The notes under the pieces were generated by a model, which ran no database searches, had not been told where the DNA came from, and was given only the letters and a program-made list of their open reading frames with translations. Both the position numbers and the translations under genes were made by a program. 64,000 bases of DNA, taken from positions 62,001 to 126,000 of the forward strand of contig JANWVT010000007.1 in NCBI GenBank assembly GCA_025056255.1. Direction: 5' to 3'. The stretch comes from Bernardetiaceae bacterium (GTDB lineage Bacteria > Bacteroidota > Bacteroidia > Cytophagales > Thermoflexibacteraceae). The stretch's first letter is position 1, and each line of letters begins with the position of its first letter. Shown piece after piece: positions 1 to 64,000 of this stretch.

Positions 1-549
1 GTACACGCGCCTGCGAAGTGCTGGGGTGCGCATTTGTTGCTGAGCAATTTTAGCAAGTGTTGGATGGAGCAGTTGGTGCTTCTCTAACACTTGTACGCCA
101 TAGTGAAACAAGTTCTTGTCCTCTGCGGTCACATACCTAAACAAACCCTGTAGGAAACAGTTACGCGTAGCAACCCGATACCAAGCATTAGACTTGATGC
201 CATCGGGAGCTAATAGCCACAAACGATTGATTTGAGCAGCAAACAGTTCATAGGTAACCAATGCAATGCGCCCGCCCATAGAAAAGCCCATCAAATCAAA
301 CTCAGAAATGTGGTGAGTGGCTAAAAAATTATTTAGTAGCTCTCGCCAAACATTTTTGGTCAGCCGCATTGTGGGGTCTGCCCAATGGCTTTTTCCATGG
401 AAAAATAGGTCTATGGCATAAATAGTATACTGAGGCATCGCTTGTTGGAGAGGGGCAAAAAAGGTACCGTCCTGACCAAAACCGTGAAAAGCAATTAAAA
501 CCTGCCCTCCTGAACCAAACTGATGGCAATGCAAATAGGGTTTTGCCAT
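1..549 (-). CDS. Alpha/beta-hydrolase fold protein (3' end cut by window edge)
   Basis: The minus-strand frame stays open from an ATG at 549 to base 1, giving 183 residues with the C-terminus missing. An early HGFGQ stretch fits the oxyanion-hole region, and GFSMGG (around residue 98) is a GxSxG nucleophile elbow. The rest reads like a soluble cytoplasmic hydrolase of the MenH/proline-iminopeptidase type, with LLAPDG after the next strand. The acid and His of the triad are not all visible. The frame extends back to about 648 without another ATG, so the ATG at 549 is taken as the start. It is divergent from the S24 repressor. The substrate cannot be told from sequence; a different overlapping minus-strand frame (329-640) is a shadow. 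Confidence 0.8.
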   Translation of the reverse strand, partial: MAKPYLHCHQFGSGGQVLIAFHGFGQDGTFFAPLQQAMPQYTIYAIDLFFHGKSHWADPTMRLTKNVWRELLNNFLATHHISEFDLMGFSMGGRIALVTYELFAAQINRLWLLAPDGIKSNAWYRVATRNCFLQGLFRYVTAEDKNLFHYGVQVLEKHQLLHPTLAKIAQQQMRTPALRRRVY

Positions 550-800
550 AGCTTTTTTTAGCAGCAAAGATAGTGCTTGCTTCTGATACGTTGTTTTGAT
601 ACACTTGCGCTTGTAGATTGCTGTTCCACTGTATATGCATAGGGTCAGTCAGGTCAAGTTATACTTTTACGTATTGTCTATTGCATACCTACAACTTGTT
701 GCCGCTCAGCAACAGCTCTTTCCTTGTCCAAAGCATCAATCGTTTTCATATTAATTGATACCTGTGTAAGCAAAATAAGCAACATGCCTGTTTGTTTTGC

Positions 801-831
801 TTGCATTTACTTAATTATTTACCTATTTTTG
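801..831 (+). promoter_or_regulatory. Bacteroidota-type promoter for the S24 regulator
   Basis: TTG at 801-803, a 20-nt spacer, and TATTTTTG at 824-831 match the -33/-7 elements (TTG, TAnnTTTG) known for the Bacteroidota primary sigma factor. Transcription would start near 837, leaving a leader of about 58 nt before the ATG at 895. Confidence 0.6.
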
Positions 832-866
832 TTTGGCAAACTTAATTATTAATGATTTAAAAATCA
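809..866. promoter_or_regulatory. Operator-like repeats around the S24 promoter
   Basis: The 11-bp sequence ACTTAATTATT occurs twice, at 809-819 (inside the promoter spacer) and at 840-850 (just after the expected start site), 31 bp apart. Two short palindromes lie next to it: GTTTGGCAAAC at 831-841, over the end of the -7 box, and TGATTT-AA-AAATCA at 853-866. The position suggests autoregulation by the downstream HTH protein; this is inference from layout. Confidence 0.35.
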
Positions 867-894
867 GTTTTTATTTAAAAGCAATTGAGACGCT

Positions 895-1662
895 ATGGAA
901 GGAGCGGTTAGTCAGCGGTTGATGGCAATCATCAAGCATTTTGCAAATGGAAATGAAAAACGTTTTGCTGAATCTATTGGGGTAAAACCGGCTGTAATCA
1001 ATAATTACACCAGAGGCAAGCAGCAAAGTAAGCCCGGCTTTGAAGTGCTTCAAAAAATGGCTGCTACCTATCCTTCTCTCAATATTGAATGGATTTTGAG
1101 TGGCAAAGGGCAAATGCTTAAACAAACAGATAGCGAGCATGCATTTGCTTTCAATGCTCATGATACAGTGGCTATTCCCGTCATCAATCGCAGAGCAGCT
1201 GCTAACTACTTAGTAGGCTACCAAACACAAGAATATTTTGAAGAACTCGAAGTGATGAATATGCCGCGCAGCCTACTGAGAGGCAAACAATGCTATGCTT
1301 TGCAGGTAGTAGGCGATAGCATGCAACCTACCCTATACGAAAACGATTATTTAATCTGCCACTTGATAGACCGCGCCGAGTGGGAGTATTTGAGTGAAGG
1401 ACAAATATGTGTAATTGTTTCCGAATCTGGATTGCAAGTAAAACGCATCAAAAACAAGCAACACAACCAATACCTAACTCTTGTTTCAGATAATCCTAAA
1501 CACCCCCCTTTTAAAATAGCACATGAAGCAATTATAGAGATATGGAAAGTCAACTGGCGGCTAACAAACCGCCTCACTCCCGACTCTGAGGATTTGCACA
1601 ACCGCATCTTGCAGTTAGAGGCAAGATTGGAACGAGTAGAAAAACAACAGGCAAATCTTTAA
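895..1662 (+). CDS. XRE-type HTH transcriptional regulator with S24 (LexA/CI-like) peptidase domain
   Basis: This 255-aa protein has an N-terminal helix-turn-helix (about residues 5-70; GVKPAVINNYTRGKQ is the recognition region) and a C-terminal S24 domain (about 95-215). The Ser/Lys dyad is visible as GDSM (Ser142) and QVKR (Lys183). The family represses transcription as a dimer, and many members self-cleave when RecA filaments form. At the place where the cleavage dipeptide Ala-Gly is expected, this protein has AAANYL (Ala103-Asn104), so autoproteolysis may be altered. It ends in a short coiled coil (about 230-253). It could be a chromosomal stress regulator or a domesticated phage repressor; no phage genes are nearby. 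Confidence 0.85.
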   Translation: MEGAVSQRLMAIIKHFANGNEKRFAESIGVKPAVINNYTRGKQQSKPGFEVLQKMAATYPSLNIEWILSGKGQMLKQTDSEHAFAFNAHDTVAIPVINRRAAANYLVGYQTQEYFEELEVMNMPRSLLRGKQCYALQVVGDSMQPTLYENDYLICHLIDRAEWEYLSEGQICVIVSESGLQVKRIKNKQHNQYLTLVSDNPKHPPFKIAHEAIIEIWKVNWRLTNRLTPDSEDLHNRILQLEARLERVEKQQANL

Positions 1663-1702
1663 CTTTGCAACCGACTTTGTTTTTTCTGTCGGCATTCCCA
1701 TT

Positions 1703-2509
1703 ATGCAACATACGCCTGCGGCAGCCTATGCTGACCTGACATTTTTTATAGACTCTGTCCACTTAGCCCTTGAAAAGCGGATAGATTTGTTTTTTCCACG
1801 TCGCTACCATGCAGGCATGAGCTGCTGCTTAGTGATTGTTAACGACGGACAAGATGCCCAAGCTCTGCACTTGCGCGAAACCTTGCACAAACTAACTACC
1901 AAACATACCATTCAGCCCACTATTATCGCTGCCGTACACGCTACTGAGCGCTTACAAGAGTATGGGACTGCCCACATTCCTGATTATGCTAAGCGCGGCA
2001 GCAAAGCACACCTGTACACTGCTTTTATCACCAATGAACTCCTTCCTATGTTGGAACAGCGCTTTGTATTGCAGCCTGCTCCTACTCACCGAGCCATTTT
2101 TGGCTGTTCATTAGGAGGGCTCTCGGCATTCGATATTGCTTGGCATCACCCGCATTTGTTCAGCAAGATAGGGGTTTGTTCTGGTGCTTTTTGGTGGCGC
2201 AAACACTCTGCCAACGACTATTTTGCCAACTCCGACCGCATCATTCATGCGGTTGTGCGAAACAGTACCTACAAGCCGGGGTTAAAATTTTGGTTCGAGG
2301 CTGGCACTAATGATGAAAAAGAAGACCGCAACCAAAATGGTATTATCGATGCCATTGACGATACCTTAGATTTGATTGCAGAATTGCACTACAAAGGCTA
2401 CAATACGCTAACCGATGTACGCTACTTGGAAATTCAAGGCGGACAGCACAACCAGCGAACATGGGCAAAAGCATTTCCCGATTTCCTAAAATGGGCTTTT
2501 GGCAACTAA
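1703..2509 (+). CDS. Putative esterase (esterase D / enterochelin-esterase-like alpha/beta hydrolase)
   Basis: The 268-aa protein has no signal peptide and is probably cytoplasmic. GCSLGG places the nucleophile at Ser136, the C-terminal GGQHNQRTW supplies a likely catalytic His (His249), and an acidic stretch near 212-222 could give the Asp. The order and length fit the putative-esterase family (Fes/IroE/esterase D fold), which hydrolyses acyl or siderophore esters; the actual substrate is unknown. It starts 40 bp after the S24 regulator on the same strand and may be co-transcribed with it. The ATG at 1703 is the first in frame. Confidence 0.75.
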   Translation: MQHTPAAAYADLTFFIDSVHLALEKRIDLFFPRRYHAGMSCCLVIVNDGQDAQALHLRETLHKLTTKHTIQPTIIAAVHATERLQEYGTAHIPDYAKRGSKAHLYTAFITNELLPMLEQRFVLQPAPTHRAIFGCSLGGLSAFDIAWHHPHLFSKIGVCSGAFWWRKHSANDYFANSDRIIHAVVRNSTYKPGLKFWFEAGTNDEKEDRNQNGIIDAIDDTLDLIAELHYKGYNTLTDVRYLEIQGGQHNQRTWAKAFPDFLKWAFGN

Positions 2510-2596
2510 AACAAGCTTCTTTCTGACAACTTGTCACAAACTTATTCACCCGCATTATTGTTGTAAGCATAATTAAAAACTTAAAATCACTTCGTT

Positions 2597-2917
2597 ATGG
2601 CAAAGGCTATTGAATTAACAGACAGCAATTTTGAACAATACATCAACGGCGATCGCCCTGTATTGGTAGATTTTTGGGCAGAGTGGTGCGGACCTTGTAA
2701 AATGATTGCTCCTACAATAGAAGAAATGGCTGCCGAGTTTGAAGGAAAAGCTATTATTGCTAAGGTTAATGTAGATGAGCAATCGCGCATTCCCGCCATT
2801 TTTGATATTCGCAGCATCCCTACTCTGATGGTATTTAAAAACGGTCAGGTAGTAGCTAAAAAGATAGGAGCTGCCCCTAAGGCTGAGTTAGTAAAACTGT
2901 TAACTCCTCACATATAA
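2597..2917 (+). CDS. trxA: Thioredoxin
   Basis: This is a full-length thioredoxin (106 aa) with the active site WCGPC (Cys31 and Cys34), the preceding VDFWAEW strand, and the cis-Pro region (SIPTLMVF). It is the cytoplasmic dithiol-disulfide reductant used by ribonucleotide reductase and other reductases. It is followed by a palindromic repeat and a bidirectional terminator, so it is probably monocistronic. Confidence 0.95.
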   Translation: MAKAIELTDSNFEQYINGDRPVLVDFWAEWCGPCKMIAPTIEEMAAEFEGKAIIAKVNVDEQSRIPAIFDIRSIPTLMVFKNGQVVAKKIGAAPKAELVKLLTPHI

Positions 2918-2996
2918 TCTACTGCTCCATCATAAACAGGCGCATTTCATAAAACACCTATCTAAGAGTAACTAAAATACCTAACTTGCTCCTATT

Positions 2997-3029
2997 GCCC
3001 CTAACAGGTTTTGCAAACTTGTTAGGGGC
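2997..3029. repeat. Palindromic repeat (hairpin), copy 1 of a family in this window
   Basis: Two 15-nt arms (2997-3011 and 3015-3029) pair with one G-T and enclose a 3-nt loop (TGC). The core CTAACAGGTTT resembles the hairpins at 6815-6849 and 59030-59062. There is no T-run, so it is more likely an interspersed repeat than the trxA terminator. Confidence 0.6.
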
Positions 3030-3075
3030 GCTATAGGTTTGTGCACACGCTATGTTTTGATGGCGTAGAAATAAA

Positions 3076-3107
3076 AAAATCCGTATCCAAAAACTGGTAC
3101 GGATTTT
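3076..3107. terminator. Bidirectional intrinsic terminator between trxA and the barrel gene
   Basis: AAAATCCGTA (3076-3085) pairs with TACGGATTTT (3098-3107), and an inner CCA/TGG pair continues the stem. A-rich and T-rich flanks on the two sides suit both convergent genes. Confidence 0.7.
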
Positions 3108-3157
3108 ATGTTCATGAAAAATCGCTAAGCCTAATCCGAGATAAGTTAAAGTAAGAT

Positions 3158-3919
3158 TTAGAAACTGTATCCTACGCTAAGTTTGAAGAAAGAAGGTTGG
3201 CGATAGTTGCTTTTCTTCACCTGCTCATCGGAGCGTAGGTCGAAGCCGGAGGTAAAGCGAGTGAAGAATCCACCTTGTGGCGCTGCAAATTGAATGTAAG
3301 GACCTACCGATACATAGAAGTCGTAGGCGGCATCGCCATTGTGATTTTTGCCTCCTGTAAAACGCAAGTGCTCATAGTGCAATCCCAACGATAACAGAGA
3401 GGATATTTTGTAACCTCCATTCAGCCAATAGTGCAAATAGTTGTTGGTGTTGCGGTTGCCATGGTCTAAACCGGTGTAATAGCCAAGATAAAACTCGCCT
3501 TCCAAAGCAGTAGTATTCAGCTTGGCAGTGAGGTTGGGTACAAAACCTTCGCCCAGAACCGGTGTGCCCAATCCTGATGTTAGGCTACCATTTAACAAGC
3601 CAATTTGTGGGTTGATATACAGTGACTCTCCTACGGGAAATCCTACTCCTACACCGAACTCCGTCCAATTGCCCCAAGCAGCTCCCGTACCACCAGACCA
3701 CAGAATGCCATAGAAAGTGAAATCTAACTTGTCACTCAATTGATAGGTGCCACCAAACGAAGGGTAGAAACCAAAGAAAATATCCGAATTGAGATTGACA
3801 CTCATGGCGAGTTTTTTAGAAGCACCACTATTATCTTGCCCTAATGCACTCAGCTGGGGCAAAGAACTTAAAAGCAAGCCTATTAGCAGGCAAGCACAAC
3901 GGGTTGATATGTTTTTCAT
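3158..3919 (-). CDS. Probable outer-membrane beta-barrel protein of unknown function, next to amt
   Basis: The 253-aa protein has a signal peptide (about residues 1-27, ending near ALGQ) and then many alternating aromatic/polar strands rich in Gly, Tyr and Phe. It ends in KLSVGYSF, a C-terminal aromatic typical of outer-membrane barrels. It resembles families of unknown function (DUF6733-like; recalled from memory, not checked). It lies 91 bp downstream of the ammonium transporter on the same strand, in the place where glnK would often be found, so a role linked to nitrogen uptake is possible but not shown. Confidence 0.6.
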   Translation of the reverse strand: MKNISTRCACLLIGLLLSSLPQLSALGQDNSGASKKLAMSVNLNSDIFFGFYPSFGGTYQLSDKLDFTFYGILWSGGTGAAWGNWTEFGVGVGFPVGESLYINPQIGLLNGSLTSGLGTPVLGEGFVPNLTAKLNTTALEGEFYLGYYTGLDHGNRNTNNYLHYWLNGGYKISSLLSLGLHYEHLRFTGGKNHNGDAAYDFYVSVGPYIQFAAPQGGFFTRFTSGFDLRSDEQVKKSNYRQPSFFKLSVGYSF

Positions 3920-4010
3920 AATTAAGATAAGTTTAGGTTTTGGGCAGTTTTATTAGTAGATTACAGTAAAATCTGATAAAAAGGCTTAGCTGAACGTGTA
4001 GCAATCTAGG

Positions 4011-5375
4011 CTATACATTAATTTCTTCTTCGTAAAATGCACCATTTGCTTTGGCTTGTGCTATTTTTTCAACCATTTGAACCAAATTATCTGCCTGTTC
4101 ACTATGCTGAGAAAGGTCGAGACCTTTATTTTCTAGTTCAGGTTTTACACGCATGGGAATAATCAAGTCGGTGAGCTTGTAAAGCAACCATGCACCGCCA
4201 AAAGTAAATACCGAAACGATTACCAACGCTAACAGGTGATACAGAAACGTTTTTGTTTCTCCGTAGAAAAGCCCAACATCTTTGGCAAAAATGCCCGTTG
4301 CAATCATTCCTACAATACCACCTATTCCATGGCAAGGAAATACATCGAGGGTATCGTCTAATGATGTTTTGGTTTTAATGCGCACTGCCAAATTGCTGAT
4401 GATAGCCGCAATGGTGCCAATAAATAAGCTTTGCCCTACGTTTACAAATCCTGCTGCGGGTGTAATAGCCACCAAACCTACTACTGCACCAATGCAAGCG
4501 CCCATAGCAGAGGGTTTGCGTCCAGTTGCGCCGTCAAAAAATATCCATGCTAACATAGCTGCTGCAGAAGCTGTGTTGGTATTTAGAAAAGCAGAGGATG
4601 CTAGTTCGTTAGCCGCCAACGCTGAACCAGCATTGAAACCAAACCAGCCAAACCACAATAAACCTGTTCCCAGCAGAATAAAAGGAATGTTGTAAGGGAC
4701 ATGTGAACCGTTTTCCTTGCGCTTCCCTAAAACTAAGGCACCCGCAAGGGCAGCAAATCCTGCTGAGATGTGCACCACTGTTCCACCAGCAAAATCCAGT
4801 ACGCCCCATTTGCGCAAAAAACCTTCTGGATGCCATGTCCAATGTGCCAATGGAGCATATATGAACAAACTAAACAAACAAATGAACAATACAAAAGCTG
4901 AAAAGCGAATTCGTTCAGCAAAACCACCTGTAATAAGCGCCGGCGTGATGATGGCAAATTTTAACTGGAAAAGCGCAAACAACATGAGCGGAATGGTAGG
5001 AGCCAGATTGGCATCGGTTGCCAAACCTACTTTATCAAACATCAAGAAAGTCAGTGGGTTGCCTATAATCCCCCCTACAGACTCGCCAAAAGCCAAGCTA
5101 AAACCCACTACTACCCATAGTACGCTCACAATACCCATAATGACAAAACTTTGCAAAATGGTTGACACTACATTTTTGTAGCGCACCATGCCGCCATAAA
5201 AAAATGCCAAGCCGGGAGTCATCAATAGCACTAACCCTGCCGCAGCTAACATCCAAGCTGTATCACCTGAATTAATAGGCGCGTCAGGCTTTGCCTCAGG
5301 AATGCTCACAGGCACCAACCCCCAGAGGGAAAAAACAACGAGCAACAACAAAGGAATAATCCATTTTTTTGTCAT
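4011..5375 (-). CDS. amtB: Ammonium transporter
   Basis: This is a 454-aa Amt/Mep/Rh family channel for ammonium uptake. A signal peptide (about 1-25, before SIPEAKPD) and about eleven membrane helices follow. The paired pore histidines are in VHISAG and CHGIGG, and FFYGGMVRYKN and DFAGGTVVH are family signatures. The cytoplasmic tail (KPELENKGLDLSQHSEQA) is of the type that PII proteins contact. The ATG at 5375 is chosen; a TTG two codons upstream is also in frame. The barrel gene at 3158 is probably co-transcribed. Confidence 0.93.
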   Translation of the reverse strand: MTKKWIIPLLLLVVFSLWGLVPVSIPEAKPDAPINSGDTAWMLAAAGLVLLMTPGLAFFYGGMVRYKNVVSTILQSFVIMGIVSVLWVVVGFSLAFGESVGGIIGNPLTFLMFDKVGLATDANLAPTIPLMLFALFQLKFAIITPALITGGFAERIRFSAFVLFICLFSLFIYAPLAHWTWHPEGFLRKWGVLDFAGGTVVHISAGFAALAGALVLGKRKENGSHVPYNIPFILLGTGLLWFGWFGFNAGSALAANELASSAFLNTNTASAAAMLAWIFFDGATGRKPSAMGACIGAVVGLVAITPAAGFVNVGQSLFIGTIAAIISNLAVRIKTKTSLDDTLDVFPCHGIGGIVGMIATGIFAKDVGLFYGETKTFLYHLLALVIVSVFTFGGAWLLYKLTDLIIPMRVKPELENKGLDLSQHSEQADNLVQMVEKIAQAKANGAFYEEEINV

Positions 5376-5398
5376 ATACAAGAATGTTTTTGTTTTAA

Positions 5399-5427
5399 CA
5401 AAACTATTTAAAAAAATATGAAATCAA
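5399..5427 (-). promoter_or_regulatory. Candidate amtB promoter
   Basis: On the minus strand, TAGTTTTG (5406 to 5399) matches the TAnnTTTG -7 box. A TTG at 5427-5425 gives an 18-nt spacer, slightly short. The transcript would begin near 5393, about 18 nt before the ATG. Confidence 0.4.
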
Positions 5428-5460
5428 AAAATAAATAGGCTGTTTTTTACAAAAAAGGTA

Positions 5461-5485
5461 TTGTTAAGAGCCAAAAATTTAACAA
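5461..5485. promoter_or_regulatory. Inverted repeat upstream of amtB
   Basis: TTGTTAA (5461-5467) and TTAACAA (5479-5485) form a perfect 7-bp inverted repeat with an 11-nt spacer. It lies about 55-80 bp upstream of the amtB -7 box, where an activator would bind. The remaining interval up to 5673 is AT-rich and I see no gene in it. Confidence 0.3.
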
Positions 5486-5673
5486 ATCATCATTTTTTGA
5501 TAAAAAGTAGGTCTTAAAAGAGGCTATATGCAGAAAATACAATAATTAAGATAGTTGCTATAAAATTGTACTAACCTTATACTGGCTAAACAGCGACTAT
5601 TAGTAGCAGCTAATCACTTTGCTGTGTAACCTCAATACAATGATTTGAGACTCAAATCCCTTTATTTTGCTCT

Positions 5674-8409
5674 ATGCAAACGCTATTGTGGGCAATTTTA
5701 CCGTTGGCAGGGGCACTGATGGCTTGGCTGTTGCCGCTCAAATGGGGCAAAGCCGTTCCGGCAGTTGCCACGCTTGCCGCATTGGTCGGTTTTGGCTATA
5801 CCTACGCCATACAGGATTTTTCCCATGCCCTCAGTTGGCAGTGGGCGGCTGCACTTACCTTCCGCTGGGCAGCAGACGCTACGGCTGTTACTACCCTGCT
5901 GATGGTAAACTTCGTATCGCTTACCGTGCAGGTCTATTCATGGAGCTACATGCAGCACGAGCAACGCCAACGCGACTATTTCGCACTATTGGGGCTATTT
6001 ACCTTTGCCATGAACCTGCTAATTATCAGTGCCGATTTGCTTTCCCTGTTCTTTTGCTGGGAAATCGTCGGGTTTTGCAGTTGGGCACTGATTGGCTTTT
6101 GGCGCGAAAAAGCCCCTGCAGGCATCGCAGCCAACAAGGCTTTTCTCATCAACCGATTGGCAGATTTGGGCTTTCTGGCTGCCTTGGGCGGTATGTGGGC
6201 TGCTTATGGTTCATTTGACTTAGCGATACTGAGCCAACCTTCTGAAATGACCGTTTGGCATGGGCTGATTGGCGGCGGGCTATTGTTGGCAGCAATGGGC
6301 AAATCGGCACAGTTTCCGTTTTCGGTGTGGCTGCCCGATGCCATGCAAGGACCCACACCTGTTTCCGCACTGATGCACGCCGCTACGATGGTGGTGGCAG
6401 GTATTTTTCTACTGATTCGCGTTTTCCCGATTTTAGGTGTTGATATTCAAATGGCTGCGTTGTGGGTTGGCAGCTTTACCGCCTTGCTGGGGGCAGCGGC
6501 AGCCGCTACACAATACGACCTGAAACGCATTTTGGCTTATTCTACCATTTCGCAGTTGGGGCTGATGTTGGCAGCAGTCGGTGCGGGCAACCCCGATGCC
6601 GCATTGCTGCACCTGCTCACACATGGGTTCTACAAAGCTGCACTTTTTCTTTGTGCAGGAGTCATTATCCACACTGCACACACGCAAGACATCCGCCAAA
6701 TGGGCGGCTTGGCGCAGCAGCGGCTGCTGTTCATCATCTTCACTTTGGCAGGGGCAGGGCTGGCAGGCGTACCGCTGACAGCAGGCTTTTTGTCCAAAGA
6801 AACAGTTTTACATGCAAATCTGACAGGTCTTCAAGACCTGTCAGATTTGGGGCAATATGCAGGTTTATCCCGCTTGATTTGCTTCCTCATGTTACTCATC
6901 GCTTCGCTGGGGACGGCATTTTACACCGCCCGCATGTGGTTCTTGGTTTTCTATTCCCGCAAGCGAAATTTAGTTGATTATCAAGCCGCTACAACCTCAA
7001 CAGGCGAATATGCTGCACTAATTGCGCTCGCCGTTTTTATTCCGTTTATTGCTTTCTCACTTTCGCCGCTGCATTGGCTTGAAAGTCTGCTGACCTTCCG
7101 CACAGCCCTACCGCAAGAATCTGCGCCGCTGTGGTTGCTTATTGTTTCCCTTGCATTGCTGGCAGGCGGTGCGGCTTTTGCGTGGCGGATTTACTGCTGC
7201 CGCATCAATGCCTTGCAACAAGAGGCTGATTTGGCAGAGCTGCCCGCATGGCGCACGGCGTACAATTTTTTATATTTGGATACCATTTATTACCGACTCT
7301 GGCAGCATACAGAAACAGCTTTTGCCCGATTTTTGGCGTGGAGTCGTCGCACTGAGCCGCAGCAAACGCCAAAAGTGTGGATAGAAGGCAGCAAGTATCT
7401 GACATTCAGCGCTATTGGTCGGTGGTTGGAGCATCGCAGCCTGCCTGCGCTGGTCGCAGCAAGTCGGCGCGTGGCGGCTTGGGAGCAAACGCTGTTAGAC
7501 CGCCCGATAGACCTGTTGGCAAAAACGGCGGTTGTGGTCGGGCATGTGCAGGCATGGCTTGACCGCGTGGCAGTGGACGGTATCATTCGCGGCATTTATC
7601 AAACAATTGGCAGCATGGGCAAACGCATCCGAACCTTACAAAGCGGCAAAGTACAGAGCTACTACCTCATGGCACTGCTTTTCCTGATGTTGCTGCTGGC
7701 ACTGCTGCTCACGTCTTGCGAGCCGGTCAACGGCAAGCGGCAAGATACAACTGCACCGCAACGGGCAGAAGTTGCCCCGCTGCCCGACCTTGCTTCGGCA
7801 GTGAAGGAATTTACAGAAAACCGCAGCGTCTTACTGGCACAAGTCAGCAACTTGGCACAAGATACAGACAGTACCCTGCAAACGCTGCCCCCTGCCGACC
7901 CAAACAATGAGCCTTCGGCGGCAGACGATACGCCTGTTAACAATGCCCCTGCCAATAGCCCCGAAAGTTTCAAAAGCCCGTTGGAACAAAAAGTAGATGC
8001 GTGGGAAAGTGAATGGGAAGAAATTTTGATGCGCTACGAACAGATGCGGACATCCTTTCGCACCATGGCAAATGCACGCGATTACTATTTTGAGCAAATG
8101 AACCGCGAGACGGCGCAAATCTCCGACAGCCGCCTGCGCAAAGCCGAGTTCAAACGCAACAGTCAGGCGCTGGCAACTTTCAACCGCAGCTATCGGCAGT
8201 GGTATCGCGAGTTGGGCGAAATCCGACGACGGCTGTATCGCGGGCGCGACATCCGCCTGCTGATGCGCACCGCTGTCATCCGCGAACAGTTTGATGCCGA
8301 AGCATTGGGCAATGTGCGCAAATACATCCACGAAACGCGCAACCTGTTGCAGCAAACCGATTCGCTGCTGCGTGCCGGCAATGCAATTGCTACCGACAGA
8401 ATCAACTGA
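5674..8409 (+). CDS. nuoL: NADH-quinone oxidoreductase subunit L (NuoL) with a long C-terminal extension
   Basis: Residues 1 to about 680 form a complete NuoL-type antiporter subunit of complex I. It has many membrane helices, CWEIVGFCSW with the TM5 glutamate, GKSAQFPFSVWLPDAM, GPTPVSALMHAATMV, and the C-terminal amphipathic-helix region ending in LQSGKVQSYYL. NuoL is normally about 600-650 aa; here the last helix ends in LLALLLTSC (Cys682) and is followed by about 229 residues: a Pro/Ala/Asp-rich linker, then a charged, probably coiled-coil domain (about 770-905). No other nuo genes flank it. GC content looks clearly higher than in neighbouring genes. A hairpin repeat adds residues 381-392 in frame. 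The DabB-like CO2-uptake family is a less likely alternative because the full NuoL C-terminus is present. Confidence 0.85.
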   Translation: MQTLLWAILPLAGALMAWLLPLKWGKAVPAVATLAALVGFGYTYAIQDFSHALSWQWAAALTFRWAADATAVTTLLMVNFVSLTVQVYSWSYMQHEQRQRDYFALLGLFTFAMNLLIISADLLSLFFCWEIVGFCSWALIGFWREKAPAGIAANKAFLINRLADLGFLAALGGMWAAYGSFDLAILSQPSEMTVWHGLIGGGLLLAAMGKSAQFPFSVWLPDAMQGPTPVSALMHAATMVVAGIFLLIRVFPILGVDIQMAALWVGSFTALLGAAAAATQYDLKRILAYSTISQLGLMLAAVGAGNPDAALLHLLTHGFYKAALFLCAGVIIHTAHTQDIRQMGGLAQQRLLFIIFTLAGAGLAGVPLTAGFLSKETVLHANLTGLQDLSDLGQYAGLSRLICFLMLLIASLGTAFYTARMWFLVFYSRKRNLVDYQAATTSTGEYAALIALAVFIPFIAFSLSPLHWLESLLTFRTALPQESAPLWLLIVSLALLAGGAAFAWRIYCCRINALQQEADLAELPAWRTAYNFLYLDTIYYRLWQHTETAFARFLAWSRRTEPQQTPKVWIEGSKYLTFSAIGRWLEHRSLPALVAASRRVAAWEQTLLDRPIDLLAKTAVVVGHVQAWLDRVAVDGIIRGIYQTIGSMGKRIRTLQSGKVQSYYLMALLFLMLLLALLLTSCEPVNGKRQDTTAPQRAEVAPLPDLASAVKEFTENRSVLLAQVSNLAQDTDSTLQTLPPADPNNEPSAADDTPVNNAPANSPESFKSPLEQKVDAWESEWEEILMRYEQMRTSFRTMANARDYYFEQMNRETAQISDSRLRKAEFKRNSQALATFNRSYRQWYRELGEIRRRLYRGRDIRLLMRTAVIREQFDAEALGNVRKYIHETRNLLQQTDSLLRAGNAIATDRIN
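6815..6849. repeat. Perfect hairpin repeat inside nuoL
   Basis: The arms CAAATCTGACAGGTCTT (6815-6831) and AAGACCTGTCAGATTTG (6833-6849) are perfect reverse complements around a single C. The copy is read in frame as NLTGLQDLSDL between two membrane helices of NuoL. The core CTGACAGG...CCTGTCAG is shared with the hairpins at 2997 and 59030. Confidence 0.85.
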
Positions 8410-8509
8410 AATCTGCCCATATGCAGCAAAACTTTTGATTTTATGCCGCATAACGCTAACTTTACAAAGTAACCAACGTACTTGTAGGCTTCATACATTT
8501 TATTTTTAT

Positions 8510-11188
8510 ATGCAGCAATATCGCTCTCGGTTAGTTATTCTACTCACGGCTTTTTGGCTTCTGACCTCAAAGACATCTTTTGCTCAACAGGATTTCACTG
8601 TTACTGGCAAAGTATTAGATACACAAGGTAAACCCGTAGTTGGCGCAAAAGTCTCCATAGAAAATAGCGCCTTTACCGATACAAACGAGAATGGCTACTT
8701 CTCTATTACGCTTTCTAAACCTATTGAACAACAGCCAAAAGAGGTGCGAGTATTGCGCCGACACATGCGCATCAAAGATGTTAAGTATCTGGCTAACGCT
8801 CGTGACTTTAGGATTCAGATGCAAGATGCGCCCGGATTTTTTCAGGGGCAAGTACTTTCTGCCGAAGGTGAACCACAGCCAGCAGCAGATGTGGTAATCA
8901 AAGTAGGCGGGCAATCGGAAACCGTAGCTACCGATGCGAAAGGCTTCTTCTTTACTCGCCTACCAGAAGACGTTCCTTTGACCAAAGACATATCTTTTAC
9001 AGTGAATAATGTTAGGATTCCTCCCGACAAAATCAAAATTTTCCCCAATGCGGGCTTTGTTATATTGCGCACTGCTAAGCAACCGCCGGCAACCACAGCC
9101 AATAAGCCAGCATTGGAAAACAATAAGAAGAATGAGATAGTAAGCGTTACAGTGTATGACGAGAGCTATTTACCTATACCCAACCTTAAATTAAAAGTAG
9201 ATGGCATTACTTACACTACCGACAACGAGGGTAAATTTGTTATCAAGGCATCACAGGTAGATGTGAGCAAGTTCAGCATAGAAGGTTACGAGATAGCTAA
9301 GTTTGATTTTGATACAGAAGGAAACTACGTATTCATTGTTATTAAGTCAGAAACTGCTGGCAAGCCAATAATACCGATGCGCGAAGCCTTAGACTCCACT
9401 GTTATAAATTATAGAGACGATTTCTACAGCATTATTAATGAGTTGGAACTGCGCAAGCAAATTCTGTCGGAGAAAAGCAACCAGATCCGAAGTGAAATGG
9501 AGCGCGTAGCAGAAAAACTCAACAATCAGCCAGATATTACTCCTTCTCAACGAGAAAATTTGAAAAAGTATTTGAAAAACCTTGAAATTGCATTGATAGA
9601 AAACGATGTGGCATATGAAGATGCACAGCAGAAATCGCAAGAACTCATCGCCCGGCTAAAATCAACGATTCTTGAAAAAGACGACCAAATATCTGCTGTA
9701 GAAAGCCAAAAGCAGATTACTATTCAAATTCTTTATGTTGTAGGCTTCATTGCCTTTATTTTATTGTTAGCTATCATATTTGGCTATCAGGCATTGCGCA
9801 AAATCAACCAGCAAAAACAGGAAATAGAACGACAGCGCGACGAGATTACCCAAGCCTACAACAACATCAAAACCCTCAGCGCTATTGGACAAAAAATTAC
9901 TGCCACACTCGACTTCAAAGCTTTAATCAGCACCATTCACTCTAACGTTATTTCCTTGTTAGATGCTACTATATTTGGAGTAGGTGTATTTAACGAGGCA
10001 GAGCAAAAAATAGAGTTCATGGATTTTATGGCAAGTGGTAGGCAGCAATCCTATCATTTTGAATCCATGAATGGCGCCAATCACTTTTCAGTATGGTGTC
10101 TAAAAAATCGCAAAGAAGTGATCATCAATAACCTCGCTGTAGACTATGCCAAGTACTTGAACGTAGCCAGTTATCAAGTAACAGACGACATGCCCAAATC
10201 GCTGCTGTATTTGCCACTTATTCGGGAAAATAAAGCTATTGGCGTTATTACTGTACAAAGTTTAAAGCCCAATGCCTACAGTGAGATTGACCTAAAAGTA
10301 TTGAGTACACTAGCGTCTTATATCTCTATTGCCTTAGATAACTCTAACGCGTACGAAATTATTCGTCGAAAAAATAGAGATATAACAGATAGCATTCGCT
10401 ATGCACAAACCATTCAAGAAGCAATGTTGCCCGGAAAAGCACAAATGCAGGAAGTTTTTGGCGAGCATTTTGTCATTTTCCGCCCTAAAGACATTGTTTC
10501 GGGCGATTTCTACTGGTTAGACAGACTAAAAAGCGATACCGAAGATAACGTTCATGTAATACCAACCCTTTCCGATGTAGGTAATAAAGTATTTTTTGCT
10601 ACCATCGACTGCACTGGGCATGGAGTGCCGGGTGGCTTTATGACCCTCATTGCCAATCAGCTGCTCAATGAAATGGTCAGCCTGCGAAAAATTCACGACC
10701 CTGCCATGGTTATTGAGCTGATGGACCGCAAAATTCGCAATATCCTCAAACAGCAAGACCGAGTAAATGACGATGGCATGGATGCTTCCCTTGCCTTAAT
10801 GGAGCGAATGGCAGATGGCAAGATGCGCATTGTATATGCCGGCGCGCGGCGTCCTTTGTATTTCTTCGTTGCCAAAGAAAATAAACTCTACTCGTTGAAA
10901 GGCGACAGGGCTTCCATAGGAGGACCCCAGCGAAAAGATGCCCGTTACAATCGCTACGAAATAATACTTAACAAAGGCGACATGATTTACATGCTGACAG
11001 ATGGTTTTGCCGACCAAAATAACCCCGACAAACAAAAGTTTGGTACTAAAAACCTTTGCGACATGCTCGAACTGCATGCCACCAAACCAGCAGACCAACA
11101 AAAAAGTCTCATAGAAGCCAGTTTAGACGCACACATGAATGGCTCAGAACAACGCGACGATATTACAGTGATAGGTATCCGCATCTGA
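8510..11188 (+). CDS. Membrane-bound SpoIIE/PP2C-type Ser/Thr phosphatase with GAF and carboxypeptidase-regulatory-like domains
   Basis: The start is placed at the ATG at 8510 because a signal peptide (residues 1-25, ending SFAQ) begins there; the frame is open further upstream, into the nuoL end, without a sensible N-terminus. Order in 892 aa: three carboxypeptidase-regulatory-like (Ig-like) domains (about 28-285) outside the membrane; a helical coiled-coil segment (about 300-400); one membrane helix (about 404-427); a short coiled coil; a GAF domain (about 450-600); and a SpoIIE PP2C domain (about 630-892) with VSGDFYWL, DCTGHGVPGGF and DGMDA metal-site motifs. Such proteins dephosphorylate anti-sigma-antagonist or SiaC-type partners. 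It sits 100 bp after nuoL and 5 bp before an LD-carboxypeptidase. Confidence 0.88.
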   Translation: MQQYRSRLVILLTAFWLLTSKTSFAQQDFTVTGKVLDTQGKPVVGAKVSIENSAFTDTNENGYFSITLSKPIEQQPKEVRVLRRHMRIKDVKYLANARDFRIQMQDAPGFFQGQVLSAEGEPQPAADVVIKVGGQSETVATDAKGFFFTRLPEDVPLTKDISFTVNNVRIPPDKIKIFPNAGFVILRTAKQPPATTANKPALENNKKNEIVSVTVYDESYLPIPNLKLKVDGITYTTDNEGKFVIKASQVDVSKFSIEGYEIAKFDFDTEGNYVFIVIKSETAGKPIIPMREALDSTVINYRDDFYSIINELELRKQILSEKSNQIRSEMERVAEKLNNQPDITPSQRENLKKYLKNLEIALIENDVAYEDAQQKSQELIARLKSTILEKDDQISAVESQKQITIQILYVVGFIAFILLLAIIFGYQALRKINQQKQEIERQRDEITQAYNNIKTLSAIGQKITATLDFKALISTIHSNVISLLDATIFGVGVFNEAEQKIEFMDFMASGRQQSYHFESMNGANHFSVWCLKNRKEVIINNLAVDYAKYLNVASYQVTDDMPKSLLYLPLIRENKAIGVITVQSLKPNAYSEIDLKVLSTLASYISIALDNSNAYEIIRRKNRDITDSIRYAQTIQEAMLPGKAQMQEVFGEHFVIFRPKDIVSGDFYWLDRLKSDTEDNVHVIPTLSDVGNKVFFATIDCTGHGVPGGFMTLIANQLLNEMVSLRKIHDPAMVIELMDRKIRNILKQQDRVNDDGMDASLALMERMADGKMRIVYAGARRPLYFFVAKENKLYSLKGDRASIGGPQRKDARYNRYEIILNKGDMIYMLTDGFADQNNPDKQKFGTKNLCDMLELHATKPADQQKSLIEASLDAHMNGSEQRDDITVIGIRI

Positions 11189-11193
11189 CAGCC

Positions 11194-12132
11194 ATGTTTC
11201 CTCCTCTTTTAAAGTCCGGTGATACTATCGGGCTGATAAGTCCTGCCGGCTCATTATATGAACATGCTCCTTACCAACAAGCAGTGCAGTTGCTGCAGTC
11301 ACTGAACTTTCAGGTAAAATGCGGCAGATACTGGCAAGCAAAAAACGGCTACTTAGCTGGCACTGACCAGCAACGCGTGTCTGATTTGCACGCTATGTTT
11401 GCCGACCCAGAAGTAAAAGCCATCATTGCTTTTCGCGGAGGATGGGGCTCTGCCCGTCTGCTGCCTTATATCGACTTTGATTTAATTGCAGCTAATCCCA
11501 AAATTTTTATGGGATACAGCGACATTACTGCTTTGTTGCTTGCTATTTATTCGCAAACAGGGCTGATTACTTGGCACGGCGCTGTAGCACGCGACTTGGG
11601 GAATGCTTTTACTTTAAACCACCTGCAACATTTGTTATGTGAAAAGGCTGGTGAGTATTTCGGCACACACACAGTTTTGCATACCTACAATATGGTGCAA
11701 ACTGGTAACAAGCTGCTCATATTGAAGTCGGGAACAGCAACAGGCAAGTTATTAGGGGGCAATTTAAGTGTGCTCTGTTCGCTAATTGGCAGCAAATATT
11801 TACCCCAGTGGGACGGTGCTATTTTATTTTTAGAGGACGTCGGCGAGGCTACTTATCGGATTGACCGCCTTTTTTGTCAGTTAAAGCTATCCGGTATCTT
11901 AGACAAAATTGCCGGCATAGTACTGGGTGCTTTTACCAACTGTCCGGAGGGAACAGGTGAATATAGCCGCTCAATAGAAGCCATTTTCAACGATTATATC
12001 GTTCCGTTGGGTATTCCTGCATTTGCAGGCGCACAATTTGGACACATCCCCCAGAAAGTGCTGCTACCGGTGGGCGCTACCGTGCATCTTGATGCTGAAC
12101 AAGCCAACCTCCATTTGGTTGCCACTAGTTAA
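11194..12132 (+). CDS. LD-carboxypeptidase (peptidase family S66)
   Basis: The 312-aa protein is counted from the ATG at 11194, only 5 bp after the phosphatase stop, so the two are probably co-transcribed. The opening PPLLKSGDTIGLISPAG and the nucleophile motif GYSDITALL are family signatures of S66 (LdcA-type) peptidases. These cleave the L,D bond of murein tetrapeptides in the cytoplasm for peptidoglycan recycling. AFRGGWGS and a C-terminal FGHIPQK (likely His of the triad) are also present. MccF-type self-immunity peptidases share the fold, but no microcin genes are nearby. Longer frames starting inside the phosphatase gene are not credible. Confidence 0.9.
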   Translation: MFPPLLKSGDTIGLISPAGSLYEHAPYQQAVQLLQSLNFQVKCGRYWQAKNGYLAGTDQQRVSDLHAMFADPEVKAIIAFRGGWGSARLLPYIDFDLIAANPKIFMGYSDITALLLAIYSQTGLITWHGAVARDLGNAFTLNHLQHLLCEKAGEYFGTHTVLHTYNMVQTGNKLLILKSGTATGKLLGGNLSVLCSLIGSKYLPQWDGAILFLEDVGEATYRIDRLFCQLKLSGILDKIAGIVLGAFTNCPEGTGEYSRSIEAIFNDYIVPLGIPAFAGAQFGHIPQKVLLPVGATVHLDAEQANLHLVATS

Positions 12133-12564
12133 CATATCGGTTATCCCATTTAAACAAACGCAATATTAGCTTGATAATCAACTTCTTCTTGCAAAAACGC
12201 AAGTATGTTATCGAGCATTTGAAAAGTTCAACCTTTCCTAACCCTCAAACCTTGCAAACGGGCGCTTTTCAAAGGTACACTTAGCAAAAATGCACGCAAC
12301 AAAATAGTTTTTCTCTGCAGCACTGCTCGATTCGGTAACGATTGCCTGCTGTTCACCCGGCAGCGTAGCAAAAAATTGCTTCTTTGAAAGGCGCAAAATG
12401 TTATGCTTAGGGGCTAATGCTCGGTTTTTTGATTTTACTACTAATTAAATAACTGACTTTCAAGGCGATTTGGCATAATTAACAAAATGCACAAACCAAC
12501 TATTGAACAACCTGCACATTTTTTGACGCAATAGGGTTGCTTGAAAGCAATCTGCTTCAATACT
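12133..12564. other. Intergenic stretch without a convincing gene
   Basis: I see no convincing gene. Two near-identical inverted segments occur about 110 bp apart: GCGCTTTTCAAAG near 12268 and CTTTGAAAGGCGC near 12382. A 52-codon minus-strand frame (12238-12396, TTG start) lies between them and could be a gene remnant, but nothing supports expression. Confidence 0.4.
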
Positions 12565-12595
12565 TTGCACAAGAGTTTTCTTCATGCTAAATTTG
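12565..12595 (+). promoter_or_regulatory. Bacteroidota-type promoter for the fasciclin lipoprotein
   Basis: TTG (12565-12567), a 20-nt spacer and TAAATTTG (12588-12595) match the consensus exactly. Transcription would begin near 12601, so the in-frame ATG at 12600 cannot be used and translation should start at the ATG at 12627. Confidence 0.65.
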
Positions 12596-12626
12596 AATAA
12601 TGCGCTGTGCTAAACTTCTTAAAACT

Positions 12627-13235
12627 ATGACGACACTAAGAATCATTAGCGGAGTGTGGGCTATATTGCTCATTGCTTCGTTGCTTTTGGGCGCTTGCGG
12701 CGACGGCGGAAAATCTGCTGCCGAAAAAGCCCGCCAAGACTCTATTAGAATAGCAGATTCCATTGCTCGGTTAGAGGCAGAAGCCAAAAGAGTACAAGAC
12801 TCTATTAATGCTCTCCCTAAAAGCATTGCTCAAACGCTCCAATTACAACCTAACCTAAGTAAGCTGGTAGCAGCCTTACAAACGGCTGGACTTACCGCTA
12901 CATTAGAGGCGGAGAATAACACAAATTACACTGTATTTGCACCCACCGACTCGGCACTGAACGTTGCCAAAATTGATGAACTCATGAAACCCGCCAACAA
13001 GGCGCGCCTCGAGAGAATTCTCAAACTACACGTAGTAGAAAACCTATTGCCAGCAGCCAATTTGAAAAATGGCATGAAACTAAGAACCCTAGCAGGCTAC
13101 GATATTGCCATTAAGGTGAAAAACAATAAAATTTTCGTAGATGGCAGAGAGGTTATACAGGCTGACATCAAAGCCAGCAATGGGGTGATTCACGTTATTA
13201 AAGAAGCATTGAAACCCAAAATGGTATTACAGTAG
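12627..13235 (+). CDS. Fasciclin-domain (FAS1) lipoprotein
   Basis: The 202-aa protein has a lipoprotein signal (SLLLGAC, Cys24), then a charged helical stretch (about 32-68) and a FAS1 domain (about 70-200) with the motif TNYTVFAPTDSAL and the final VIHVIKEAL. FAS1 domains mediate cell-surface adhesion or protein-protein contacts. The absence of charged residues right after the Cys, apart from GDGG, leaves inner versus outer membrane sorting open. The start at 12627 rather than 12600 is chosen from the promoter position and the lipobox spacing. A strong hairpin terminator follows at 13258. Confidence 0.85.
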   Translation: MTTLRIISGVWAILLIASLLLGACGDGGKSAAEKARQDSIRIADSIARLEAEAKRVQDSINALPKSIAQTLQLQPNLSKLVAALQTAGLTATLEAENNTNYTVFAPTDSALNVAKIDELMKPANKARLERILKLHVVENLLPAANLKNGMKLRTLAGYDIAIKVKNNKIFVDGREVIQADIKASNGVIHVIKEALKPKMVLQ

Positions 13236-13257
13236 AATGTTGGCTTACAAAATACAG

Positions 13258-13293
13258 ATGCACTGCAGCAACATGCCAGTTGTTGCAGTGCAT
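13258..13293. terminator. Strong intrinsic terminator
   Basis: A 15-bp stem (13258-13272 with 13279-13293, one G-T pair, 6-nt loop) is followed by TTTTA. It lies between the fasciclin gene and the convergent hemN. Confidence 0.75.
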
Positions 13294-13368
13294 TTTATTG
13301 GATTGTAACTTTTGTGCTTAGGAAGAATTGACTAATCTGCCTGCCGCTTAGCCACTTAGCCTACAGCT

Positions 13369-14736
13369 TTAAATTGCTTTGCTGAATTGAGCCTGCCCCT
13401 GATGCCGATACAGATAAGCATCGAAAGCTGCACAAATGTGTCGCACCAATACCCTTCCTTTGGGCAGCACCTCTACGGTGTTGTTTGTTATTTTGACAAG
13501 CCCATCAGCGGCTAACCTAGCAAGGTTGTTTTTCAGATGCTCCACAAAGTCGGGGCTAAAATCTTCGGGAAAGAAGCAGGTGCAGTCTGTACACATCAAG
13601 TCTAAAATATGGCGACGGATGCGCTGGTCTTCATCACTGAGTATGTGTCCACCTACAAGTGGGAGGCGTCCCTCTGCAACAGCTTGCTGATATCCTTCTA
13701 CAGTTTTATCGTTCTGAGCAAAAGCTGTCCATGTGTCGCTGATAGAAGAACAACCCAAGCCAATCACTAATTGATGATTGGTAGTAGTATAGCCCATAAA
13801 ATTGCGGTGTAAGGTGCCGCTATTATAGGCTTTAAGCAATTTATCGTTAGGCAGTGCAAAATGGTCCATACCAATTGCTTGGTAGCCCATTTGAGAGAGC
13901 AGATAATTGCCTAAGCTGTACATGTCAATTTTTTGATTGGCTTGCGGCAAATCTTGTTCGGTATAGCGTCGCTGCCCTTTGCTTTTCCAAGGTACGTGTG
14001 CGTAAGAATAAAACGCAATGCGGTCGGGTTTGAGCATAGCTAACTTGCCAATAGTCAGTTCTATGCTTTTCAGGGTTTGTTTAGGTAACCCGTAAACCAA
14101 ATCTATGTTGATACTTTCGTAGCCTAGCGCCCGCGCCCACGCTACTACCTGTGCTGTTTGTTCAAAAGTTTGCGGTCGGTTAATGGTATATTGTACTTGT
14201 GGGTCAAAGTCTTGCACCCCAAGGCTAATACGGTTGAAACCCAGTGATTGTAGGGCTATCAGGTGCTCTTCGGTTGTGTAATTAGGATGTACCTCTACGC
14301 TAAACTCGTGATCAGCGGCTTTTTCGGCATGTTGCATAATACCCGTGAGCAATTGCTGCAGGTTGAAGGGCGAAAAGAAGGTAGGTGTGCCGCCTCCCAA
14401 GTGAATTTCCTTGACAATAGGCGTATCGTTGAATAACTGCAAATACATGTGCCACTCTTTCAGCACACTTTCTACATAAGGCGTTTCTACTGCATGATTT
14501 TTTGTAATGCGCTTATTGCAAGCACAGTAAGTGCATAACTCTTCACAAAAAGGTAGGTGAATGTACAAACAAAGCGCTCGATGTTCTGCTGCAAATCGTT
14601 CTTGTACTGCCTTAGTCCAAAGTTGTGGAGTGAAACGCTCATGGTTCCAATACGGCACAGTAGGATAGCTCGTGTAGCGAGGAAGTGCTACGTCGTAGCG
14701 ATGTAACAGCGCTTTTAACTCATATTCATTCATCAT
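13369..14736 (-). CDS. hemN: Oxygen-independent coproporphyrinogen III oxidase (radical SAM)
   Basis: The 455-aa protein shows the radical-SAM cluster ligands CEELCTYCAC (Cys64, Cys68, Cys71, with the HemN-typical extra Cys73), the N-terminal RYTSYPT motif, and LGGGTPTFF. HemN decarboxylates coproporphyrinogen III to protoporphyrinogen IX without oxygen, in the cytoplasm, for haem synthesis. Length and N-terminus fit true HemN rather than HemW (which is shorter and lacks RYTSYPT). ATG-ATG at 14736/14733 leaves the exact start open by one codon. It is 72 bp downstream of birA on the same strand. Confidence 0.93.
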   Translation of the reverse strand: MMNEYELKALLHRYDVALPRYTSYPTVPYWNHERFTPQLWTKAVQERFAAEHRALCLYIHLPFCEELCTYCACNKRITKNHAVETPYVESVLKEWHMYLQLFNDTPIVKEIHLGGGTPTFFSPFNLQQLLTGIMQHAEKAADHEFSVEVHPNYTTEEHLIALQSLGFNRISLGVQDFDPQVQYTINRPQTFEQTAQVVAWARALGYESINIDLVYGLPKQTLKSIELTIGKLAMLKPDRIAFYSYAHVPWKSKGQRRYTEQDLPQANQKIDMYSLGNYLLSQMGYQAIGMDHFALPNDKLLKAYNSGTLHRNFMGYTTTNHQLVIGLGCSSISDTWTAFAQNDKTVEGYQQAVAEGRLPLVGGHILSDEDQRIRRHILDLMCTDCTCFFPEDFSPDFVEHLKNNLARLAADGLVKITNNTVEVLPKGRVLVRHICAAFDAYLYRHQGQAQFSKAI

Positions 14737-14808
14737 TTTGTTTGTTAAGTAAATATTGCCGTTTAGTCTATACAGTTAACAACGCATGCATGCTCCGCTA
14801 CTCATTTG

Positions 14809-15582
14809 TTAGTGATTGAACTGAATTTGCTTGAGCTCAAAAGTTTCTGTTCCAGTGGTTGTGCGCACTACTAACCGACCGGCTGCATCTACATCTTCTA
14901 TGGTTCCTCTAAATATGAATGGAGAGTCTCCTCTTAGGTCGGTGTAGGCAGCATATTCTCCAAACCGATACATTTTCCTCAAATAGGCAGCCTTGATGGT
15001 AGCTTGCCCCTGCATCTGTAATTGCAAATAATATTTTTCCAGTTGACAAATTAAGCAACAAAACACATCATTTAAATCATACCATTTTCCTGTTATGCAA
15101 CGAAGTGAGGTAGCAGCTATTCCATGAAAATCAGTTTGGTTGACATTCAACCCAATCCCTACGATGCTGTATTTTATTTGGCTGCCCTGTAAAATATTTT
15201 CGATTAGTATGCCGCTTATTTTAGTGCCTTCGGCATAAATATCATTCGCCCACTTAACAGCAACTTTTGTGTGAGGCAAAAAACAAGAGACAGTTTCGGC
15301 AACGGCAAGAGCAATAGCCATATTGAGCGCAAAGCAACTCTCGGCACGTAAGAAAGAGGGCGTCCAAATTACCGATAGGGTTAGGTTTTGTCTGGGAGCT
15401 GCTTGCCAATGATTCCCCCTTTGCCCCCTTCCATTGGTTTGGTTATCGGTAACTACTACTGTGCCTTCAGTTGCCTGTTCTGCCTCAATTAGCTCTGCCG
15501 CTATGTCATTAGTAGACTGACAAGCTGGCAGATAAACGACTTTTTTACCTGTGAATAAAGTATCAGCAATAATTTTGTACAA
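14809..15582 (-). CDS. birA: Biotin-[acetyl-CoA-carboxylase] ligase
   Basis: The 257-aa catalytic-type biotin protein ligase has no N-terminal DNA-binding domain. The biotin/ATP loop is GRGQRGNHW (residues 51-59) and the central KWANDI matches the KWPNDI motif. It joins biotin to the carrier lysine of carboxylases. No ATG exists near the N-terminus: the first plausible codon is TTG at 15582, giving MYKIIADTLF, which matches the usual family start. It is divergent from rsfS, with overlapping promoter elements at 15592-15615. Confidence 0.9.
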   Translation of the reverse strand: MYKIIADTLFTGKKVVYLPACQSTNDIAAELIEAEQATEGTVVVTDNQTNGRGQRGNHWQAAPRQNLTLSVIWTPSFLRAESCFALNMAIALAVAETVSCFLPHTKVAVKWANDIYAEGTKISGILIENILQGSQIKYSIVGIGLNVNQTDFHGIAATSLRCITGKWYDLNDVFCCLICQLEKYYLQLQMQGQATIKAAYLRKMYRFGEYAAYTDLRGDSPFIFRGTIEDVDAAGRLVVRTTTGTETFELKQIQFNH

Positions 15583-15591
15583 GAAAAAGCG

Positions 15592-15615
15592 TAATTTTGT
15601 ATAAACGCAAAGTTA
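15592..15615. promoter_or_regulatory. Divergent -7 boxes for rsfS and birA
   Basis: TAATTTTG at 15592-15599 (plus, towards rsfS) and TAACTTTG reading 15615 to 15608 (minus, towards birA) both match TAnnTTTG exactly. Neither has a well-placed TTG at -33. Confidence 0.4.
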
Positions 15616-15654
15616 ATTTAACCATTTAAAATTAAGCGCTTCAAAAGCAATTAC

Positions 15655-16065
15655 ATGACAGCCAAGTTGCAAGTAAAACCCCGTCCGGCAAACGCGGAAT
15701 TGCTAAGTCGCATTGTTGCCGAAGGCATGTTAGAAAAAAAAGGTATAGATATTGTGATTTTGGATTTGCGGAAAGTAAAAAATGCAGTAACTGATTTTTT
15801 TGTTATTTGCTCCGGAAACTCCGACACGCAAGTAGAAGCCCTAATGGATTCTGTTGAAGAACAGGTCTACAAACATCTGGGCGAGTGGCCTTGGCAAAAA
15901 GAAGGGAAAGCCAATCGTGAATGGATTTTGTTAGACTATGTTAATGTAGTGGCGCATATCTTTAAAAAGGAACGCAGGCTTTTTTATGGCTTAGAAGAAT
16001 TATGGGGAGATGCTGAGATAACTCGAATTGAAAGTTCAATGTTCTCAACATCGGTTTCCAGTTAA
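15655..16065 (+). CDS. rsfS: Ribosome silencing factor RsfS (Iojap family)
   Basis: The 136-aa protein shows the family core: KGIDIVILDLRKVKNAVTDF, VICSGNSDTQVEAL, and DYVNVVAHIF near the end. RsfS binds ribosomal protein uL14 and blocks subunit joining, lowering translation in poor conditions. It lies 61 bp upstream of ftsH on the same strand; a small CCGGC/GCCGG hairpin lies between them at 16093-16106. Confidence 0.93.
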   Translation: MTAKLQVKPRPANAELLSRIVAEGMLEKKGIDIVILDLRKVKNAVTDFFVICSGNSDTQVEALMDSVEEQVYKHLGEWPWQKEGKANREWILLDYVNVVAHIFKKERRLFYGLEELWGDAEITRIESSMFSTSVSS

Positions 16066-16126
16066 AACATTCACCTTTGCATGTTTGTTAACCCGGCAGT
16101 AGCCGGCTTATTTGGTATCTGATACA

Positions 16127-18139
16127 ATGGCAAATAATCAAGACAATAATCCAAAGAAAAATCCGCTTATTCCCCGCCCTACGCCTAAGAACAACTATCA
16201 AATATGGTTGCTCATTCTGATTATTGGCGTAGTATCATCGCTGTATTATTTCAATCGGGCAACGCCTACTATCAACATTACCCAGAAGCGATTTGAAAAA
16301 ATGCTTGCTGCAGGTGATGTGAAAAACATTGTAATTGTTAACAAGCGCTTTGTGGAAGTGTACCTAACCGTAGAAGCGCTCAATAAGCCCGAGTACAGAG
16401 AGGAATTTGCTCACAGAAGCCCTATGGCACTTATGCAAGGACCTCACTACAAGTTCAATATTGCTTCTGACGAGAAATTTCTCAACGACTTAGACGAAAT
16501 CCAGAAAGATATTCCACGCGACAAGCGTTTAGAATTTTCCACAGAGAACGACCGTCCGGATTTTTCTAATATTTTCTGGACATGGGGCTTCTTGTTCTTT
16601 CTTGTGTTTGGATTTTACTTCCTGATGCGGCGCATGACGGGTGCCGGTCCGGGTGGACAAATTTTCAACATCGGCAAGTCGCGCGCTGCTCTGTTTGATG
16701 CAGAAAACAAGGTAAAAGTGACTTTTGCCGATGTGGCTGGTCTGGATGAAGCTAAGCAAGAAGTAGAAGAAATCGTAGATTTTCTGAAAAACCCTACCAA
16801 ATACACCAATTTGGGCGGCAAAATTCCCAAAGGCTGCTTGTTGGTGGGTCCTCCGGGAACAGGAAAAACCCTGCTGGCAAAAGCCGTAGCCGGCGAAGCA
16901 GGCGTACCTTTTTTCAGCCTTTCTGGCTCCGACTTTGTAGAAATGTTCGTGGGCGTGGGAGCAGCCCGCGTGCGAGACCTCTTTAAACAAGCCAAAGAAA
17001 AAGCTCCTTGTATTGTATTCATAGACGAAATAGACGCCATTGGTCGCTCACGCGGAAGAGGTATGATGCCGGGCGCCAATGACGAACGCGAAAATACCCT
17101 TAACTCTTTGTTGGTAGAAATGGACGGCTTTGGAACCGACTCCGGTGTGATTATACTGGCTGCTACTAACCGCCCCGATGTGCTAGATAGCGCTCTATTG
17201 CGCCCAGGTCGGTTCGACCGCCAAATCAGCGTAGATAAGCCTGACATAATAGGAAGAGAAGCTATTTTCCGCGTTCACTTAAAGCCACTCAAACTCAGCG
17301 ATGACGTAGACGTGAAAAAGTTAGCAGCACAAACTCCCGGTTTTGCCGGTGCTGAAATTGCTAATGTCTGCAACGAAGCAGCACTAATTGCCGCCCGACA
17401 CGACAAAAAGAAAATTGATATGAAAGACTTCCAAGATGCCATCGACCGAGTAATTGGCGGCTTGGAGAAGAAGAATAAAATTATTTCACCCGAAGAAAAG
17501 CGCATTGTTGCTTACCATGAAGCCGGACATGCTATTGCAGGATGGTTTCTAGAACATGCCGACCCATTGGTCAAAGTGAGCATTGTGCCGCGCGGCGTAG
17601 CAGCCTTAGGATATGCGCAGTACTTGCCCAAAGAACAATTCCTTTACACTACCGAGCAACTTTTAGATGAAATGTGTATGACCTTGGGCGGACGCGCCGC
17701 CGAAGACGTCGTATTCGGCAAAATTTCTACAGGTGCCCTTAGCGACTTGGAACGCGTTACCAAAATGGCTTACAGCATGGTATCTATCTATGGCATGAAC
17801 GAGAAAATCGGCAACATTTCCTTCTACGATTCCAAGCGCTCCGACTACATGTTTGAAAAGCCCTACTCAGAAGCCACAGCTAAGCTCATAGACGATGAAG
17901 TAAAAAAACTGGTCGATCAGGCTTATCAACGCACTAAAAACTTGTTGATTAGCAAGCGACACGAGCTAGAACTGATTGCCCAAGAACTACTCAGCAAGGA
18001 AATTATTTTTCAAAGCGATATTGAACGGCTCATTGGAAAACGTCCGTTTGCACACCAAACAGCCTACGAAGCCTACACACAAGGCTCTTCACAAAACTCC
18101 AAAGAACCAGTGCCAGCAAACGAGTCCAAAGAGCAATAA
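16127..18139 (+). CDS. ftsH: ATP-dependent zinc metalloprotease FtsH
   Basis: The 670-aa protein starts at the ATG at 16127 (a TTG at 16112 is in frame but less likely). It has two membrane helices (about 25-42 and 143-163) around a periplasmic domain. The AAA+ module has Walker A GPPGTGKT (from residue 241), Walker [12 protein letters not shown], and the second region of homology [18 protein letters not shown]. The zinc motif is HEAGH (464-468). FtsH degrades membrane and short-lived cytosolic proteins. The C-terminal tail is Ser/Glu-rich. A hairpin repeat follows the stop. Confidence 0.96.
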
Positions 18140-18161
18140 AGCCAGCCAAACATAGCCTATA

Positions 18162-18219
18162 TTGCTCCCCCAAACCTTACTGCCCCATCAATATCGGGCT
18201 TGGGGTTTGAGGGGGGCAA
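18162..18219. repeat. Imperfect inverted repeat after ftsH
   Basis: TTGCTCCCCCAAACC (18162-18176) pairs with 18204-18219 over 15 bp with one bulged A. The 27-nt loop has its own GCCC/GGGC stem. This C-rich/G-rich type resembles interspersed palindromes I recall from Bacteroidota genomes. A downstream T-run is absent, so its role as the ftsH terminator is uncertain. Confidence 0.5.
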
Positions 18220-18362
18220 AATTGCTGGTGCAGCAAATATAAATTTTCAGCACCTGTTTAGGTGCTTTGCAAAAAATCTGAAACCTCTCATATTTTTTCA
18301 AGTGCATTGTTTGCATATATTTGTCCGCTAAATTTTGTATCACCTTTAAACAATAGTTTCGC

Positions 18363-18986
18363 GTGAACAAGCAGTCGCTATCTCTCATACTCAACATTGT
18401 ACTGTTTATAGCAGTAGCCTACTTATACTACTTGCATTATTCAGCCAAACAAACTACCACCTCCCCTATTGCAGGCGAAGGACAAGGAGGCGAGGGGAAA
18501 ATTGCTTATATCAATACCGACTCGCTGCTGAGCAACTACAAGTTTTTTGAAGACATGCAAAACGAACTAGCAGAGAAGAAAAGCAAAGCCGAACGCCAGC
18601 TAATAGCTCGTGGGCAGTCTTTGCAGCAAGAAGCCAGCAGCGTTGAAAAGCGCATCCAAGCCGGTTTAATGAGCAACAATCAGATTAAAGAGGCGCAACA
18701 ATCGCTTAGCCAAAAAGAACAAGAACTAATGGCTTATCGCGAAACCATTATGGCTGGCTTGTTGGAAGAAGAAAAAGTAATTAATAACCGGCTGTACGAT
18801 AGCCTAATGGCTTTCTTGAAAGAATACAACAGAGACAAAAAATACCAATATATTTTTGGCTACACAAAAGGCGGTGGCATTTTGCTTGCAAATGACCAGC
18901 TAGATATTACTGATGAAATTGTGAAAGGTTTGAATGAACGCTACAAGAAAAACACCAAGCCAGTAGAAAGCGATAAGAAAAAATAA
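18363..18986 (+). CDS. OmpH/Skp-like periplasmic chaperone
   Basis: The 207-aa protein starts at GTG 18363, with an N-terminal membrane segment (about 6-24) that is either a signal peptide or an anchor. Residues 46-200 have the OmpH/Skp pattern: GKIAYINTDSLLSNYKFFED, a long charged coiled coil (about 60-150), then the second sheet YQYIFGYTKGGGILLAND and a Lys-rich tail. Skp-type proteins hold outer-membrane proteins during transit. Residues 34-46 (SPIAGEGQGGEGK) look like an in-frame insertion derived from a C/G-rich repeat. It is followed by a terminator at 19004. Confidence 0.8.
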   Translation: MNKQSLSLILNIVLFIAVAYLYYLHYSAKQTTTSPIAGEGQGGEGKIAYINTDSLLSNYKFFEDMQNELAEKKSKAERQLIARGQSLQQEASSVEKRIQAGLMSNNQIKEAQQSLSQKEQELMAYRETIMAGLLEEEKVINNRLYDSLMAFLKEYNRDKKYQYIFGYTKGGGILLANDQLDITDEIVKGLNERYKKNTKPVESDKKK

Positions 18987-19003
18987 GCGTTATAGCTAGA
19001 AGG

Positions 19004-19036
19004 GGGTCGTCTGTACAGCTCTTGTGCAGGCGACCT
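19004..19036. terminator. Intrinsic terminator between the skp-like gene and rnc
   Basis: GGTCGTCTGTAC (19005-19016) pairs with GTGCAGGCGACC (19024-19035) with two G-T pairs, followed by TTTT. It is suited to the plus-strand gene and close to the end of the convergent rnc. Confidence 0.65.
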
Positions 19037-19040
19037 TTTG

Positions 19041-19799
19041 TTATATGGAAAATTGCTCACATGCTTTGCGTGCTGCATCTTGTTCTGCTTTTTTCTTACT
19101 GTAACCGTTTCCCCGCGATATTTCCTCTCCGTCGAGAATTACCTTGACTTTAAACTGCCTATATGCACCGTACGAACGCTCGGAGAGTAGTTCGAACTGT
19201 ACCTGTTTATTGTTTCGTTGCGCCCATTCTATCAGTCGGCTCTTGTAGTTAGTATCTGTTTCTACCAACTCATCCATATCAAAGTGGTTGCCGAGCAGTT
19301 TTTCGATGATAAAATGCCTGCAAAAATGGAAACCTTTATCTAAGAAAACAGCACCAACAAATGCCTCCATAGCATCGCCATACAAATATTTAAACGACTG
19401 TGGAGAGACTTTGCTGCGCTTGGTGTCGTATATGACTAAGTGGTCGATGCCAATCTTGCGAGCAAGTGTATTGAGCGACTCTCGGCTCACAATGCGGGAG
19501 CGAATTTCTGTTAAAAATCCCTCGTCTTTGTATGGGTACTTTTTGAACAAATACTCTGCTACTACAGCGCCTAAAATAGCATCACCCAAATATTCCAATC
19601 GCTCGTTGGACTCGCGATACCCGTCTTTCATTTCTCTTGCCACTGAACTGTGAATAAGGGCAAGTTTGTAAAGTTGCAAGTTGGAGGGCTTACCGCCCGT
19701 AATCTGTTGAATGGCTTTTAACAATGCCTTTTCTTCTGGTGAGTAAGCCCTAAACCAGTTGCTGATATACTTCAAAAAACTACTCAAAGAGATATTCAC
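19041..19799 (-). CDS. rnc: Ribonuclease III
   Basis: The 252-aa protein has the RNase III signature NERLEYLGDAILG, the second acidic site DAMEAFVGAVFLDKG, and a C-terminal double-stranded RNA-binding domain (about 178-248; SRGNGYSKKKAEQDAARKA). It cuts structured rRNA precursors and other dsRNA. The start is GTG at 19799, one base after the fabF stop codon, so it is translated as the last gene of an acpP-fabF-rnc operon, an order common in bacteria. Confidence 0.94.
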   Translation of the reverse strand: MNISLSSFLKYISNWFRAYSPEEKALLKAIQQITGGKPSNLQLYKLALIHSSVAREMKDGYRESNERLEYLGDAILGAVVAEYLFKKYPYKDEGFLTEIRSRIVSRESLNTLARKIGIDHLVIYDTKRSKVSPQSFKYLYGDAMEAFVGAVFLDKGFHFCRHFIIEKLLGNHFDMDELVETDTNYKSRLIEWAQRNNKQVQFELLSERSYGAYRQFKVKVILDGEEISRGNGYSKKKAEQDAARKACEQFSI

Positions 19800-19800
19800 A

Positions 19801-21057
19801 TTATTCTTGATAACGTTTAAAAATCAAAGAACAGTTGTGTCCACCAAAACCAAAGGTATTACTAAGTGCCACATCTACTTTCCGGGCTTGTGCCTGATTG
19901 AAAGTAAAGTTCAACTTAGGATCAAATTGCTCATCGTCGGTAAAATGATTGATAGTGGGAGGAATAATTTGGTGCTGAATAGCGTAGATGCAAGCTAATG
20001 CTTCTACTGCACCAGCAGCACCTAACAAATGCCCTGTCATAGATTTGGTAGAGCTAATATTGAGCTTATAAGCATGTTCACCAAATACTTTCTGGATAGC
20101 CAGTGTTTCACTCACATCGCCCAGTGGTGTAGAAGTGCCATGTACGTTGATGTAGTCTACATCTTGTGGTGTCAAGCCGGCATCTTCTAAGGCGTTTTGC
20201 ATCACTGTTTCTGCACCCAAACCTTCGGGATGTGGAGCTGTAATATGGTATGCGTCGGCAGTCATACCACAGCCTACAATTTCAGCATATATTTTAGCCC
20301 CCCTTTGCAAAGCGTGTTCTAGTTCTTCCAGAATCAAACAGGCACCTCCTTCACCCATTACAAACCCGTCGCGGTCTTTATCGAAAGGTCGCGAAGCTGT
20401 TTGAGGAGAATCGTTGCGTTCCGACAGGGCGCGCATTGCATTAAAACCGCCCATACCACACTCGTTGATAGAAGCCTCTGACCCCCCTGTTACCATTAAA
20501 TCGGCTTTATTCCAGCGAATATAATTAAATGCATCGGCAATAGCATTAGAAGAGGATGCACAAGCCGAAACTGTGGCAAAATTAGGACCTCGCAACCCGT
20601 ACTTCATAGAAATATGTCCTGCACAAATATCAATAATCATGCGCGTAATGAAAAAGGGACTGAAACGAGGGGTGCTTTGATGTTCTAAAAAGTAGGCGCG
20701 CAATTCTTCTTGAATGGCATTGATGCCCCCTATGCCCGACCCCCATACCACTCCTGCACGGTATCGGTTCAGTTTTTCCATGTTAACGGCGGCATCTGCC
20801 ATAGCTTGGTCGGAGACAGCAGTGGCAAATTGGGCGAACAAATCATACTTGCGCACTTCTTTTTTATCCAGATATAGCAAAGGGTCGAAGCCTTTTACCT
20901 CGCAAGCAAACTTGGTTTTAAATTTTGTTGCATCGAAGCGGGTGATAGGTGCCGCACCACTTACGCCTTTGGAAAGACTGTCCCAATACTCCGCAACAGT
21001 ATTACCAATAGGAGTAACCGCACCAAGACCAGTAACAACAACTCTTCTGGGTTTCAT
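19801..21057 (-). CDS. fabF: 3-oxoacyl-[acyl-carrier-protein] synthase II
   Basis: The 418-aa protein starts at MKPRRVVVTGLGAVTP (ATG 21057); the frame is open 29 codons further upstream but without a family-like N-terminus. The catalytic Cys166 is in TVSACASSS, and the two histidines are in VHGTSTPLGD and TKSMTGHLLGAAG. FabF condenses malonyl-ACP with acyl-ACP in fatty-acid elongation. It sits between acpP and rnc. Confidence 0.96.
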   Translation of the reverse strand: MKPRRVVVTGLGAVTPIGNTVAEYWDSLSKGVSGAAPITRFDATKFKTKFACEVKGFDPLLYLDKKEVRKYDLFAQFATAVSDQAMADAAVNMEKLNRYRAGVVWGSGIGGINAIQEELRAYFLEHQSTPRFSPFFITRMIIDICAGHISMKYGLRGPNFATVSACASSSNAIADAFNYIRWNKADLMVTGGSEASINECGMGGFNAMRALSERNDSPQTASRPFDKDRDGFVMGEGGACLILEELEHALQRGAKIYAEIVGCGMTADAYHITAPHPEGLGAETVMQNALEDAGLTPQDVDYINVHGTSTPLGDVSETLAIQKVFGEHAYKLNISSTKSMTGHLLGAAGAVEALACIYAIQHQIIPPTINHFTDDEQFDPKLNFTFNQAQARKVDVALSNTFGFGGHNCSLIFKRYQE

Positions 21058-21182
21058 TGTTAAATGAATTAGGATGAGGAAATATAAACTTTGGTTCTGA
21101 ATATGATACAAAATTAGGCAACAGGTTAGGGAAATGTAGCCCACAACCTGTTGCCTACGACCGCCCTTGCTCTGTTCGGTAT

Positions 21183-21422
21183 TTATTTTTTTGTATGCTG
21201 CTCCAAATAGGCAATAGCTTGACCTACAGTAGCAATGTTTTCGGCTTGATCGTCGGGAATAGAAATGTTAAACTCTTTCTCAAATTCCATGATCAACTCT
21301 ACGGTATCCAAAGAGTCGGCACCCAAATCGTTTGTGAAGCTTGCCTCTGGCGTAACTTCTGACTCATCCACATTCAGCTTATCAACAATGATAGCTTTCA
21401 CTTTTTGAGCAATTTCTGACAT
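21183..21422 (-). CDS. acpP: Acyl carrier protein
   Basis: The 79-aa acidic protein has the phosphopantetheine attachment site GADSLD (Ser37) and the usual four-helix ACP length. It is the first gene of the acpP-fabF-rnc operon and is divergent from a small unknown gene. A weak -7-like TTTATTTG lies upstream on the minus strand. Confidence 0.97.
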
Positions 21423-21556
21423 GTTAGTATCTGATTAGACAAAATCTGCGCAAATAAAATTATTTTGCGTCGTATTGTCAAACAAAAAATAAAAGAATGT
21501 ACACAAAGAATATTATGAAACACCACTAAGAAGATGGATTAAAACGCTTAATTTTT

Positions 21557-21564
21557 TAACTTTG
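21557..21564 (+). promoter_or_regulatory. -7 box of the 88-aa gene
   Basis: TAACTTTG matches TAnnTTTG exactly and lies 39 bp upstream of the ATG at 21603. No clear TTG is seen at -33. Confidence 0.45.
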
Positions 21565-21602
21565 TAGAAAGTCAAATTAGAACCATTCAACTTGCAAGTG
21601 AC

Positions 21603-21869
21603 ATGGAAAAAATTCCAGGAGAACGCATTGAAAAAGCATGTCGAGAGGCTCATGCCAAGTTTTTGAAACTCGGCAAAGAACAATACGCTGGTATTTTAAG
21701 TAAGTTAGAGTATCTGATTACCAGCTACAATGCCGATAAGAATCCTATTGGGCTGTATGGCGTAGGGGCTGAGGCTTTAGAAATGCTCAAAGAAATTAAA
21801 GCTAAAAAACCCAATGCAGTAGCTAAAAAACTCCTCGACGAACTAGAAGCTGCTTTAGCAGAAAAGTAG
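21603..21869 (+). CDS. Small helical protein of unknown function
   Basis: I do not recognise this 88-aa protein. It has no signal peptide or membrane helix, is rich in Lys, Glu, Ala and Leu, and reads as three or four helices, with a central NPIGLYGVGAEALEMLKEI that could be a helix-turn-helix-like hairpin or a binding surface. Codon use matches the neighbours, it has its own -7 box and a strong terminator, and there is no overlap with another gene, so it is probably real. It is divergent from acpP. Confidence 0.7.
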   Translation: MEKIPGERIEKACREAHAKFLKLGKEQYAGILSKLEYLITSYNADKNPIGLYGVGAEALEMLKEIKAKKPNAVAKKLLDELEAALAEK

Positions 21870-21894
21870 CCAAGCCTATGTGAATATGAAGATG

Positions 21895-21920
21895 AGAAAA
21901 GGGCTAATAAGCCCTTTTCT
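21895..21920. terminator. Bidirectional terminator
   Basis: AGAAAAGGGCT (21895-21905) and AGCCCTTTTCT (21910-21920) form a perfect 11-bp stem with loop AATA, flanked by T-rich sequence. It serves the 88-aa gene and the convergent dioxygenase gene, whose stop codon begins only 4 bp further on. Confidence 0.8.
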
Positions 21921-21923
21921 GTT

Positions 21924-22454
21924 TTACGACTGCCCCACAACTGGACGCTGCATCACTGCTCCACAACTTTTGCAAGTACAAAGTTGAGGCGAATCGTAAA
22001 ACTTATTCATCAACGGCGGCAATTGTTTAACAATATCGGTAAGTTCAAAATACTCTTCGTAGAGTAGCTTGCCACATTGTTCACAAAACCAAAGGAAACC
22101 ATCCTTCTCTCCTGCCCGGCGGTATCGCTCAATTACTAAACCAACTGTATTAGGTTTGCGCTGTGGGCAATGCGGTACACGCGCCGGAAGTAGAAAAATC
22201 TCCCCCTCGCGAATGGGAATATCTACTGGCTTGCCATTTTCTATTACGCGCAAATTCATATCGCCTTCTAACTGATAGAAAAATTCTTCACTTTCATTAT
22301 AGTGAAAATCTTTGCGTGCATTCGGACCGCCTACAACCATTACAATATAGTCTTCATTATCGGTAAAAATTTGCTGGTTACCCACGGGTGGCTTGAGCAA
22401 ATGCCGATGCTCTTCTATCCATTTTTTCAGATTAAAGGGACGTGTGAACGACAT
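21924..22454 (-). CDS. nbaC: 3-hydroxyanthranilate 3,4-dioxygenase
   Basis: The 176-aa cupin starts at the ATG at 22454 (a GTG two codons upstream is in frame). Iron ligands fit His51, Glu57 and His95 (DFHYNESEEFFYQLEG; PHCPQR). The C-terminal rubredoxin-like second metal site is intact: CEQC (124/127) and CKSC (161/164). The enzyme opens the ring of 3-hydroxyanthranilate in the kynurenine pathway, leading to quinolinate/NAD or to tryptophan catabolism. No other kynurenine gene is in the window. Confidence 0.93.
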   Translation of the reverse strand: MSFTRPFNLKKWIEEHRHLLKPPVGNQQIFTDNEDYIVMVVGGPNARKDFHYNESEEFFYQLEGDMNLRVIENGKPVDIPIREGEIFLLPARVPHCPQRKPNTVGLVIERYRRAGEKDGFLWFCEQCGKLLYEEYFELTDIVKQLPPLMNKFYDSPQLCTCKSCGAVMQRPVVGQS

Positions 22455-22766
22455 AAGCACACAAGTGAATTACTGTGTGCAAAATACACTATCTTTTTGA
22501 CAAAAGAAAAAAATGTTTTTAATTTGGAAACAAACCTAAAAGCCTGTTTAGGGTTTACGGGGGCAGACAGGACAGATAAAAACACTACCTAGACAAAATG
22601 ACAGGATTTCAGTATTGAGTAGCTGAAAAACAACCTTGCTATACAGCAGCGCCTATCCTTCTTTGCAACGGGGTGGTTCTTGAGAATACGAACAGTAGCA
22701 AGGTTGCCTTCATGATAGGCATTTGGTGAAATTGACCTTACAACAACCTAAACAACTACCAAAAAG
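22455..22766. other. Intergenic stretch with an inverted repeat
   Basis: I see no gene in it. CAACCTTGCTAT (22631-22642) and GTAGCAAGGTTG (22695-22706) are inverted with one mismatch, about 50 bp apart, upstream of the helicase gene, and could fold in the leader RNA. Confidence 0.35.
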
Positions 22767-24137
22767 TTGAAGCAACCAGAGCCGTCTCACAACCGCGAAC
22801 TTGCGTATGCACGTGTGCTATTAGCGCATACAGAATATCCTTTTTTTCTGACTGGAAAAGCCGGCACGGGCAAATCTACTTTTTTGCGCGAGGCTATCAG
22901 CCAAATAAAGAAGCATTTTGTTGTGGCTGCTCCTACGGGTATTGCCGCTATGCATGTGGGCGGCGTAACCTTACACTCCCTGTTTCGCCTACCTACGCGC
23001 CCACTGATGCCCAATGATAAAGACATTGTTAAATTTCGTACAGATTCTCCGCGTTATCAGGTACTCAAAGCTATGCAAACCCTGATAATAGATGAGGCAA
23101 GCATGATTCGTGCCGATGTGATGGATGCCATAGATGCTTCCTTACGAAAAAATTTGGGCAATCCGCTGCCTTTTGCAGGCAAACAAGTGTTGCTTGTTGG
23201 CGATTTGTTTCAACTAGGTCCGGTAGTTTCTGCTGCCTACAACGAAAAAGAACTGTTGGAACGCTTTTACGAATCTCCTTATTTTTTTGATGCTCATGTA
23301 TTTCGCAATATGGCTCAGCAAGGTATGAACTTGCCTGCCATCGAGCTGCAACAAGTCTACAGGCAACACGACCAACATTTTATTAACTTATTAGACAAAA
23401 TTAGGCTGGGCACTGCAGGCTGGGAGGAAATCAACGAACTTAACAAGTGCTATGTGCAAAACCGCTCACAACTTGAAAATCAGCATTTTCAAATTACGCT
23501 TTGTTCTTCCAATCATCTGGCAGACCAAATAAATGCCCAAATGATTGCCCGCCTGCCGGGAGCAGCTTTTGAATATTCTGCCAGTATCAGCGGTGAGTTT
23601 GACGCTAAACTCTACCCAACCGACCAGCCGCTACAATTGAAAGTAGGCGCACAAGTAATGTTCATTCGCAACGACCCCGAAGGCAGATGGGTTAATGGCA
23701 CGCTCGGTGAGATATATGACCTTTCCAAAGACTGCATCTTGGTTATTACAGAAGACGGCGAAATACACGAAGTAACGCGCGCTACTTGGGAGAACATTCG
23801 ATATACTTACGACAAGGAAAAAGACTGCATCACTACCGAGGTGTTAGGAAGTTTCACGCAATACCCCTTGCGTTTGGCATGGGCAATTACTATCCATAAA
23901 AGTCAGGGACTTACCTTCGATAAAGTTAATATCAATCTGGGAACAGGGGCGTTTGCTCCCGGGCAGTTATATGTAGCTCTGAGCCGTTGCCGCACCTTAG
24001 CGGGAATCACCCTCAGTCAAAAAATACACCTGCGCGACGTGATTGTAAGCCCACAAGTTCAACAGTTTGCCAAAACATTCAACGATTTAGCTACTATTGA
24101 ACAATTGCTCATGAAAAAGCGTATTCTACCCAAGTAA
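22767..24137 (+). CDS. PIF1/RecD-like AAA+ DNA helicase
   Basis: The 456-aa protein has Walker A GKAGTGKST, the PIF1-type TGIAAMHVGGVTLHSLF, Walker B LIIDEASMI, the sensor VLLVGDLFQLGPV, and the C-terminal TIHKSQGLTFDKV plus VALSRCRTL (superfamily 1B motifs V and VI). PIF1-like helicases unwind DNA 5' to 3', including G-quadruplex and R-loop substrates. There is no ATG near the N-terminus and an in-frame stop at 22749, so translation probably starts at TTG 22767. It is followed 46 bp later by the propeller-OmpA gene. Confidence 0.85.
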   Translation: MKQPEPSHNRELAYARVLLAHTEYPFFLTGKAGTGKSTFLREAISQIKKHFVVAAPTGIAAMHVGGVTLHSLFRLPTRPLMPNDKDIVKFRTDSPRYQVLKAMQTLIIDEASMIRADVMDAIDASLRKNLGNPLPFAGKQVLLVGDLFQLGPVVSAAYNEKELLERFYESPYFFDAHVFRNMAQQGMNLPAIELQQVYRQHDQHFINLLDKIRLGTAGWEEINELNKCYVQNRSQLENQHFQITLCSSNHLADQINAQMIARLPGAAFEYSASISGEFDAKLYPTDQPLQLKVGAQVMFIRNDPEGRWVNGTLGEIYDLSKDCILVITEDGEIHEVTRATWENIRYTYDKEKDCITTEVLGSFTQYPLRLAWAITIHKSQGLTFDKVNINLGTGAFAPGQLYVALSRCRTLAGITLSQKIHLRDVIVSPQVQQFAKTFNDLATIEQLLMKKRILPK

Positions 24138-24183
24138 AGCACGGTTATTGCAAACGTAATTAGGACGGATTTTTTGTAAAGCC

Positions 24184-25785
24184 ATGATGATGAAAAAATA
24201 TAGTTGTACGCTGCTTATCTTAACGATAAGCATCTTGCAAGCTATCGCGCAATCATTTACACAGTTTTCCACAGAATTGCCTTCCATTAAAGTAAATGCT
24301 TTGCTTAACGATACACAGGGCAGATTGTGGGTAGGTACCGATGCAGGACTAGTCATACGTTTGCCTTCTGGCGAGTGGCAAAAAATGCAACCAGAAACAG
24401 CTCGCTGGCTTACCACTATTAGTGCTATTCAGCAAGATGAAAATGGACACTTTTGGGTGGGTGTTAGCAAACCCGAAGTGCGGCTTGTACATTTAGACCC
24501 ACAGGGCAACTACATCCAACATTTTGATGTGCCCAACTTTCAGAATAAAAACCAGTACATCAACGGCATTGCCATAGACCGCGTAGGACGTAAATGGTTA
24601 GCAACCGAAAACGGTGGGGTTTGGATGATTGACCCCTCCGGAAAATGGTTCTGTTACGATACTTCTACCGAAGAATATATGCCCAGCAATCGAATTAGAG
24701 GTATTGTAGTAGATGAAGACGACATTAAATGGGTCGGTACCGAGCAAGGACTTATCAGCACTACCGACGGCAAGCAATGGACTTTGTACGATGTAATGGA
24801 AGATGTAAATGCGCTCACTGCCGATGGTAAAGGAAACGTGTGTGTTAGTGTAGTAGGGCGCAACAAGCGGCAAAAATTATATTGCAACAACGAACTATTT
24901 AAAATAATGGACAAGCAACAGCGCGACAATTTTTTCCGCATTCGCAGCCTGCTGATTGACCCCCAAGAGAAAATTGTGTGGGCTGCTGGCACTGGACTTG
25001 CGCGCTATGCCAAAACAGAAAAAACACTTTTCGACTGGGATAACTCTGCTTTTACTAGCAATGCGGCTACTTGCTTGGCATTGGGGCAAGGCGAATATGG
25101 TCGTGTGCTATGGATTGGCACTGCCGACCAAGGGTTGTTTCAATTGAGCTTCCCTCCGCCAGTAGTAGCTGCTGAGCCACCTAAGCAAGACTCTGCCGCT
25201 GTTATTACACATGCCATCCAAGTAGAAACTGCGCCCTTAGCTGCTGCCAAATGGCAACTGAGTACTGCTCCTGCTGTAGTGAAAGCACCTGAAATGAAAA
25301 AAGCAGAACCAGTGAAAGTAGCCGCTGTTGAACCTCCTCGAGAAGAAGAGCAAGCAGCGGCTCCGCAAGAAGTTACCAAAGTGCCCGAAGAAGAGCAGGT
25401 CGTCATCCAAAATCAAACAGTGAAAAAGGGCGACTTGATTAAATTGCAAAATATCAATTTTGCCAAAGGCAGCTTTAAGCTAATTGACTATCGCGGTGCA
25501 GATATGCTCTTGAATTTTTTGCGCGAGAATCCGGGGGTGCGCATTGCCCTCATTGGGCACGCTGACAAAAATCCTGACCCCTCGCATCCCGACTACGAAC
25601 GCATCAAAAAGGCACACTACGAGCTCTCGCTTAATCGCGTGCAAACGGTGGCTGATTATTTGATTGGGATGGGTATCGCCCCCGAAAGGATTACCTTAGA
25701 AGCCTACGGAGGCGAAAGACCCTTAGTCAACAAAAGTTCGCCAGATAATATGCGGGTAGAGTTAAAAATTTTGTCTATAAAATAA
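24184..25785 (+). CDS. Secreted beta-propeller protein with C-terminal OmpA peptidoglycan-binding domain
   Basis: The 533-aa protein has a signal peptide (about 1-22, ending AIAQ). Residues 30-320 contain repeated GRLWVGTDAGL / RKWLATENGGVW / IKWVGTEQGLI blades, like the periplasmic two-component-regulator propeller. An Ala/Pro/Glu/Val-rich linker (about 322-410) leads to an OmpA domain (about 412-533; INFAKGSFKL, LIGHADKNPD, NRVQTVADYLI, AYGGERPLV). It is likely periplasmic and tethered to murein. Propellers of this type usually sit on hybrid histidine kinases; here the kinase is absent. The end overlaps the convergent dehydrogenase gene by 11 bp. Confidence 0.82.
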   Translation: MMMKKYSCTLLILTISILQAIAQSFTQFSTELPSIKVNALLNDTQGRLWVGTDAGLVIRLPSGEWQKMQPETARWLTTISAIQQDENGHFWVGVSKPEVRLVHLDPQGNYIQHFDVPNFQNKNQYINGIAIDRVGRKWLATENGGVWMIDPSGKWFCYDTSTEEYMPSNRIRGIVVDEDDIKWVGTEQGLISTTDGKQWTLYDVMEDVNALTADGKGNVCVSVVGRNKRQKLYCNNELFKIMDKQQRDNFFRIRSLLIDPQEKIVWAAGTGLARYAKTEKTLFDWDNSAFTSNAATCLALGQGEYGRVLWIGTADQGLFQLSFPPPVVAAEPPKQDSAAVITHAIQVETAPLAAAKWQLSTAPAVVKAPEMKKAEPVKVAAVEPPREEEQAAAPQEVTKVPEEEQVVIQNQTVKKGDLIKLQNINFAKGSFKLIDYRGADMLLNFLRENPGVRIALIGHADKNPDPSHPDYERIKKAHYELSLNRVQTVADYLIGMGIAPERITLEAYGGERPLVNKSSPDNMRVELKILSIK

Positions 25786-27409
25786 ATCGCGTAGCTAAAA
25801 ATTTAGACTTGTGTTCGTTGACAATTTTGTTGACAATGGCTTTATTTTCTTCTGTTAGTTTGGTAGCCACTAGTGAACGAATCGAAAACGAACGCAAGGC
25901 GTCGCTTACGGAAAGTGTTCCTTCGGCAGAATCTTTTCTGCCAGTAAATGGGAATGTATCCGGACCTCGTTGGCACTGGCTGTTGATATTCACACGGCAT
26001 ACCTGATTAACTAAAGGGTCTATCAGGTATGCAATTTGGTCGGTGTTGGTACCGAAAATGCTAACCTGCTGACCGTGGTCAGATTCCTCTAAGTAGTGGA
26101 TAGGTTCTTCCACATCGTCGAAAGGAATCACCGGAATAACCGGACCGAACTGTTCCTCCCGATACAGTTTCATTGCCGGTGTTACAGGGTACACAATAGC
26201 CGGATAGAATAAAGATTTGAAATGTATCCCACCATTGGGATTGATTATTTTAGCACCATGCGCCAAAGCATCGTCAATGCACTCTTGTAAATAGGCAGGT
26301 TTGTGCGGCTCTGGCAACGGGGTGAGCATAACGCCTGTTTCCCATGGCATTCCTACTTTTAATTTGCTTACTTCTTCGGAGAAACGCCCCAAAAACCTTT
26401 CTGCAATTTTCCGGTGAACAAAAATGATTTTAATGGCAGTACAACGCTGTCCATTGAACGATAAAGTGCCTAAGATACACTCTCGAACAGCTGCTTCCAA
26501 GTCAGCGCTTTCCAGCACAATGCCGGCGTTTTTAGCGTCCAATCCTAAGATGGCTTTTAAACGGTTTACTTTGGGGTGCAGTTTTTTAAGCGAGTCGGCT
26601 ACACGGCTTGAACCAATCAGTGTGAGCACATTAATTTTGCCCGATTGCATCAAGGCAGGCACCACCGCATTGCCTCTGCCATAGATTGTATTGACTACCC
26701 CGGGCGGAAAGGCTTGCCTAAATGCCTCAAGAAGCGGATAGTGCAATAAAGTACCAAACTTGGGCGGTTTGAACAGTACGGCATTGCCCATGATAACAGC
26801 AGGCAGCAAAGTGGTGAATGTTTCGTTCAGCGGGTAGTTGAACGGTCCCATACAAAGCACCACTCCCAGCGGGGCACGCCGAATTTGTCCCACAATACCT
26901 TGCTCAATAACAAAGCGGGAGTTGTTGCGGTCTAATTCTTTTAAAGCGTCTATGGTGTTATAAATATATTCAACTGTTCGGTCAAATTCCTTTACAGAAT
27001 CAGCATAAGATTTGCCAATTTCCCACATTAACAATTTGACTACTTCTGCCTTGCGAGCTACCATGAGTCGGGTAAAATGTTCTACGCAACCGATACGCTC
27101 TTCTACCGACATAGTAGGCCACAAACCTCTGCCATTTTGGTAGGCAGCACAAGCTGCTTCAAGTGCTTCCATTGCCTCTGCTTCACCAGTAAGCGGGTAG
27201 CTACCTATCAGTTGCTGGTGCAGCGTGCCATCGTGAGAACGGATATACACCGGTGAATAAACTTCATGCACTTTTCCGTTCCATGTCTTCATTTGTCCAT
27301 CAACTAAGTAGTCGCGCTGATGTAAGGGCTCGATGCGAAATTGCTCCGGAATGTCTTCTGCTCGTGGGAACAATTTTGCAAGTTGTTCTACAAAAGGCTG
27401 TGCATTCAT
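25775..27409 (-). CDS. GapN-like NADP-dependent glyceraldehyde-3-phosphate / aldehyde dehydrogenase
   Basis: The 544-aa protein belongs to the ALDH superfamily and is closest in feel to non-phosphorylating glyceraldehyde-3-phosphate dehydrogenases. The catalytic Cys323 is in FNGQRCTA, the catalytic Asn is in GPFNYPLNE, and the coenzyme-binding region is KPPKFG with IGSSRV. The position of the general-base Glu (ELGGK motif, 34 residues before the Cys) reads GLDAK (289-293), so the Glu is replaced by Gly with an Asp two residues on. The usual product of GapN is 3-phosphoglycerate plus NADPH; substrate assignment is tentative. It overlaps tail to tail with the propeller-OmpA gene. Confidence 0.8.
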   Translation of the reverse strand: MNAQPFVEQLAKLFPRAEDIPEQFRIEPLHQRDYLVDGQMKTWNGKVHEVYSPVYIRSHDGTLHQQLIGSYPLTGEAEAMEALEAACAAYQNGRGLWPTMSVEERIGCVEHFTRLMVARKAEVVKLLMWEIGKSYADSVKEFDRTVEYIYNTIDALKELDRNNSRFVIEQGIVGQIRRAPLGVVLCMGPFNYPLNETFTTLLPAVIMGNAVLFKPPKFGTLLHYPLLEAFRQAFPPGVVNTIYGRGNAVVPALMQSGKINVLTLIGSSRVADSLKKLHPKVNRLKAILGLDAKNAGIVLESADLEAAVRECILGTLSFNGQRCTAIKIIFVHRKIAERFLGRFSEEVSKLKVGMPWETGVMLTPLPEPHKPAYLQECIDDALAHGAKIINPNGGIHFKSLFYPAIVYPVTPAMKLYREEQFGPVIPVIPFDDVEEPIHYLEESDHGQQVSIFGTNTDQIAYLIDPLVNQVCRVNINSQCQRGPDTFPFTGRKDSAEGTLSVSDALRSFSIRSLVATKLTEENKAIVNKIVNEHKSKFLATRFIL

Positions 27410-27502
27410 AGCAAATTGTTAAAAGAAAAATAATAAAAAGCGATATTCATTGTGCCATATTACAAAAAACAGGTTCTCATTTGCAAACTTTGTAAAAAAA
27501 AG

Positions 27503-28468
27503 TTAGATATCCCAGCTTGGTGGGGCTTTAGGAGGAATGAACTGCTGATTAATCTGGCTCACAAGGCTAATGGGGAAGAGAAATTTAGTTGCCATTTCAC
27601 TGATATAGGTGAAGTTACTGCAAGACTTATAAATCGAAAAATGAATAGGGGGGCAGTTGTGTAAGCCGATATATATTTTTCGCCCAACAAACGACATGTA
27701 AATATCTGCCCCAGTTTGGGCATAAAAGTGAAGTAGTTTCTCTCGGACATGTTGTGCAACGGTCTGTTGTGCATACCTTGCGTTATGGCAATAAACAGAA
27801 AATTCGGTTTCAAATGCTTCATCAAAAAGTTTTACATAGCGCCCTCTGAACGTACTATGCTGCCTTATTTTTCTACCAATTACTCCCAGTTTCTTTTGCA
27901 GCCTGTTAGGTATAATGACAATTGGAGGCTGAAAATCTGCCAAAGTATTAAAAACATAAAACATGCCGTCGAATACCACTAATTCTCCGTCAGTATCAGC
28001 CAGATAAGCCTCCAGCTCGGAGTATAAAAAAGTAGCTTCAAAACTACCGCCCTTTACGGCGTTGGCGCCACCAAAACTGGAAGGAAAGTGTAAGAAAAGC
28101 CCACTTTCTTGAAAGTATTTAAAGGCAACGTGTCGCTCTGGTTCAAACATAGGTGGCAAGGGCATCATCATCGGCAGCAAGGCTTTAAAAAGTTGGTCTT
28201 TCAGCTCTAAACCCAAGGTTGTATCAGAAAAAAAGCGGTTGTAAACCTTGGTAGCAATGATGGCGGAGAGTAGCGATGATATAACCAGATAGTACAGAGG
28301 CTGCTTAAAAACAATAATTATTGCCAAATGTGCCAATAAAAATGCCACTAATGAAATACCGATGTACTTAATCAGTGTCAAAGAACGCTTGCGCCTTTGC
28401 TCAAACGATGCAAGCAGAGGCATAATTTTATCGGCTTGTTGTAAAATATCGCTCAGAGAGGGAATCAA
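27503..28468 (-). CDS. DUF3137-domain membrane protein
   Basis: The 321-aa protein has an N-terminal helical segment with FEQRRKRS, two membrane helices (about 34-54 and 57-75), and a C-terminal cytoplasmic DUF3137-like region containing FDEAFETEFSVYCHNARYAQQTV and IYIGLHNC. The function of the family is unknown. The start is TTG at 28468, 4 bp after the SDR stop, which suggests translational coupling; an ATG at 28423 is possible but would cut into the conserved helix. Confidence 0.7.
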   Translation of the reverse strand: MIPSLSDILQQADKIMPLLASFEQRRKRSLTLIKYIGISLVAFLLAHLAIIIVFKQPLYYLVISSLLSAIIATKVYNRFFSDTTLGLELKDQLFKALLPMMMPLPPMFEPERHVAFKYFQESGLFLHFPSSFGGANAVKGGSFEATFLYSELEAYLADTDGELVVFDGMFYVFNTLADFQPPIVIIPNRLQKKLGVIGRKIRQHSTFRGRYVKLFDEAFETEFSVYCHNARYAQQTVAQHVREKLLHFYAQTGADIYMSFVGRKIYIGLHNCPPIHFSIYKSCSNFTYISEMATKFLFPISLVSQINQQFIPPKAPPSWDI

Positions 28469-28472
28469 TGGG

Positions 28473-29237
28473 TTAAACAGCTTGCATTCCTCCGTCTATG
28501 CGGTATTCTGCTCCGGTGATATAGCGGCTTTCATCACTAAGCAAAAACAGGGCTAAGTGGGCAATTTCTTCGGCGGTAGCATAACGGCGCATAGGGATAG
28601 CGTCCTTGAGTCGCTCTTTGCCTTTGGCAGCATCTTGCGGATTGATAGCTGTTTCCAACAAGCGTACCATATCAGTTTCTACCGGACCGGGATGAATAGT
28701 ATTAACGCGTACTCCATAGCGGGCTGCCTCCACTGCTGCCGATTTGGCAAGCCCTACTACTGCATGTTTACTTGCCGAGTAGGCTGCACCCTTAGGCATA
28801 CCTGCCAAACCTGCTATCGACGAGGTAATAAGAATGCTACCGCCTTGTTTCATTAATGATGGCATAGCCGCTTGCATAGTATATAGTACGCCCATCAAAT
28901 TTACTTCTATTACACAAGCAAATGCTGCTGGTGGATATTCCCAAAAGAAATGAGCGGCGCCACCAATACCTGCATTGCAAAATACTCCATCTATCTTCCC
29001 AAAGGTTTCCAGTGTTTCATCCACCACAGCACTTATTTCGCTTAGTTGGGTAACGTCGGCTTTGGCATACAGGGCATTGTCGGTGCCCAGTTGATGCATG
29101 GTATCTCGCAAATGTTCAGTATCTATATCTGTCAGTGCTACTTGGGCGCCTTCGGCAAGGAGCAACTGGGCTGTGGCTTTTCCAATACCGCGTGCTGCAC
29201 CGGTAATCAAGATGGTTTTGTTCTTCATCCTGTCCAT
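28473..29237 (-). CDS. Short-chain dehydrogenase/reductase
   Basis: The 254-aa classical SDR has a TGAARGIG nucleotide-binding loop, Asp (ALTDID) favouring NAD(H), NAGIGG, the catalytic Ser in ITSSIAG and the YSASK Tyr-Lys pair, and the terminal GAEYRIDGGM. The substrate is unknown. Alternative ATGs lie at 29237 and 29228. It is probably co-transcribed with the DUF3137 gene and possibly with the secreted protein gene upstream (54 bp). Confidence 0.88.
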   Translation of the reverse strand: MDRMKNKTILITGAARGIGKATAQLLLAEGAQVALTDIDTEHLRDTMHQLGTDNALYAKADVTQLSEISAVVDETLETFGKIDGVFCNAGIGGAAHFFWEYPPAAFACVIEVNLMGVLYTMQAAMPSLMKQGGSILITSSIAGLAGMPKGAAYSASKHAVVGLAKSAAVEAARYGVRVNTIHPGPVETDMVRLLETAINPQDAAKGKERLKDAIPMRRYATAEEIAHLALFLLSDESRYITGAEYRIDGGMQAV

Positions 29238-29291
29238 ATCTTTCCATATTTTCTAAACGGAAAGATAGAGCTCAATACACTATCAACACAA

Positions 29292-29957
29292 CTATTGTCC
29301 TTTGATTTTCTTTTTCAGCTCTGCCACTTTTTTCTGTTTGAGTTGTTTGAGGCGAAGCTCCTGCTCTTCAATCCAGCGGACTTCGTTATACTTCCCATCC
29401 GGATGAACCTCGCTGTAATACCGATACTCTACACCGAAAGAAGCAAACTCTTCTTTTAGAGCATCCTCTATGAGAAGAAAGTTTTCAAAAATATTTTTTT
29501 TGAGTTCGGCAATATCGTTGCGCTCTTGCATTATCATGGCTTCTAGCTGAGCCAATTGTTTCATATCCGACTCGCTTACTGTTTTGGGCTTAGCAAGACT
29601 TTGCGGGGAGGCATAGCCAACAAAAAGCGCTTCTCCTTTCACACTGGCAGTTGGTTGAGCAGTATTATCCAACTCACCAATGATAGATTCTTGTTCAGCA
29701 ATGGACTGAATGTATAGTTCTTGCCGAATCCGTGCAATGTTTTCACGCTCTTTGGGGGTCATAGCTTTCCATGATTTTCCTGTGTATTTTACCCACAAAG
29801 AAGAATCATTAGGATTGGCCTTAATCCTTTTCCAAAGTTCAGGTTTATTGTAGGGGTCTTCTTTGGTGAAATCAACCTGAGGTTGTGCATAAATACTGTG
29901 CACTGCTACTAAAATAAGTAGCAATAGTGGCAACAGCAACTTTTCGTACAAGTTCAT
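29292..29957 (-). CDS. Secreted or periplasmic coiled-coil protein of unknown function
   Basis: I do not recognise this 221-aa protein. It has a signal peptide (about 1-24, ending SIYAQ), a segment with NPNDSSLWVKYTGKSWKAMT, and a long charged helical second half (about 125-215) ending in a run of Lys. The ATG at 29957 is preferred to the GTG one codon upstream. It is the first gene of the minus-strand group with the SDR and DUF3137 genes, divergent from the CHASE2 gene. Confidence 0.65.
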   Translation of the reverse strand: MNLYEKLLLPLLLLILVAVHSIYAQPQVDFTKEDPYNKPELWKRIKANPNDSSLWVKYTGKSWKAMTPKERENIARIRQELYIQSIAEQESIIGELDNTAQPTASVKGEALFVGYASPQSLAKPKTVSESDMKQLAQLEAMIMQERNDIAELKKNIFENFLLIEDALKEEFASFGVEYRYYSEVHPDGKYNEVRWIEEQELRLKQLKQKKVAELKKKIKGQ

Positions 29958-30306
29958 CACACATCCAATTTAATAAGAGGCAACCGGTCGGGAAGCAATT
30001 GTATATTTTTTCGGACAAAATACATTTTCTCAAATTTATTACCAAACCTATTGTTTATTTCAATAAGATTTGGCATAGCTCTCAGAAGCACAGCCAAAAA
30101 CGGGCAGCAATGGTTTTTCTGCCTTTTACAGTAAAAACAGAAATGCCCCCCTAATTATTGTGTTGAAGTTATACTTTTACCGATTTGGCCACTACCAAGG
30201 GTATTTTTTGAACTTTGCACGAAAACTTCTGAGATATATCTAAGATAAAATGCTAAATTGAACAAAAGGAATGTCTTCCATTCATAGTTTTTATAGTGGC
30301 TAACCT
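29958..30306. other. Divergent intergenic region without a gene
   Basis: The region is AT-rich. A -7-like GAACTTTG (30210-30217) with a TTG at 30185-30187 could serve the CHASE2 gene, but the spacer is 22 nt and the first base deviates. I see no coding or RNA gene. Confidence 0.35.
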
Positions 30307-31512
30307 ATGTACAAGATTTTCAACTGGTTTAATATTGGAGGAACTGTATTTATCTTTTTGGTGATAGGGTTATTGCAGCAAGTTGCCATCAGTTTAGATT
30401 TTTTAAACATTTTCGAGGAGGTGATTAAAAGCTACAGCGTTACCGACTTGGCTTTTTCAGACCTGCGCGAACCACCAGAAGCAGACACAACAATTGTAAT
30501 AGTGAATATTGGCACGCTTACGCGCGAAGGTATTGCCGAACAGCTGGCTATTATCAATCGCTATCAGCCCCGCGTAGTAGGCATAGATGTAGAGTTCAGC
30601 AAACCTAAAGAAGAACGGGTAGACTCGCTTTTAGAAGCTGTTTTTGCCCAAACGCGCAACTTAGTACTGTGGAGTAAAGTAGAAGGCGGCAAGCGCCAAC
30701 CTGATGGCACCATTGTTTGGGATACCCTCCGAAAAGTACTCCCGCGCTTTGCACGCCACGCCCGTACCGGCTACACTAATGCGCTCACCGAAGGAGACAG
30801 CCAGTTTGAGTCGTGGCGGGAGACTACTGCTCTTGAAAAAATAGCAGACGGCACAGTAGAATACAGTTTTGCCACACAAATTGCCATGTTGTACGACTCA
30901 GTAAAAGCACAAAAATTTATCAATCGTGGCAACGAATACGAAATTATCAACTACCGCGGTAACACCGATAAGTTTCAAACCCTAGATGTAAACGATGTTT
31001 TTGAAGAAAACTTTACCCCCGAAACCATTCGCGATAAAATAGTAATTATGTGTTATATGGGAGGAGAATATACCAGTACTACTTGGGATACAGACAAATA
31101 CTATACACCCCTCAATAGCAAACAAATAGGACGCAACCCTCCCGATATGTATGGTGGTGTAGCTCACGCCAACATAGTATCGATGATTTTACACGAAAAT
31201 TATATCGACGAAGCCCCCTCATGGCTGGCTTACGTGTTGGCTGTTGTATTGTGCTGGCTCAATGTAGCTGCCTTTGCTGCTATTAACCAACACGCATTCT
31301 GGGGATTGTGGTACGACCTTGTGTCTAAAATTATTCAGTTGATAGAGGTAGTGCTACTGGTATACATACTCTTGGTAGTATTTATAAATTACAGTTTCAA
31401 ATTAGATTTTACAGCTACCATTGCCGTAGTGTTACTCTCCGGAGACATATTCGAAATTTATGAAGCATTAGTTGGAAATATTTTTGCTGCATTAAAAGGT
31501 AGCCACAAATAA
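30307..31512 (+). CDS. CHASE2-domain transmembrane sensor without an output domain
   Basis: The 401-aa protein has an N-terminal membrane helix (about 10-30) and a large extracytoplasmic CHASE2 domain (about 40-280: FSDLREPP, VVGIDVEFS, TDKFQTLDVNDVF, YTPLNSKQIGRNPPDMYGGVAHANIVSMIL). Two or three further helices follow (about 297-315 and 338-385), with a short tail. CHASE2 normally feeds a kinase, cyclase or phosphodiesterase; here no catalytic domain follows. The next gene (56 bp) encodes a periplasmic partner candidate. Confidence 0.85.
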   Translation: MYKIFNWFNIGGTVFIFLVIGLLQQVAISLDFLNIFEEVIKSYSVTDLAFSDLREPPEADTTIVIVNIGTLTREGIAEQLAIINRYQPRVVGIDVEFSKPKEERVDSLLEAVFAQTRNLVLWSKVEGGKRQPDGTIVWDTLRKVLPRFARHARTGYTNALTEGDSQFESWRETTALEKIADGTVEYSFATQIAMLYDSVKAQKFINRGNEYEIINYRGNTDKFQTLDVNDVFEENFTPETIRDKIVIMCYMGGEYTSTTWDTDKYYTPLNSKQIGRNPPDMYGGVAHANIVSMILHENYIDEAPSWLAYVLAVVLCWLNVAAFAAINQHAFWGLWYDLVSKIIQLIEVVLLVYILLVVFINYSFKLDFTATIAVVLLSGDIFEIYEALVGNIFAALKGSHK

Positions 31513-31567
31513 TAACCTTATATAGGCAATTTCCGTTGAAAAACTATGATAAATATCCTTAAAGCAT

Positions 31568-32530
31568 ATGAACTACCGAGCAATTTGGGTAAACTTGTTT
31601 TTAGTATTACTCTTTTTTAGTGGGAATGTTTTCGCACAAACATATGCCTTCAAAGTGTTGGCAAGCAAAGGCAACAATACTATTGACGGACAAGCAATCA
31701 AAGTAGGCACTCAAATATCAGACAACCAAACGCTGATAGTATCGGAAGGAGCATATTTAAGTTTAGCGCATCACTCTGGTAAAGCTATTGAAGTTCCAGC
31801 AGGACGGCACAAAGTGCAAGACCTAAGCAATAAAATTGCGCAAAACCAATCCATAACGGCTAAATATGCCAAGTTTGTTGTAAACGAACTTACGCAAGAG
31901 GAACAAAATGCAGCAGCAGCGCGCAATCGGTTTCAACACATGAACAAAACCGGTTCTGTAGAGCGCGACTTAGTGATATCTTCGGTAAGGTTGTGGTTAC
32001 CGCTCAATTCTATGCTAATGGGGCAACAATTATTGCTTAAATGGTCTGACGTAGAAAAAAATCCTAATGCAACCTATCAAGTGCAAATATCTGACCTAAG
32101 CGAAAAAGTACTCTTTAGTGCCCTTACCAAAGAAAAAGAACTGCTGATAGACTTAGTGAAAGCAAACTTGCACAATGAGCCCAACTTTATTGTAAAAGTT
32201 CTTCCTGTTGATGCCGCATCGGGCAAGCCTAAAGTGCTGCCCGAACAAATAGACGGTAGCATTCTTATTAAACCAGAAAATGAAACAGTAGCTAATTTGA
32301 AGGCAGAGTTGGCTGAAATACAAAAAGAGTTTGGCAATCGCTCTGCTATTGGCAAACTGGCTGAGGCAAACTTGTTTGAAGAAAACAACATGATAGCTAA
32401 TGCCTTGCTGGCTTATGAAGAAGCACTCAAAATATCAGGCGGCGTACCGCAATACAAAGAATTATATAACTCTTTCCTATTGCGCAATGCTTTCCTTTCA
32501 GCAGATAGTCTTGCTAACCTTAACAAGTAG
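31568..32530 (+). CDS. Periplasmic protein with FecR-like start and helical-repeat end; CHASE2 partner candidate
   Basis: The 320-aa protein has a signal peptide (about 1-23, ending NVFAQ). Residues 25-95 (VLASKGNNTIDGQAIKVGTQ, then VSEGAYLSLAHHSGK) resemble the beta-rich FecR-type domain. The middle is Ig-like, and the end (about 245-315) reads like TPR helices (NMIANALLAYEEALKIS). It is probably in an operon with the CHASE2 gene. Its role is not known; it could hold or sense an envelope ligand for CHASE2. Confidence 0.65.
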   Translation: MNYRAIWVNLFLVLLFFSGNVFAQTYAFKVLASKGNNTIDGQAIKVGTQISDNQTLIVSEGAYLSLAHHSGKAIEVPAGRHKVQDLSNKIAQNQSITAKYAKFVVNELTQEEQNAAAARNRFQHMNKTGSVERDLVISSVRLWLPLNSMLMGQQLLLKWSDVEKNPNATYQVQISDLSEKVLFSALTKEKELLIDLVKANLHNEPNFIVKVLPVDAASGKPKVLPEQIDGSILIKPENETVANLKAELAEIQKEFGNRSAIGKLAEANLFEENNMIANALLAYEEALKISGGVPQYKELYNSFLLRNAFLSADSLANLNK

Positions 32531-32576
32531 GTAGATAAAATTGAACTACTTTTTTCAAAAAAATTCTCGAGGCATA

Positions 32577-32607
32577 TTGCAACATATTTTTTCGCACGCT
32601 ACTTTTG
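32577..32607 (+). promoter_or_regulatory. Promoter of tRNA-Thr
   Basis: TTG (32577-32579), a 20-nt spacer and TACTTTTG (32600-32607) match the Bacteroidota consensus. The transcript should start near 32613, 13 nt before the tRNA. Confidence 0.7.
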
Positions 32608-32625
32608 CATCACAATTGATGCGAA

Positions 32626-32698
32626 GCCTCTGTAGCTCAGCTGGTAGAGCAGCTGACTTGTAATCAGCTGGTCGGGGGTTCGAATCCCTCCGGGGGCT
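32626..32698 (+). tRNA. tRNA-Thr (anticodon UGU)
   Basis: The 73-nt cloverleaf has acceptor GCCTCTG/CGGGGGC (two G-T pairs), D arm GCTCAGCTGGTAGAGC, anticodon stem GCTGA/TCAGC with loop CTTGTAA (anticodon TGT at 32659-32661), and T arm GGGTTCGAATCCC. The discriminator is U, and CCA is not encoded. It reads ACA and, by wobble, other Thr codons. Confidence 0.96.
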
Positions 32699-32716
32699 CT
32701 TTTTATGAAAAAAAAC

Positions 32717-32746
32717 CCGCTTGGAACTACTTCTAAGCGGTTTTTT
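32717..32746 (+). terminator. Terminator of tRNA-Thr
   Basis: CCGCTT (32717-32722) pairs with AAGCGG (32735-32740), with inner GAA/TTC pairing, and is followed by a run of nine Ts. Confidence 0.75.
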
Positions 32747-32749
32747 TTT

Positions 32750-33118
32750 ATTTAGCTGCCAAAAGATACCTAACGGAAAGCAATATTTGCTCTTGCTGTA
32801 CTATGGAACATAACAGGTCTGTGCTGTTGTGTATGTTCTAGCATATAACAAATGGTTGTTCTTGAAATATGAATAATAGCAACGTGCAACGGCGGCGTGG
32901 AAATTGAACTTCTTTCAATGCTTAATTGCACAAATCGCATTATGCCAACTAATACAGCACAAATAACTGCAATAGTTTTGCAAAAAGTTGCTTCTGATAC
33001 AAAGCCAGTTGTAACCCTAATCTTGCTTAACAGCTTCAAGAGCTTGTAAATGACTTGCCTTGCTGAACTTTTCAAACTTTAACGACATTTGTTTTTACAG
33101 TTTGTATGATGCAACGCC
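32750..33118. other. Intergenic stretch without a supported gene
   Basis: A 101-codon minus-strand frame (32770-33075) has no family resemblance, start context or partner, and I do not call it. Nothing else is seen. Confidence 0.4.
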
Positions 33119-33126
33119 TATCTTTG
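33119..33126 (+). promoter_or_regulatory. -7 box and leader of the AGCS symporter gene
   Basis: TATCTTTG matches TAnnTTTG. The start site would be near 33132, and an unusually clear Shine-Dalgarno AAGGA lies at 33143-33147, just before the ATG at 33149. Confidence 0.45.
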
Positions 33127-33148
33127 TCCCAAACACCCCTGTAAGGAC

Positions 33149-34513
33149 ATGTTAGAAAAATTTGAAGCCCTTTGCGTAGCATTTAGCGACTTGGCTTGGG
33201 GCTACCACTTGGTTGTTTTACTGGTCGGTGGCGGTATTTTTTTTGCCATTTACTCTGGTTTTAAACCCTATCTCTACTTAGGACATGCTATCGACATTTT
33301 GCGTGGCAAATACGACGATAAGCACTCACCCGGCGAAATCAGCCATTTTGCAGCCCTTTCCAGTGCTGTTGCTGCCACAGTAGGCATGGGCAATATCAGC
33401 GGCGTGGCAGTTGCTATTGCCACAGGTGGACCCGGGGCGCTTTTCTGGATGTGGGTAAGTGCTTTTTTTGGCATGGCTATCAAATTTTTTGACTGTACGC
33501 TCGCCATTATGTATCGCGGCAAAGACAGCGAAGGCAACATTCAAGGCGGACCGATGTACATCATTACCGAAGGACTGGGGCAACGCTGGAAACCTTTGGC
33601 AATTTTCTTTGCGTCGGCAGGCATGATTGGCATGTTCCCGGCATTTCAGGCGAATCAGCTTACCCAAATTATTCGCGAGGTGGTGCTACTGCCTAATGGT
33701 TGGGCTTCAGAAGACCCTTTTACTTCTAACTTGATAACAGGTATTGTCATTACAGTATTGGTCTCCTTTGTCATTTTCGGGGGCTTGCAACGCATTGCTG
33801 ATGTAGCTTCCAAACTTGTACCGACCATGGTGGTATTATATGTGGCATCGGTGCTATTTGTTATTATCAGCAACATTGCTCACCTACCTGCCTCTTTTGC
33901 GCTGATTTTGAAAGATGCTTTTTCAGGGGAAGCGGTTTTGGGTGGTGCGCTGGGTGCGCTTATTCTGACAGGTGTAAAACGGGCGGCATTTTCCAACGAA
34001 GCGGGTATCGGAACGGCACCTCTTGCACATGGTGCAGCCAAAACTACCGAACCTGTTCGCGAAGGGTTAGTTGCCATGTTCGGACCTGCAATAGACACGC
34101 TCCTGATTTGTACCATGACTGCACTTTCCATCATCGTAACAGGCGTTTGGCGAAATCCGAAAAGCAACGGCGTTGCTATAACACTGGAAGCCTTCCAATC
34201 AGCCATGCCCGGCTACGGACAATATGTACTGATTGCCTGTGCTGCCATTTTTGCACTGACAACTTTATTTACCTACTCTTACTTTGGCGGCAAGTGCTTT
34301 GGTTACTTATTTGGTGCAAAGCGGCAGCACTGGTACAACTATATCTATGTAGGTAGCATTATTATGGGGGCAGTGGCATCGCTCAAAGCAATGGTTGGGC
34401 TCATTGACGGCGCGTATGCACTGATGGCATTGCCTAATATGTTTGCTGCGCTTGTGTTAGCTCCCCAAGTAAAAACTGCTATGAATGATTATTTCCGAAG
34501 AATGAGCCAATGA
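33149..34513 (+). CDS. Sodium:alanine/glycine symporter (AGCS family)
   Basis: The 454-aa inner-membrane transporter has about ten helices. Family signatures visible are SSAVAATVGMGNISGVAVAI, GGPGALFWMWVSAFFGMAIKF, GGPMYII and FSNEAGIGTAPLAHG. It imports alanine or glycine with Na+. The ATG overlaps no upstream gene, and the stop overlaps the crtY start (ATGA at 34510-34513), so the two are translationally coupled despite unrelated roles. Confidence 0.93.
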   Translation: MLEKFEALCVAFSDLAWGYHLVVLLVGGGIFFAIYSGFKPYLYLGHAIDILRGKYDDKHSPGEISHFAALSSAVAATVGMGNISGVAVAIATGGPGALFWMWVSAFFGMAIKFFDCTLAIMYRGKDSEGNIQGGPMYIITEGLGQRWKPLAIFFASAGMIGMFPAFQANQLTQIIREVVLLPNGWASEDPFTSNLITGIVITVLVSFVIFGGLQRIADVASKLVPTMVVLYVASVLFVIISNIAHLPASFALILKDAFSGEAVLGGALGALILTGVKRAAFSNEAGIGTAPLAHGAAKTTEPVREGLVAMFGPAIDTLLICTMTALSIIVTGVWRNPKSNGVAITLEAFQSAMPGYGQYVLIACAAIFALTTLFTYSYFGGKCFGYLFGAKRQHWYNYIYVGSIIMGAVASLKAMVGLIDGAYALMALPNMFAALVLAPQVKTAMNDYFRRMSQ

Positions 34514-35697
34514 GCCATCACTACGACTACCTCATTGCTGGCGGCGGGCTGGCAGGTTTAACCCTTGCTTATGCTATTGCAAAAACCCCTGCATTACAGG
34601 ACAAAAAGGTGCTGATTATAGACCGCGAAGTCAAACATCGCAATGACCGCACGTGGAGTTTTTGGGCTGCCGAGCCGACTATGTTTGACCATATTGTTCA
34701 CCGTACGTGGAAAAAAATCAATTTTATTTCCGATACGCTCAACAGGCAATTTGAGCTGACGCGCTATCGCTATGCTACTATTCGCGGCATTGATTTTTAT
34801 CAGGAAGTAAATCAAGTATTGCAGCGGGCTGCCAACATTGCTTTTCTGTACGGCGAAATTACTGAAATAGGGCAGGCAGGCGAGCAAGCATATGCAACAG
34901 TCAACGGGCAGCGGGTTACGGGCAACTATCTGTTTGATTCGCTATTTAGGGCAGAACTGTTTAATCCTTATGATGCTGGCTACCACTACATCCGGCAGCA
35001 CTTTAAGGGCTATGTCATCCGAACGCCTCAGCCTTTTTTTGATGACAGTGCTATTACCATGTTTGACTTCCGCACCAAACAAAAAGACGGCGTTTATTTT
35101 TTCTACATATTGCCTTATGACAAAAATGTGGCGCTGGTAGAATACACCGGTTTCTCGCGCGATTTGCTTCCCGAAACAGAGTATGACCACGAACTGCAAA
35201 ACTACCTCCACAATCGGCTACAACTTGTTGATTATGAAGTAGAAGAGACCGAGTTTGCCGTTATCCCTATGACCGATTTTCGCTTTGAAAGTCGCAAAGG
35301 ACGCATCATACGCATAGGTGTACAGGGCGGTATGTCCAAACCTTCTACGGGCTATGCATTTATACGGATTCAGCGACAAGTAGAAAAAATCATCAAAAGT
35401 TTACAAACAAGCAGCACACCATTTTACAACGAAGCCTTTCGCCCTCAATTTAGAATTTACGATGCCATGCTATTGAACATTATGCACCGCGAGGGTTGGC
35501 AAATTGCCCATATTTTTTCAGCCATGTTCAGGAGAAATCCCATTGAGCGGATTTTGCGCTTTTTGGACGAGCAGACGCACTTAGGAGAGGATTTGCTGAT
35601 TATGGCATCTGTTCCGCCACTACCTTTTTTGGAGTCTATCTACAACTTGATTTTCAGGCGAAAGCCCATTAAGCAGATTAAAAAGTATAGAAGTTGA
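34510..35697 (+). CDS. crtY: Lycopene beta-cyclase (CrtY family)
   Basis: The 395-aa protein has the N-terminal dinucleotide-binding fold YLIAGGGLAGLTLAYAI, the cyclase motif NDRTWSFW, and the later VQGGMSKPSTGYAFIRIQ typical of CrtY-type cyclases. It makes the beta-rings of beta-carotene and derived xanthophylls at the membrane. No other carotenoid gene is in the window. It overlaps the AGCS stop by 4 bp and overlaps the convergent siaC-like gene by 20 bp. Confidence 0.92.
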   Translation: MSHHYDYLIAGGGLAGLTLAYAIAKTPALQDKKVLIIDREVKHRNDRTWSFWAAEPTMFDHIVHRTWKKINFISDTLNRQFELTRYRYATIRGIDFYQEVNQVLQRAANIAFLYGEITEIGQAGEQAYATVNGQRVTGNYLFDSLFRAELFNPYDAGYHYIRQHFKGYVIRTPQPFFDDSAITMFDFRTKQKDGVYFFYILPYDKNVALVEYTGFSRDLLPETEYDHELQNYLHNRLQLVDYEVEETEFAVIPMTDFRFESRKGRIIRIGVQGGMSKPSTGYAFIRIQRQVEKIIKSLQTSSTPFYNEAFRPQFRIYDAMLLNIMHREGWQIAHIFSAMFRRNPIERILRFLDEQTHLGEDLLIMASVPPLPFLESIYNLIFRRKPIKQIKKYRS

Positions 35698-36055
35698 AAG
35701 GTAGATTGACATCTTCAGCAAACTCTTGTCCGCTTTCCAGCATGTCGAAGTCGTTGTTTTGATAGTACCAATTGATGGTTACTTTACCTTTTTTGCTGCG
35801 TTGGTAGTCTTCCAACATATCGAATATTTCTAAGAAGCGGCGGGAGCTACTGGTATTGAAATAAATCATTTTGAAGTTGAAGACAATTTCCCTTCCAGGG
35901 GTTGCCAAATAATCGCGTAGCCACTTAATAATAGGTTGAAAAAATTCTACAGTATATTCATGGTAAGATTCTCCGGCAATTTCAAGCACGCCCGACTGTG
36001 CATCGAAGTTTACACTGGGAATGTAGTTTGAGCCGGCAATCGAAAAATTCTCCAT
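35678..36055 (-). CDS. SiaC-like regulatory phosphoprotein (DUF1987)
   Basis: The 125-aa protein contains YIPSVNFDAQSGVLEIAGESY, the family opening (a STAS-like fold), and FNTSSSRRFLEIFDMLEDY. Thr68 falls exactly at the residue number phosphorylated in Pseudomonas SiaC, within an NTSSS motif, so it is probably the phospho-acceptor. In SiaABCD the phosphorylation state decides partner binding. It lies 4 bp after the siaB-like gene, in one operon; its last 20 bp overlap crtY tail to tail. Confidence 0.85.
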   Translation of the reverse strand: MENFSIAGSNYIPSVNFDAQSGVLEIAGESYHEYTVEFFQPIIKWLRDYLATPGREIVFNFKMIYFNTSSSRRFLEIFDMLEDYQRSKKGKVTINWYYQNNDFDMLESGQEFAEDVNLPFNFYTF

Positions 36056-36059
36056 TTAT

Positions 36060-36617
36060 CTACAAATTGTTATCTTGAATGAGTACTGATAAAATGAAAA
36101 AACTATGTTTTTCATCCACAGGTATAAAGTCGTACTGTAGAGGGTTCTTAGCTTTTCTAAGCACCCCTACCAAACCTGTACTGTCTTGATCTTCTGGCGT
36201 ACGCAGCTGCTGACGGAAATATCCGCGCAATTGTTCATTATTGAGTTGATTGATATAATCTATTTTTTGGCGAAGTTGTGCTACCTCATCATTTTCTACC
36301 ATGTTGCCAGAGTTCACCGTAAAAGCACTTCTGTCAGCGTTAGTGGCTATCACCACAATACCCTTGCCTACCATTTTCTTGTCCGATTCGGAATAGTCTT
36401 TTTCGGCAGAGTACAAATTGATGTTTTGCACCAGTTCCACCATTACGCCGAAAATTCGCTTGCCTGCTAAGTCGCTGTCTGCCTGCTCCTTAACATTTCT
36501 ACCCATCATGGTTAGTACATCGGTGGTCATCATACCTTGAAAAGCCAGTAGGATATGATGTTCCTGTATTAACTTATAGAAATCGTAGGTAGTGCTACTA
36601 TGTATATTGCTGTTCAT
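36060..36617 (-). CDS. SiaB-family protein kinase (DUF6272)
   Basis: The 185-aa protein (ATG 36617; a TTG three codons upstream is also in frame) has FAFQGM-type strands and the GHKL-like N-box ELVQNINLYS (Glu61, Asn65) followed by VVIATNADRSAFTVNSGN. SiaB is the kinase that phosphorylates SiaC on Thr, and the adjacent gene encodes that substrate. A perfect -7 box TATATTTG (36631 to 36624, minus strand) is so close to the ATG that the mRNA may be leaderless or nearly so. Confidence 0.82.
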   Translation of the reverse strand: MNSNIHSSTTYDFYKLIQEHHILLAFQGMMTTDVLTMMGRNVKEQADSDLAGKRIFGVMVELVQNINLYSAEKDYSESDKKMVGKGIVVIATNADRSAFTVNSGNMVENDEVAQLRQKIDYINQLNNEQLRGYFRQQLRTPEDQDSTGLVGVLRKAKNPLQYDFIPVDEKHSFFILSVLIQDNNL

Positions 36618-36741
36618 TGTAAGCAAATATAAGGGTTTCGGGCAAAATCAAAAACGTAGAATGCAAGTGGTTTTTAAAAAATGTAACAGCACTATGCCAG
36701 TAGAACAGTTAAGTGCAGCTCCGTCTCCTACGTGCCTCTGC

Positions 36742-38058
36742 CTATTGCCAGCTTGTATGGGTGTAAATATTAGCTTTTAGGCGGTTGAGCATAGTATACA
36801 GTCCAAAGTAGGTACGGTTTAGATACAGGGCGTCTTTGGAGCCACGCGGTTTTTTAGATTTTCTCAACTCCTCCATTTTGGAAAGTCGCTCACCAAATTG
36901 ATAAAGTTGCATGAAGTATTCTTCGTTTCCGAAGTCAAATTTTTCTTCGCGAAAAGGCTTCACTGTCAAGTAAATCATTTCACTGAAAGTTTCCATGAAC
37001 AATTTTTTGAGAGCAGGGCTATCGTCTTCATAAATAAAGCCCAAATCGTAAAAAGTTTGTTCAAGGGCTGCTGCATCGTCGAAGATACGCGGGTTAATAA
37101 CACGGAAATGGGTTTTGTAGTAGTCGGGTGGAATAATTTTGACACATCCAAAATCGATGATACCCAGTGTGCCATCGGGGCGCATCAGGAAGTTTCCCGG
37201 ATGAGGGTCGGCATGTACCATCAGCATTTGGTGCATTTGGTAGTCGTAGAAGTTCCAAAGTGCCTGCCCAATTTGGTTGCGAATTTCCTGAGGCGGATTG
37301 TCTTTTAAGAATTCGTCTAAATGCTTACCCGTTAGCCAATCCATTGTCAGGATGCGCTTAGTAGTATATTCAGGATAGTAATGAGGGAAGACTAGGTGAG
37401 GAATATGCGCACAAGCCTTTGCAATGTGTGCGGCATGCTTCATTTCTAATTCATAGTCAGTTTCAGCGATGAGCATATTTTGCACTTCGCTCATGTAAAG
37501 GTCTAAGTCGCGCTCATTGAGCCCCAAAATTTGCACAGCAAAAGGACGAACCATTTTCAGGTCGGAGGCAATGCTATCAGCAACTCCCGGATATTGTACT
37601 TTTACGGCAAAAGTCTTGTTGCCTTTAGTTGCTTTGTGTACTTGCCCAATAGAAGCAGCATTAACAGCATCTTTGGTGAAAGTGTCGAACAATTCAGTAG
37701 GTGCCTTGCCGAAGAACTGCTGAAAAGTTTTCACAACTAATGGGTAAGAGAGGGGGGGCGCAGAGTATTGTGCCATCATGAATTTTTCTTGGTAGGCAGT
37801 AGGGAGCATGTTTTTGTCCATGCTCATCATTTGCGCTACTTTCAGGGCGCTGCCTTTCAGTTCGCTGAGGGTTTCATAGATATCTTCGGCGTTGTCGCGA
37901 TGCAGGTCTTCACGACTAACGCTGCTGTCTACCAAGCGTTTGGCATAGTGCTTAATGTAGTTACCGCCAAGTTTGACGCCGGTTTTAACAAACTTGGCAG
38001 CTCTCTCAGCTTTGGTAGTAGGGATAGTATCTTGGGCTTTGGGTTTTTCTTCTGCCAT
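36742..38058 (-). CDS. AarF/ABC1/UbiB-family atypical kinase
   Basis: The 438-aa protein contains the UbiB-type motifs: LKGSALKVAQMMSMD (where KxGQ reads Lys73-Val-Ala-Gln76), the AASIGQVHKA loop, VKVQYPG with the ATP-binding lysine, HADPHPGNFLM and IIDFGC. The family acts in isoprenoid-quinone or lipid metabolism as ATPase/kinase-like proteins. There is no evident membrane helix at the C-terminus, unlike proteobacterial UbiB. It lies 43 bp downstream of a TetR-type regulator on the same strand, a pairing I recall as common in Bacteroidota. Confidence 0.88.
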   Translation of the reverse strand: MAEEKPKAQDTIPTTKAERAAKFVKTGVKLGGNYIKHYAKRLVDSSVSREDLHRDNAEDIYETLSELKGSALKVAQMMSMDKNMLPTAYQEKFMMAQYSAPPLSYPLVVKTFQQFFGKAPTELFDTFTKDAVNAASIGQVHKATKGNKTFAVKVQYPGVADSIASDLKMVRPFAVQILGLNERDLDLYMSEVQNMLIAETDYELEMKHAAHIAKACAHIPHLVFPHYYPEYTTKRILTMDWLTGKHLDEFLKDNPPQEIRNQIGQALWNFYDYQMHQMLMVHADPHPGNFLMRPDGTLGIIDFGCVKIIPPDYYKTHFRVINPRIFDDAAALEQTFYDLGFIYEDDSPALKKLFMETFSEMIYLTVKPFREEKFDFGNEEYFMQLYQFGERLSKMEELRKSKKPRGSKDALYLNRTYFGLYTMLNRLKANIYTHTSWQ

Positions 38059-38101
38059 AATAGTGCATGTTAGAAAATAAGTTGCTAAAACTCATGCGCA
38101 A

Positions 38102-38731
38102 CTAACGGGCAAAAACAAACTTAATAAAATCAACGGTAGTATCTGCTATGTTTTTACCTAACAAGTCGAAAGCCAAGTTAACGGCTTTCTCAATAGCGGC
38201 ATCGGTTTTTTCAAAGCCTCGGCTATTGTCTTGTATCCAAAAGTTGATTATAAATTCCATTTGCCACCAGAGCAATTGGGCGTAGCGGTCTGTAAGGAAG
38301 GGTCTGTCCACTATTTCGCCTGTGTAGATGGCATCGTTTATTATTTTTTTTACAAAATCATCAAAGTTTTTTTTCAAGTCAGCAAGCAAATCGGGCTTAC
38401 CACACAGTCGGCGCTCAACAGTGTTTCGTTGTGCATAGGTTTTTTGGGCGAAGCTGCGAATGTTTTTAAGTGTTTCTACATAGCCATAGTACATGGCGAG
38501 CATCTTTTCGCGAGCATTGTATTGGTCATATACGTTGTCGTTTTGCAATTTTGCAACCGTATCGTTGAAGGCGTCGCCCCAAATAGCTGCTTCTAGTGCA
38601 TCGAAGGAGGCATAGTGTTCGTAAAAAGTCTTCTCCTCCATGTTGATGCTTTGCATAAATGCAAACACCGATGCTGGACGCTTGCCATGATTCAGTAAAT
38701 AGCGGATGTATTCTTTTTTAATTTGCTCCAT
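38102..38731 (-). CDS. TetR-family transcriptional regulator
   Basis: The 209-aa protein has an N-terminal HTH (about 5-48; NMEEKTFYEHYASFDALEAAI is the recognition helix region) and an all-helical C-terminal ligand domain rich in aromatic residues (LLWWQMEFIINFWIQD). The ligand is unknown. It precedes the AarF-like gene (43 bp) and probably regulates that operon. Confidence 0.85.
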   Translation of the reverse strand: MEQIKKEYIRYLLNHGKRPASVFAFMQSINMEEKTFYEHYASFDALEAAIWGDAFNDTVAKLQNDNVYDQYNAREKMLAMYYGYVETLKNIRSFAQKTYAQRNTVERRLCGKPDLLADLKKNFDDFVKKIINDAIYTGEIVDRPFLTDRYAQLLWWQMEFIINFWIQDNSRGFEKTDAAIEKAVNLAFDLLGKNIADTTVDFIKFVFAR

Positions 38732-38867
38732 AAAAAGGCGACTTTATGCCATTGATTTCAGGTATTTTAACTGCTTACAAAGCGAAAAGGTTCGTTAAAA
38801 ACAACAAAAAGCCGCTTTGTTATTGTAAAAGCGGCTGCAAAGCATGTGTAAATGAGATGTTGATGTA

Positions 38868-41498
38868 TTACTGGTCGTTTTGTTCGCCTTGTTTGAGGTC
38901 GTCGTTGTTGATAGATTTTTTGCGACGCGGGCGCGCTGACTCACCAAAGCCCATTTTACCGAAATTATAGTTGAATGTGATGCGAACAGCGCGGTTATAT
39001 ACGTTGCGCAAAATATTTTGACTGAAAGCGTCGGTAGCAAATTGTGACTCGATGCGCAACGCACGACGGAAGATGTTGTCAGCGCCAAATGTAATGCCTC
39101 CTTTTTTGTTGAGGATATCTTTCTTAATGCCAAATGAATAGAAGCTAAACACGCCTTGTGTGCCTTGTAGTTGTACGGTTGGCGAGTTGACAAAACCAAA
39201 GCCTTGTGCACTCCACCCTTTTCCAAAAGTGTACTGAGTATTGAAATTGGCGCTGTATTGCCATCCGCTGTTGCTGCTACCAAGTGCAGGACTATTAAAC
39301 TGCACATACAGAACATTGAAAGTACCGCTGATGCGCCATGCAGAGGTAACTTGTACAGAGCCAAAAGCACTAGCTCCCAACACGCGGTTCTGGGCTACGT
39401 TGTCGAAGGTAGTGCTGGATACGCCCGATTCATCGACACTGATAACTGTGCTGATGGCATTGTTAGTTTGCCGCCAAAAGGTGCTCACTGTTAGTGAACT
39501 GCGGTTGATGAAGGCGCTATAGCTCAGTTCAGTGTTGTGGGTAAGTTCGGGTAACAGTTGTGGGTTACCAAATCGGATGTTGTTCGGGTCTGCAAGATTC
39601 ACAAAGGGATTCAGCACGCCGATGCCCGGACGCTGGATGCGGCGATTGTAAGCCAACTTAATCGTATTGCCTTGTTTAAGTGTTTTAGAAAGGGCAATGT
39701 TGGGAATCAGATTGCCAAAATTTTGAGTGAAACGGTTGTTGTTTAAAGGTAGCCAACCCAAAATATCTGTATATTCATAGCGGATACCTGTTTTAATGCC
39801 AAATTTGGATTTGGTAGTATAGCCATAGCTGACGTAAGCTGCTACCACGTTCTGGTCGTAATCTAAGGCGTTATTGCGAGCAGGATTAATTACAAAACGA
39901 TTTTGCTCAAAGTTAAACGTGGCAAAGTCGTTACTACTTGTAACTTTCCGCAATATAGCTTTGCTACCAGTCTCAAGAGTACTTTGCTCGTTGATAGGGT
40001 GTGTATAGTCTAACTGAAAAGTAACTTCTCGGTTAGTATTGCGGTTGTCGTTTCGCTCGCGGTAATCTAACTGATTGAGAGGTGTAAATTGGTCTAAACT
40101 GTATCGGTCAATTCCTTTGTTGAGCGTATAGAGGGCAAGAATTGCCAACTCTTGTTGTGGTTTGTTGAATGTACGCGTATAATCAATGTTAAAAGTGTAG
40201 TTATTGCTCACCTCAGTAGAATTCACGTCGCGGGTAAATTGGCGAACCACTGTAGTATTTTGACCAAAGACAGTTGCTTGATTTTGGTCATCCCAAAAAC
40301 CGCGCTTGCCAAATCGAACCCCAGTTGAAATATTGCTTTTAGGACTAATTTCGTAGTCTGCATTGAGTTGAACCCTACCGAAAATGCGATAACCAAAGCC
40401 ATCATCCGTACGGTTGACAAAACTGGTTTGTCCATTGGGTAAAAGGTTAGTGCGATTGTTATAGCCGTCGTTCCACACATACACTGCCCGCCCACCACCG
40501 TTGAGCGAAAGCCCAAGTTTACCAGTGCGGAAGTTCAATCCCCCGTCCATATTGCTGCTGCGCGTACCAGCAGAAACATTGACGTTGCCGCTCATGCCTT
40601 GGATAGTATTTTTCTTGGTGATAATGTTGATAATGCCAGATGTTCCTTCGGCATCGTAGCGAGCAGAAGGGCTGGTAATCACTTCTACGCTTTTAATCAT
40701 TTCGGCAGGAATTTGACGCAAGGCATCGGCTACGGTAGCAGCCATAATGGTACTAGGCTTATTATTGATAAGTACCTGTACATTGCTGCTTCCACGAAGT
40801 TGTACGTTGCCATCTATATCCACAGAAAGAAGTGGCACTTTGCGCAGCACTTCAGTGGCATCGCTACCTGCATTAGTTACATCTTTTTCAGCATTGTAGG
40901 TGATGCGGTCAACTTTATCTTCTACGAGGTCTTTCTGGTCAACAATTTCAATCTCATTTAGCAATTTTACTTCGGCAGGTAATACGATATTGCCCAATTG
41001 CACAACCGAACGGTCATTGGCAAGGGTCACATTGTCTAAGGTAATGGTTTGGTAACCCACAAAGCTAACAGCTACTTTGTAAGTACCTGCTGCTACCTTG
41101 CTAATAGTAAATTGTCCTTTCTCATTAGTAATGGTGCCGTCGATAGGCTTACCGGTGGTTTTATCTAACAAGGCAACTGTTGCAAACTCTACGGGCTGCT
41201 TATTGGCAGAGTCTAACACTGTACCTGTAATTTTACCGTTGCCTTTTTGCGGTATCTCAGTAGTGGTAACCGATTTCTCTGCTGCCTCAATCCATTGCTG
41301 GATTTGTTGTAGTTGCTCTGGTGTAGGGCGATTGCCCTGCGAAAACCATTGGCGTATTTGCTCCTGTTGCTGCGGAGGAAGTAGTTGAATTTTCTCGCGC
41401 CACTGCGCACTTTGTCCTTGTTGCGGAGGGAACTGAGCCATGGAAAGCTGAATAAAACCAACCAAAGCGCCTAAAAGGAGTAAAAATGAACGATACAT
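38868..41498 (-). CDS. Outer-membrane beta-barrel receptor (TonB-receptor-like) with N-terminal carboxypeptidase-regulatory domain
   Basis: The 876-aa protein has a signal peptide (about 1-21), then a Gln/Pro-rich stretch (about 24-80; repeated QQ.QIRQW motifs) and a CarboxypepD_reg-like domain (about 88-170; ITGTVLDSANKQPVEFATV). A plug domain follows (about 190-310; QVLINNKPST, EVITSPSARYDAEGTSGIINIITKK), then a barrel of about 550 residues. The C-terminus is not an aromatic strand end but a charged tail after GKMGFG. No TonB box is obvious and no SusD-like gene follows, so it belongs to the outer-membrane beta-barrel subgroup with unknown substrate. Confidence 0.88.
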   Translation of the reverse strand: MYRSFLLLLGALVGFIQLSMAQFPPQQGQSAQWREKIQLLPPQQQEQIRQWFSQGNRPTPEQLQQIQQWIEAAEKSVTTTEIPQKGNGKITGTVLDSANKQPVEFATVALLDKTTGKPIDGTITNEKGQFTISKVAAGTYKVAVSFVGYQTITLDNVTLANDRSVVQLGNIVLPAEVKLLNEIEIVDQKDLVEDKVDRITYNAEKDVTNAGSDATEVLRKVPLLSVDIDGNVQLRGSSNVQVLINNKPSTIMAATVADALRQIPAEMIKSVEVITSPSARYDAEGTSGIINIITKKNTIQGMSGNVNVSAGTRSSNMDGGLNFRTGKLGLSLNGGGRAVYVWNDGYNNRTNLLPNGQTSFVNRTDDGFGYRIFGRVQLNADYEISPKSNISTGVRFGKRGFWDDQNQATVFGQNTTVVRQFTRDVNSTEVSNNYTFNIDYTRTFNKPQQELAILALYTLNKGIDRYSLDQFTPLNQLDYRERNDNRNTNREVTFQLDYTHPINEQSTLETGSKAILRKVTSSNDFATFNFEQNRFVINPARNNALDYDQNVVAAYVSYGYTTKSKFGIKTGIRYEYTDILGWLPLNNNRFTQNFGNLIPNIALSKTLKQGNTIKLAYNRRIQRPGIGVLNPFVNLADPNNIRFGNPQLLPELTHNTELSYSAFINRSSLTVSTFWRQTNNAISTVISVDESGVSSTTFDNVAQNRVLGASAFGSVQVTSAWRISGTFNVLYVQFNSPALGSSNSGWQYSANFNTQYTFGKGWSAQGFGFVNSPTVQLQGTQGVFSFYSFGIKKDILNKKGGITFGADNIFRRALRIESQFATDAFSQNILRNVYNRAVRITFNYNFGKMGFGESARPRRKKSINNDDLKQGEQNDQ

Positions 41499-41782
41499 TA
41501 GTAATGAGACAGTTAAAATAAGACAATAAACTTGTTATAACAATTATCTAATACAATACCACAAAAATTAGTGATTTGTAAATCAGCTTGTTATGAAACA
41601 AGATAACCTTCTCAACTGTTTGCAGATGTTCGAAAATGAACAGTGTTATTGCAAAAATGAACACCGACTAACAAAGCCGCGTACAATCCTTATTTTTAGA
41701 GGATAGCTATAAAAAAACAACCTATGCAAATTTGCTTTAATAAACTTTATTTAACAGAACTGTATTACATACTGCATTTTCT
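41499..41782. other. Divergent intergenic region, receptor-proximal part
   Basis: This is AT-rich sequence between the receptor gene and the giant gene. I see no gene and no clear -7 box for the receptor. Confidence 0.4.
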
Positions 41783-41838
41783 TATCGGATTTTTTCAATA
41801 GTTTATCTGATAAAACACTGAATTATATCGGATTTTTT
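41783..41838. promoter_or_regulatory. Three phased TATCNGAT boxes upstream of the giant gene
   Basis: TATCGGAT (41783), TATCTGAT (41804) and TATCGGAT (41826) are spaced 21 and 22 bp, about two DNA turns. The outer two extend to an identical 13-mer (TATCGGATTTTTT). The array ends about 55 bp upstream of the -7 box at 41894, in an activator-like position. Confidence 0.45.
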
Positions 41839-41893
41839 GTTCATTTCATCGAAACAGCCTTTCCTGTATCCATTCGCGAGTGTTTTTGTTGAG

Positions 41894-41901
41894 TAACTTT
41901 G
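41894..41901 (+). promoter_or_regulatory. -7 box of the giant adhesin gene
   Basis: TAACTTTG matches TAnnTTTG exactly. There is no good TTG at -33, which fits an activator-dependent promoter. The transcript would begin near 41908, about 69 nt before the ATG at 41977. Confidence 0.5.
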
Positions 41902-41976
41902 TTATAAAAAATTAGCATATCACACTTTATTCTTACATAAGTGATAGCTACCCGTGGAAATAATAAAGTTTATATT

Positions 41977-44900
41977 ATGATAAGTTCGTTTACTCGCACG
42001 TTAGGCTGGTTAGTCGTGTTGCTCGGTAGCTGGCACCGAATATGCGCACAAACAGCCGATTTTCGTGTAGGCACAGCAGGAGAACCTCTGACAGGGGGAT
42101 GCGGCATAGCTACCTACAAGTTTTATGACCAAAGTTCGGGGTTGCCATCCGACCTGACTACTATCCGCTATAATTGGGATTTTGGCACGGGCAGCCCAGT
42201 GGTTGGAATTCCCAACGACCCGAGCATCACAGAGCCAGAACGCGCCTACGGTACTCCCGGGCGATACATTGTGCGGTTGCGCATCACCAATGCTGCCGGT
42301 ACTGTAACCATTAGCGAACGGACACGTGAGGTAATCGTATATGACCGAGCTACTCCTAACTTTACAGTGCCTCCCGGAATTGGTTGTACGCCTTATACAG
42401 TAACATTTAGCGACATAACTGTTGCTGGAACAGTTTCAACAGGAGGCTTAGTGGGCGATATTGTACGTTGGACTTGGAATTTTGGAGATGGTACCACTAT
42501 TACAGGTACAGACCCCTCATTCAGAACCCCCACACATACGTATAACTTCCCCGGCGACTACCAGGTAACGCTGACTGTCGAGACTTTTGCCGGTGGCAGA
42601 GAAACTTGTCAGGCTTCTATCATCCGCCCTAATGCAGTCCGGGTGCGCTGGTCGCCGCAGGCTGCTTTTCGTTTGCAAAACGGTCCGGCTTGTTCACCGC
42701 CGTTTCTGGCGCGCTTTGAAAATCTCTCTACGGTGCGTACCAGCCCGCCGCCGCCCGGTAATATCACGAGCTATTTGTGGGAATTTTTTGATGCCAGTGG
42801 CAATCTGGCAGGCACGAGTACCGATGTAAACCCTACTTTTACTTATCCTACTTTTGGTGTTTATCGTGTACGCTTGACTGCCACTACTGCCGACGGTTGC
42901 TCTTCGGTGCGCGACGTTCCCGATGCCATTGTCATTAGAAACAACGTTGCCGATTTTGATATTCCACCGATTTACTGCGCCAACAGTTCGCAACAGTTTT
43001 TTGACCGCTCCTCAGCAGGTGCGGTTGGTTGGGCGTGGAATTTTGGCGATGGCAGCACGTCCACGGCGCAAAATCCGAATAAAACTTATGCTGCACCGGG
43101 CACTTATCCCGTAACGCTGACTACTACTTTTATAGACGGTTGCTCGGTGAGCGTAACTAAAAACGTAACAATCCGTCCATTACCAGATGCTAATTTTACA
43201 GTTAGCCCGCCTGATAATCTTTGCAATACAGGTCCTCGCCAGTTAATTCCAGCATTAAACGACCCTACTAATTATACGTATGAATGGCGCGTTACCGACC
43301 CTGCTTTTGCTTTTGGCGAAGCCATTTATACAACAGCTACTCCCACGCATAACTTTACAGCTTTTAGGACTTATCCGATTCGTCTGACGATTACTGACCG
43401 GACAACGGGCTGCTCCAACACGTTAACGCGCAATTTGGTATTGGCAGAAGCCGTGCCGCGTTTGGAGTTTATTGGGGCACAGCCTACTACTACTTGTGCG
43501 CCTGTAACATTCAATTTTACGGCTCGGAATAGCACCTCAGTAGAAGGTATCATCCGTTATGATTTTGATTTTGGCGACGGATCGCCTGTGGTAAGCATTG
43601 CGCCGCCATTCACCCCAACCGGTTTTCCGGATGTTTCACACACTTACACTACGCCGGGAGTTTACACGCCGCGCGTAACCATTACAACTGCTAGTGGCTG
43701 TACACGTACAGCTAATTTTAATCAGCAAATCAAAGTCGGAACGCGTCCCCCGAATACCATTACGCTTACAGCGAACCGCAACGGCTGCGCGACTATCGGC
43801 GGAGTAGGCATTACCTTTACTCCCAGTATTCCGCCCGGTGTTTGTGCCGACAGCGTAGTGTATGATTTTGGGGACGGCTCTGCGCCTCGCGGTGTGGGCA
43901 ATGTAGGACCAGTTACTCACGAGTTTCGCACCATTGGAACAATTACAGTTAATGCGATTTTTTATTGCAATGGCTGCCCTACTGTTTCTCCCATAACAGC
44001 TACAGTCAATGTAGATGGACCAATCGCTTTATTTAATGTGGTAGGCGGAGGGGTTGCCTGTGCTGCTAACAGTACTTTTAGCTTCTTGAATACCAGCGTG
44101 GATGCAGCGGCTCCTGTTACTACCACTTATGAGTGGGACTTTGGTGATGGTACGGCTACGCAAATTATTCCAAGGGGAAGCCCTGTATCGCATACCTATG
44201 CCAGTCCGGGTGTTTACACTGTAACACTGCGCGCTATCGGTTCTAATGGTTGCGTCAATGTGCGCACGGCTACGGTCAATATATCTGTTTCTACTCCTTC
44301 GTTTACGGTAACACCTAATCCTTCAGGACCTATTTGCAGCAATATCCCTATTCGCTTTACAAGCACCTCTACTACCAGTGGCACCATCACAAGCTACCGC
44401 TGGGACTTTGGCGATGGCACCGTTACTACCATTAATGGTCCGGCAGGTGCTTCGGTACTCCATACTTATGTGCCTCGTGCAACCCCGTATCAGGCAACAT
44501 TAACCATTACCGAGTCTAATGGTTGTGCCGAGTCGGTAAGTGCACCCGTTAATATTACGATTCAAGGACCAAGAGCTGATTTCACCTATCCTTCGGTAGT
44601 GTGCGTAGGGCAACCGGTTAGCTTTAATGATGCCTCAACAGTATTTCCTAATAGCAATGCCATTACCTCATGGAATTGGTTTTTCCAAGACGGCATTTCT
44701 AATCCGTTCCAGAACCAAGCGGTGCAAAATCCCACTTATACGTTCCTAAGCCCCGGCACGTGGAATGTAACGCTGACTGTTGCTGATAATAATGGTATCG
44801 GTCCTTGTACTGCTACTATTACTCGCACCATTACAGTTTTACCGCGCCCTGTGGGCGGGTTTAATGTTTCTGCTACGACCTTCTGCGCCGGTAGCAATAT

Positions 44901-47900
44901 GACCATTACCAGCAACGCAATAGACGTTCCCGGTGGCACAGGGCTGACTTATGCATGGAATTTTGGCACGGCACCGTCAAATTACACTGCCAATTTGAGC
45001 AACCCTGCCAACCCTGTGATTCGTTATCACACTGCGGGTAGCTACACTATAACCCAGACTGTTACGGCAGGCAATACCTGTTCGGTAACATTTAGCCGTG
45101 TAGTTAACGTGATTGCGCCTGATGCGACTATTTCTGCACAGGCATCTACCGGACCGCCAGTATTTGCCCCCACACAATTGGTAATAAGTTGCCCTCCAGC
45201 AGCAGTACGCTTCCGAGCTACTCCATTCCCCGATGCAGATATTGAAGAGTACTACTGGGAATTTGGCGATGGCAACGTATCCTTCAGCCAAAACCCTGAA
45301 AATACATATATCAATCCGGGCGTATATACCGTTCGCTTGACGATGCGCAGCCGTGCAGGTTGTACCGTTGTTCGCGAGCTTATAAACTTTGTTCGAGTAG
45401 ACGGACCTCGTGGGCAATTCATTTTTAATCCTACCGACATTTGCGTAGGCTCTTCTGTTACCTTTACCGCAACCGGGTTGCAAAATGTTGCTTTTGTGCA
45501 ATGGGATTTTGGCGATGGTTCGCCTACTACTTCTCCGGTAGCGTTTGATGCAGCGGCTTATGCGGCAGCAGGTAACCAGTTACAAATTACACATGTTTAC
45601 ACGCGACCGGGTACTTTCCAACCTGTATTAATTTTACAGGACAACAATACTCCTCCCTGCCGTGTTTTCATCCGTCCGGATGGCGGTGCTCGGGTGCGTG
45701 TTAGTGGCAAACCTACCGCCGCTTTCAGTTGGCCTAATAACAGCGGCAATATCTGCGAAAACAGCAGTTTTGTTGTTACTGATGAAAGCACGTCAGACCC
45801 TGATACGCCGCCGACACTTTCTCCACAAATTACGCGCTGGCAGTGGGATGTGTTTGACGTGAATCCTACCAGCAATCCTACGGCTACGCCTGTTCGTACG
45901 CAAGTCATCACTTCTGCGCCCGGCAATTACACATTTGCCAATAATCTGCCTGCGGGCAATTATTGGATTCGCTTGCGTGTACGCACAGCATTTGGTTGCG
46001 AAGATGAAGAGGTGAAGCAGATAACACTGGTAGCGCCTGTTATTTATGCAGATTTTGAAAATGATGCTTACATATGCGTAGGCAGCCCTACCAGCTTCAA
46101 TGCGGGTAATTCTAATGACCCTGCTACGCGCTGTTTCAGTCCGAGCGGAGTGCCACAGCCATTGCCTTGTAATGCGCCTAACGTCTTGCGACCGCCATTC
46201 TCTTGGAGTTTCAGCGGTGGAGCACCACTGCCGCTATTATATGAATGGGAATTTTCGGTAGGGGCTACTATTTTGGGAACAGCAACAGGGCAGCGTCCTA
46301 CGTTCACTTTCCCTGTCAATGCATCCAATCCCAGTCAGCCGTATGATGTAACCGTTCGCCTGACGGTGCGCGATGCCTTGCTGTGTGCTTCGGGCGTAAC
46401 CAAAACGGCCATTATTACTGTTAATCCGCTGCCTCGTGCGGCTTTGAATCCTTCCGATGTAACCATTTGCCATAACGGAGGGGTAAACAGTGCTTCATTT
46501 ACTACACAGGCAGACCCGGCTATTCCGGGTACGGTTCAATACCGCTGGCAAGTAGATGCCGGAGCAGGTTTTGGCGACCTAACCGATGGAGGAGTTTATA
46601 GTGGCGTTACCACTCCAACATTGACTTTGACCAACGTTCCAGAGTTTATGAACGGTTGGCGCTTCCGCGCGCGCATTCAAAATACAAATAATATTCAATG
46701 CGAGGCATTTAGCGCACCTGCTACATTGACTGTTATTCCAACACCTACTACCGCTACTGTTGTATCGCCAATTAATATTTGCGACGCTACTACTGTTACG
46801 CTAACGGGTAATGCGCCTGCGGCAGGGCGCGGCACGGGTCGTTGGGTGCAGTTGAGTGGTCCTACTACCATTAACTTTGGGGCACAAATCAGCAATCCGA
46901 CGGCTACTATTCCTGTTAGCAACGGAGTTTATACCTTCCGCTGGGAAATCACCACTTCTGCCAATGGCGTAAACTGCGTGTCGCAGTCGCCTGTGCTTAC
47001 AGTGAACAGCGGTCGCTCTGCTAATGCCGGACCTGACCAGTCGGTGTGCGAGTTTATTAGTGGCACTACTAACCGCATAGAGGTAACACTGGCAGCCAAT
47101 AATCCTGCCTTAGGTGGTGGCGGTACAGGTACATGGACGGTAGTAAATCGTCCTTCGGGGTCGCCTGTGCCAGTATTTACCCCTAATGCCAATGCGCATA
47201 ATGCAACCATCTCCGACTTGCGCCCTGGCACTTATTTGCTCCGTTGGAGCATTACAGGTGCACCGGGTTGTGGCAATACCCAAGATGACATGATTATCAC
47301 GGTCAATCCGCTGCCGATTATTGCCAACCCGACCGATTTGACGGCTTGCGCCAACAGTACCGTGAATTTATCTGCACTGGTAGACCCAAGTCTGAATATT
47401 CAGTGGGAGATTGCCACCCCCTCAGACCCGACCAACTTTAACCCCGTGCTGAACGGAACGTTCTTTGGCGCAACTTTCAGCGGTGCAACTACAAACACCC
47501 TGACAATTGCCAACATACCTGCTGCACTAAATGGCTCACGTTTCCGCATTCGTGGCACCAATACTACCACAGGCTGTTTTAACTATTCAACAGCCGCTAC
47601 GCTCACCGTAGCCGATGAACAGAACAACGAAGTTACCGATGCCAGCATTTGCGCCAATGCAACATCGGTCAATATCATTGTGCGCAATGCACGGGCAAAT
47701 CATACTTATCGCTTATTCCGCGGCAGCACTACCTTTGCTACGCAGACTCCTGCCGTAAATGGCGATATTACTTTCACTTTGTCAGGAGCTGATGTGCCAA
47801 CTTCTTCCACTGCATATAGCGTAGAAGTAACTGCACCTGTAACAGGAGCCGGCAGTTGCGTAGTAGTATTACCAGACCAAGCGGTCATTACAGTTACCCC

Positions 47901-50900
47901 TGTCAATCAGGCAGTTGCTGATGCAGACTTTGATGCTTGCGATGTTACAACTGTAACGCTAACAGGCAACATTCCAATTATTACGGGTGCAGGTTCGTGG
48001 TCGCAGGTGAGTGGACCGTCTGTACCACCTGCTAACCGCAGCATTAGCGGACCGGATAATAACGTGCTGACGCTGACCAATTTACAAGCAGGGCGTTATG
48101 CGTTCCGTTGGCGTATTACCAACAGTACTTGTCCCGATTCGGAAGACTTAGTAACCTTTACCATTACCAATCGCGCCAATGCAGGCACTGACCAGCAATT
48201 TTGTTTACCAACTACAAGCACTACGCTGACGGGTAATTTACCTTATACGGGAACGGCAACTTGGTCGTTTGTGTCAGGTCCAAGCGGTGTTACGCCTGTG
48301 CTGACCGTTGTTCCGCTGACTCCTGCCGAAACAGCGGCGGGCGTATCAAGTCCGTACAGCACCACTGTTACAGGTATGACCGCACCGGGCGTGTACCGCT
48401 TCCGCTATGCCATCAGCGGCGGGGCATGTCCGCCAAGCGAAGACTTTGTGGACGTATTTATTGCAGCTCCTGCCAATATTATTACGACAGATACAAGGCT
48501 GTGCAACGTCAGCAGTTTTGTAATGACTGCCGATGTGCCTGTGGTAGGAGCGGGCAACTGGTCGCTGGTATTTACAGACGGTCCTGTGCCTACTTTGGCA
48601 ACCTCAGGTACAGCCGGCACAACATTAACCGCCAATGGTTTGGGCAGAGGTCGCTATGTGTTCCGCTGGACAGTAACAGGTTCGCCCTGCGGTACAGGCG
48701 GTTCTACTTTTGATGAAATTGAAATTTTCAACGATGCTCCTGCCAATGCAGGTGCAGATATAGCCGTTTGCGGCACGGTTAATCCGACTTCGGTACAACT
48801 AAATGCCGTGCCTGCTGTGAGTGGTACGCTGGGAACTTGGACACAGGTAGGCGGTCCTGCCCTGCCTCCGGGTAGCTTTGTCAATGCCAATGCTGCTAAT
48901 ACGTTTGTGAATAACTTGGTGCCGGGCAACGTGTACGACTTCCGTTGGACAATCAGCGGCGGCTCTGCCTGTCCGCAAACAGTGGATGATGTGCGCGTAA
49001 CCGTATCGCAACCGCCTTCGGCTGCGGTAGCAGGTACAAATCAAGTACTTTGTGCTGCCAACACCGCTGTTATGAATGCTACTCCGCCTGTATTTGGCAC
49101 CGGTTTGTGGACATTGGTAAGCGCACCAATGGGGGCTACGCCTGTGATTGCTAATCCTTCGGCACATAATACAACTATCAGCAACTTGAATGTAATCGGT
49201 ACTTACACCTTCCGCTGGACGGTCAGCAACCCGGGCTGCCCAAGTACAAGTGCCGATGTGAACATTGTGGTGCAACTGCCCGTAGCTGCTAATGCGGGTG
49301 CAGATGCCAACATTTGTGCAGCTACCTATACAATGGCTGCCAATGCTGTTCCCGCAGGGGCAACAGGGCAATGGACATTTGTTTCCGGACCCGTTACGCC
49401 CGTTATCACTACGCCAAGCTCGCCGACTACGAACATTACGGGTATCAATGCTCCGGGAGAATATGTATTCCGTTGGAGTTTGAGCAACGGCGCTTGCGTT
49501 TCCGAAAGTACCGTAACCATCCGCCGTGCGATAGTAGATGCAGGTCCGGACGTGAATACCTGCGGCACAGGCAATACTGTTACGCTGAATGCACAGCCTC
49601 CTGTGGTAGGTACAGGCAGATGGACATTTGTTTCAGGTCCGAACGCGGTAACATTCTCTAACGACTTGGACAGAAACGCCACCGTCAGCGGCTTGACGCA
49701 GCCGGGCATTTACACCATCCGCTGGACAGTAACAGGTACGCCTTGCGGCACTAATTTCGATGATCTGCTTATCCGTGTAGTTACTCCTGCTAATGCAGGG
49801 GCAGACATTAGTGTTTGCGGTACGACTAACCCCGTAACGTTGGGTGCTACGGCTGTGGTAGGTCCGGGTACGGGTACATGGACAGTAGTTTCCGGTCCGA
49901 ATACACCAACTTTTTCAAGCGCCACGGCTGCTAATGCGCAATTCGGTACGGGCGGCACGTTGCAGGTAGGTACATATGTGTTGCGCTGGCGCGTAACTGG
50001 TTCTGCTTGCCCCGACAGCGAAGACTTCGTAACTGTAACCGTTTCGCCTTCTACGATTTCTGCCGGCTCTAACCAGACGCTTTGTTTGGCATCTGCCGCT
50101 ACAACTACCACTGCCAACCTTTCAGGTACTCCGCCTGTAACAGGCACGGGTACATGGTCGCAGGTAGGCGGTCCTACGTTGCCTGCGGGCAGCATCGCCA
50201 ACCCCAACAGCCCGAACACAAGCGTGAGCAATTTGGGCGCGGGCATTTACGTATTCCAATGGGCGGTAACAGGCGCAACCTGCCCCGGCAGTGCGCCTAC
50301 CGTAACCATTACGGTAGCTGAACCGCCGCGCATCATTACGCCGCCTGTTTCGCCGATTTGTGCAACGGGAACGACAGCAACCGTAACCGTGAGCGGCAAC
50401 GTGCCTGTGATAGGAACAGGTACATGGTCGCGGGTATCAGGTCCGGGGGCTGCACCGACGATTTCCGCTTCGGCAAGCGGCGGGGTGAGTACGGCAACAT
50501 TCAGCGGCTTGGAAGTAGGTACGCACGTATTGCAATGGGCATTCAGCGGAACAGCACCTTGTACCTTCACACCTGCACAAGTTACAGTAACGGTACAGCC
50601 GCAACCGACACTTGCAACGGTTACGCCTGCTACACAAAGTGTATGCGCCGACCCTGCATCGGGCTTTGGCAGTGCAACCCTGACAGGCAGCGTACCTGCG
50701 GCGGGCAATACAGGCGCATGGTCGCACAGCGGACCAGGCACACCGACGCTCTCGCCGAGCGGCGCAGGTGGTAGTACCCTCAACATCAGCAATTTGGCAG
50801 TAGGTACGCATACCTTCACATGGACAATTACCAACAGTTGCGGTGTATCAACTGCATCGGCAACCGTAACGGTGAATCCGACCAACCCGCTTGCTGCCAT

Positions 50901-53900
50901 TACTGCGCCGCCTGCCACTACGATTTGCGGCACGCCTACCGGTACGATTAACCTGACGGCAAATGCACCTGTAACGGGTACAGGTACATGGACACGTATT
51001 TCGGGTCCGGGCGCGGCACCTGCTTTTGCACCTAACGCCAACAGTGCAAGCGTTGCCATCAGTGGACTTGCAGTAGGCACACATCGCTTCCAGTGGGCAC
51101 TAACCAACCCTGCTTGCCCTGCTAATAACAGCGCGGCAACTATTGATATTACCGTTATTCCATCAGACCCCGTAGCGGCGATTGTTTCTGCACCTACTTC
51201 CGATGTCTGCACCACAGGCACAACAGGTTTGGGCAGTGTGAATCTGGCAGGCAACGTGCCAACTTCCGGAACAGGCACATGGTCGCGGGTTTCAGGACCG
51301 GGAACGGCAACGCTGGCAACAAGCGGCGCGGCAGGCGAAAACGCTACTTTCTCTAACTTGCAACCGGGCTTGCATACGTTCCAATGGACAATCAGCAATG
51401 CCGTTTGCGGTACTACTACATCGGCACAAGTTACCATCCGCATTGTAGAACGCGATGCAATAGCAGCTATTGACCCTGCACCTGCCAACGTCTGCGCCGA
51501 CCCTGCTACCAATCGCGGAACAGTAACGCTCAACGGCAACGTTCCGACAAGTGGCACGGGCACTTGGACACGCCAAAGCGGTCCGGGCACGTTCACGCTG
51601 GTAACGGCAGGCACGGGCGGCAGACAAGCCACTTTCAGCGACTTGCAAGTAGGTACGCATGTGTTCCGCTGGACAATCAATAATCCGGCTTGCGGTACTA
51701 CTTTCGCCGAAGTAAGCGTTACCGTGCAGCAGCCAACGCCTGTGGCAACCATTACGGGCAATTTGAATGTTTGTGCAAGCGACCCGACTGGAACTTTGGG
51801 CTCAACCATTCTGGCAGGCAACAACAGCTATGTTGGCACCGGTACATGGACGCGTATTGGCGGCACAGGCGATGCAACGGCATTAGCCATCACTATTGGC
51901 GGCACAAACAACAACGTGGCAACTATTACGGGCATGGGCGTCGGTACGCACGTGTTCCAGTGGGAAATGACCAACGGCGTATGTCCGCCGACTTCTGCTC
52001 AGGTAACAGTAACCGTGAATCGCAACAATCCACAGGCAGATATTGTAGGCGCAAATCCCACAGTTTGCACCGACCCCGTAACCAATTTGGCGCAAATCAC
52101 CCTGACGGCTAATGAACCTGTTGTAGGTACGGGCACATGGACGCGCACAGGCGGCACTGCCGACGGTACAGGTGTTGCCATTGCAGCTTCTACCACAGGC
52201 ACAGGCAACGCCATTGCCAACATTACGGGCATGCAGCCGGGTACGCATATTTTCCGCTATACCCTCACCAGCGGTTGCGGCACAACCTTTGACGAAATCA
52301 CTGTAACGGTGAATCCTTCTAATCCGCCCGCAGCAATTGCTACTGCACCCGGTACGGTATGTACTGACCCTACAACAGGCAGAGCTACTATTACATTGAC
52401 GGGCAATGAGCCGCGCACCGGCACCGGCACATGGACACGTGTAGGTGGCTCCGGCGACCCGACAGGGCATGCCATCAATACATCAGGTACTTTCGGCAGA
52501 GTGGCAACTATTACAGGTTTGCTACCCGGACAACACATCTTCCAGTGGCAACTGACCAACAGTTGTGGCACAAGCTCTACCACCTTTACGGTAAATGTAG
52601 AGCAGTCTAATCCATTGGCTGCCATTATTTCAACTGTCAATAGCGTATGTACCGACCCTGCCACGCAGCGGGCAAACATAACCCTGCAAGGCAACACGCC
52701 TATTACGCCGGGTTCAGGCACGTGGTCATACACGGGCGGAACGGGCAGCACGGCGGATATGGTCATCAGCACGCCTAATAACCCGACCGCTAATATTTCA
52801 GGCTTGCAAGTCGGTACGTATCAGTTTACATGGACGCTGACTAACAGTTGCGGCACCAGCAGTGCTTCTGTAACTGTAACGGTGAATCCTTCCAACCCTG
52901 TGGCAAATGCGGGCGCAGATGCTACCCGCTGCGATGCCCCGGGCGGTGCTTCCATTACCTTGACCGGTAATGCACCGATTTCAGGTACAGGCACATGGAC
53001 GCGCACAGGCGGCACAGGTTCACCGACAGGCGTAATCATCACACCGACAAGTACAACCTCTGCCAACGTAACAGGCATGGGCGTCGGTACGCATGAGTTC
53101 ACATGGACGCTGACCAATGGTTGCGGCACTACTTCTGACGTAATGATTGTAACCGTATTGCCAACCAATCCACCTGCCAATGCCGGACCGAATCAGGCAG
53201 TTTGTACCGATTTGGCAACAGGCAGAGCTTCCGCCACGCTAACGGGTAATGCGCCGATTGTAGGTACTGGCACGTGGGCACGGGTAGGCGGCACGGGCAA
53301 CCCTGCGGGTATTGTGCTGAATCAAGTGGGCAACGTGTTGAATGTCAGCAATATGCTACCCGGTACGCATATTTTTGAGTGGACATTGACAAGCCCAAGT
53401 TGCGGTAGCAGCAGCAGCCTCGTTACTGTGTTTGTCAATGAGTCCAATCCTTTGGCAGCCATTACAACCACACCGCCATCGCCCGATGTATGTGCGGATG
53501 AGATAACCAATTTGGGTGCTGTAACGCTCACCGGCAATGCACCTAACAGCGGCAGCGGTACATGGACGCGCATCGGTGGCACAGGTAGCACTTCTTCTAT
53601 GAGCCTCAACATAGTAGGCACAACGCTGAATGCAACAGGCTTGGGCGTAGGTACACATACCTTTGAATGGCGTTTCACAAGTCCTTGTGGCAGTTCGGCA
53701 GCCACTTACACGGTAAATGTGATTCGTCAGAATCCACCGGCAACGGCAACCGCAGCCGCAACGCAAGTATGCGCCGATGCGGCAACCTTGCAAGGAACGG
53801 TAAATCTGATAGGCAATGCACCGCTTTCGGGCATTGGCACATGGACGCGCACTGCCGGCACTGGCACTTTCACCATCACCAACCCGAATAGTCCGAATAC

Positions 53901-56900
53901 CGATGTAACAGGGCTGGCAGTCGGAACGCATACTTTCCAATGGACACTGACCAACGGTGCTTGTACTTCTACCAGTGCTACTGTAACCGTAACCGTTGTG
54001 CGTCCAAATCCTGTGGCTACTGCTGCGGCAGCGTCAACCTCTGTTTGCGCCGATGCAACAACCGATTTGGGAACTGTACAACTGATTGGCAATGCCCCTG
54101 TATCTGGTACAGGCACATGGGAACGCACAGGCGGCACAGGTGCATTTGGCAGCATGACTATTGTTGACCCGAACAATGCCACCACTAATGTAACAGGTTT
54201 GGGTGTAGGCACGCACACTTTCCGCTGGGTATTGGCAAACGGTGTTTGCGGAACTACTCAGGCAAGTGTAACCGTTACGGTGGTTCGTCCGAATGACCCT
54301 GCTACTGCTTCGGCGGCAGTTTCTACTATCTGTGCCGATGCAGGTACGGGTCTGGGTACAGCCAACCTGACCGGTAATGCACCGGCAAGCGGCAGCGGTA
54401 CATGGACGCGGGTAGGTGGCACAGGCAGCGCGGCAAGCATGATTATTTCCGCTTCCGGACCGGGCGGCAGTTTGGCAACTATTACAGGCTTGGGCATAGG
54501 CACGCATACTTTCCGCTGGACGCTGACCAATGGTGTATGTGGAAGCACCCAAGCCGATGTTACGGTAACGGTAAATGCGCCTAATCCGACTCCTGTTATT
54601 ACAGGCACACTGAATGTTTGTGCCAATCCAACGCTGGGTGAAACCGTGCTGACCGGCACAGAACCTGCTCCGGGCGGAACAGGTACATGGTCAAGAGTGG
54701 GTGGAACAGGTGATGCAACATCCATGATTATCGCGCCAAGCGGAACAGGTGGTCGCGTGGCAACCATCACCGGCTTGGGTGAAGGCACGCATATATTTGA
54801 GTGGCGACTGAGCAATACGGGTTGCCCTGCCACAGCGACGACAGTAACAGTTACCGTAACCCGTCCAAATCCTGCGGCGACAGCCTCGGCAGTAGCCACT
54901 ACCGTTTGCGCCGATGCAGGCACAGGTTTGGGCACTGTATCGCTGGTAGGCAGTGCAGTAGTAAGCGGCAGCGGTACATGGACGCGGGTAGGCGGTACAG
55001 GCAACTTTGCGGCGATGTCTATTGTCAATGCCAACAGTCCGAATACGGATGTTAATGGCTTGGGCGAAGGCACGCACATCTTCCGCTGGACAGTAGCCAA
55101 TGGCGTATGCGGTACAACAAGTGCGGACGTAACGGTAACAATTGTTCGTCCGAACCCTGCTGCAACGGCTGCGGCAGTAGCTACCGTAGTGTGTGCCGAC
55201 CCTGCCACAGGTCTGGGTACTGTGAGCTTGCAAGGCAACGCTCCTGTATCAGGCACGGGTACATGGACGCGGGTAGGCGGTACAGGCAGCGCAGCAAGCA
55301 TGAGCATTGCCAATGCCAACAGTCCGAATACGGATGTGAGCGGCTTAGGTGCAGGTACGCACATTTTCCGCTGGACATTAGCCAATGGCGTATGCGGCAC
55401 GACAACGGCAGATATTACCGTAACTATTACCGCACCCAATCCGCCTGCTGCTATTACAGCTACACAAACCACCGTTTGCGCCGATGTGGCAACCAACTTG
55501 GGCACTGTAACCCTGAACGGAACAGTACCGGTTTCAGGTACAGGTACGTGGACACGCACAGGCGGCAGCGGCAGCGCAGCAGCCATGGTGATTACCTTAG
55601 GCGGCACGGGCAACAGCCAAGCAACTATTTCAGGTTTGGGCGTAGGTACGCACATTTTCCAATGGACATTGAGCAACGGCATTTGCGGAACAACCGCTGC
55701 CACCATCACCATTACCGTAGCCAGCCCAATTGTAGATATTGGACCTGACCAAACACTTTGTGCCAATCCTTCGGGAACGGCTGACTTTACCCTGACAGGA
55801 CCTGTGCCTGTGTTGGGAACTACCTCATGGCAGCGCGTAGGCGGCACAGGCAGCGGTTCGGTTATCATCAGCACTTCGGGCGTATCAGGTAGCATAGCCA
55901 CCGTAACGGGCATGGGACCGGGTACGCACATCATCCGCTACACCATCACAGGTAGCCCTTGCGGAACAATTCAGGACGAAGTAATCCTGACCGTAGTGCC
56001 AAGCGTAATTTCAGCAGGTGCAGACCAAACCGTTTGTTTGCCGACGGGCGCAAGTACAACCGATATTATCTTGACAGGAACGAATCCGATTGCCGGTACA
56101 GGCAACTGGTTGCGTGTAGGCGGCACAGGTTCAGGAAGTCCTGTACTAACCCCCTCCGGTCCGGGTAACAGCCAAGTAAGCATTACGGGCATGGGTGCCG
56201 GAACGCATATTTTTGAGTACAGCATCACAGGTAGCCCTTGTGCACCTGCGGCAGCCCGCGTAACCATTACCGTAGGTAACTCGGCATCTCCTGCGGGTGC
56301 AGGTGCAGACCAAAACCTCTGCAATACAACAACAGGTACGCTGAGTGCCATTCCTGCGGTGGGCGGTACAGGTCGCTGGACACAGGTTTCCGGTCCGAAC
56401 ACGGCATCTATTGCCAATCCTTTGCAGGCAAATACGCCAATTACAGGACTGGTGCCCGGTACCTATGTATTCCGTTGGTCTATTACGGGCGGCTCTTGTC
56501 CCGATTCGTATGACGATGTAACCGTAAACGTAGCAGCTCCTGCCAATGCCGGACCCGACCAAGCACTTTGTCAGGCAACAACCGTAACCATGGCAGCTAA
56601 CGACCCTGTAAATGGACGCGGCACATGGCGACAAATCAGCGGACCTAATGCGGCGCGCATTGATGACCCTGCCAATCCAAGAACAACTATTGCAGGCTTG
56701 CGCCCGGGTACTTATACTTTCCGCTGGACAATCACGGGCAACGGCTGCCCTGAGACTTCCGATGACGTGGTTATTGCCGTCAGTGCGCCTGCGGTGGCAG
56801 GTCCTGCACAAACCGTCTGCGTAGGCACGGAAGTACGCCTTGCTGCCGAACCTGTGGCAGTGGGTACAGGTCGCTGGACGCAAGTAGAGGGTCCTGCGGC

Positions 56901-59010
56901 AACTATCAGCAACCCTACTTCGCCTAATGCGACACTGGGAAGCCTTGCACCGGGCAACTACCGCTTCCGCTGGACAATCACGGGCGGCGACTGCAACCCG
57001 GGCAGCAGCGATGAGGTAAGCATTACCGTTGTAGGCATCACGGCAGCAGAGCGTCAGGCAACTGTCAGCGATGTTGAGTATAGCACTTGCCCGAATGAAA
57101 TTCCAAGCAACGTAACTATTACCGTATCGCCGACCCGTGCGGGCGTTCGCTACGAACTGCGCAATGGTTCAACCGTGTTGGCAAGTGCTTTGGGTAACGA
57201 CGGCACCGTGCGCTTCACCATCCCTGCACCTACTGCCAACCGTGAACTGACCGTAGTAGCCATAGCATCTGCTAACGGCGTAACCTGTCCGGAAGTAGAA
57301 TTGACCGACCGCGCAGTGATTACCGCTCGTCCTTGCCCGCCCCCTCCGGTAACAGACCGTCCGGTAATTGGTGTGGCGAAACAGGCATTGCCTGCTGTAC
57401 GTCAGGTAAACGGTGCGTTCCATATCCCGATTGTGATTACGGTGCGCAACTACGGCAACGTACCGCTCACCAATATTACCGTATCGGATGATATGACCAA
57501 TGTATTCCCTGCACCGGCGCGTTACAGCATTGTGCGTCAGCCGACTACGACAGGCTCGTTGGTAGCCAATCCGCAATTTGACGGCACTGCCGCGCAGCCC
57601 AATCTGGTAATAGGCGGCAGATTAGAGCCGGGTGAATCTCAGACTGCCACTTTTGTAGTTAGCCTGATTCCAAATCGTGCCACAGGTCCGTTCTTCAACA
57701 CAGCTATTGCGGAAGGCTCGCATAACACCACCCGTGTGCGCGATATTTCGGTGGACGGACAAAATCCTGACCCGAACTTTGACGGCGACCCGCGTGAAAC
57801 CAGTCCAACAATTATTCAGGTGCCGCAACCTGCTAACCGCGCACCCATTGCAGTGGATGACCTGTTTACCGTACAAGGTTGTAGCGAAAACAATAGCGGC
57901 AACATCTTAGCCAACGACCGCGACCCTGATGAGGATGAGTTAGTGGCAACTGTTGTAACCAATGCAACAACCCGCCGCGGTGGACGCATCAGCATTGCTG
58001 CCAACGGTACGATTAGCTATACGCCAGCCTTTGGTTTCACGGGAACGGATGAGTTTACTTACGAAGTTTGCGACCGCGTAACCCCGCCGCTCTGCTCACG
58101 TGCGACGATTACTTTCAATGTAACGGCTTGTCCGAATCGTCCGCCGCGTGCACCGGATATTACCCTGACCACCGACAACTGCACCAACATTGACCAAGTG
58201 CTGGAAATTCCGTTGGTAGATGCAGATGGCGACCCCGTGCGCGTAACCGTTATCTCTGATTTGGTAACGCCGCTGCGCGGCATCTTGAACCTCTCTGCTA
58301 CGGGCAGACTGACCTACCGCCCAGCGTTGAATGCACAAGGACAAGAGCGCATTACCTACCAAGTATGCGACAATCGCAACCCTGCGCTGTGTGCTACGGG
58401 AACCATCTTTATCAATGTATTCCTCTGCACCAACCAGCCGCCTGTGGTAACGCCGCGCCGCGAAAACACTGACAACTGTACCGAAATCAGAGGCAGCGTG
58501 TTGCAAAACGTAACCGACCCGAACGGCGACCGCGTATCGGTGCGTGCCGTAACGGGGGCGCGCTCTAAAAACGGCGGTGTGTTCTCTATCAGTGCAGACG
58601 GTAGCTTTATCTATACGCCGCCGCAAGGATTCACCGGACAGGATGAGTTTACCTATACTGTTTGCGACAATGGCAATCCGTTGAGCAAGTGTACGGAAGG
58701 TAAAGTGGTGGTAGATGTGTTGCAATGTCGTCAGGTATTCATCCCACGCGGTTTCTCACCCAACGGCGACGGTGTAAATGATAAGTTTGAGATTCTGGGC
58801 GCCGACCGCTACGACATCCACTTGCGTGTGTACAACCGCTGGGGCAACCTTGTGTTTGAAGACGAACATTACAAAAACACATGGGACGGCACAGCGCAAG
58901 GCATTGGCATCGTTATCGGCGAAAAAGTGCCGGACGGTACATACTACTTCATCGTAGACCTGCGCGACGGCAGCAAACCCATAGTGGACTTCTTAACCAT
59001 TCAGCGATAA
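41977..59010 (+). CDS. Giant PKD/Ig-repeat surface protein with T9SS type B (gliding-associated) C-terminal domain
   Basis: The 5,677-aa protein starts at ATG 41977, which begins a signal peptide (about 1-26, ending ICAQ); a GTG at 41941 is also in frame. Order: about 15 PKD domains (about 28-1490; WNFGDG and WDFGDG motifs); Ig-like domains; about 35 tandem Ig-like repeats of 84-97 aa (about 1589-5019; VCAD, GTGTWTR, GTHIFRWTL, NGVCGTT); a DUF11-like domain (about 5125-5280); three Cadherin/Big_9-like domains (about 5289-5584; GNILANDRDPD, FTGTDEFTYEVCD); and the final about 92 residues, FIPRGFSPNGDGVNDKF to VDFLTIQR, the CHU_C/gliding C-terminal domain that directs T9SS type B export. It is likely a cell-surface adhesin comparable to SprB. 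Its GC rises strongly in the repeat part. Confidence 0.93.
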   Translation: MISSFTRTLGWLVVLLGSWHRICAQTADFRVGTAGEPLTGGCGIATYKFYDQSSGLPSDLTTIRYNWDFGTGSPVVGIPNDPSITEPERAYGTPGRYIVRLRITNAAGTVTISERTREVIVYDRATPNFTVPPGIGCTPYTVTFSDITVAGTVSTGGLVGDIVRWTWNFGDGTTITGTDPSFRTPTHTYNFPGDYQVTLTVETFAGGRETCQASIIRPNAVRVRWSPQAAFRLQNGPACSPPFLARFENLSTVRTSPPPPGNITSYLWEFFDASGNLAGTSTDVNPTFTYPTFGVYRVRLTATTADGCSSVRDVPDAIVIRNNVADFDIPPIYCANSSQQFFDRSSAGAVGWAWNFGDGSTSTAQNPNKTYAAPGTYPVTLTTTFIDGCSVSVTKNVTIRPLPDANFTVSPPDNLCNTGPRQLIPALNDPTNYTYEWRVTDPAFAFGEAIYTTATPTHNFTAFRTYPIRLTITDRTTGCSNTLTRNLVLAEAVPRLEFIGAQPTTTCAPVTFNFTARNSTSVEGIIRYDFDFGDGSPVVSIAPPFTPTGFPDVSHTYTTPGVYTPRVTITTASGCTRTANFNQQIKVGTRPPNTITLTANRNGCATIGGVGITFTPSIPPGVCADSVVYDFGDGSAPRGVGNVGPVTHEFRTIGTITVNAIFYCNGCPTVSPITATVNVDGPIALFNVVGGGVACAANSTFSFLNTSVDAAAPVTTTYEWDFGDGTATQIIPRGSPVSHTYASPGVYTVTLRAIGSNGCVNVRTATVNISVSTPSFTVTPNPSGPICSNIPIRFTSTSTTSGTITSYRWDFGDGTVTTINGPAGASVLHTYVPRATPYQATLTITESNGCAESVSAPVNITIQGPRADFTYPSVVCVGQPVSFNDASTVFPNSNAITSWNWFFQDGISNPFQNQAVQNPTYTFLSPGTWNVTLTVADNNGIGPCTATITRTITVLPRPVGGFNVSATTFCAGSNMTITSNAIDVPGGTGLTYAWNFGTAPSNYTANLSNPANPVIRYHTAGSYTITQTVTAGNTCSVTFSRVVNVIAPDATISAQASTGPPVFAPTQLVISCPPAAVRFRATPFPDADIEEYYWEFGDGNVSFSQNPENTYINPGVYTVRLTMRSRAGCTVVRELINFVRVDGPRGQFIFNPTDICVGSSVTFTATGLQNVAFVQWDFGDGSPTTSPVAFDAAAYAAAGNQLQITHVYTRPGTFQPVLILQDNNTPPCRVFIRPDGGARVRVSGKPTAAFSWPNNSGNICENSSFVVTDESTSDPDTPPTLSPQITRWQWDVFDVNPTSNPTATPVRTQVITSAPGNYTFANNLPAGNYWIRLRVRTAFGCEDEEVKQITLVAPVIYADFENDAYICVGSPTSFNAGNSNDPATRCFSPSGVPQPLPCNAPNVLRPPFSWSFSGGAPLPLLYEWEFSVGATILGTATGQRPTFTFPVNASNPSQPYDVTVRLTVRDALLCASGVTKTAIITVNPLPRAALNPSDVTICHNGGVNSASFTTQADPAIPGTVQYRWQVDAGAGFGDLTDGGVYSGVTTPTLTLTNVPEFMNGWRFRARIQNTNNIQCEAFSAPATLTVIPTPTTATVVSPINICDATTVTLTGNAPAAGRGTGRWVQLSGPTTINFGAQISNPTATIPVSNGVYTFRWEITTSANGVNCVSQSPVLTVNSGRSANAGPDQSVCEFISGTTNRIEVTLAANNPALGGGGTGTWTVVNRPSGSPVPVFTPNANAHNATISDLRPGTYLLRWSITGAPGCGNTQDDMIITVNPLPIIANPTDLTACANSTVNLSALVDPSLNIQWEIATPSDPTNFNPVLNGTFFGATFSGATTNTLTIANIPAALNGSRFRIRGTNTTTGCFNYSTAATLTVADEQNNEVTDASICANATSVNIIVRNARANHTYRLFRGSTTFATQTPAVNGDITFTLSGADVPTSSTAYSVEVTAPVTGAGSCVVVLPDQAVITVTPVNQAVADADFDACDVTTVTLTGNIPIITGAGSWSQVSGPSVPPANRSISGPDNNVLTLTNLQAGRYAFRWRITNSTCPDSEDLVTFTITNRANAGTDQQFCLPTTSTTLTGNLPYTGTATWSFVSGPSGVTPVLTVVPLTPAETAAGVSSPYSTTVTGMTAPGVYRFRYAISGGACPPSEDFVDVFIAAPANIITTDTRLCNVSSFVMTADVPVVGAGNWSLVFTDGPVPTLATSGTAGTTLTANGLGRGRYVFRWTVTGSPCGTGGSTFDEIEIFNDAPANAGADIAVCGTVNPTSVQLNAVPAVSGTLGTWTQVGGPALPPGSFVNANAANTFVNNLVPGNVYDFRWTISGGSACPQTVDDVRVTVSQPPSAAVAGTNQVLCAANTAVMNATPPVFGTGLWTLVSAPMGATPVIANPSAHNTTISNLNVIGTYTFRWTVSNPGCPSTSADVNIVVQLPVAANAGADANICAATYTMAANAVPAGATGQWTFVSGPVTPVITTPSSPTTNITGINAPGEYVFRWSLSNGACVSESTVTIRRAIVDAGPDVNTCGTGNTVTLNAQPPVVGTGRWTFVSGPNAVTFSNDLDRNATVSGLTQPGIYTIRWTVTGTPCGTNFDDLLIRVVTPANAGADISVCGTTNPVTLGATAVVGPGTGTWTVVSGPNTPTFSSATAANAQFGTGGTLQVGTYVLRWRVTGSACPDSEDFVTVTVSPSTISAGSNQTLCLASAATTTTANLSGTPPVTGTGTWSQVGGPTLPAGSIANPNSPNTSVSNLGAGIYVFQWAVTGATCPGSAPTVTITVAEPPRIITPPVSPICATGTTATVTVSGNVPVIGTGTWSRVSGPGAAPTISASASGGVSTATFSGLEVGTHVLQWAFSGTAPCTFTPAQVTVTVQPQPTLATVTPATQSVCADPASGFGSATLTGSVPAAGNTGAWSHSGPGTPTLSPSGAGGSTLNISNLAVGTHTFTWTITNSCGVSTASATVTVNPTNPLAAITAPPATTICGTPTGTINLTANAPVTGTGTWTRISGPGAAPAFAPNANSASVAISGLAVGTHRFQWALTNPACPANNSAATIDITVIPSDPVAAIVSAPTSDVCTTGTTGLGSVNLAGNVPTSGTGTWSRVSGPGTATLATSGAAGENATFSNLQPGLHTFQWTISNAVCGTTTSAQVTIRIVERDAIAAIDPAPANVCADPATNRGTVTLNGNVPTSGTGTWTRQSGPGTFTLVTAGTGGRQATFSDLQVGTHVFRWTINNPACGTTFAEVSVTVQQPTPVATITGNLNVCASDPTGTLGSTILAGNNSYVGTGTWTRIGGTGDATALAITIGGTNNNVATITGMGVGTHVFQWEMTNGVCPPTSAQVTVTVNRNNPQADIVGANPTVCTDPVTNLAQITLTANEPVVGTGTWTRTGGTADGTGVAIAASTTGTGNAIANITGMQPGTHIFRYTLTSGCGTTFDEITVTVNPSNPPAAIATAPGTVCTDPTTGRATITLTGNEPRTGTGTWTRVGGSGDPTGHAINTSGTFGRVATITGLLPGQHIFQWQLTNSCGTSSTTFTVNVEQSNPLAAIISTVNSVCTDPATQRANITLQGNTPITPGSGTWSYTGGTGSTADMVISTPNNPTANISGLQVGTYQFTWTLTNSCGTSSASVTVTVNPSNPVANAGADATRCDAPGGASITLTGNAPISGTGTWTRTGGTGSPTGVIITPTSTTSANVTGMGVGTHEFTWTLTNGCGTTSDVMIVTVLPTNPPANAGPNQAVCTDLATGRASATLTGNAPIVGTGTWARVGGTGNPAGIVLNQVGNVLNVSNMLPGTHIFEWTLTSPSCGSSSSLVTVFVNESNPLAAITTTPPSPDVCADEITNLGAVTLTGNAPNSGSGTWTRIGGTGSTSSMSLNIVGTTLNATGLGVGTHTFEWRFTSPCGSSAATYTVNVIRQNPPATATAAATQVCADAATLQGTVNLIGNAPLSGIGTWTRTAGTGTFTITNPNSPNTDVTGLAVGTHTFQWTLTNGACTSTSATVTVTVVRPNPVATAAAASTSVCADATTDLGTVQLIGNAPVSGTGTWERTGGTGAFGSMTIVDPNNATTNVTGLGVGTHTFRWVLANGVCGTTQASVTVTVVRPNDPATASAAVSTICADAGTGLGTANLTGNAPASGSGTWTRVGGTGSAASMIISASGPGGSLATITGLGIGTHTFRWTLTNGVCGSTQADVTVTVNAPNPTPVITGTLNVCANPTLGETVLTGTEPAPGGTGTWSRVGGTGDATSMIIAPSGTGGRVATITGLGEGTHIFEWRLSNTGCPATATTVTVTVTRPNPAATASAVATTVCADAGTGLGTVSLVGSAVVSGSGTWTRVGGTGNFAAMSIVNANSPNTDVNGLGEGTHIFRWTVANGVCGTTSADVTVTIVRPNPAATAAAVATVVCADPATGLGTVSLQGNAPVSGTGTWTRVGGTGSAASMSIANANSPNTDVSGLGAGTHIFRWTLANGVCGTTTADITVTITAPNPPAAITATQTTVCADVATNLGTVTLNGTVPVSGTGTWTRTGGSGSAAAMVITLGGTGNSQATISGLGVGTHIFQWTLSNGICGTTAATITITVASPIVDIGPDQTLCANPSGTADFTLTGPVPVLGTTSWQRVGGTGSGSVIISTSGVSGSIATVTGMGPGTHIIRYTITGSPCGTIQDEVILTVVPSVISAGADQTVCLPTGASTTDIILTGTNPIAGTGNWLRVGGTGSGSPVLTPSGPGNSQVSITGMGAGTHIFEYSITGSPCAPAAARVTITVGNSASPAGAGADQNLCNTTTGTLSAIPAVGGTGRWTQVSGPNTASIANPLQANTPITGLVPGTYVFRWSITGGSCPDSYDDVTVNVAAPANAGPDQALCQATTVTMAANDPVNGRGTWRQISGPNAARIDDPANPRTTIAGLRPGTYTFRWTITGNGCPETSDDVVIAVSAPAVAGPAQTVCVGTEVRLAAEPVAVGTGRWTQVEGPAATISNPTSPNATLGSLAPGNYRFRWTITGGDCNPGSSDEVSITVVGITAAERQATVSDVEYSTCPNEIPSNVTITVSPTRAGVRYELRNGSTVLASALGNDGTVRFTIPAPTANRELTVVAIASANGVTCPEVELTDRAVITARPCPPPPVTDRPVIGVAKQALPAVRQVNGAFHIPIVITVRNYGNVPLTNITVSDDMTNVFPAPARYSIVRQPTTTGSLVANPQFDGTAAQPNLVIGGRLEPGESQTATFVVSLIPNRATGPFFNTAIAEGSHNTTRVRDISVDGQNPDPNFDGDPRETSPTIIQVPQPANRAPIAVDDLFTVQGCSENNSGNILANDRDPDEDELVATVVTNATTRRGGRISIAANGTISYTPAFGFTGTDEFTYEVCDRVTPPLCSRATITFNVTACPNRPPRAPDITLTTDNCTNIDQVLEIPLVDADGDPVRVTVISDLVTPLRGILNLSATGRLTYRPALNAQGQERITYQVCDNRNPALCATGTIFINVFLCTNQPPVVTPRRENTDNCTEIRGSVLQNVTDPNGDRVSVRAVTGARSKNGGVFSISADGSFIYTPPQGFTGQDEFTYTVCDNGNPLSKCTEGKVVVDVLQCRQVFIPRGFSPNGDGVNDKFEILGADRYDIHLRVYNRWGNLVFEDEHYKNTWDGTAQGIGIVIGEKVPDGTYYFIVDLRDGSKPIVDFLTIQR
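46741..57033 (+). repeat. Tandem array of about 35 Ig-like coding repeats
   Basis: About 10.3 kb of degenerate tandem repeats, each 252-291 bp, lies within the giant gene. Units 54859-55143 and 55144-55428 are exactly 285 bp and nearly identical in protein, marking the most recent duplications. The first few units (to about 48.5 kb) are the most divergent. Confidence 0.85.
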
Positions 59011-59029
59011 TTCAAACATGCCTTTCGGC

Positions 59030-59062
59030 AAACCTGACGGGTTTTCAAAGCCCGTCAGGTTT
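59030..59062. repeat. Palindromic repeat (hairpin), after the giant gene
   Basis: AAACCTGACGGG (59030-59041) and CCCGTCAGGTTT (59051-59062) pair perfectly, with loop TTTTCAAAG. The sequence is related to the hairpins at 2997 and 6815. It could act as a weak terminator or RNA-stability element between the giant gene and the porP/sprF gene. Confidence 0.75.
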
Positions 59063-59099
59063 CGCAAGGAGGGCAAATCCATAAAACCAAGAGCAAGCC

Positions 59100-60032
59100 A
59101 TGAAAAAAACGCTACTCTTTTTATTCTTTCTTGCTGTTAGCCTACCCGTATGGGCGCAACAAGACCCTATGTACACGCAGTACATGTTTAATGGGCTGGT
59201 ATTAAATCCAGCTTATGCAGGCAGCCGCGAGGCAATCAACATTACCGCGCTGCATCGCACGCAGTGGGTAGGTATTCCCGGCGCACCTACTACCACTACA
59301 TTGTCAGCGCACGCACCCGTCAAAAAAGACAACATCGGCTTGGGGTTAATCCTCGTCAACGACCGCATCGGCGTTACGGAAACCAACAACGTGGGTTTTA
59401 ACTATGCCTACATGCTCAAAATGCGTAAAGGCATCTTATCGCTGGGCTTGCAGGCTTCGGTGATGCAATACCGCGCCGATTTTGCTTCGGTGATTCATAA
59501 CTTTTCCCCCGATGTGTTTGACCCTTCGTTTGCTTCGGTAGTGAATCGCTGGCTGCCTAATTTTGGAACAGGTGTGTACTATCGCACCAATAAATTTTAT
59601 GCAGGTTTGTCCATTCCCAACATCCTGACCAATAACCTCAACGGGGAAACCAACATCGCTTTTATTGGTAGCAACCGTGCTAGGCAATATCGCCACGCAT
59701 TTTTTACCTCAGGCTATGTGTTTGACGTAACAAAAGGCTTGAAATTGAAGCCTTCGTTCCTGCTCAAATATGTGGATGGCGCACCTTTGGAAATAGACCT
59801 GAATGCCAACTTGTGGCTCTACGATATGTTTGCCGTAGGTCTTTCTTATCGTTCGTTTGATTCCATTGATGCCCTGTTTGAATTTCAGGTAACGCCGCAA
59901 CTTTCCTTGGGCTATGCCTATGACTATACGCTTACGCCGCTTGGCAGATATACCTCCGGTACACACGAAATTATGATTCGCTACGAGTTTGGTTTTGGCA
60001 AGTCGCGCATCATCACGCCGCGCTATTTTTAA
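59100..60032 (+). CDS. PorP/SprF-family type IX secretion membrane protein
   Basis: The 310-aa protein has a signal peptide (about 1-19, ending VWAQ) and then the family opening QDPMYTQYMFNGLVLNPAYAGSRE, followed by HRTQWVGIPGAPTT and many barrel strands. PorP/SprF proteins sit in the outer membrane and are needed for export or attachment of T9SS cargo; type B cargo such as SprB depends on a SprF partner encoded next to it. The position 89 bp after the giant gene supports that pairing. Confidence 0.93.
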   Translation: MKKTLLFLFFLAVSLPVWAQQDPMYTQYMFNGLVLNPAYAGSREAINITALHRTQWVGIPGAPTTTTLSAHAPVKKDNIGLGLILVNDRIGVTETNNVGFNYAYMLKMRKGILSLGLQASVMQYRADFASVIHNFSPDVFDPSFASVVNRWLPNFGTGVYYRTNKFYAGLSIPNILTNNLNGETNIAFIGSNRARQYRHAFFTSGYVFDVTKGLKLKPSFLLKYVDGAPLEIDLNANLWLYDMFAVGLSYRSFDSIDALFEFQVTPQLSLGYAYDYTLTPLGRYTSGTHEIMIRYEFGFGKSRIITPRYF

Positions 60033-60069
60033 ACCAATCCCCAATCGTCAATCCTCAATCGCAAATCTT

Positions 60070-62070
60070 ATGCGTTACGTTTTTACCATATTCCTGTTGC
60101 TCACGCTGCCCGCCTTTGCCTATGCGCAAAAGGTGCGCATGAAATTAGCCAACAGCAAATACGAGCAGTTCCACTATGCCGATGCCATTATGATGTTTGA
60201 AGACATTGTGGCATCCAATCCGAATAATTTTGAGGCAACCGAAAAATTGGCGCACAGCTACCGCAAAATCAACGACAGCAAAAAAGCCGAAGAATGGTAT
60301 GCCAAAGTAGTGCAGAACGCCAAGTCGCAGCCTATCAACATGCTCTACTATGCGCAGGCACTGGCAATGAACGGCAAATATGCCGAGTCGCGCAAATGGT
60401 TTGCAGCCTATTCGGCGGCAGTGAAAAACGACCCCCGCGGCGACCGCTTCGCCCGCGCCTATGCCGATTCGGTCATGCGCCGATTCTTTCAGGATTCCGC
60501 CCGCTACGTGATAGACACGGTCGGTTTCAATTCGCCACAGGCAGATTTCAGCCCCATGTTTTTCCGTGGCGGAATTGTGTTTGCTTCCAACCGCACCCCA
60601 AGCGAAACAACGCCGATTAAGCATACTTTCCAATGGAACAAAACGCCGTATTTGGACTTGTACTTTGCCCAAAGCGGCGGCAACGGCGCCGACCGCCTGC
60701 GCAAAAGCATCAATTCGCGCTATCACGAAGGACCCGTAACCTTCTACCGTTCTTACGATTCTATCATTTTCACGCGCAACAACTATCTTAACGGAAAGTA
60801 TCAGACCAGCAAAGACAAAACCAACAAACTGAAATTGTACTTTGCCAATACCAAAACAGATGCTTCCGACGATTGGACAAACATTACCGAGTTTCCTTAC
60901 AATAGCAACGAATATTCTACGGGACACCCTGCACTAAGCACCGACGGGCAAACGCTCTATTTCGTTTCCGATATGCCCGGAGGCTACGGCGGCACGGATA
61001 TTTACATGTCCGTATTCCGCAACGGACGTTGGAGTAAGCCGCAAAACTTAGGACCTGAAATCAATACCAAAGGCAACGAAATGTTCCCGTTCATCGACGA
61101 AAACGGCGACTTGTACTTTGCCTCTAACGGGCATCCCGGGCTGGGTGGATTAGACATTTTCGTGGCACGCAGCAAAAACGGCAAATTTACTGCCCCGCGC
61201 AACATGGGCGCACCCATCAACAGCAGCCAAGATGATTTTGCCCTCATTTACAGCGAAGACTTAGACGAAGGCTATTTTACTTCCAACCGCGAGGGCGGCA
61301 AAGGCGACGACGATATTTACCGGTTCACTGTGAAGCGTTGTAAGTTTATCATCGTTGCCGTTAATGCCCGCACCAAAGAAATCATCACCAAGGCAAAAGT
61401 AGAGGCAATAGAAGAAGAAACGGGCGCAAATACCCGCATACAGGCTTTGAATGATACGCTGTTTACCTTCAAGCCCTTGTTTCAGTCTAACTACAAGTTA
61501 CACGCAGTCAAAGAAGGTTTCACCGATGGTTACGCCGTCATCCCCGATTCGGTGCTGGCAACTTGCTTGCTGAAAGGCTTAGACGTCAGCGATACAATTT
61601 TCATCCCCTTAGAGCCTGCCGAGCCTGTGGTAGCCAAAGGCGGCGAGGGCAAACCACCCGTTTCCGAATCTACCGGTCGCCCGCGTTACCGCTACAAAGG
61701 CGACCCGAACGTGAAAGTAATTGAGGTGAAAAATATTTACTACGATTTTGACAAGTTCAACATCCGCCCCGATGCGGCACGCGAGTTAGACAAACTGATT
61801 GCTTTGATGAACGAGTATCCATCGCTGAAAGTGGAGCTTTCTTCGCACACCGACACCCGCGCCAACAACCTATACAACATCCGTTTGGCGCAGCGTCGTT
61901 CGCGTTCGGCATACAACTACTTGGTTATGCGCGGCATAGACCCTGCCCGACTGATTGTGAACTCTTTCGGCGAAAACAAATTAGTCGTAGATTGCCCCGA
62001 CTTTTCCGATTGCAGCGAAGAAGAGCACCAATTGAACCGTCGGACGGAAATTATTATCTTGTCGTATTAG
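60070..62070 (+). CDS. TPR-PD40-OmpA family envelope protein (PorE-like)
   Basis: The 666-aa protein starts at ATG 60070 (MRYVFTIFLLLTLPAFAYAQ, signal peptide); the frame runs further upstream into the porP/sprF gene, but that is not coding. Order: TPR-like helices (about 22-135), WD40-like PD40 beta-propeller (about 160-425; LSTDGQTLYFVSDMPGGYGG, GDLYFASNGHPGLGG), a small beta domain (about 428-520), and OmpA (about 546-666; YYDFDKFNIRPDAA, LSSHTDTRANN, NRRTEIIIL). PorE-type proteins bind peptidoglycan and anchor T9SS components. It is probably co-transcribed with the giant gene and the porP/sprF gene. Confidence 0.92.
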   Translation: MRYVFTIFLLLTLPAFAYAQKVRMKLANSKYEQFHYADAIMMFEDIVASNPNNFEATEKLAHSYRKINDSKKAEEWYAKVVQNAKSQPINMLYYAQALAMNGKYAESRKWFAAYSAAVKNDPRGDRFARAYADSVMRRFFQDSARYVIDTVGFNSPQADFSPMFFRGGIVFASNRTPSETTPIKHTFQWNKTPYLDLYFAQSGGNGADRLRKSINSRYHEGPVTFYRSYDSIIFTRNNYLNGKYQTSKDKTNKLKLYFANTKTDASDDWTNITEFPYNSNEYSTGHPALSTDGQTLYFVSDMPGGYGGTDIYMSVFRNGRWSKPQNLGPEINTKGNEMFPFIDENGDLYFASNGHPGLGGLDIFVARSKNGKFTAPRNMGAPINSSQDDFALIYSEDLDEGYFTSNREGGKGDDDIYRFTVKRCKFIIVAVNARTKEIITKAKVEAIEEETGANTRIQALNDTLFTFKPLFQSNYKLHAVKEGFTDGYAVIPDSVLATCLLKGLDVSDTIFIPLEPAEPVVAKGGEGKPPVSESTGRPRYRYKGDPNVKVIEVKNIYYDFDKFNIRPDAARELDKLIALMNEYPSLKVELSSHTDTRANNLYNIRLAQRRSRSAYNYLVMRGIDPARLIVNSFGENKLVVDCPDFSDCSEEEHQLNRRTEIIILSY

Positions 62071-62077
62071 CAGTTAG

Positions 62078-62201
62078 CACGCGGAGATTTTGGGTTGGAT
62101 GAAAATTTTCTGCCGCAAAGTCCGCTGAGTTGTACGCCAAGCGCGCTAAGCATTTTTATTTGCGTACTCTGCGATTTAACCTTCGCGTACTCTGCAGTAA
62201 G
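62078..62201. repeat. Intergenic composite repeat with CGCNNAG units
   Basis: The element has forward units (CGCGGAG near 62080; CGCAAAG, CGCTGAG and CGCTAAG between 62114 and 62150) followed by reversed ones: GCGTACTCTGC appears twice, at 62162-62172 and 62185-62195. Such CGCAGAG-type arrays are widespread intergenic repeats in environmental bacteria, as I recall. No gene is seen here. Confidence 0.5.
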
Positions 62202-62282
62202 AAAAAGTTCTAATGTGCCACTTGAAAAAAAATCGGCGTTTGGGGAAACAGATTGTAAAAAAAGATTGACCGAAAGCAGTCT

Positions 62283-64000
62283 ATGAACAGACGGATACAA
62301 CTATTGGTAGGCATCATTGGGGTATTTTTTGCCGTTACCACTGCACGGGCACAAAGTGCAAAAGACATAGAGCCACTCCCGCCCTTTGAGGGTTTTGAGG
62401 CGGTCTATGCCCAACAAACGCCGTTTATGGTGCAGGGCAATAAGCGCGGCGAAAAAATCCATATCAAATACAACTTTAAAGGCAGCAATCCGCCTACCTT
62501 TGTTGTCGTTTTGGACTATTACCTGCAACTCACCGAAGCCAAAGGCGGCAAAGCACAAAAGCGACAACCCAACCAACAGATTTTTGAATACACCCAAAAC
62601 GGCAAAGACTTTTGGATACAGATTACCGAGGTAAGAGCAGGTTCTTATGAGCTAATTGCCATTGAAAAAGACACTCCTGCCATGAATGCACTTGCTGAAG
62701 ACATCCCACAAGATGCGCCGAATAGCAAAGACTATCCCTTATTGCCTCGGTTGCCTAACTATTACATCGGCGCATACAGTGAAGAAAATTTCTTTTCCAA
62801 CGGACAGGTCTCAGGCTATAAGTACCAAATAAACTACAAGTTTGACGTAGAATCGGGCGAAACCCCGCTGAAAGATGAGAAAGTAGTGCAGCACTACATC
62901 GGCAAAGTGCGCAGCTATGGCGGCAAAATCATCCGTAACGACGGGGCAACCGCCACTATGGACTTCACCAAAGACCAAGTGTACTGCTGGGTGCAAGTAG
63001 GCAGCTTTGGAAACGGGTATGAGTTGATTGTGGTTGAAAAAGACCTCACTGGCAAAACACAATACGCACAAAAGTCGCAGCCTTACCAAGTTGTGCAGCC
63101 TGTACCTGCCGAAAAACAGCGCATTGTAGAAAATGCACCCGCAAAAGCTGAGGTTGTACTGACCAAACCTGCTGAACAAAAAACGCAGCCCAAAGAGCAA
63201 TCCGCACCGCTAACCGATAAAAAAGACGTTGAACAAAAGCCTCATAAACAGCAAACACAACCAACTGCTGTAGCAGAAAAGTTACCACAGCAAAAAACCG
63301 AAACAGTTATTGTAGCTAAAAATCAGCCTGTTGCAAAAGATGCCACCCCCGCCATTGCGCAGGATTTAGCAGGCGCAAAAGACTACGACCCGCTGGGGCG
63401 GTTCAAGGGATATGTTATCAGCAAATACAAACTGGAAGATTTTTACATGGGCTATCAGTTGAGCGGTATTAAATACCAAATCAACTACTTCTGGGAAAAT
63501 CCGACACAGAAGCCGCCAACTGATGAGGAAGTGGTTGCTTACTACACAGGAAAAGTGAAAGCCTTAGGAGGCAGAGTTATCCGGAACGATGGCGCAACCG
63601 CTACGCTGGAATTTACCGAAAACAATATTTATCGTTGGGTGCAGATAGGTTCATTTGGGGTAAACTACGAACTGGTAGTAGTAGAAAAAGACCTGAACCG
63701 CAATTACACCCAACCAATAGCACAAAATAAGCCTTATGAAGTAGGCGAGGATAGGTCGGGAGTACAAGTCCGCACAACAACGGGGGCTGTTGGCAAGCAA
63801 AGTGTATCTACTGTTATCGCTGCACCTGCCCGCGAACAGCGCGAAATGTTGGCAACGGCACGTCCTGTACCTGTTCCACAGGCAGATATAGCCAATGCTC
63901 GCGATTATGAACAACTGCCGCGCCGGAAGGGCTATGTTATTAGCAACTACCGCGAGGAAGATTTTTATATGGGCTACAAGCTAAGCGGGCTTAAATACCA
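62283..64000 (+). CDS. Periplasmic/outer-membrane repeat protein, DUF4892/OmpA-like (3' end beyond window)
   Basis: The frame is open from ATG 62283 to the window edge (572 residues so far). It has a signal peptide (about 1-24, ending TARAQ). A unit of about 120 residues recurs: GYKYQINYKFD, IRNDGATATMDFT, WVQVGSFGNGYELIVVEKDL in the first full copy (about 160-265) and GIKYQINYFWE, IRNDGATATLEFT, WVQIGSFGVNYELVVVEKDL in the second (about 375-480). A third begins near 545, and a diverged copy lies at about 30-140. Gln/Pro/Ala/Lys-rich linkers separate them. The pattern resembles DUF4892 regions that precede OmpA domains; the missing end may hold one. It follows the TPR-PD40-OmpA gene on the same strand. 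Confidence 0.7.
   Translation, partial: MNRRIQLLVGIIGVFFAVTTARAQSAKDIEPLPPFEGFEAVYAQQTPFMVQGNKRGEKIHIKYNFKGSNPPTFVVVLDYYLQLTEAKGGKAQKRQPNQQIFEYTQNGKDFWIQITEVRAGSYELIAIEKDTPAMNALAEDIPQDAPNSKDYPLLPRLPNYYIGAYSEENFFSNGQVSGYKYQINYKFDVESGETPLKDEKVVQHYIGKVRSYGGKIIRNDGATATMDFTKDQVYCWVQVGSFGNGYELIVVEKDLTGKTQYAQKSQPYQVVQPVPAEKQRIVENAPAKAEVVLTKPAEQKTQPKEQSAPLTDKKDVEQKPHKQQTQPTAVAEKLPQQKTETVIVAKNQPVAKDATPAIAQDLAGAKDYDPLGRFKGYVISKYKLEDFYMGYQLSGIKYQINYFWENPTQKPPTDEEVVAYYTGKVKALGGRVIRNDGATATLEFTENNIYRWVQIGSFGVNYELVVVEKDLNRNYTQPIAQNKPYEVGEDRSGVQVRTTTGAVGKQSVSTVIAAPAREQREMLATARPVPVPQADIANARDYEQLPRRKGYVISNYREEDFYMGYKLSGLKY

Follow-up and report, generated by a model that had tools for sequence, protein, structure and literature searches.

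A NuoL-lipoprotein gene fusion with an invariant lipobox at the natural end of the complex I subunit

The Fusion Gene and Its Surroundings

A single open reading frame of 911 amino acids occupies positions 5674-8409 of the forward strand in the window (the whole stretch of 64,000 nucleotides that was analysed), and runs from an ATG to a TGA with zero internal stops. It encodes 681 residues of NuoL closing in the transmembrane helix TM16, then a lipobox (Leu679-Thr-Ser-Cys682), and finally 229 residues past the lipobox cysteine, the very number counted in an earlier note made from the letters of this DNA. That note had proposed that NuoL is fused to an extension here, and the fusion gene is real, confirmed by the reading of the frame, by profile matches and by congeneric genomes. 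Its parts, with the evidence for each, are the following:

5674..8409, + strand: nuoL-lipoprotein fusion gene, 911 amino acids; one open frame, with the fusion repeated in three congeneric genomes
5674..7716, + strand: NuoL core (residues 1-681), expected as the product if the chain is cut before Cys682; Proton_antipo_N/M, TIGR01974 and charged residues
7498..7644, + strand: predicted HL, the long helix that joins TM15 to TM16, residues 609-657; AlphaFold2 model of low local confidence, and the protein family
7651..7716, + strand: TM16, residues 660-681, with a proposed dual role as the h-region of a type II signal; AlphaFold2 model and the ends of relatives
7669..7671, + strand: internal in-frame ATG, the alternative start of the earlier note; not conserved (absent in G001)
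7708..7719, + strand: lipobox Leu679-Thr680-Ser681-Cys682; invariant in four species, with synonymous changes only in the Thr, Ser and Cys codons
7720..7788, + strand: disordered tether after the cysteine, residues 683-705; pLDDT mostly below 50
7789..7884, + strand: first helix of the extension, residues 706-737; structure prediction of the tail
7885..7977, + strand: variable linker rich in Pro, Ala and Asp, residues 738-768; low pLDDT in mid-linker, and the highest dN/dS in the N-terminal part of the extension
7978..8406, + strand: residues 769-911, a helical bundle domain with homologues among free lipoproteins; pLDDT mostly 80-97, dN/dS about 0.11

The gene stands alone. No other nuo genes are adjacent, as had been noticed at once, and nuoD, H, K, L, M and N are scattered over this genome (G000). 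NuoD, H, K, M and N were sought there and found, while the only close match to NuoL in the whole genome is the fusion protein, the two weaker matches being NuoM and NuoN. Their places are C74 (nuoD), C15:49068 (nuoH), C41:42618 (nuoK), C85, which is the window (nuoL), C12:91601 (nuoM) and C12:7093 (nuoN). In the neighbourhoods that were read, those of nuoH, K, L, M and N, the membrane-arm genes are singletons amid unrelated genes, nuoK even being without a neighbouring nuoJ. In a congeneric genome (G003), an apparent lone nuoA (L044:682-1143) lies about 8 kb from nuoL.

The NuoL Core and Its Natural C-terminus

Is the first part of the chain a genuine NuoL? The core matches the Pfam models Proton_antipo_N and Proton_antipo_M. 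It scores 414 bits with TIGR01974 (NDH_I_L), just above the cut-off of 407.5, and 442.6 bits with the equivalog NF005141, under that model's stricter cut-off of 556. Across an alignment of 26 NuoL proteins (the fusion protein and 25 others), the proton-path residues Glu130, Lys210, His235, Lys284, His313, Lys321 and Lys375 are invariant. Identity as the CO2-pump subunit DabB or as an Mrp subunit was considered and rejected, since the best family scores are those of NuoL models; the Mrp and NdhF3 models score far lower, as do the MrpA and DabB2 chains in a search of the PDB.

Within the nuoL frame, a 25-base near-perfect palindrome, CTGACAGGTCTTCAAGACCTGTCAG (window 6820-6844), encodes a portion of an additional loop (NLTGLQDLSDLGQYAG). 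G002 has a similar loop, G003 and G001 do not, and the palindrome has the look of a palindromic element that was inserted in frame into the gene of a proton pump.

The NuoL C-terminus, made of HL followed by TM16, is present here, as judged by alignment to relatives and by the helices (609-657 and 660-681) of a low-confidence model. In this full-length AlphaFold2 model, whose local confidence is low, TM16 stops one residue ahead of Cys682. To compare end-points, we used as a ruler the column of Gln656, the first glutamine of a conserved QxGKVQ motif before TM16. All 22 other NuoL proteins aligned from the Cytophagales stop 24-27 residues past this column, in line with the earlier remark that known NuoL proteins end near this helix, and the residue ahead of the lipobox cysteine (Ser681 here) is number 26 from it in each of the four fusion proteins. 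Because of this coincidence, a cut before Cys682 would restore a NuoL of ordinary length. The uncut chain overshoots TM16 by the full 229 residues; ending right after TM16 holds for the predicted cleaved product only. A comparable tail was found in none of the 22 proteins from the order and in none of the best 150 of the 367 phylum genomes with a match, in which the NuoL open frames span about 595-700 amino acids.

Predicted Structure of the Extension

Modelled alone, the tail comprises a short tether, a helix (706-737), a variable linker and a three-helix bundle (769-911). The structure prediction that had been proposed as a check of the extension thus gives a linker rich in Pro, Ala and Asp and four predicted helices. 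Searches of Pfam and NCBIfam assigned it no domain, and hits to the Pfam models ATG16, Mis14 and the like were discarded as coiled-coil noise. Foldseek gave no known fold with an E-value below 0.12. VIA-align reached Z-scores of up to 13.8, with generic helical bundles and spectrin repeats only, high scores being common for folds of this type according to the tool's own warning. A sequence search of the PDB with the tail profile returned mostly coiled coils and designed proteins, none of them convincing.

Conservation Within the Genus

The same unbroken fusion occurs in three further congeneric genomes at 89, 86, and 59% identity, and hence in all four genomes of the genus, of which G001 is the most divergent; two of the other congeneric genomes are metagenome assemblies. 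None of these further copies contains a stop or a frameshift. Downstream, a gene for a phosphatase-like protein is common to all four. In the window this gene (8510-11188) encodes a large protein directly after the fusion. Judged by eye, the protein seems to have repeats of the carboxypeptidase-like kind, then a region of GAF type, and to end in a phosphatase of SpoIIE type.

Among the three closer species, dN/dS is 0.14-0.18 for the extension against 0.14-0.16 for the NuoL core; within the extension it is about 0.11 in the helical domain and highest (0.20-0.37) in the N-terminal part. These ratios indicate that the extension is under purifying selection. Could a sequencing or assembly artefact nevertheless have joined two genes? 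The genome is indeed a draft in 107 contigs, but the identical junction in four genomes and the codon-level purifying selection make this practically inconceivable. Assembly error is rejected by the congeneric genomes, and the frameshift or stop that the earlier note had named as fatal to its proposal is found in none of them.

The comparison of species bears just as directly on a separate synthesis of the lipoprotein, besides the fusion, by internal initiation inside nuoL at the ATG at 7615 or 7669. These codons stand at -34 and -16 from the cysteine in G000, G002, and G003. The lack of a Shine-Dalgarno sequence would be no argument against them, because Bacteroidia ribosomes fail to recognise such sequences (PMC9976891). 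Both ATGs are however missing in G001: there, the 66 codons before the cysteine include only GTG and TTG codons that are not conserved, and the nearest in-frame ATG lies 67 codons upstream. Internal initiation is for this reason very unlikely, and the ATG at 7669, once put forward as an equivalent route to the same product, is absent in the most divergent species.

Free-Standing Lipoprotein Homologues of the Tail

A search of 59 relatives gave a sole match to the tail outside the genus, in G056 (E 1.6e-8). The protein concerned is free-standing: it starts with MKTTKTIFIVCLMAIFPWLVISC-GG, a lipoprotein signal, continues with the tail domain and then carries a discoidin-like (NADase-type) domain. 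Once it was added to the profile, further members appeared in G107, G069, G041, G169, and G177, and a nine-row profile added others in G687 and G565, from other families. Each homologue outside the genus has a lipobox-like cysteine that ends an N-terminal hydrophobic signal ahead of the domain, and in G056, G107, G069, G041, G169, G177, and G687 it is a lipoprotein encoded separately, complete with signal peptide and lipobox. When the profile was built from the four fusion tails alone, hmmsearch gave E-values of 1.4e-14 (G107), 1.2e-12 (G056), 7e-11 (G069), and 1.3e-6 (G041), the matches in G169 and G177 being weak by themselves. Since shuffled copies reach 0.5 at best with the same profile, and Smith-Waterman Z-scores of the G001 tail against the homologues are 8-19, the homology indicated by these scores is not an effect of composition. 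The tail homologues make up a family, scattered in the Bacteroidota, of lipoproteins predicted to be of the signal peptidase II type. In the neighbourhoods of the free lipoprotein genes, neither nuo genes nor any common context were found. The suspicion that the extension might be a separate gene in homologues, and the fusion an assembly error, is therefore half right: separate genes do exist outside the genus, but the fusion within it is no error.

Three of the free lipoproteins (L049:8195-9400, L074:6704-7912, and L075:3212-4378) bear a C-terminal domain of the discoidin/NADase-translocation type, an assignment (PF25302, NF047619) that was profile-tested for L049 only and made by similarity for L074 and L075. 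Its presence suggests binding at the cell surface or envelope.

A more distant link leads to DUF2959 (PF11172). The window tail does not match this Pfam model; one member of the wider family does so at E 0.0014, and the G565 protein matches PF11172 at 1.7e-4 and the tail-family profile at 7e-10. In profile-profile comparison (hhalign), the wider sets A4 and A5 give a probability of 91% and a pair E-value of 9e-7, against a probability of 0.3% for the fusion tails alone. By these scores, the tail family is probably a distant branch of the DUF2959 lipoproteins, membership not being claimed for the fusion tails because they give no such signal alone. The literature found on DUF2959 amounts to a single, unrelated mention.

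The Lipobox and TM16 as a Signal Sequence

The lipobox at the end of the last NuoL helix, with which the earlier note began, was found as described (the Cys682 codon is TGC, 7717-7719) and is invariant in the genus. LTSC fits the pattern [LVI][ASTVI][GAS]C and is preceded by a hydrophobic helix whose n-side is positive, with Lys or Arg at -23, -29, -31, and -32 from the cysteine in each of the four species. Between G000 and G001, TM16 and the lipobox are 58% identical, yet LLTSC is unchanged despite saturated synonymous sites, the Thr and Ser codons differing silently. This candidate signal sequence is internal (residues 660-682), and not N-terminal as in an ordinary lipoprotein precursor.

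Its orientation can be deduced from the protein family. In NuoL proteins HL joins TM15 to TM16 on the cytoplasmic side (PMC7419157), so TM16 would run outward and the C-terminal tail would be periplasmic, the side already thought likely for the extension. Judged by this family topology, TM16 is oriented as a lipoprotein signal sequence is. The enzymes of the pathway, Lgt and LspA, are both encoded in the genome (lgt and lspA). Because the tail homologues elsewhere are free lipoproteins with signal peptides, we infer that the lipobox is an inherited processing site and not a chance pattern.

A Proposed Polyprotein

We consider it probable that the gene encodes a polyprotein, in which Lgt lipidates Cys682 and LspA cuts there, leaving a normal NuoL and a periplasmic helical-bundle lipoprotein. 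Such a gene would have arisen when a lipoprotein gene, including its lipobox, was joined in frame to nuoL and its signal peptide merged with TM16, an origin suggested by the homology of the tail to free-standing lipoproteins of the signal peptidase II type. Running from the cytoplasm outward, TM16 would expose LTSC on the periplasmic side, in the manner of a lipoprotein signal peptide. Cys682 would be lipidated by Lgt, after which LspA would cut between Ser681 and Cys682. The first product would be a NuoL of canonical length, 681 amino acids ending in ...LLLTS, destined for complex I, and the second a lipid-anchored periplasmic helical-bundle lipoprotein of 230 residues, made in an amount equal to NuoL. 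In this polytopic subunit of complex I, the final transmembrane helix may well be at once a pump helix and the signal of a lipoprotein released by signal peptidase II, possibly a new accessory subunit. As for the role of this lipoprotein, we can only guess at complex I assembly or an accessory function, at envelope tethering, or at a protein that is merely co-produced. Of the interpretation first given to the locus, the fusion, the lipobox and the likely periplasmic side have stood, as has release by signal peptidase II, supported as the leading option by homologues that are free lipoproteins and by a genus-wide fusion, with the cleavage itself predicted; the internal ATG at 7669 has not.

Several points weigh against the polyprotein. 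Some 15 transmembrane helices precede the lipobox, and TM16 may already be enclosed by other subunits when Lgt or LspA arrives. The support is at the level of sequence, and a conserved cysteine could serve lipidation without cutting, or have a structural reason. Literature searches, outside which most subscription journals lay, found no polytopic respiratory subunit whose end is cut by signal peptidase II, and no NuoL with a C-terminal extension and a lipoprotein.

The main rival is a chain that stays whole, whose extension would be a lasting helical domain in the periplasm, at the distal tip of complex I, and would act as a fused accessory subunit that would stabilise the antiporter tip or contact an envelope partner. 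Accessory subunits sit on complex I tips in other lineages; every species has a single open frame, the helical domain is conserved as well as confidently predicted, and a fusion yields a 1:1 ratio. This reading however leaves unexplained an exact lipobox with an invariant cysteine at the natural end of NuoL, its strict retention in a helix otherwise free to drift, and homologues that are lipoproteins and have their lipobox at the corresponding cysteine, and we hold it to be unlikely. Much more doubtful still is a Cys682 that is lipidated and left uncut, giving a NuoL with a lipid-anchored junction: selection would also keep the cysteine and the lipobox in that case, but LspA generally acts on lipidated prolipoproteins, the residues LTS at -3 to -1 fit its site, and no special feature that would block it was seen.

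Comparison with Known Systems

With NuoL, Nqo12 and ND5, the fusion core shares the conserved charged residues, the HL helix and TM16; it differs by the lipobox at the natural C-terminus, by the residues that follow and by the isolation of its gene. The free lipoproteins of the Bacteroidota (G056, G107, G069, G041, and G687) have the same helical domain right after the lipobox cysteine and share with the tail the motif YFxQ...IxxxxLRxxE, but they have N-terminal signal peptides of their own and are encoded by separate genes away from nuo genes. In the DUF2959 lipoproteins, too, a lipobox is followed by a helical domain of similar length, and the G565 protein bridges both profiles, although the Pfam model is not matched by the window tail and hhalign lends support with the wider alignment only. 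A lipobox-bearing periplasmic partner of a respiratory complex is also known in ActE of alternative complex III, which is a separate lipoprotein subunit with its lipobox (Leu21-Cys24) near its own N-terminus (PMC5928083).

If the polyprotein is cleaved, and the prediction is pinned to one peptide bond (Ser681/Cys682), then the reach of Lgt and LspA extends to a lipobox that follows the last of many membrane helices, a situation that would escape lipoprotein predictors, which scan N-termini only. Cleavage could also reveal a new lipoprotein partner of bacterial complex I, and would add to the cytochrome bc1 polyprotein a second means of producing a respiratory subunit and a periplasmic partner protein in equal amounts. 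In that precedent, fbcH of Bradyrhizobium, cytochrome b and cytochrome c1 are made as a polyprotein that is cut by signal peptidase I. Both systems combine a polytopic respiratory subunit and a periplasmic, membrane-anchored partner in one chain. In fbcH the partner is a haem protein of the same complex, whereas the fusion has a type II site and a putative partner of complex I; compared with the fbcH concept, it is new in its type II signal and in the complex concerned.

Follow-up and report, generated by a model that had tools for sequence, protein, structure and literature searches.

Two genes of the SiaB and SiaC families lie next to each other in the window (the whole 64-kb stretch of DNA that was analysed), both on the minus strand and separated by a 4 bp gap. 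The features discussed here are as follows:

35678..36055, minus strand: SiaC-family switch protein, 125 aa, with Thr68 in YFNTSSS (PF09345, E 8.3e-45)
36060..36626, minus strand: SiaB-family kinase-like protein, 188 aa, TTG start at 36626 (PF19788, DUF6272, E 1.1e-34)
36742..38058, minus strand: ABC1/AarF-type atypical kinase, upstream neighbour of SiaB (PF03109, E 3.1e-50)
38102..38731, minus strand: TetR-type regulator, upstream of the ABC1 gene (PF17931, E 4.6e-34)
8291..11188, plus strand: SpoIIE phosphatase with GAF and SpoIIE domains, the latter at about 10583-11185 (PF07228, E 7.7e-23)

An alternative ATG start of the window SiaB lies at 36617, the end position used in the initial annotation. 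Both proteins belong to their families: SiaC scored 151.8 bits against the Pfam SiaC model PF09345 (cut-off 24.5), and SiaB scored 119.5 bits against PF19788 (cut-off 26.6) and 145 bits against the NCBIfam SiaB_fam_kinase model NF038262 (cut-off 85). Neither protein reached the NCBIfam cut-off of its Pseudomonas equivalog, SiaC scoring 105 bits against NF038265 (cut-off 150). In the alignment to P. aeruginosa SiaC (PDB 6kko_C, E 3.9e-19), Thr68 of the window protein falls on T68. The initial annotation had proposed an adjacent SiaB-SiaC pair with its substrate site at Thr68 in NTSSS, and both points are borne out, the first by the Pfam matches and spacing and the second by this alignment.

The SiaABCD system of P. 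aeruginosa consists of the PP2C phosphatase SiaA, the kinase SiaB, the switch protein SiaC and the diguanylate cyclase SiaD (PMC7278518, PMC8457831, PMC7647112). The window pair resembles it in its adjacent SiaB and SiaC and in Thr68 with the surrounding residues, but differs in having no PP2C phosphatase gene beside it; nor did we find near it the stalk gene expected of a SiaD, in which a stalk and a GGDEF domain are encoded with siaBC. No diguanylate cyclase was found within the 64-kb window, as the initial annotation had already noted, and the whole-genome search that it had called for returned no GGDEF match in the 3.39 Mb genome (100% estimated completeness), which thus lacks SiaD altogether. 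The three other genomes of the genus also gave no GGDEF match; as a positive control, the search found matches in 8 of 14 reference genomes. Across the order, SiaC is present in 44 of 59 genomes (our own included), and GGDEF in a single genome, which has no SiaC. Despite the homology of SiaB and SiaC to their Pseudomonas counterparts, these distributions make it scarcely credible that the window pair controls c-di-GMP as in Pseudomonas, and they support the earlier suggestion of a different output.

A further difference from SiaABCD is that the genome has four pairs, not one. Every one of its four SiaC and four SiaB genes is paired, so the pairing in the window is not due to chance. At pair C30, a SpoIIE protein (GAF and PAS, with Cache and HAMP matches below their cut-offs) is encoded directly upstream of SiaB, followed by SiaC and then by a 1033-aa protein with a TerB-like region (under cut-off), an ABC ATPase and ABC-2 membrane parts; here, as in SiaABCD, a PP2C phosphatase is encoded together with siaBC. 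At pair C10, the gene after SiaB and SiaC encodes a 165-aa coiled-coil protein that has two predicted membrane segments; it carries a stalk of the SiaC-binding type and so provides another likeness to SiaABCD. Among the neighbours of pair C74 and of the window pair, we recognised no effector. The genes around the window pair speak neither for nor against the particular outputs that the initial annotation had named, namely motility, surface proteins or a sigma/anti-sigma system.

The genome encodes 23 SpoIIE proteins. The one at 8.5 kb in the window had been put forward initially as a candidate for the SiaA role, a proposal that we abandon: it is one among 23, lies 25 kb from the pair with nothing singling it out, and a SpoIIE gene directly upstream of SiaBC exists at C30. 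The stalk profile described below matches this window SpoIIE protein weakly, in the coiled coil only and with the motif absent. Across the 59 genomes of the order, SpoIIE and SiaC counts are strongly correlated (Spearman 0.916; partial correlation for genome size 0.899; 0.911 over 22 family means), with SpoIIE counts entered as at least 45 in 13 of the 59. This correlation fits with SpoIIE proteins serving SiaC in the order, and some of the 23 phosphatases would be candidates for resetting SiaC in this genome. In the sigma-factor switches SpoIIAB/SpoIIAA and RsbW/RsbV, a GHKL-type kinase, a STAS-like substrate and a PP2C phosphatase act together, and the SiaBC system is built alike. Unlike in those switches, no sigma factor or STAS gene was noted beside the window pair, and STAS counts do not track SiaC counts (Spearman 0.21, p 0.11). 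The STAS partner switches HsbA-HsbD and BgrV-BgrR act on diguanylate cyclases (PMC8457831); they share with SiaBC a phosphorylatable STAS-like protein that modulates an effector, but SiaC forms a separate family and this genome has no diguanylate cyclase. As a separate observation, genome G056 of the same order (9.3 Mb) contains 42 SiaC genes and, on a first-look count, 170 candidate SpoIIE genes.

Each of the four genus genomes has TetR, ABC1, SiaB and SiaC in this order on one strand, with 84 to 115 bp separating SiaB from the gene ahead of it. Such conservation makes the ABC1 and TetR neighbours candidates for a functional tie to SiaBC, with gene order as the basis, and could be taken to mean that the output is a local one, either the ABC1-type kinase or the TetR regulator. 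We consider this very improbable, since the order is absent from the other members of the window SiaC clade that were fetched, whose neighbours vary. The clade comprises 43 of the 168 SiaC rows in a quickly built tree (SH-aLRT 96). This tree uses an alignment of 124 columns and is weakly supported at 70 of its 165 internal branches; duplicates and sequences shorter than 95 aa had been removed beforehand, and our simple ORF caller yielded no SiaC row for locus L264 and, in one survey, for L081. No stalk or ABC gene occurs within three genes in any of the 43 rows; among all 168 rows, an ABC protein is nearby in 54 and a stalk in 25. The recurrent neighbours of this orphan clade are, as judged by eye, presumably mostly housekeeping genes, and no effector was recognised among them.

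The stalk was first defined from five proteins encoded near SiaBC, which share a helical region with the pattern Y..LL, then (I/V/M)(S/G)D..Q.KL. We built a profile (A3) from these five, leaving SiaD out; its sources are the C10 protein of this genome and one record each from Cloacimonadota, Acidobacteriota, Aminicenantes and Ignavibacteriales. Against 177,635 PDB sequences, A3 found SiaD (7e6g_A) first, at E 2.3e-4, with the next match at E 0.015. The alignment covers both SiaC-binding motifs of SiaD, S50-Q54 and S82-Q86; in the SiaC-SiaD crystal structure, Thr68 inserts between the stalk helices at S82/Q86, and the motif occurs twice (PMC8457831). The C10 protein has the motif VSDRLQ (of the ISDRYQ type) in a coiled-coil stalk, and its homology to SiaD is seen through A3, to which it contributes one of the five sequences. 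Searched alone against the PDB with phmmer, it gave coiled-coil and unrelated matches and no SiaD, and it had no match in NCBIfam. The NCBIfam SiaD model matched three of six scanned stalk proteins in the stalk region (E 0.003-0.005), far below the whole-protein cut-off; the scan of L169 covers the best 25 of 36 families. The C10 protein is the sole stalk of the genome (E 7.9e-32; next match 1.86), and, unlike in SiaD, the stalk sits on a membrane protein. A search of the genome for a DNA pattern encoding the ISDR.Q motif was uninformative, with 30 matches versus 27 in the reversed control, and a coiled-coil context in open frames only at C10.

In the order as a whole, the stalk was detected in 31 of 59 genomes (profile A4, E 0.01; 32 with A3), a few of the matches being weak. 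It is present in 30 of the 44 genomes with SiaC versus 1 of the 15 without, the latter a weak match (Fisher 4e-5). At E 0.01 no stalk was found in the other 14 of the 44 SiaC-containing genomes, so there must be partners of another kind or stalks that escaped detection. The stalk also occurs in several protein contexts. It is joined to GGDEF in L095 and in L075 (a SiaC-stalk-GGDEF fusion), to a histidine kinase with receiver and Hpt domains in L095, to a class III cyclase in L071, and in relatives to kinases of 332-348 aa (L169, L172 and L177); other carriers are an 85-aa protein (L099) and a protein with a CxxC-bearing tail (L060). In the relative L179, SiaC, stalk and two transmembrane segments form a single chain. 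Physical binding of SiaC by the C10 stalk is predicted, with the fusions L075 and L179 as indirect support.

Setting aside two noise loci (L151, L180), the three kinases and the L179 fusion from the 31 loci L150-L180 leaves 25 membrane-type stalk proteins, of which 18 have two predicted membrane segments and seven have one. In 18 of the 25, SiaC is encoded on the same strand no more than two genes away; for SiaB or SiaC the number is 19. G004, G005, G006, G007 and G010 have the stalk gene on one contig and the C10-type SiaBC pair on another, a precedent for a pair acting on an effector encoded elsewhere, bearing in mind that draft assemblies may split linked genes. A SiaB-SiaC fusion in one chain was seen in L167, L170 and L268, with a membrane-type stalk protein encoded after it in L167 and L170.

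As the C10 protein is the genome's only stalk, and each of the four genus genomes has four SiaC genes and one stalk, several SiaBC pairs could converge on this one membrane effector (165 aa, two transmembrane segments), the window SiaC among them. The four SiaC paralogues also keep Y65, N67, T68 and S69 in common, except for A69 in C30. The contact positions are where this convergence becomes unlikely. Of 21 SiaC-stalk pairs, the 16 from Bacteroidota have hydrophobic residues both at SiaC 114 and at stalk position 77, which faces it, and position 79/74 combines K/R with E, D or Q; the remaining five pairs, from other phyla, have D/N at SiaC 114 with K/R at stalk 77. At the 114/77 position, P. 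aeruginosa SiaC-SiaD has D with K (PMC8457831). The five unlinked stalk/SiaBC pairs obey the Bacteroidota rule. This table excludes L071, where SiaC is three genes from the stalk, and enters pairs with identical contact residues and stalk once; the covariation separates two large clades and may therefore represent one or two events. The window SiaC has E29, Y31, D79, E110 and D114 at its contacts, whereas the C10 SiaC has R29, I31, R79, D110 and L114. D79 and D114 follow the Pseudomonas pattern, to which the C10 stalk would present E74 and L77. Because D79 and D114 are unsuited to these residues, a separate partner is the better guess for the window SiaC, although, with the two patterns following two clades, the comparison is suggestive only.

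The window SiaB departs from its family at the G2 box, which is shortened by four residues to DSTGLVG. The aligned segment reads DQDST----GLVGV, while most other rows have GGAGLG, PGANLG or GGSIG, and the SiaB of PDB 6kko has an intact box (CASGAGLGLLDI). An intact glycine-rich G2 box for ATP, present in SiaABCD, is thus missing here, and the same four-residue loss is found in all four genus genomes and in no other aligned SiaB row. The N-box residues Glu64 and Asn68 are retained. The window SiaB may therefore have lost or weakened ATP binding, or the altered box may nonetheless permit it. It is conceivable that this SiaB is kinase-dead, and that the pair either is a decayed remnant or works by sequestration alone, without phosphorylation. 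Besides the G2 loss, the lower identity of SiaB (64-77%, versus 92-96% for SiaC) to the three other genus genomes is in keeping with this. We regard it as distinctly unlikely, given the retained N-box residues and the intact SiaB and SiaC reading frames in four species. The dN/dS of the window SiaC is 0.01-0.04 (in the four of six genus pairs with computable dS), and the single measurable value for SiaB is 0.09. Purifying selection acts on the window SiaC, and constraint this strong would not be expected of a remnant. We conclude that the pair is kept for use, as SiaC is strongly constrained, and that phosphorylation of Thr68 by the window SiaB is doubtful and cannot be assumed, as the G2 box is shortened. 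The initial annotation's reading of SiaB as the kinase of SiaC thus stands as to family and N-box, and falters at the ATP-binding G2 box.

Taken together, we think it fairly probable that the window pair forms a partner-switch node and works in trans, on an effector unrelated to c-di-GMP; the trans action is argued partly from absence, as no effector of the pair was found. SpoIIE sensors would dephosphorylate SiaC, and one or more SiaB proteins would phosphorylate or hold it, both steps being carried over from Pseudomonas (PMC7278518). Free, unphosphorylated SiaC would clamp, and so stabilise, a coiled-coil effector encoded elsewhere. For the window pair, this effector is most probably encoded at an unlinked site and is not the single stalk protein of the genome; the window SiaB may chiefly antagonise SiaC by binding it, one of the three remaining SiaB proteins supplying the phosphorylation.

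In this order, the SiaD-type stalk has parted from the cyclase: it sits on a small membrane protein that has one or two predicted transmembrane segments (a single copy here, beside pair C10) and, in relatives, on histidine kinases, while a further SiaABC set shares its operon with a TerB-ABC exporter-like protein. More broadly, we lean towards a model in which SiaC activates stalk proteins in general, with c-di-GMP as one output. In Cytophagales, largely without GGDEF proteins, the SiaC-bound stalk would drive a membrane-anchored effector without a recognised enzyme domain, as well as histidine kinases. Many SpoIIE sensors would converge on few SiaC nodes, and the window pair would be one of these, with another effector and a SiaB weakened as a kinase. 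DUF1987 (SiaC) proteins have been suggested to modulate adjacent proteins (PMC8457831). In the papers that we found, SiaC has so far been studied only as a c-di-GMP regulator, and in literature searches that mostly leave out subscription papers, we found none, PMC9239204 included, that deals with SiaBC systems of Bacteroidota or with stalks other than SiaD that bind SiaC. If the stalk is a portable module, the many SiaC proteins of GGDEF-less Bacteroidota gain testable partners and large SpoIIE expansions gain a likely substrate, and the motif together with the covarying contact positions would allow SiaC-stalk docking pairs to be predicted.

Several other loci were observed in passing. On the plus strand of the window, 41941-59010 encodes a 5689-aa protein with PKD, cadherin and Ig-like repeats whose C-terminus bears a type IX secretion signal of the CHU_C type; after it come PorP/SprF (59100-60032) and an OmpA-type protein (59989-62070). 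SiaC without SiaB was found in L046, L237 and L254 behind four ribosomal-protein-like genes, which we take to be L2, S19, L22 and S3. Several Bacteroidales loci among L065-L074 and L080 have a second, diverged SiaC; the one in L070 has Ser as the switch residue, in NSASS, and lies near what is presumably guaA. The SpoIIE-SiaB-SiaC-ABC core was seen in 14 fetched loci (with one intervening gene in L261), including L033, where the operon at 4375-14995 encodes a CheB-type methylesterase, a GAF protein, SpoIIE, SiaB, SiaC, a TerB-ABC protein and two small exported-looking proteins.
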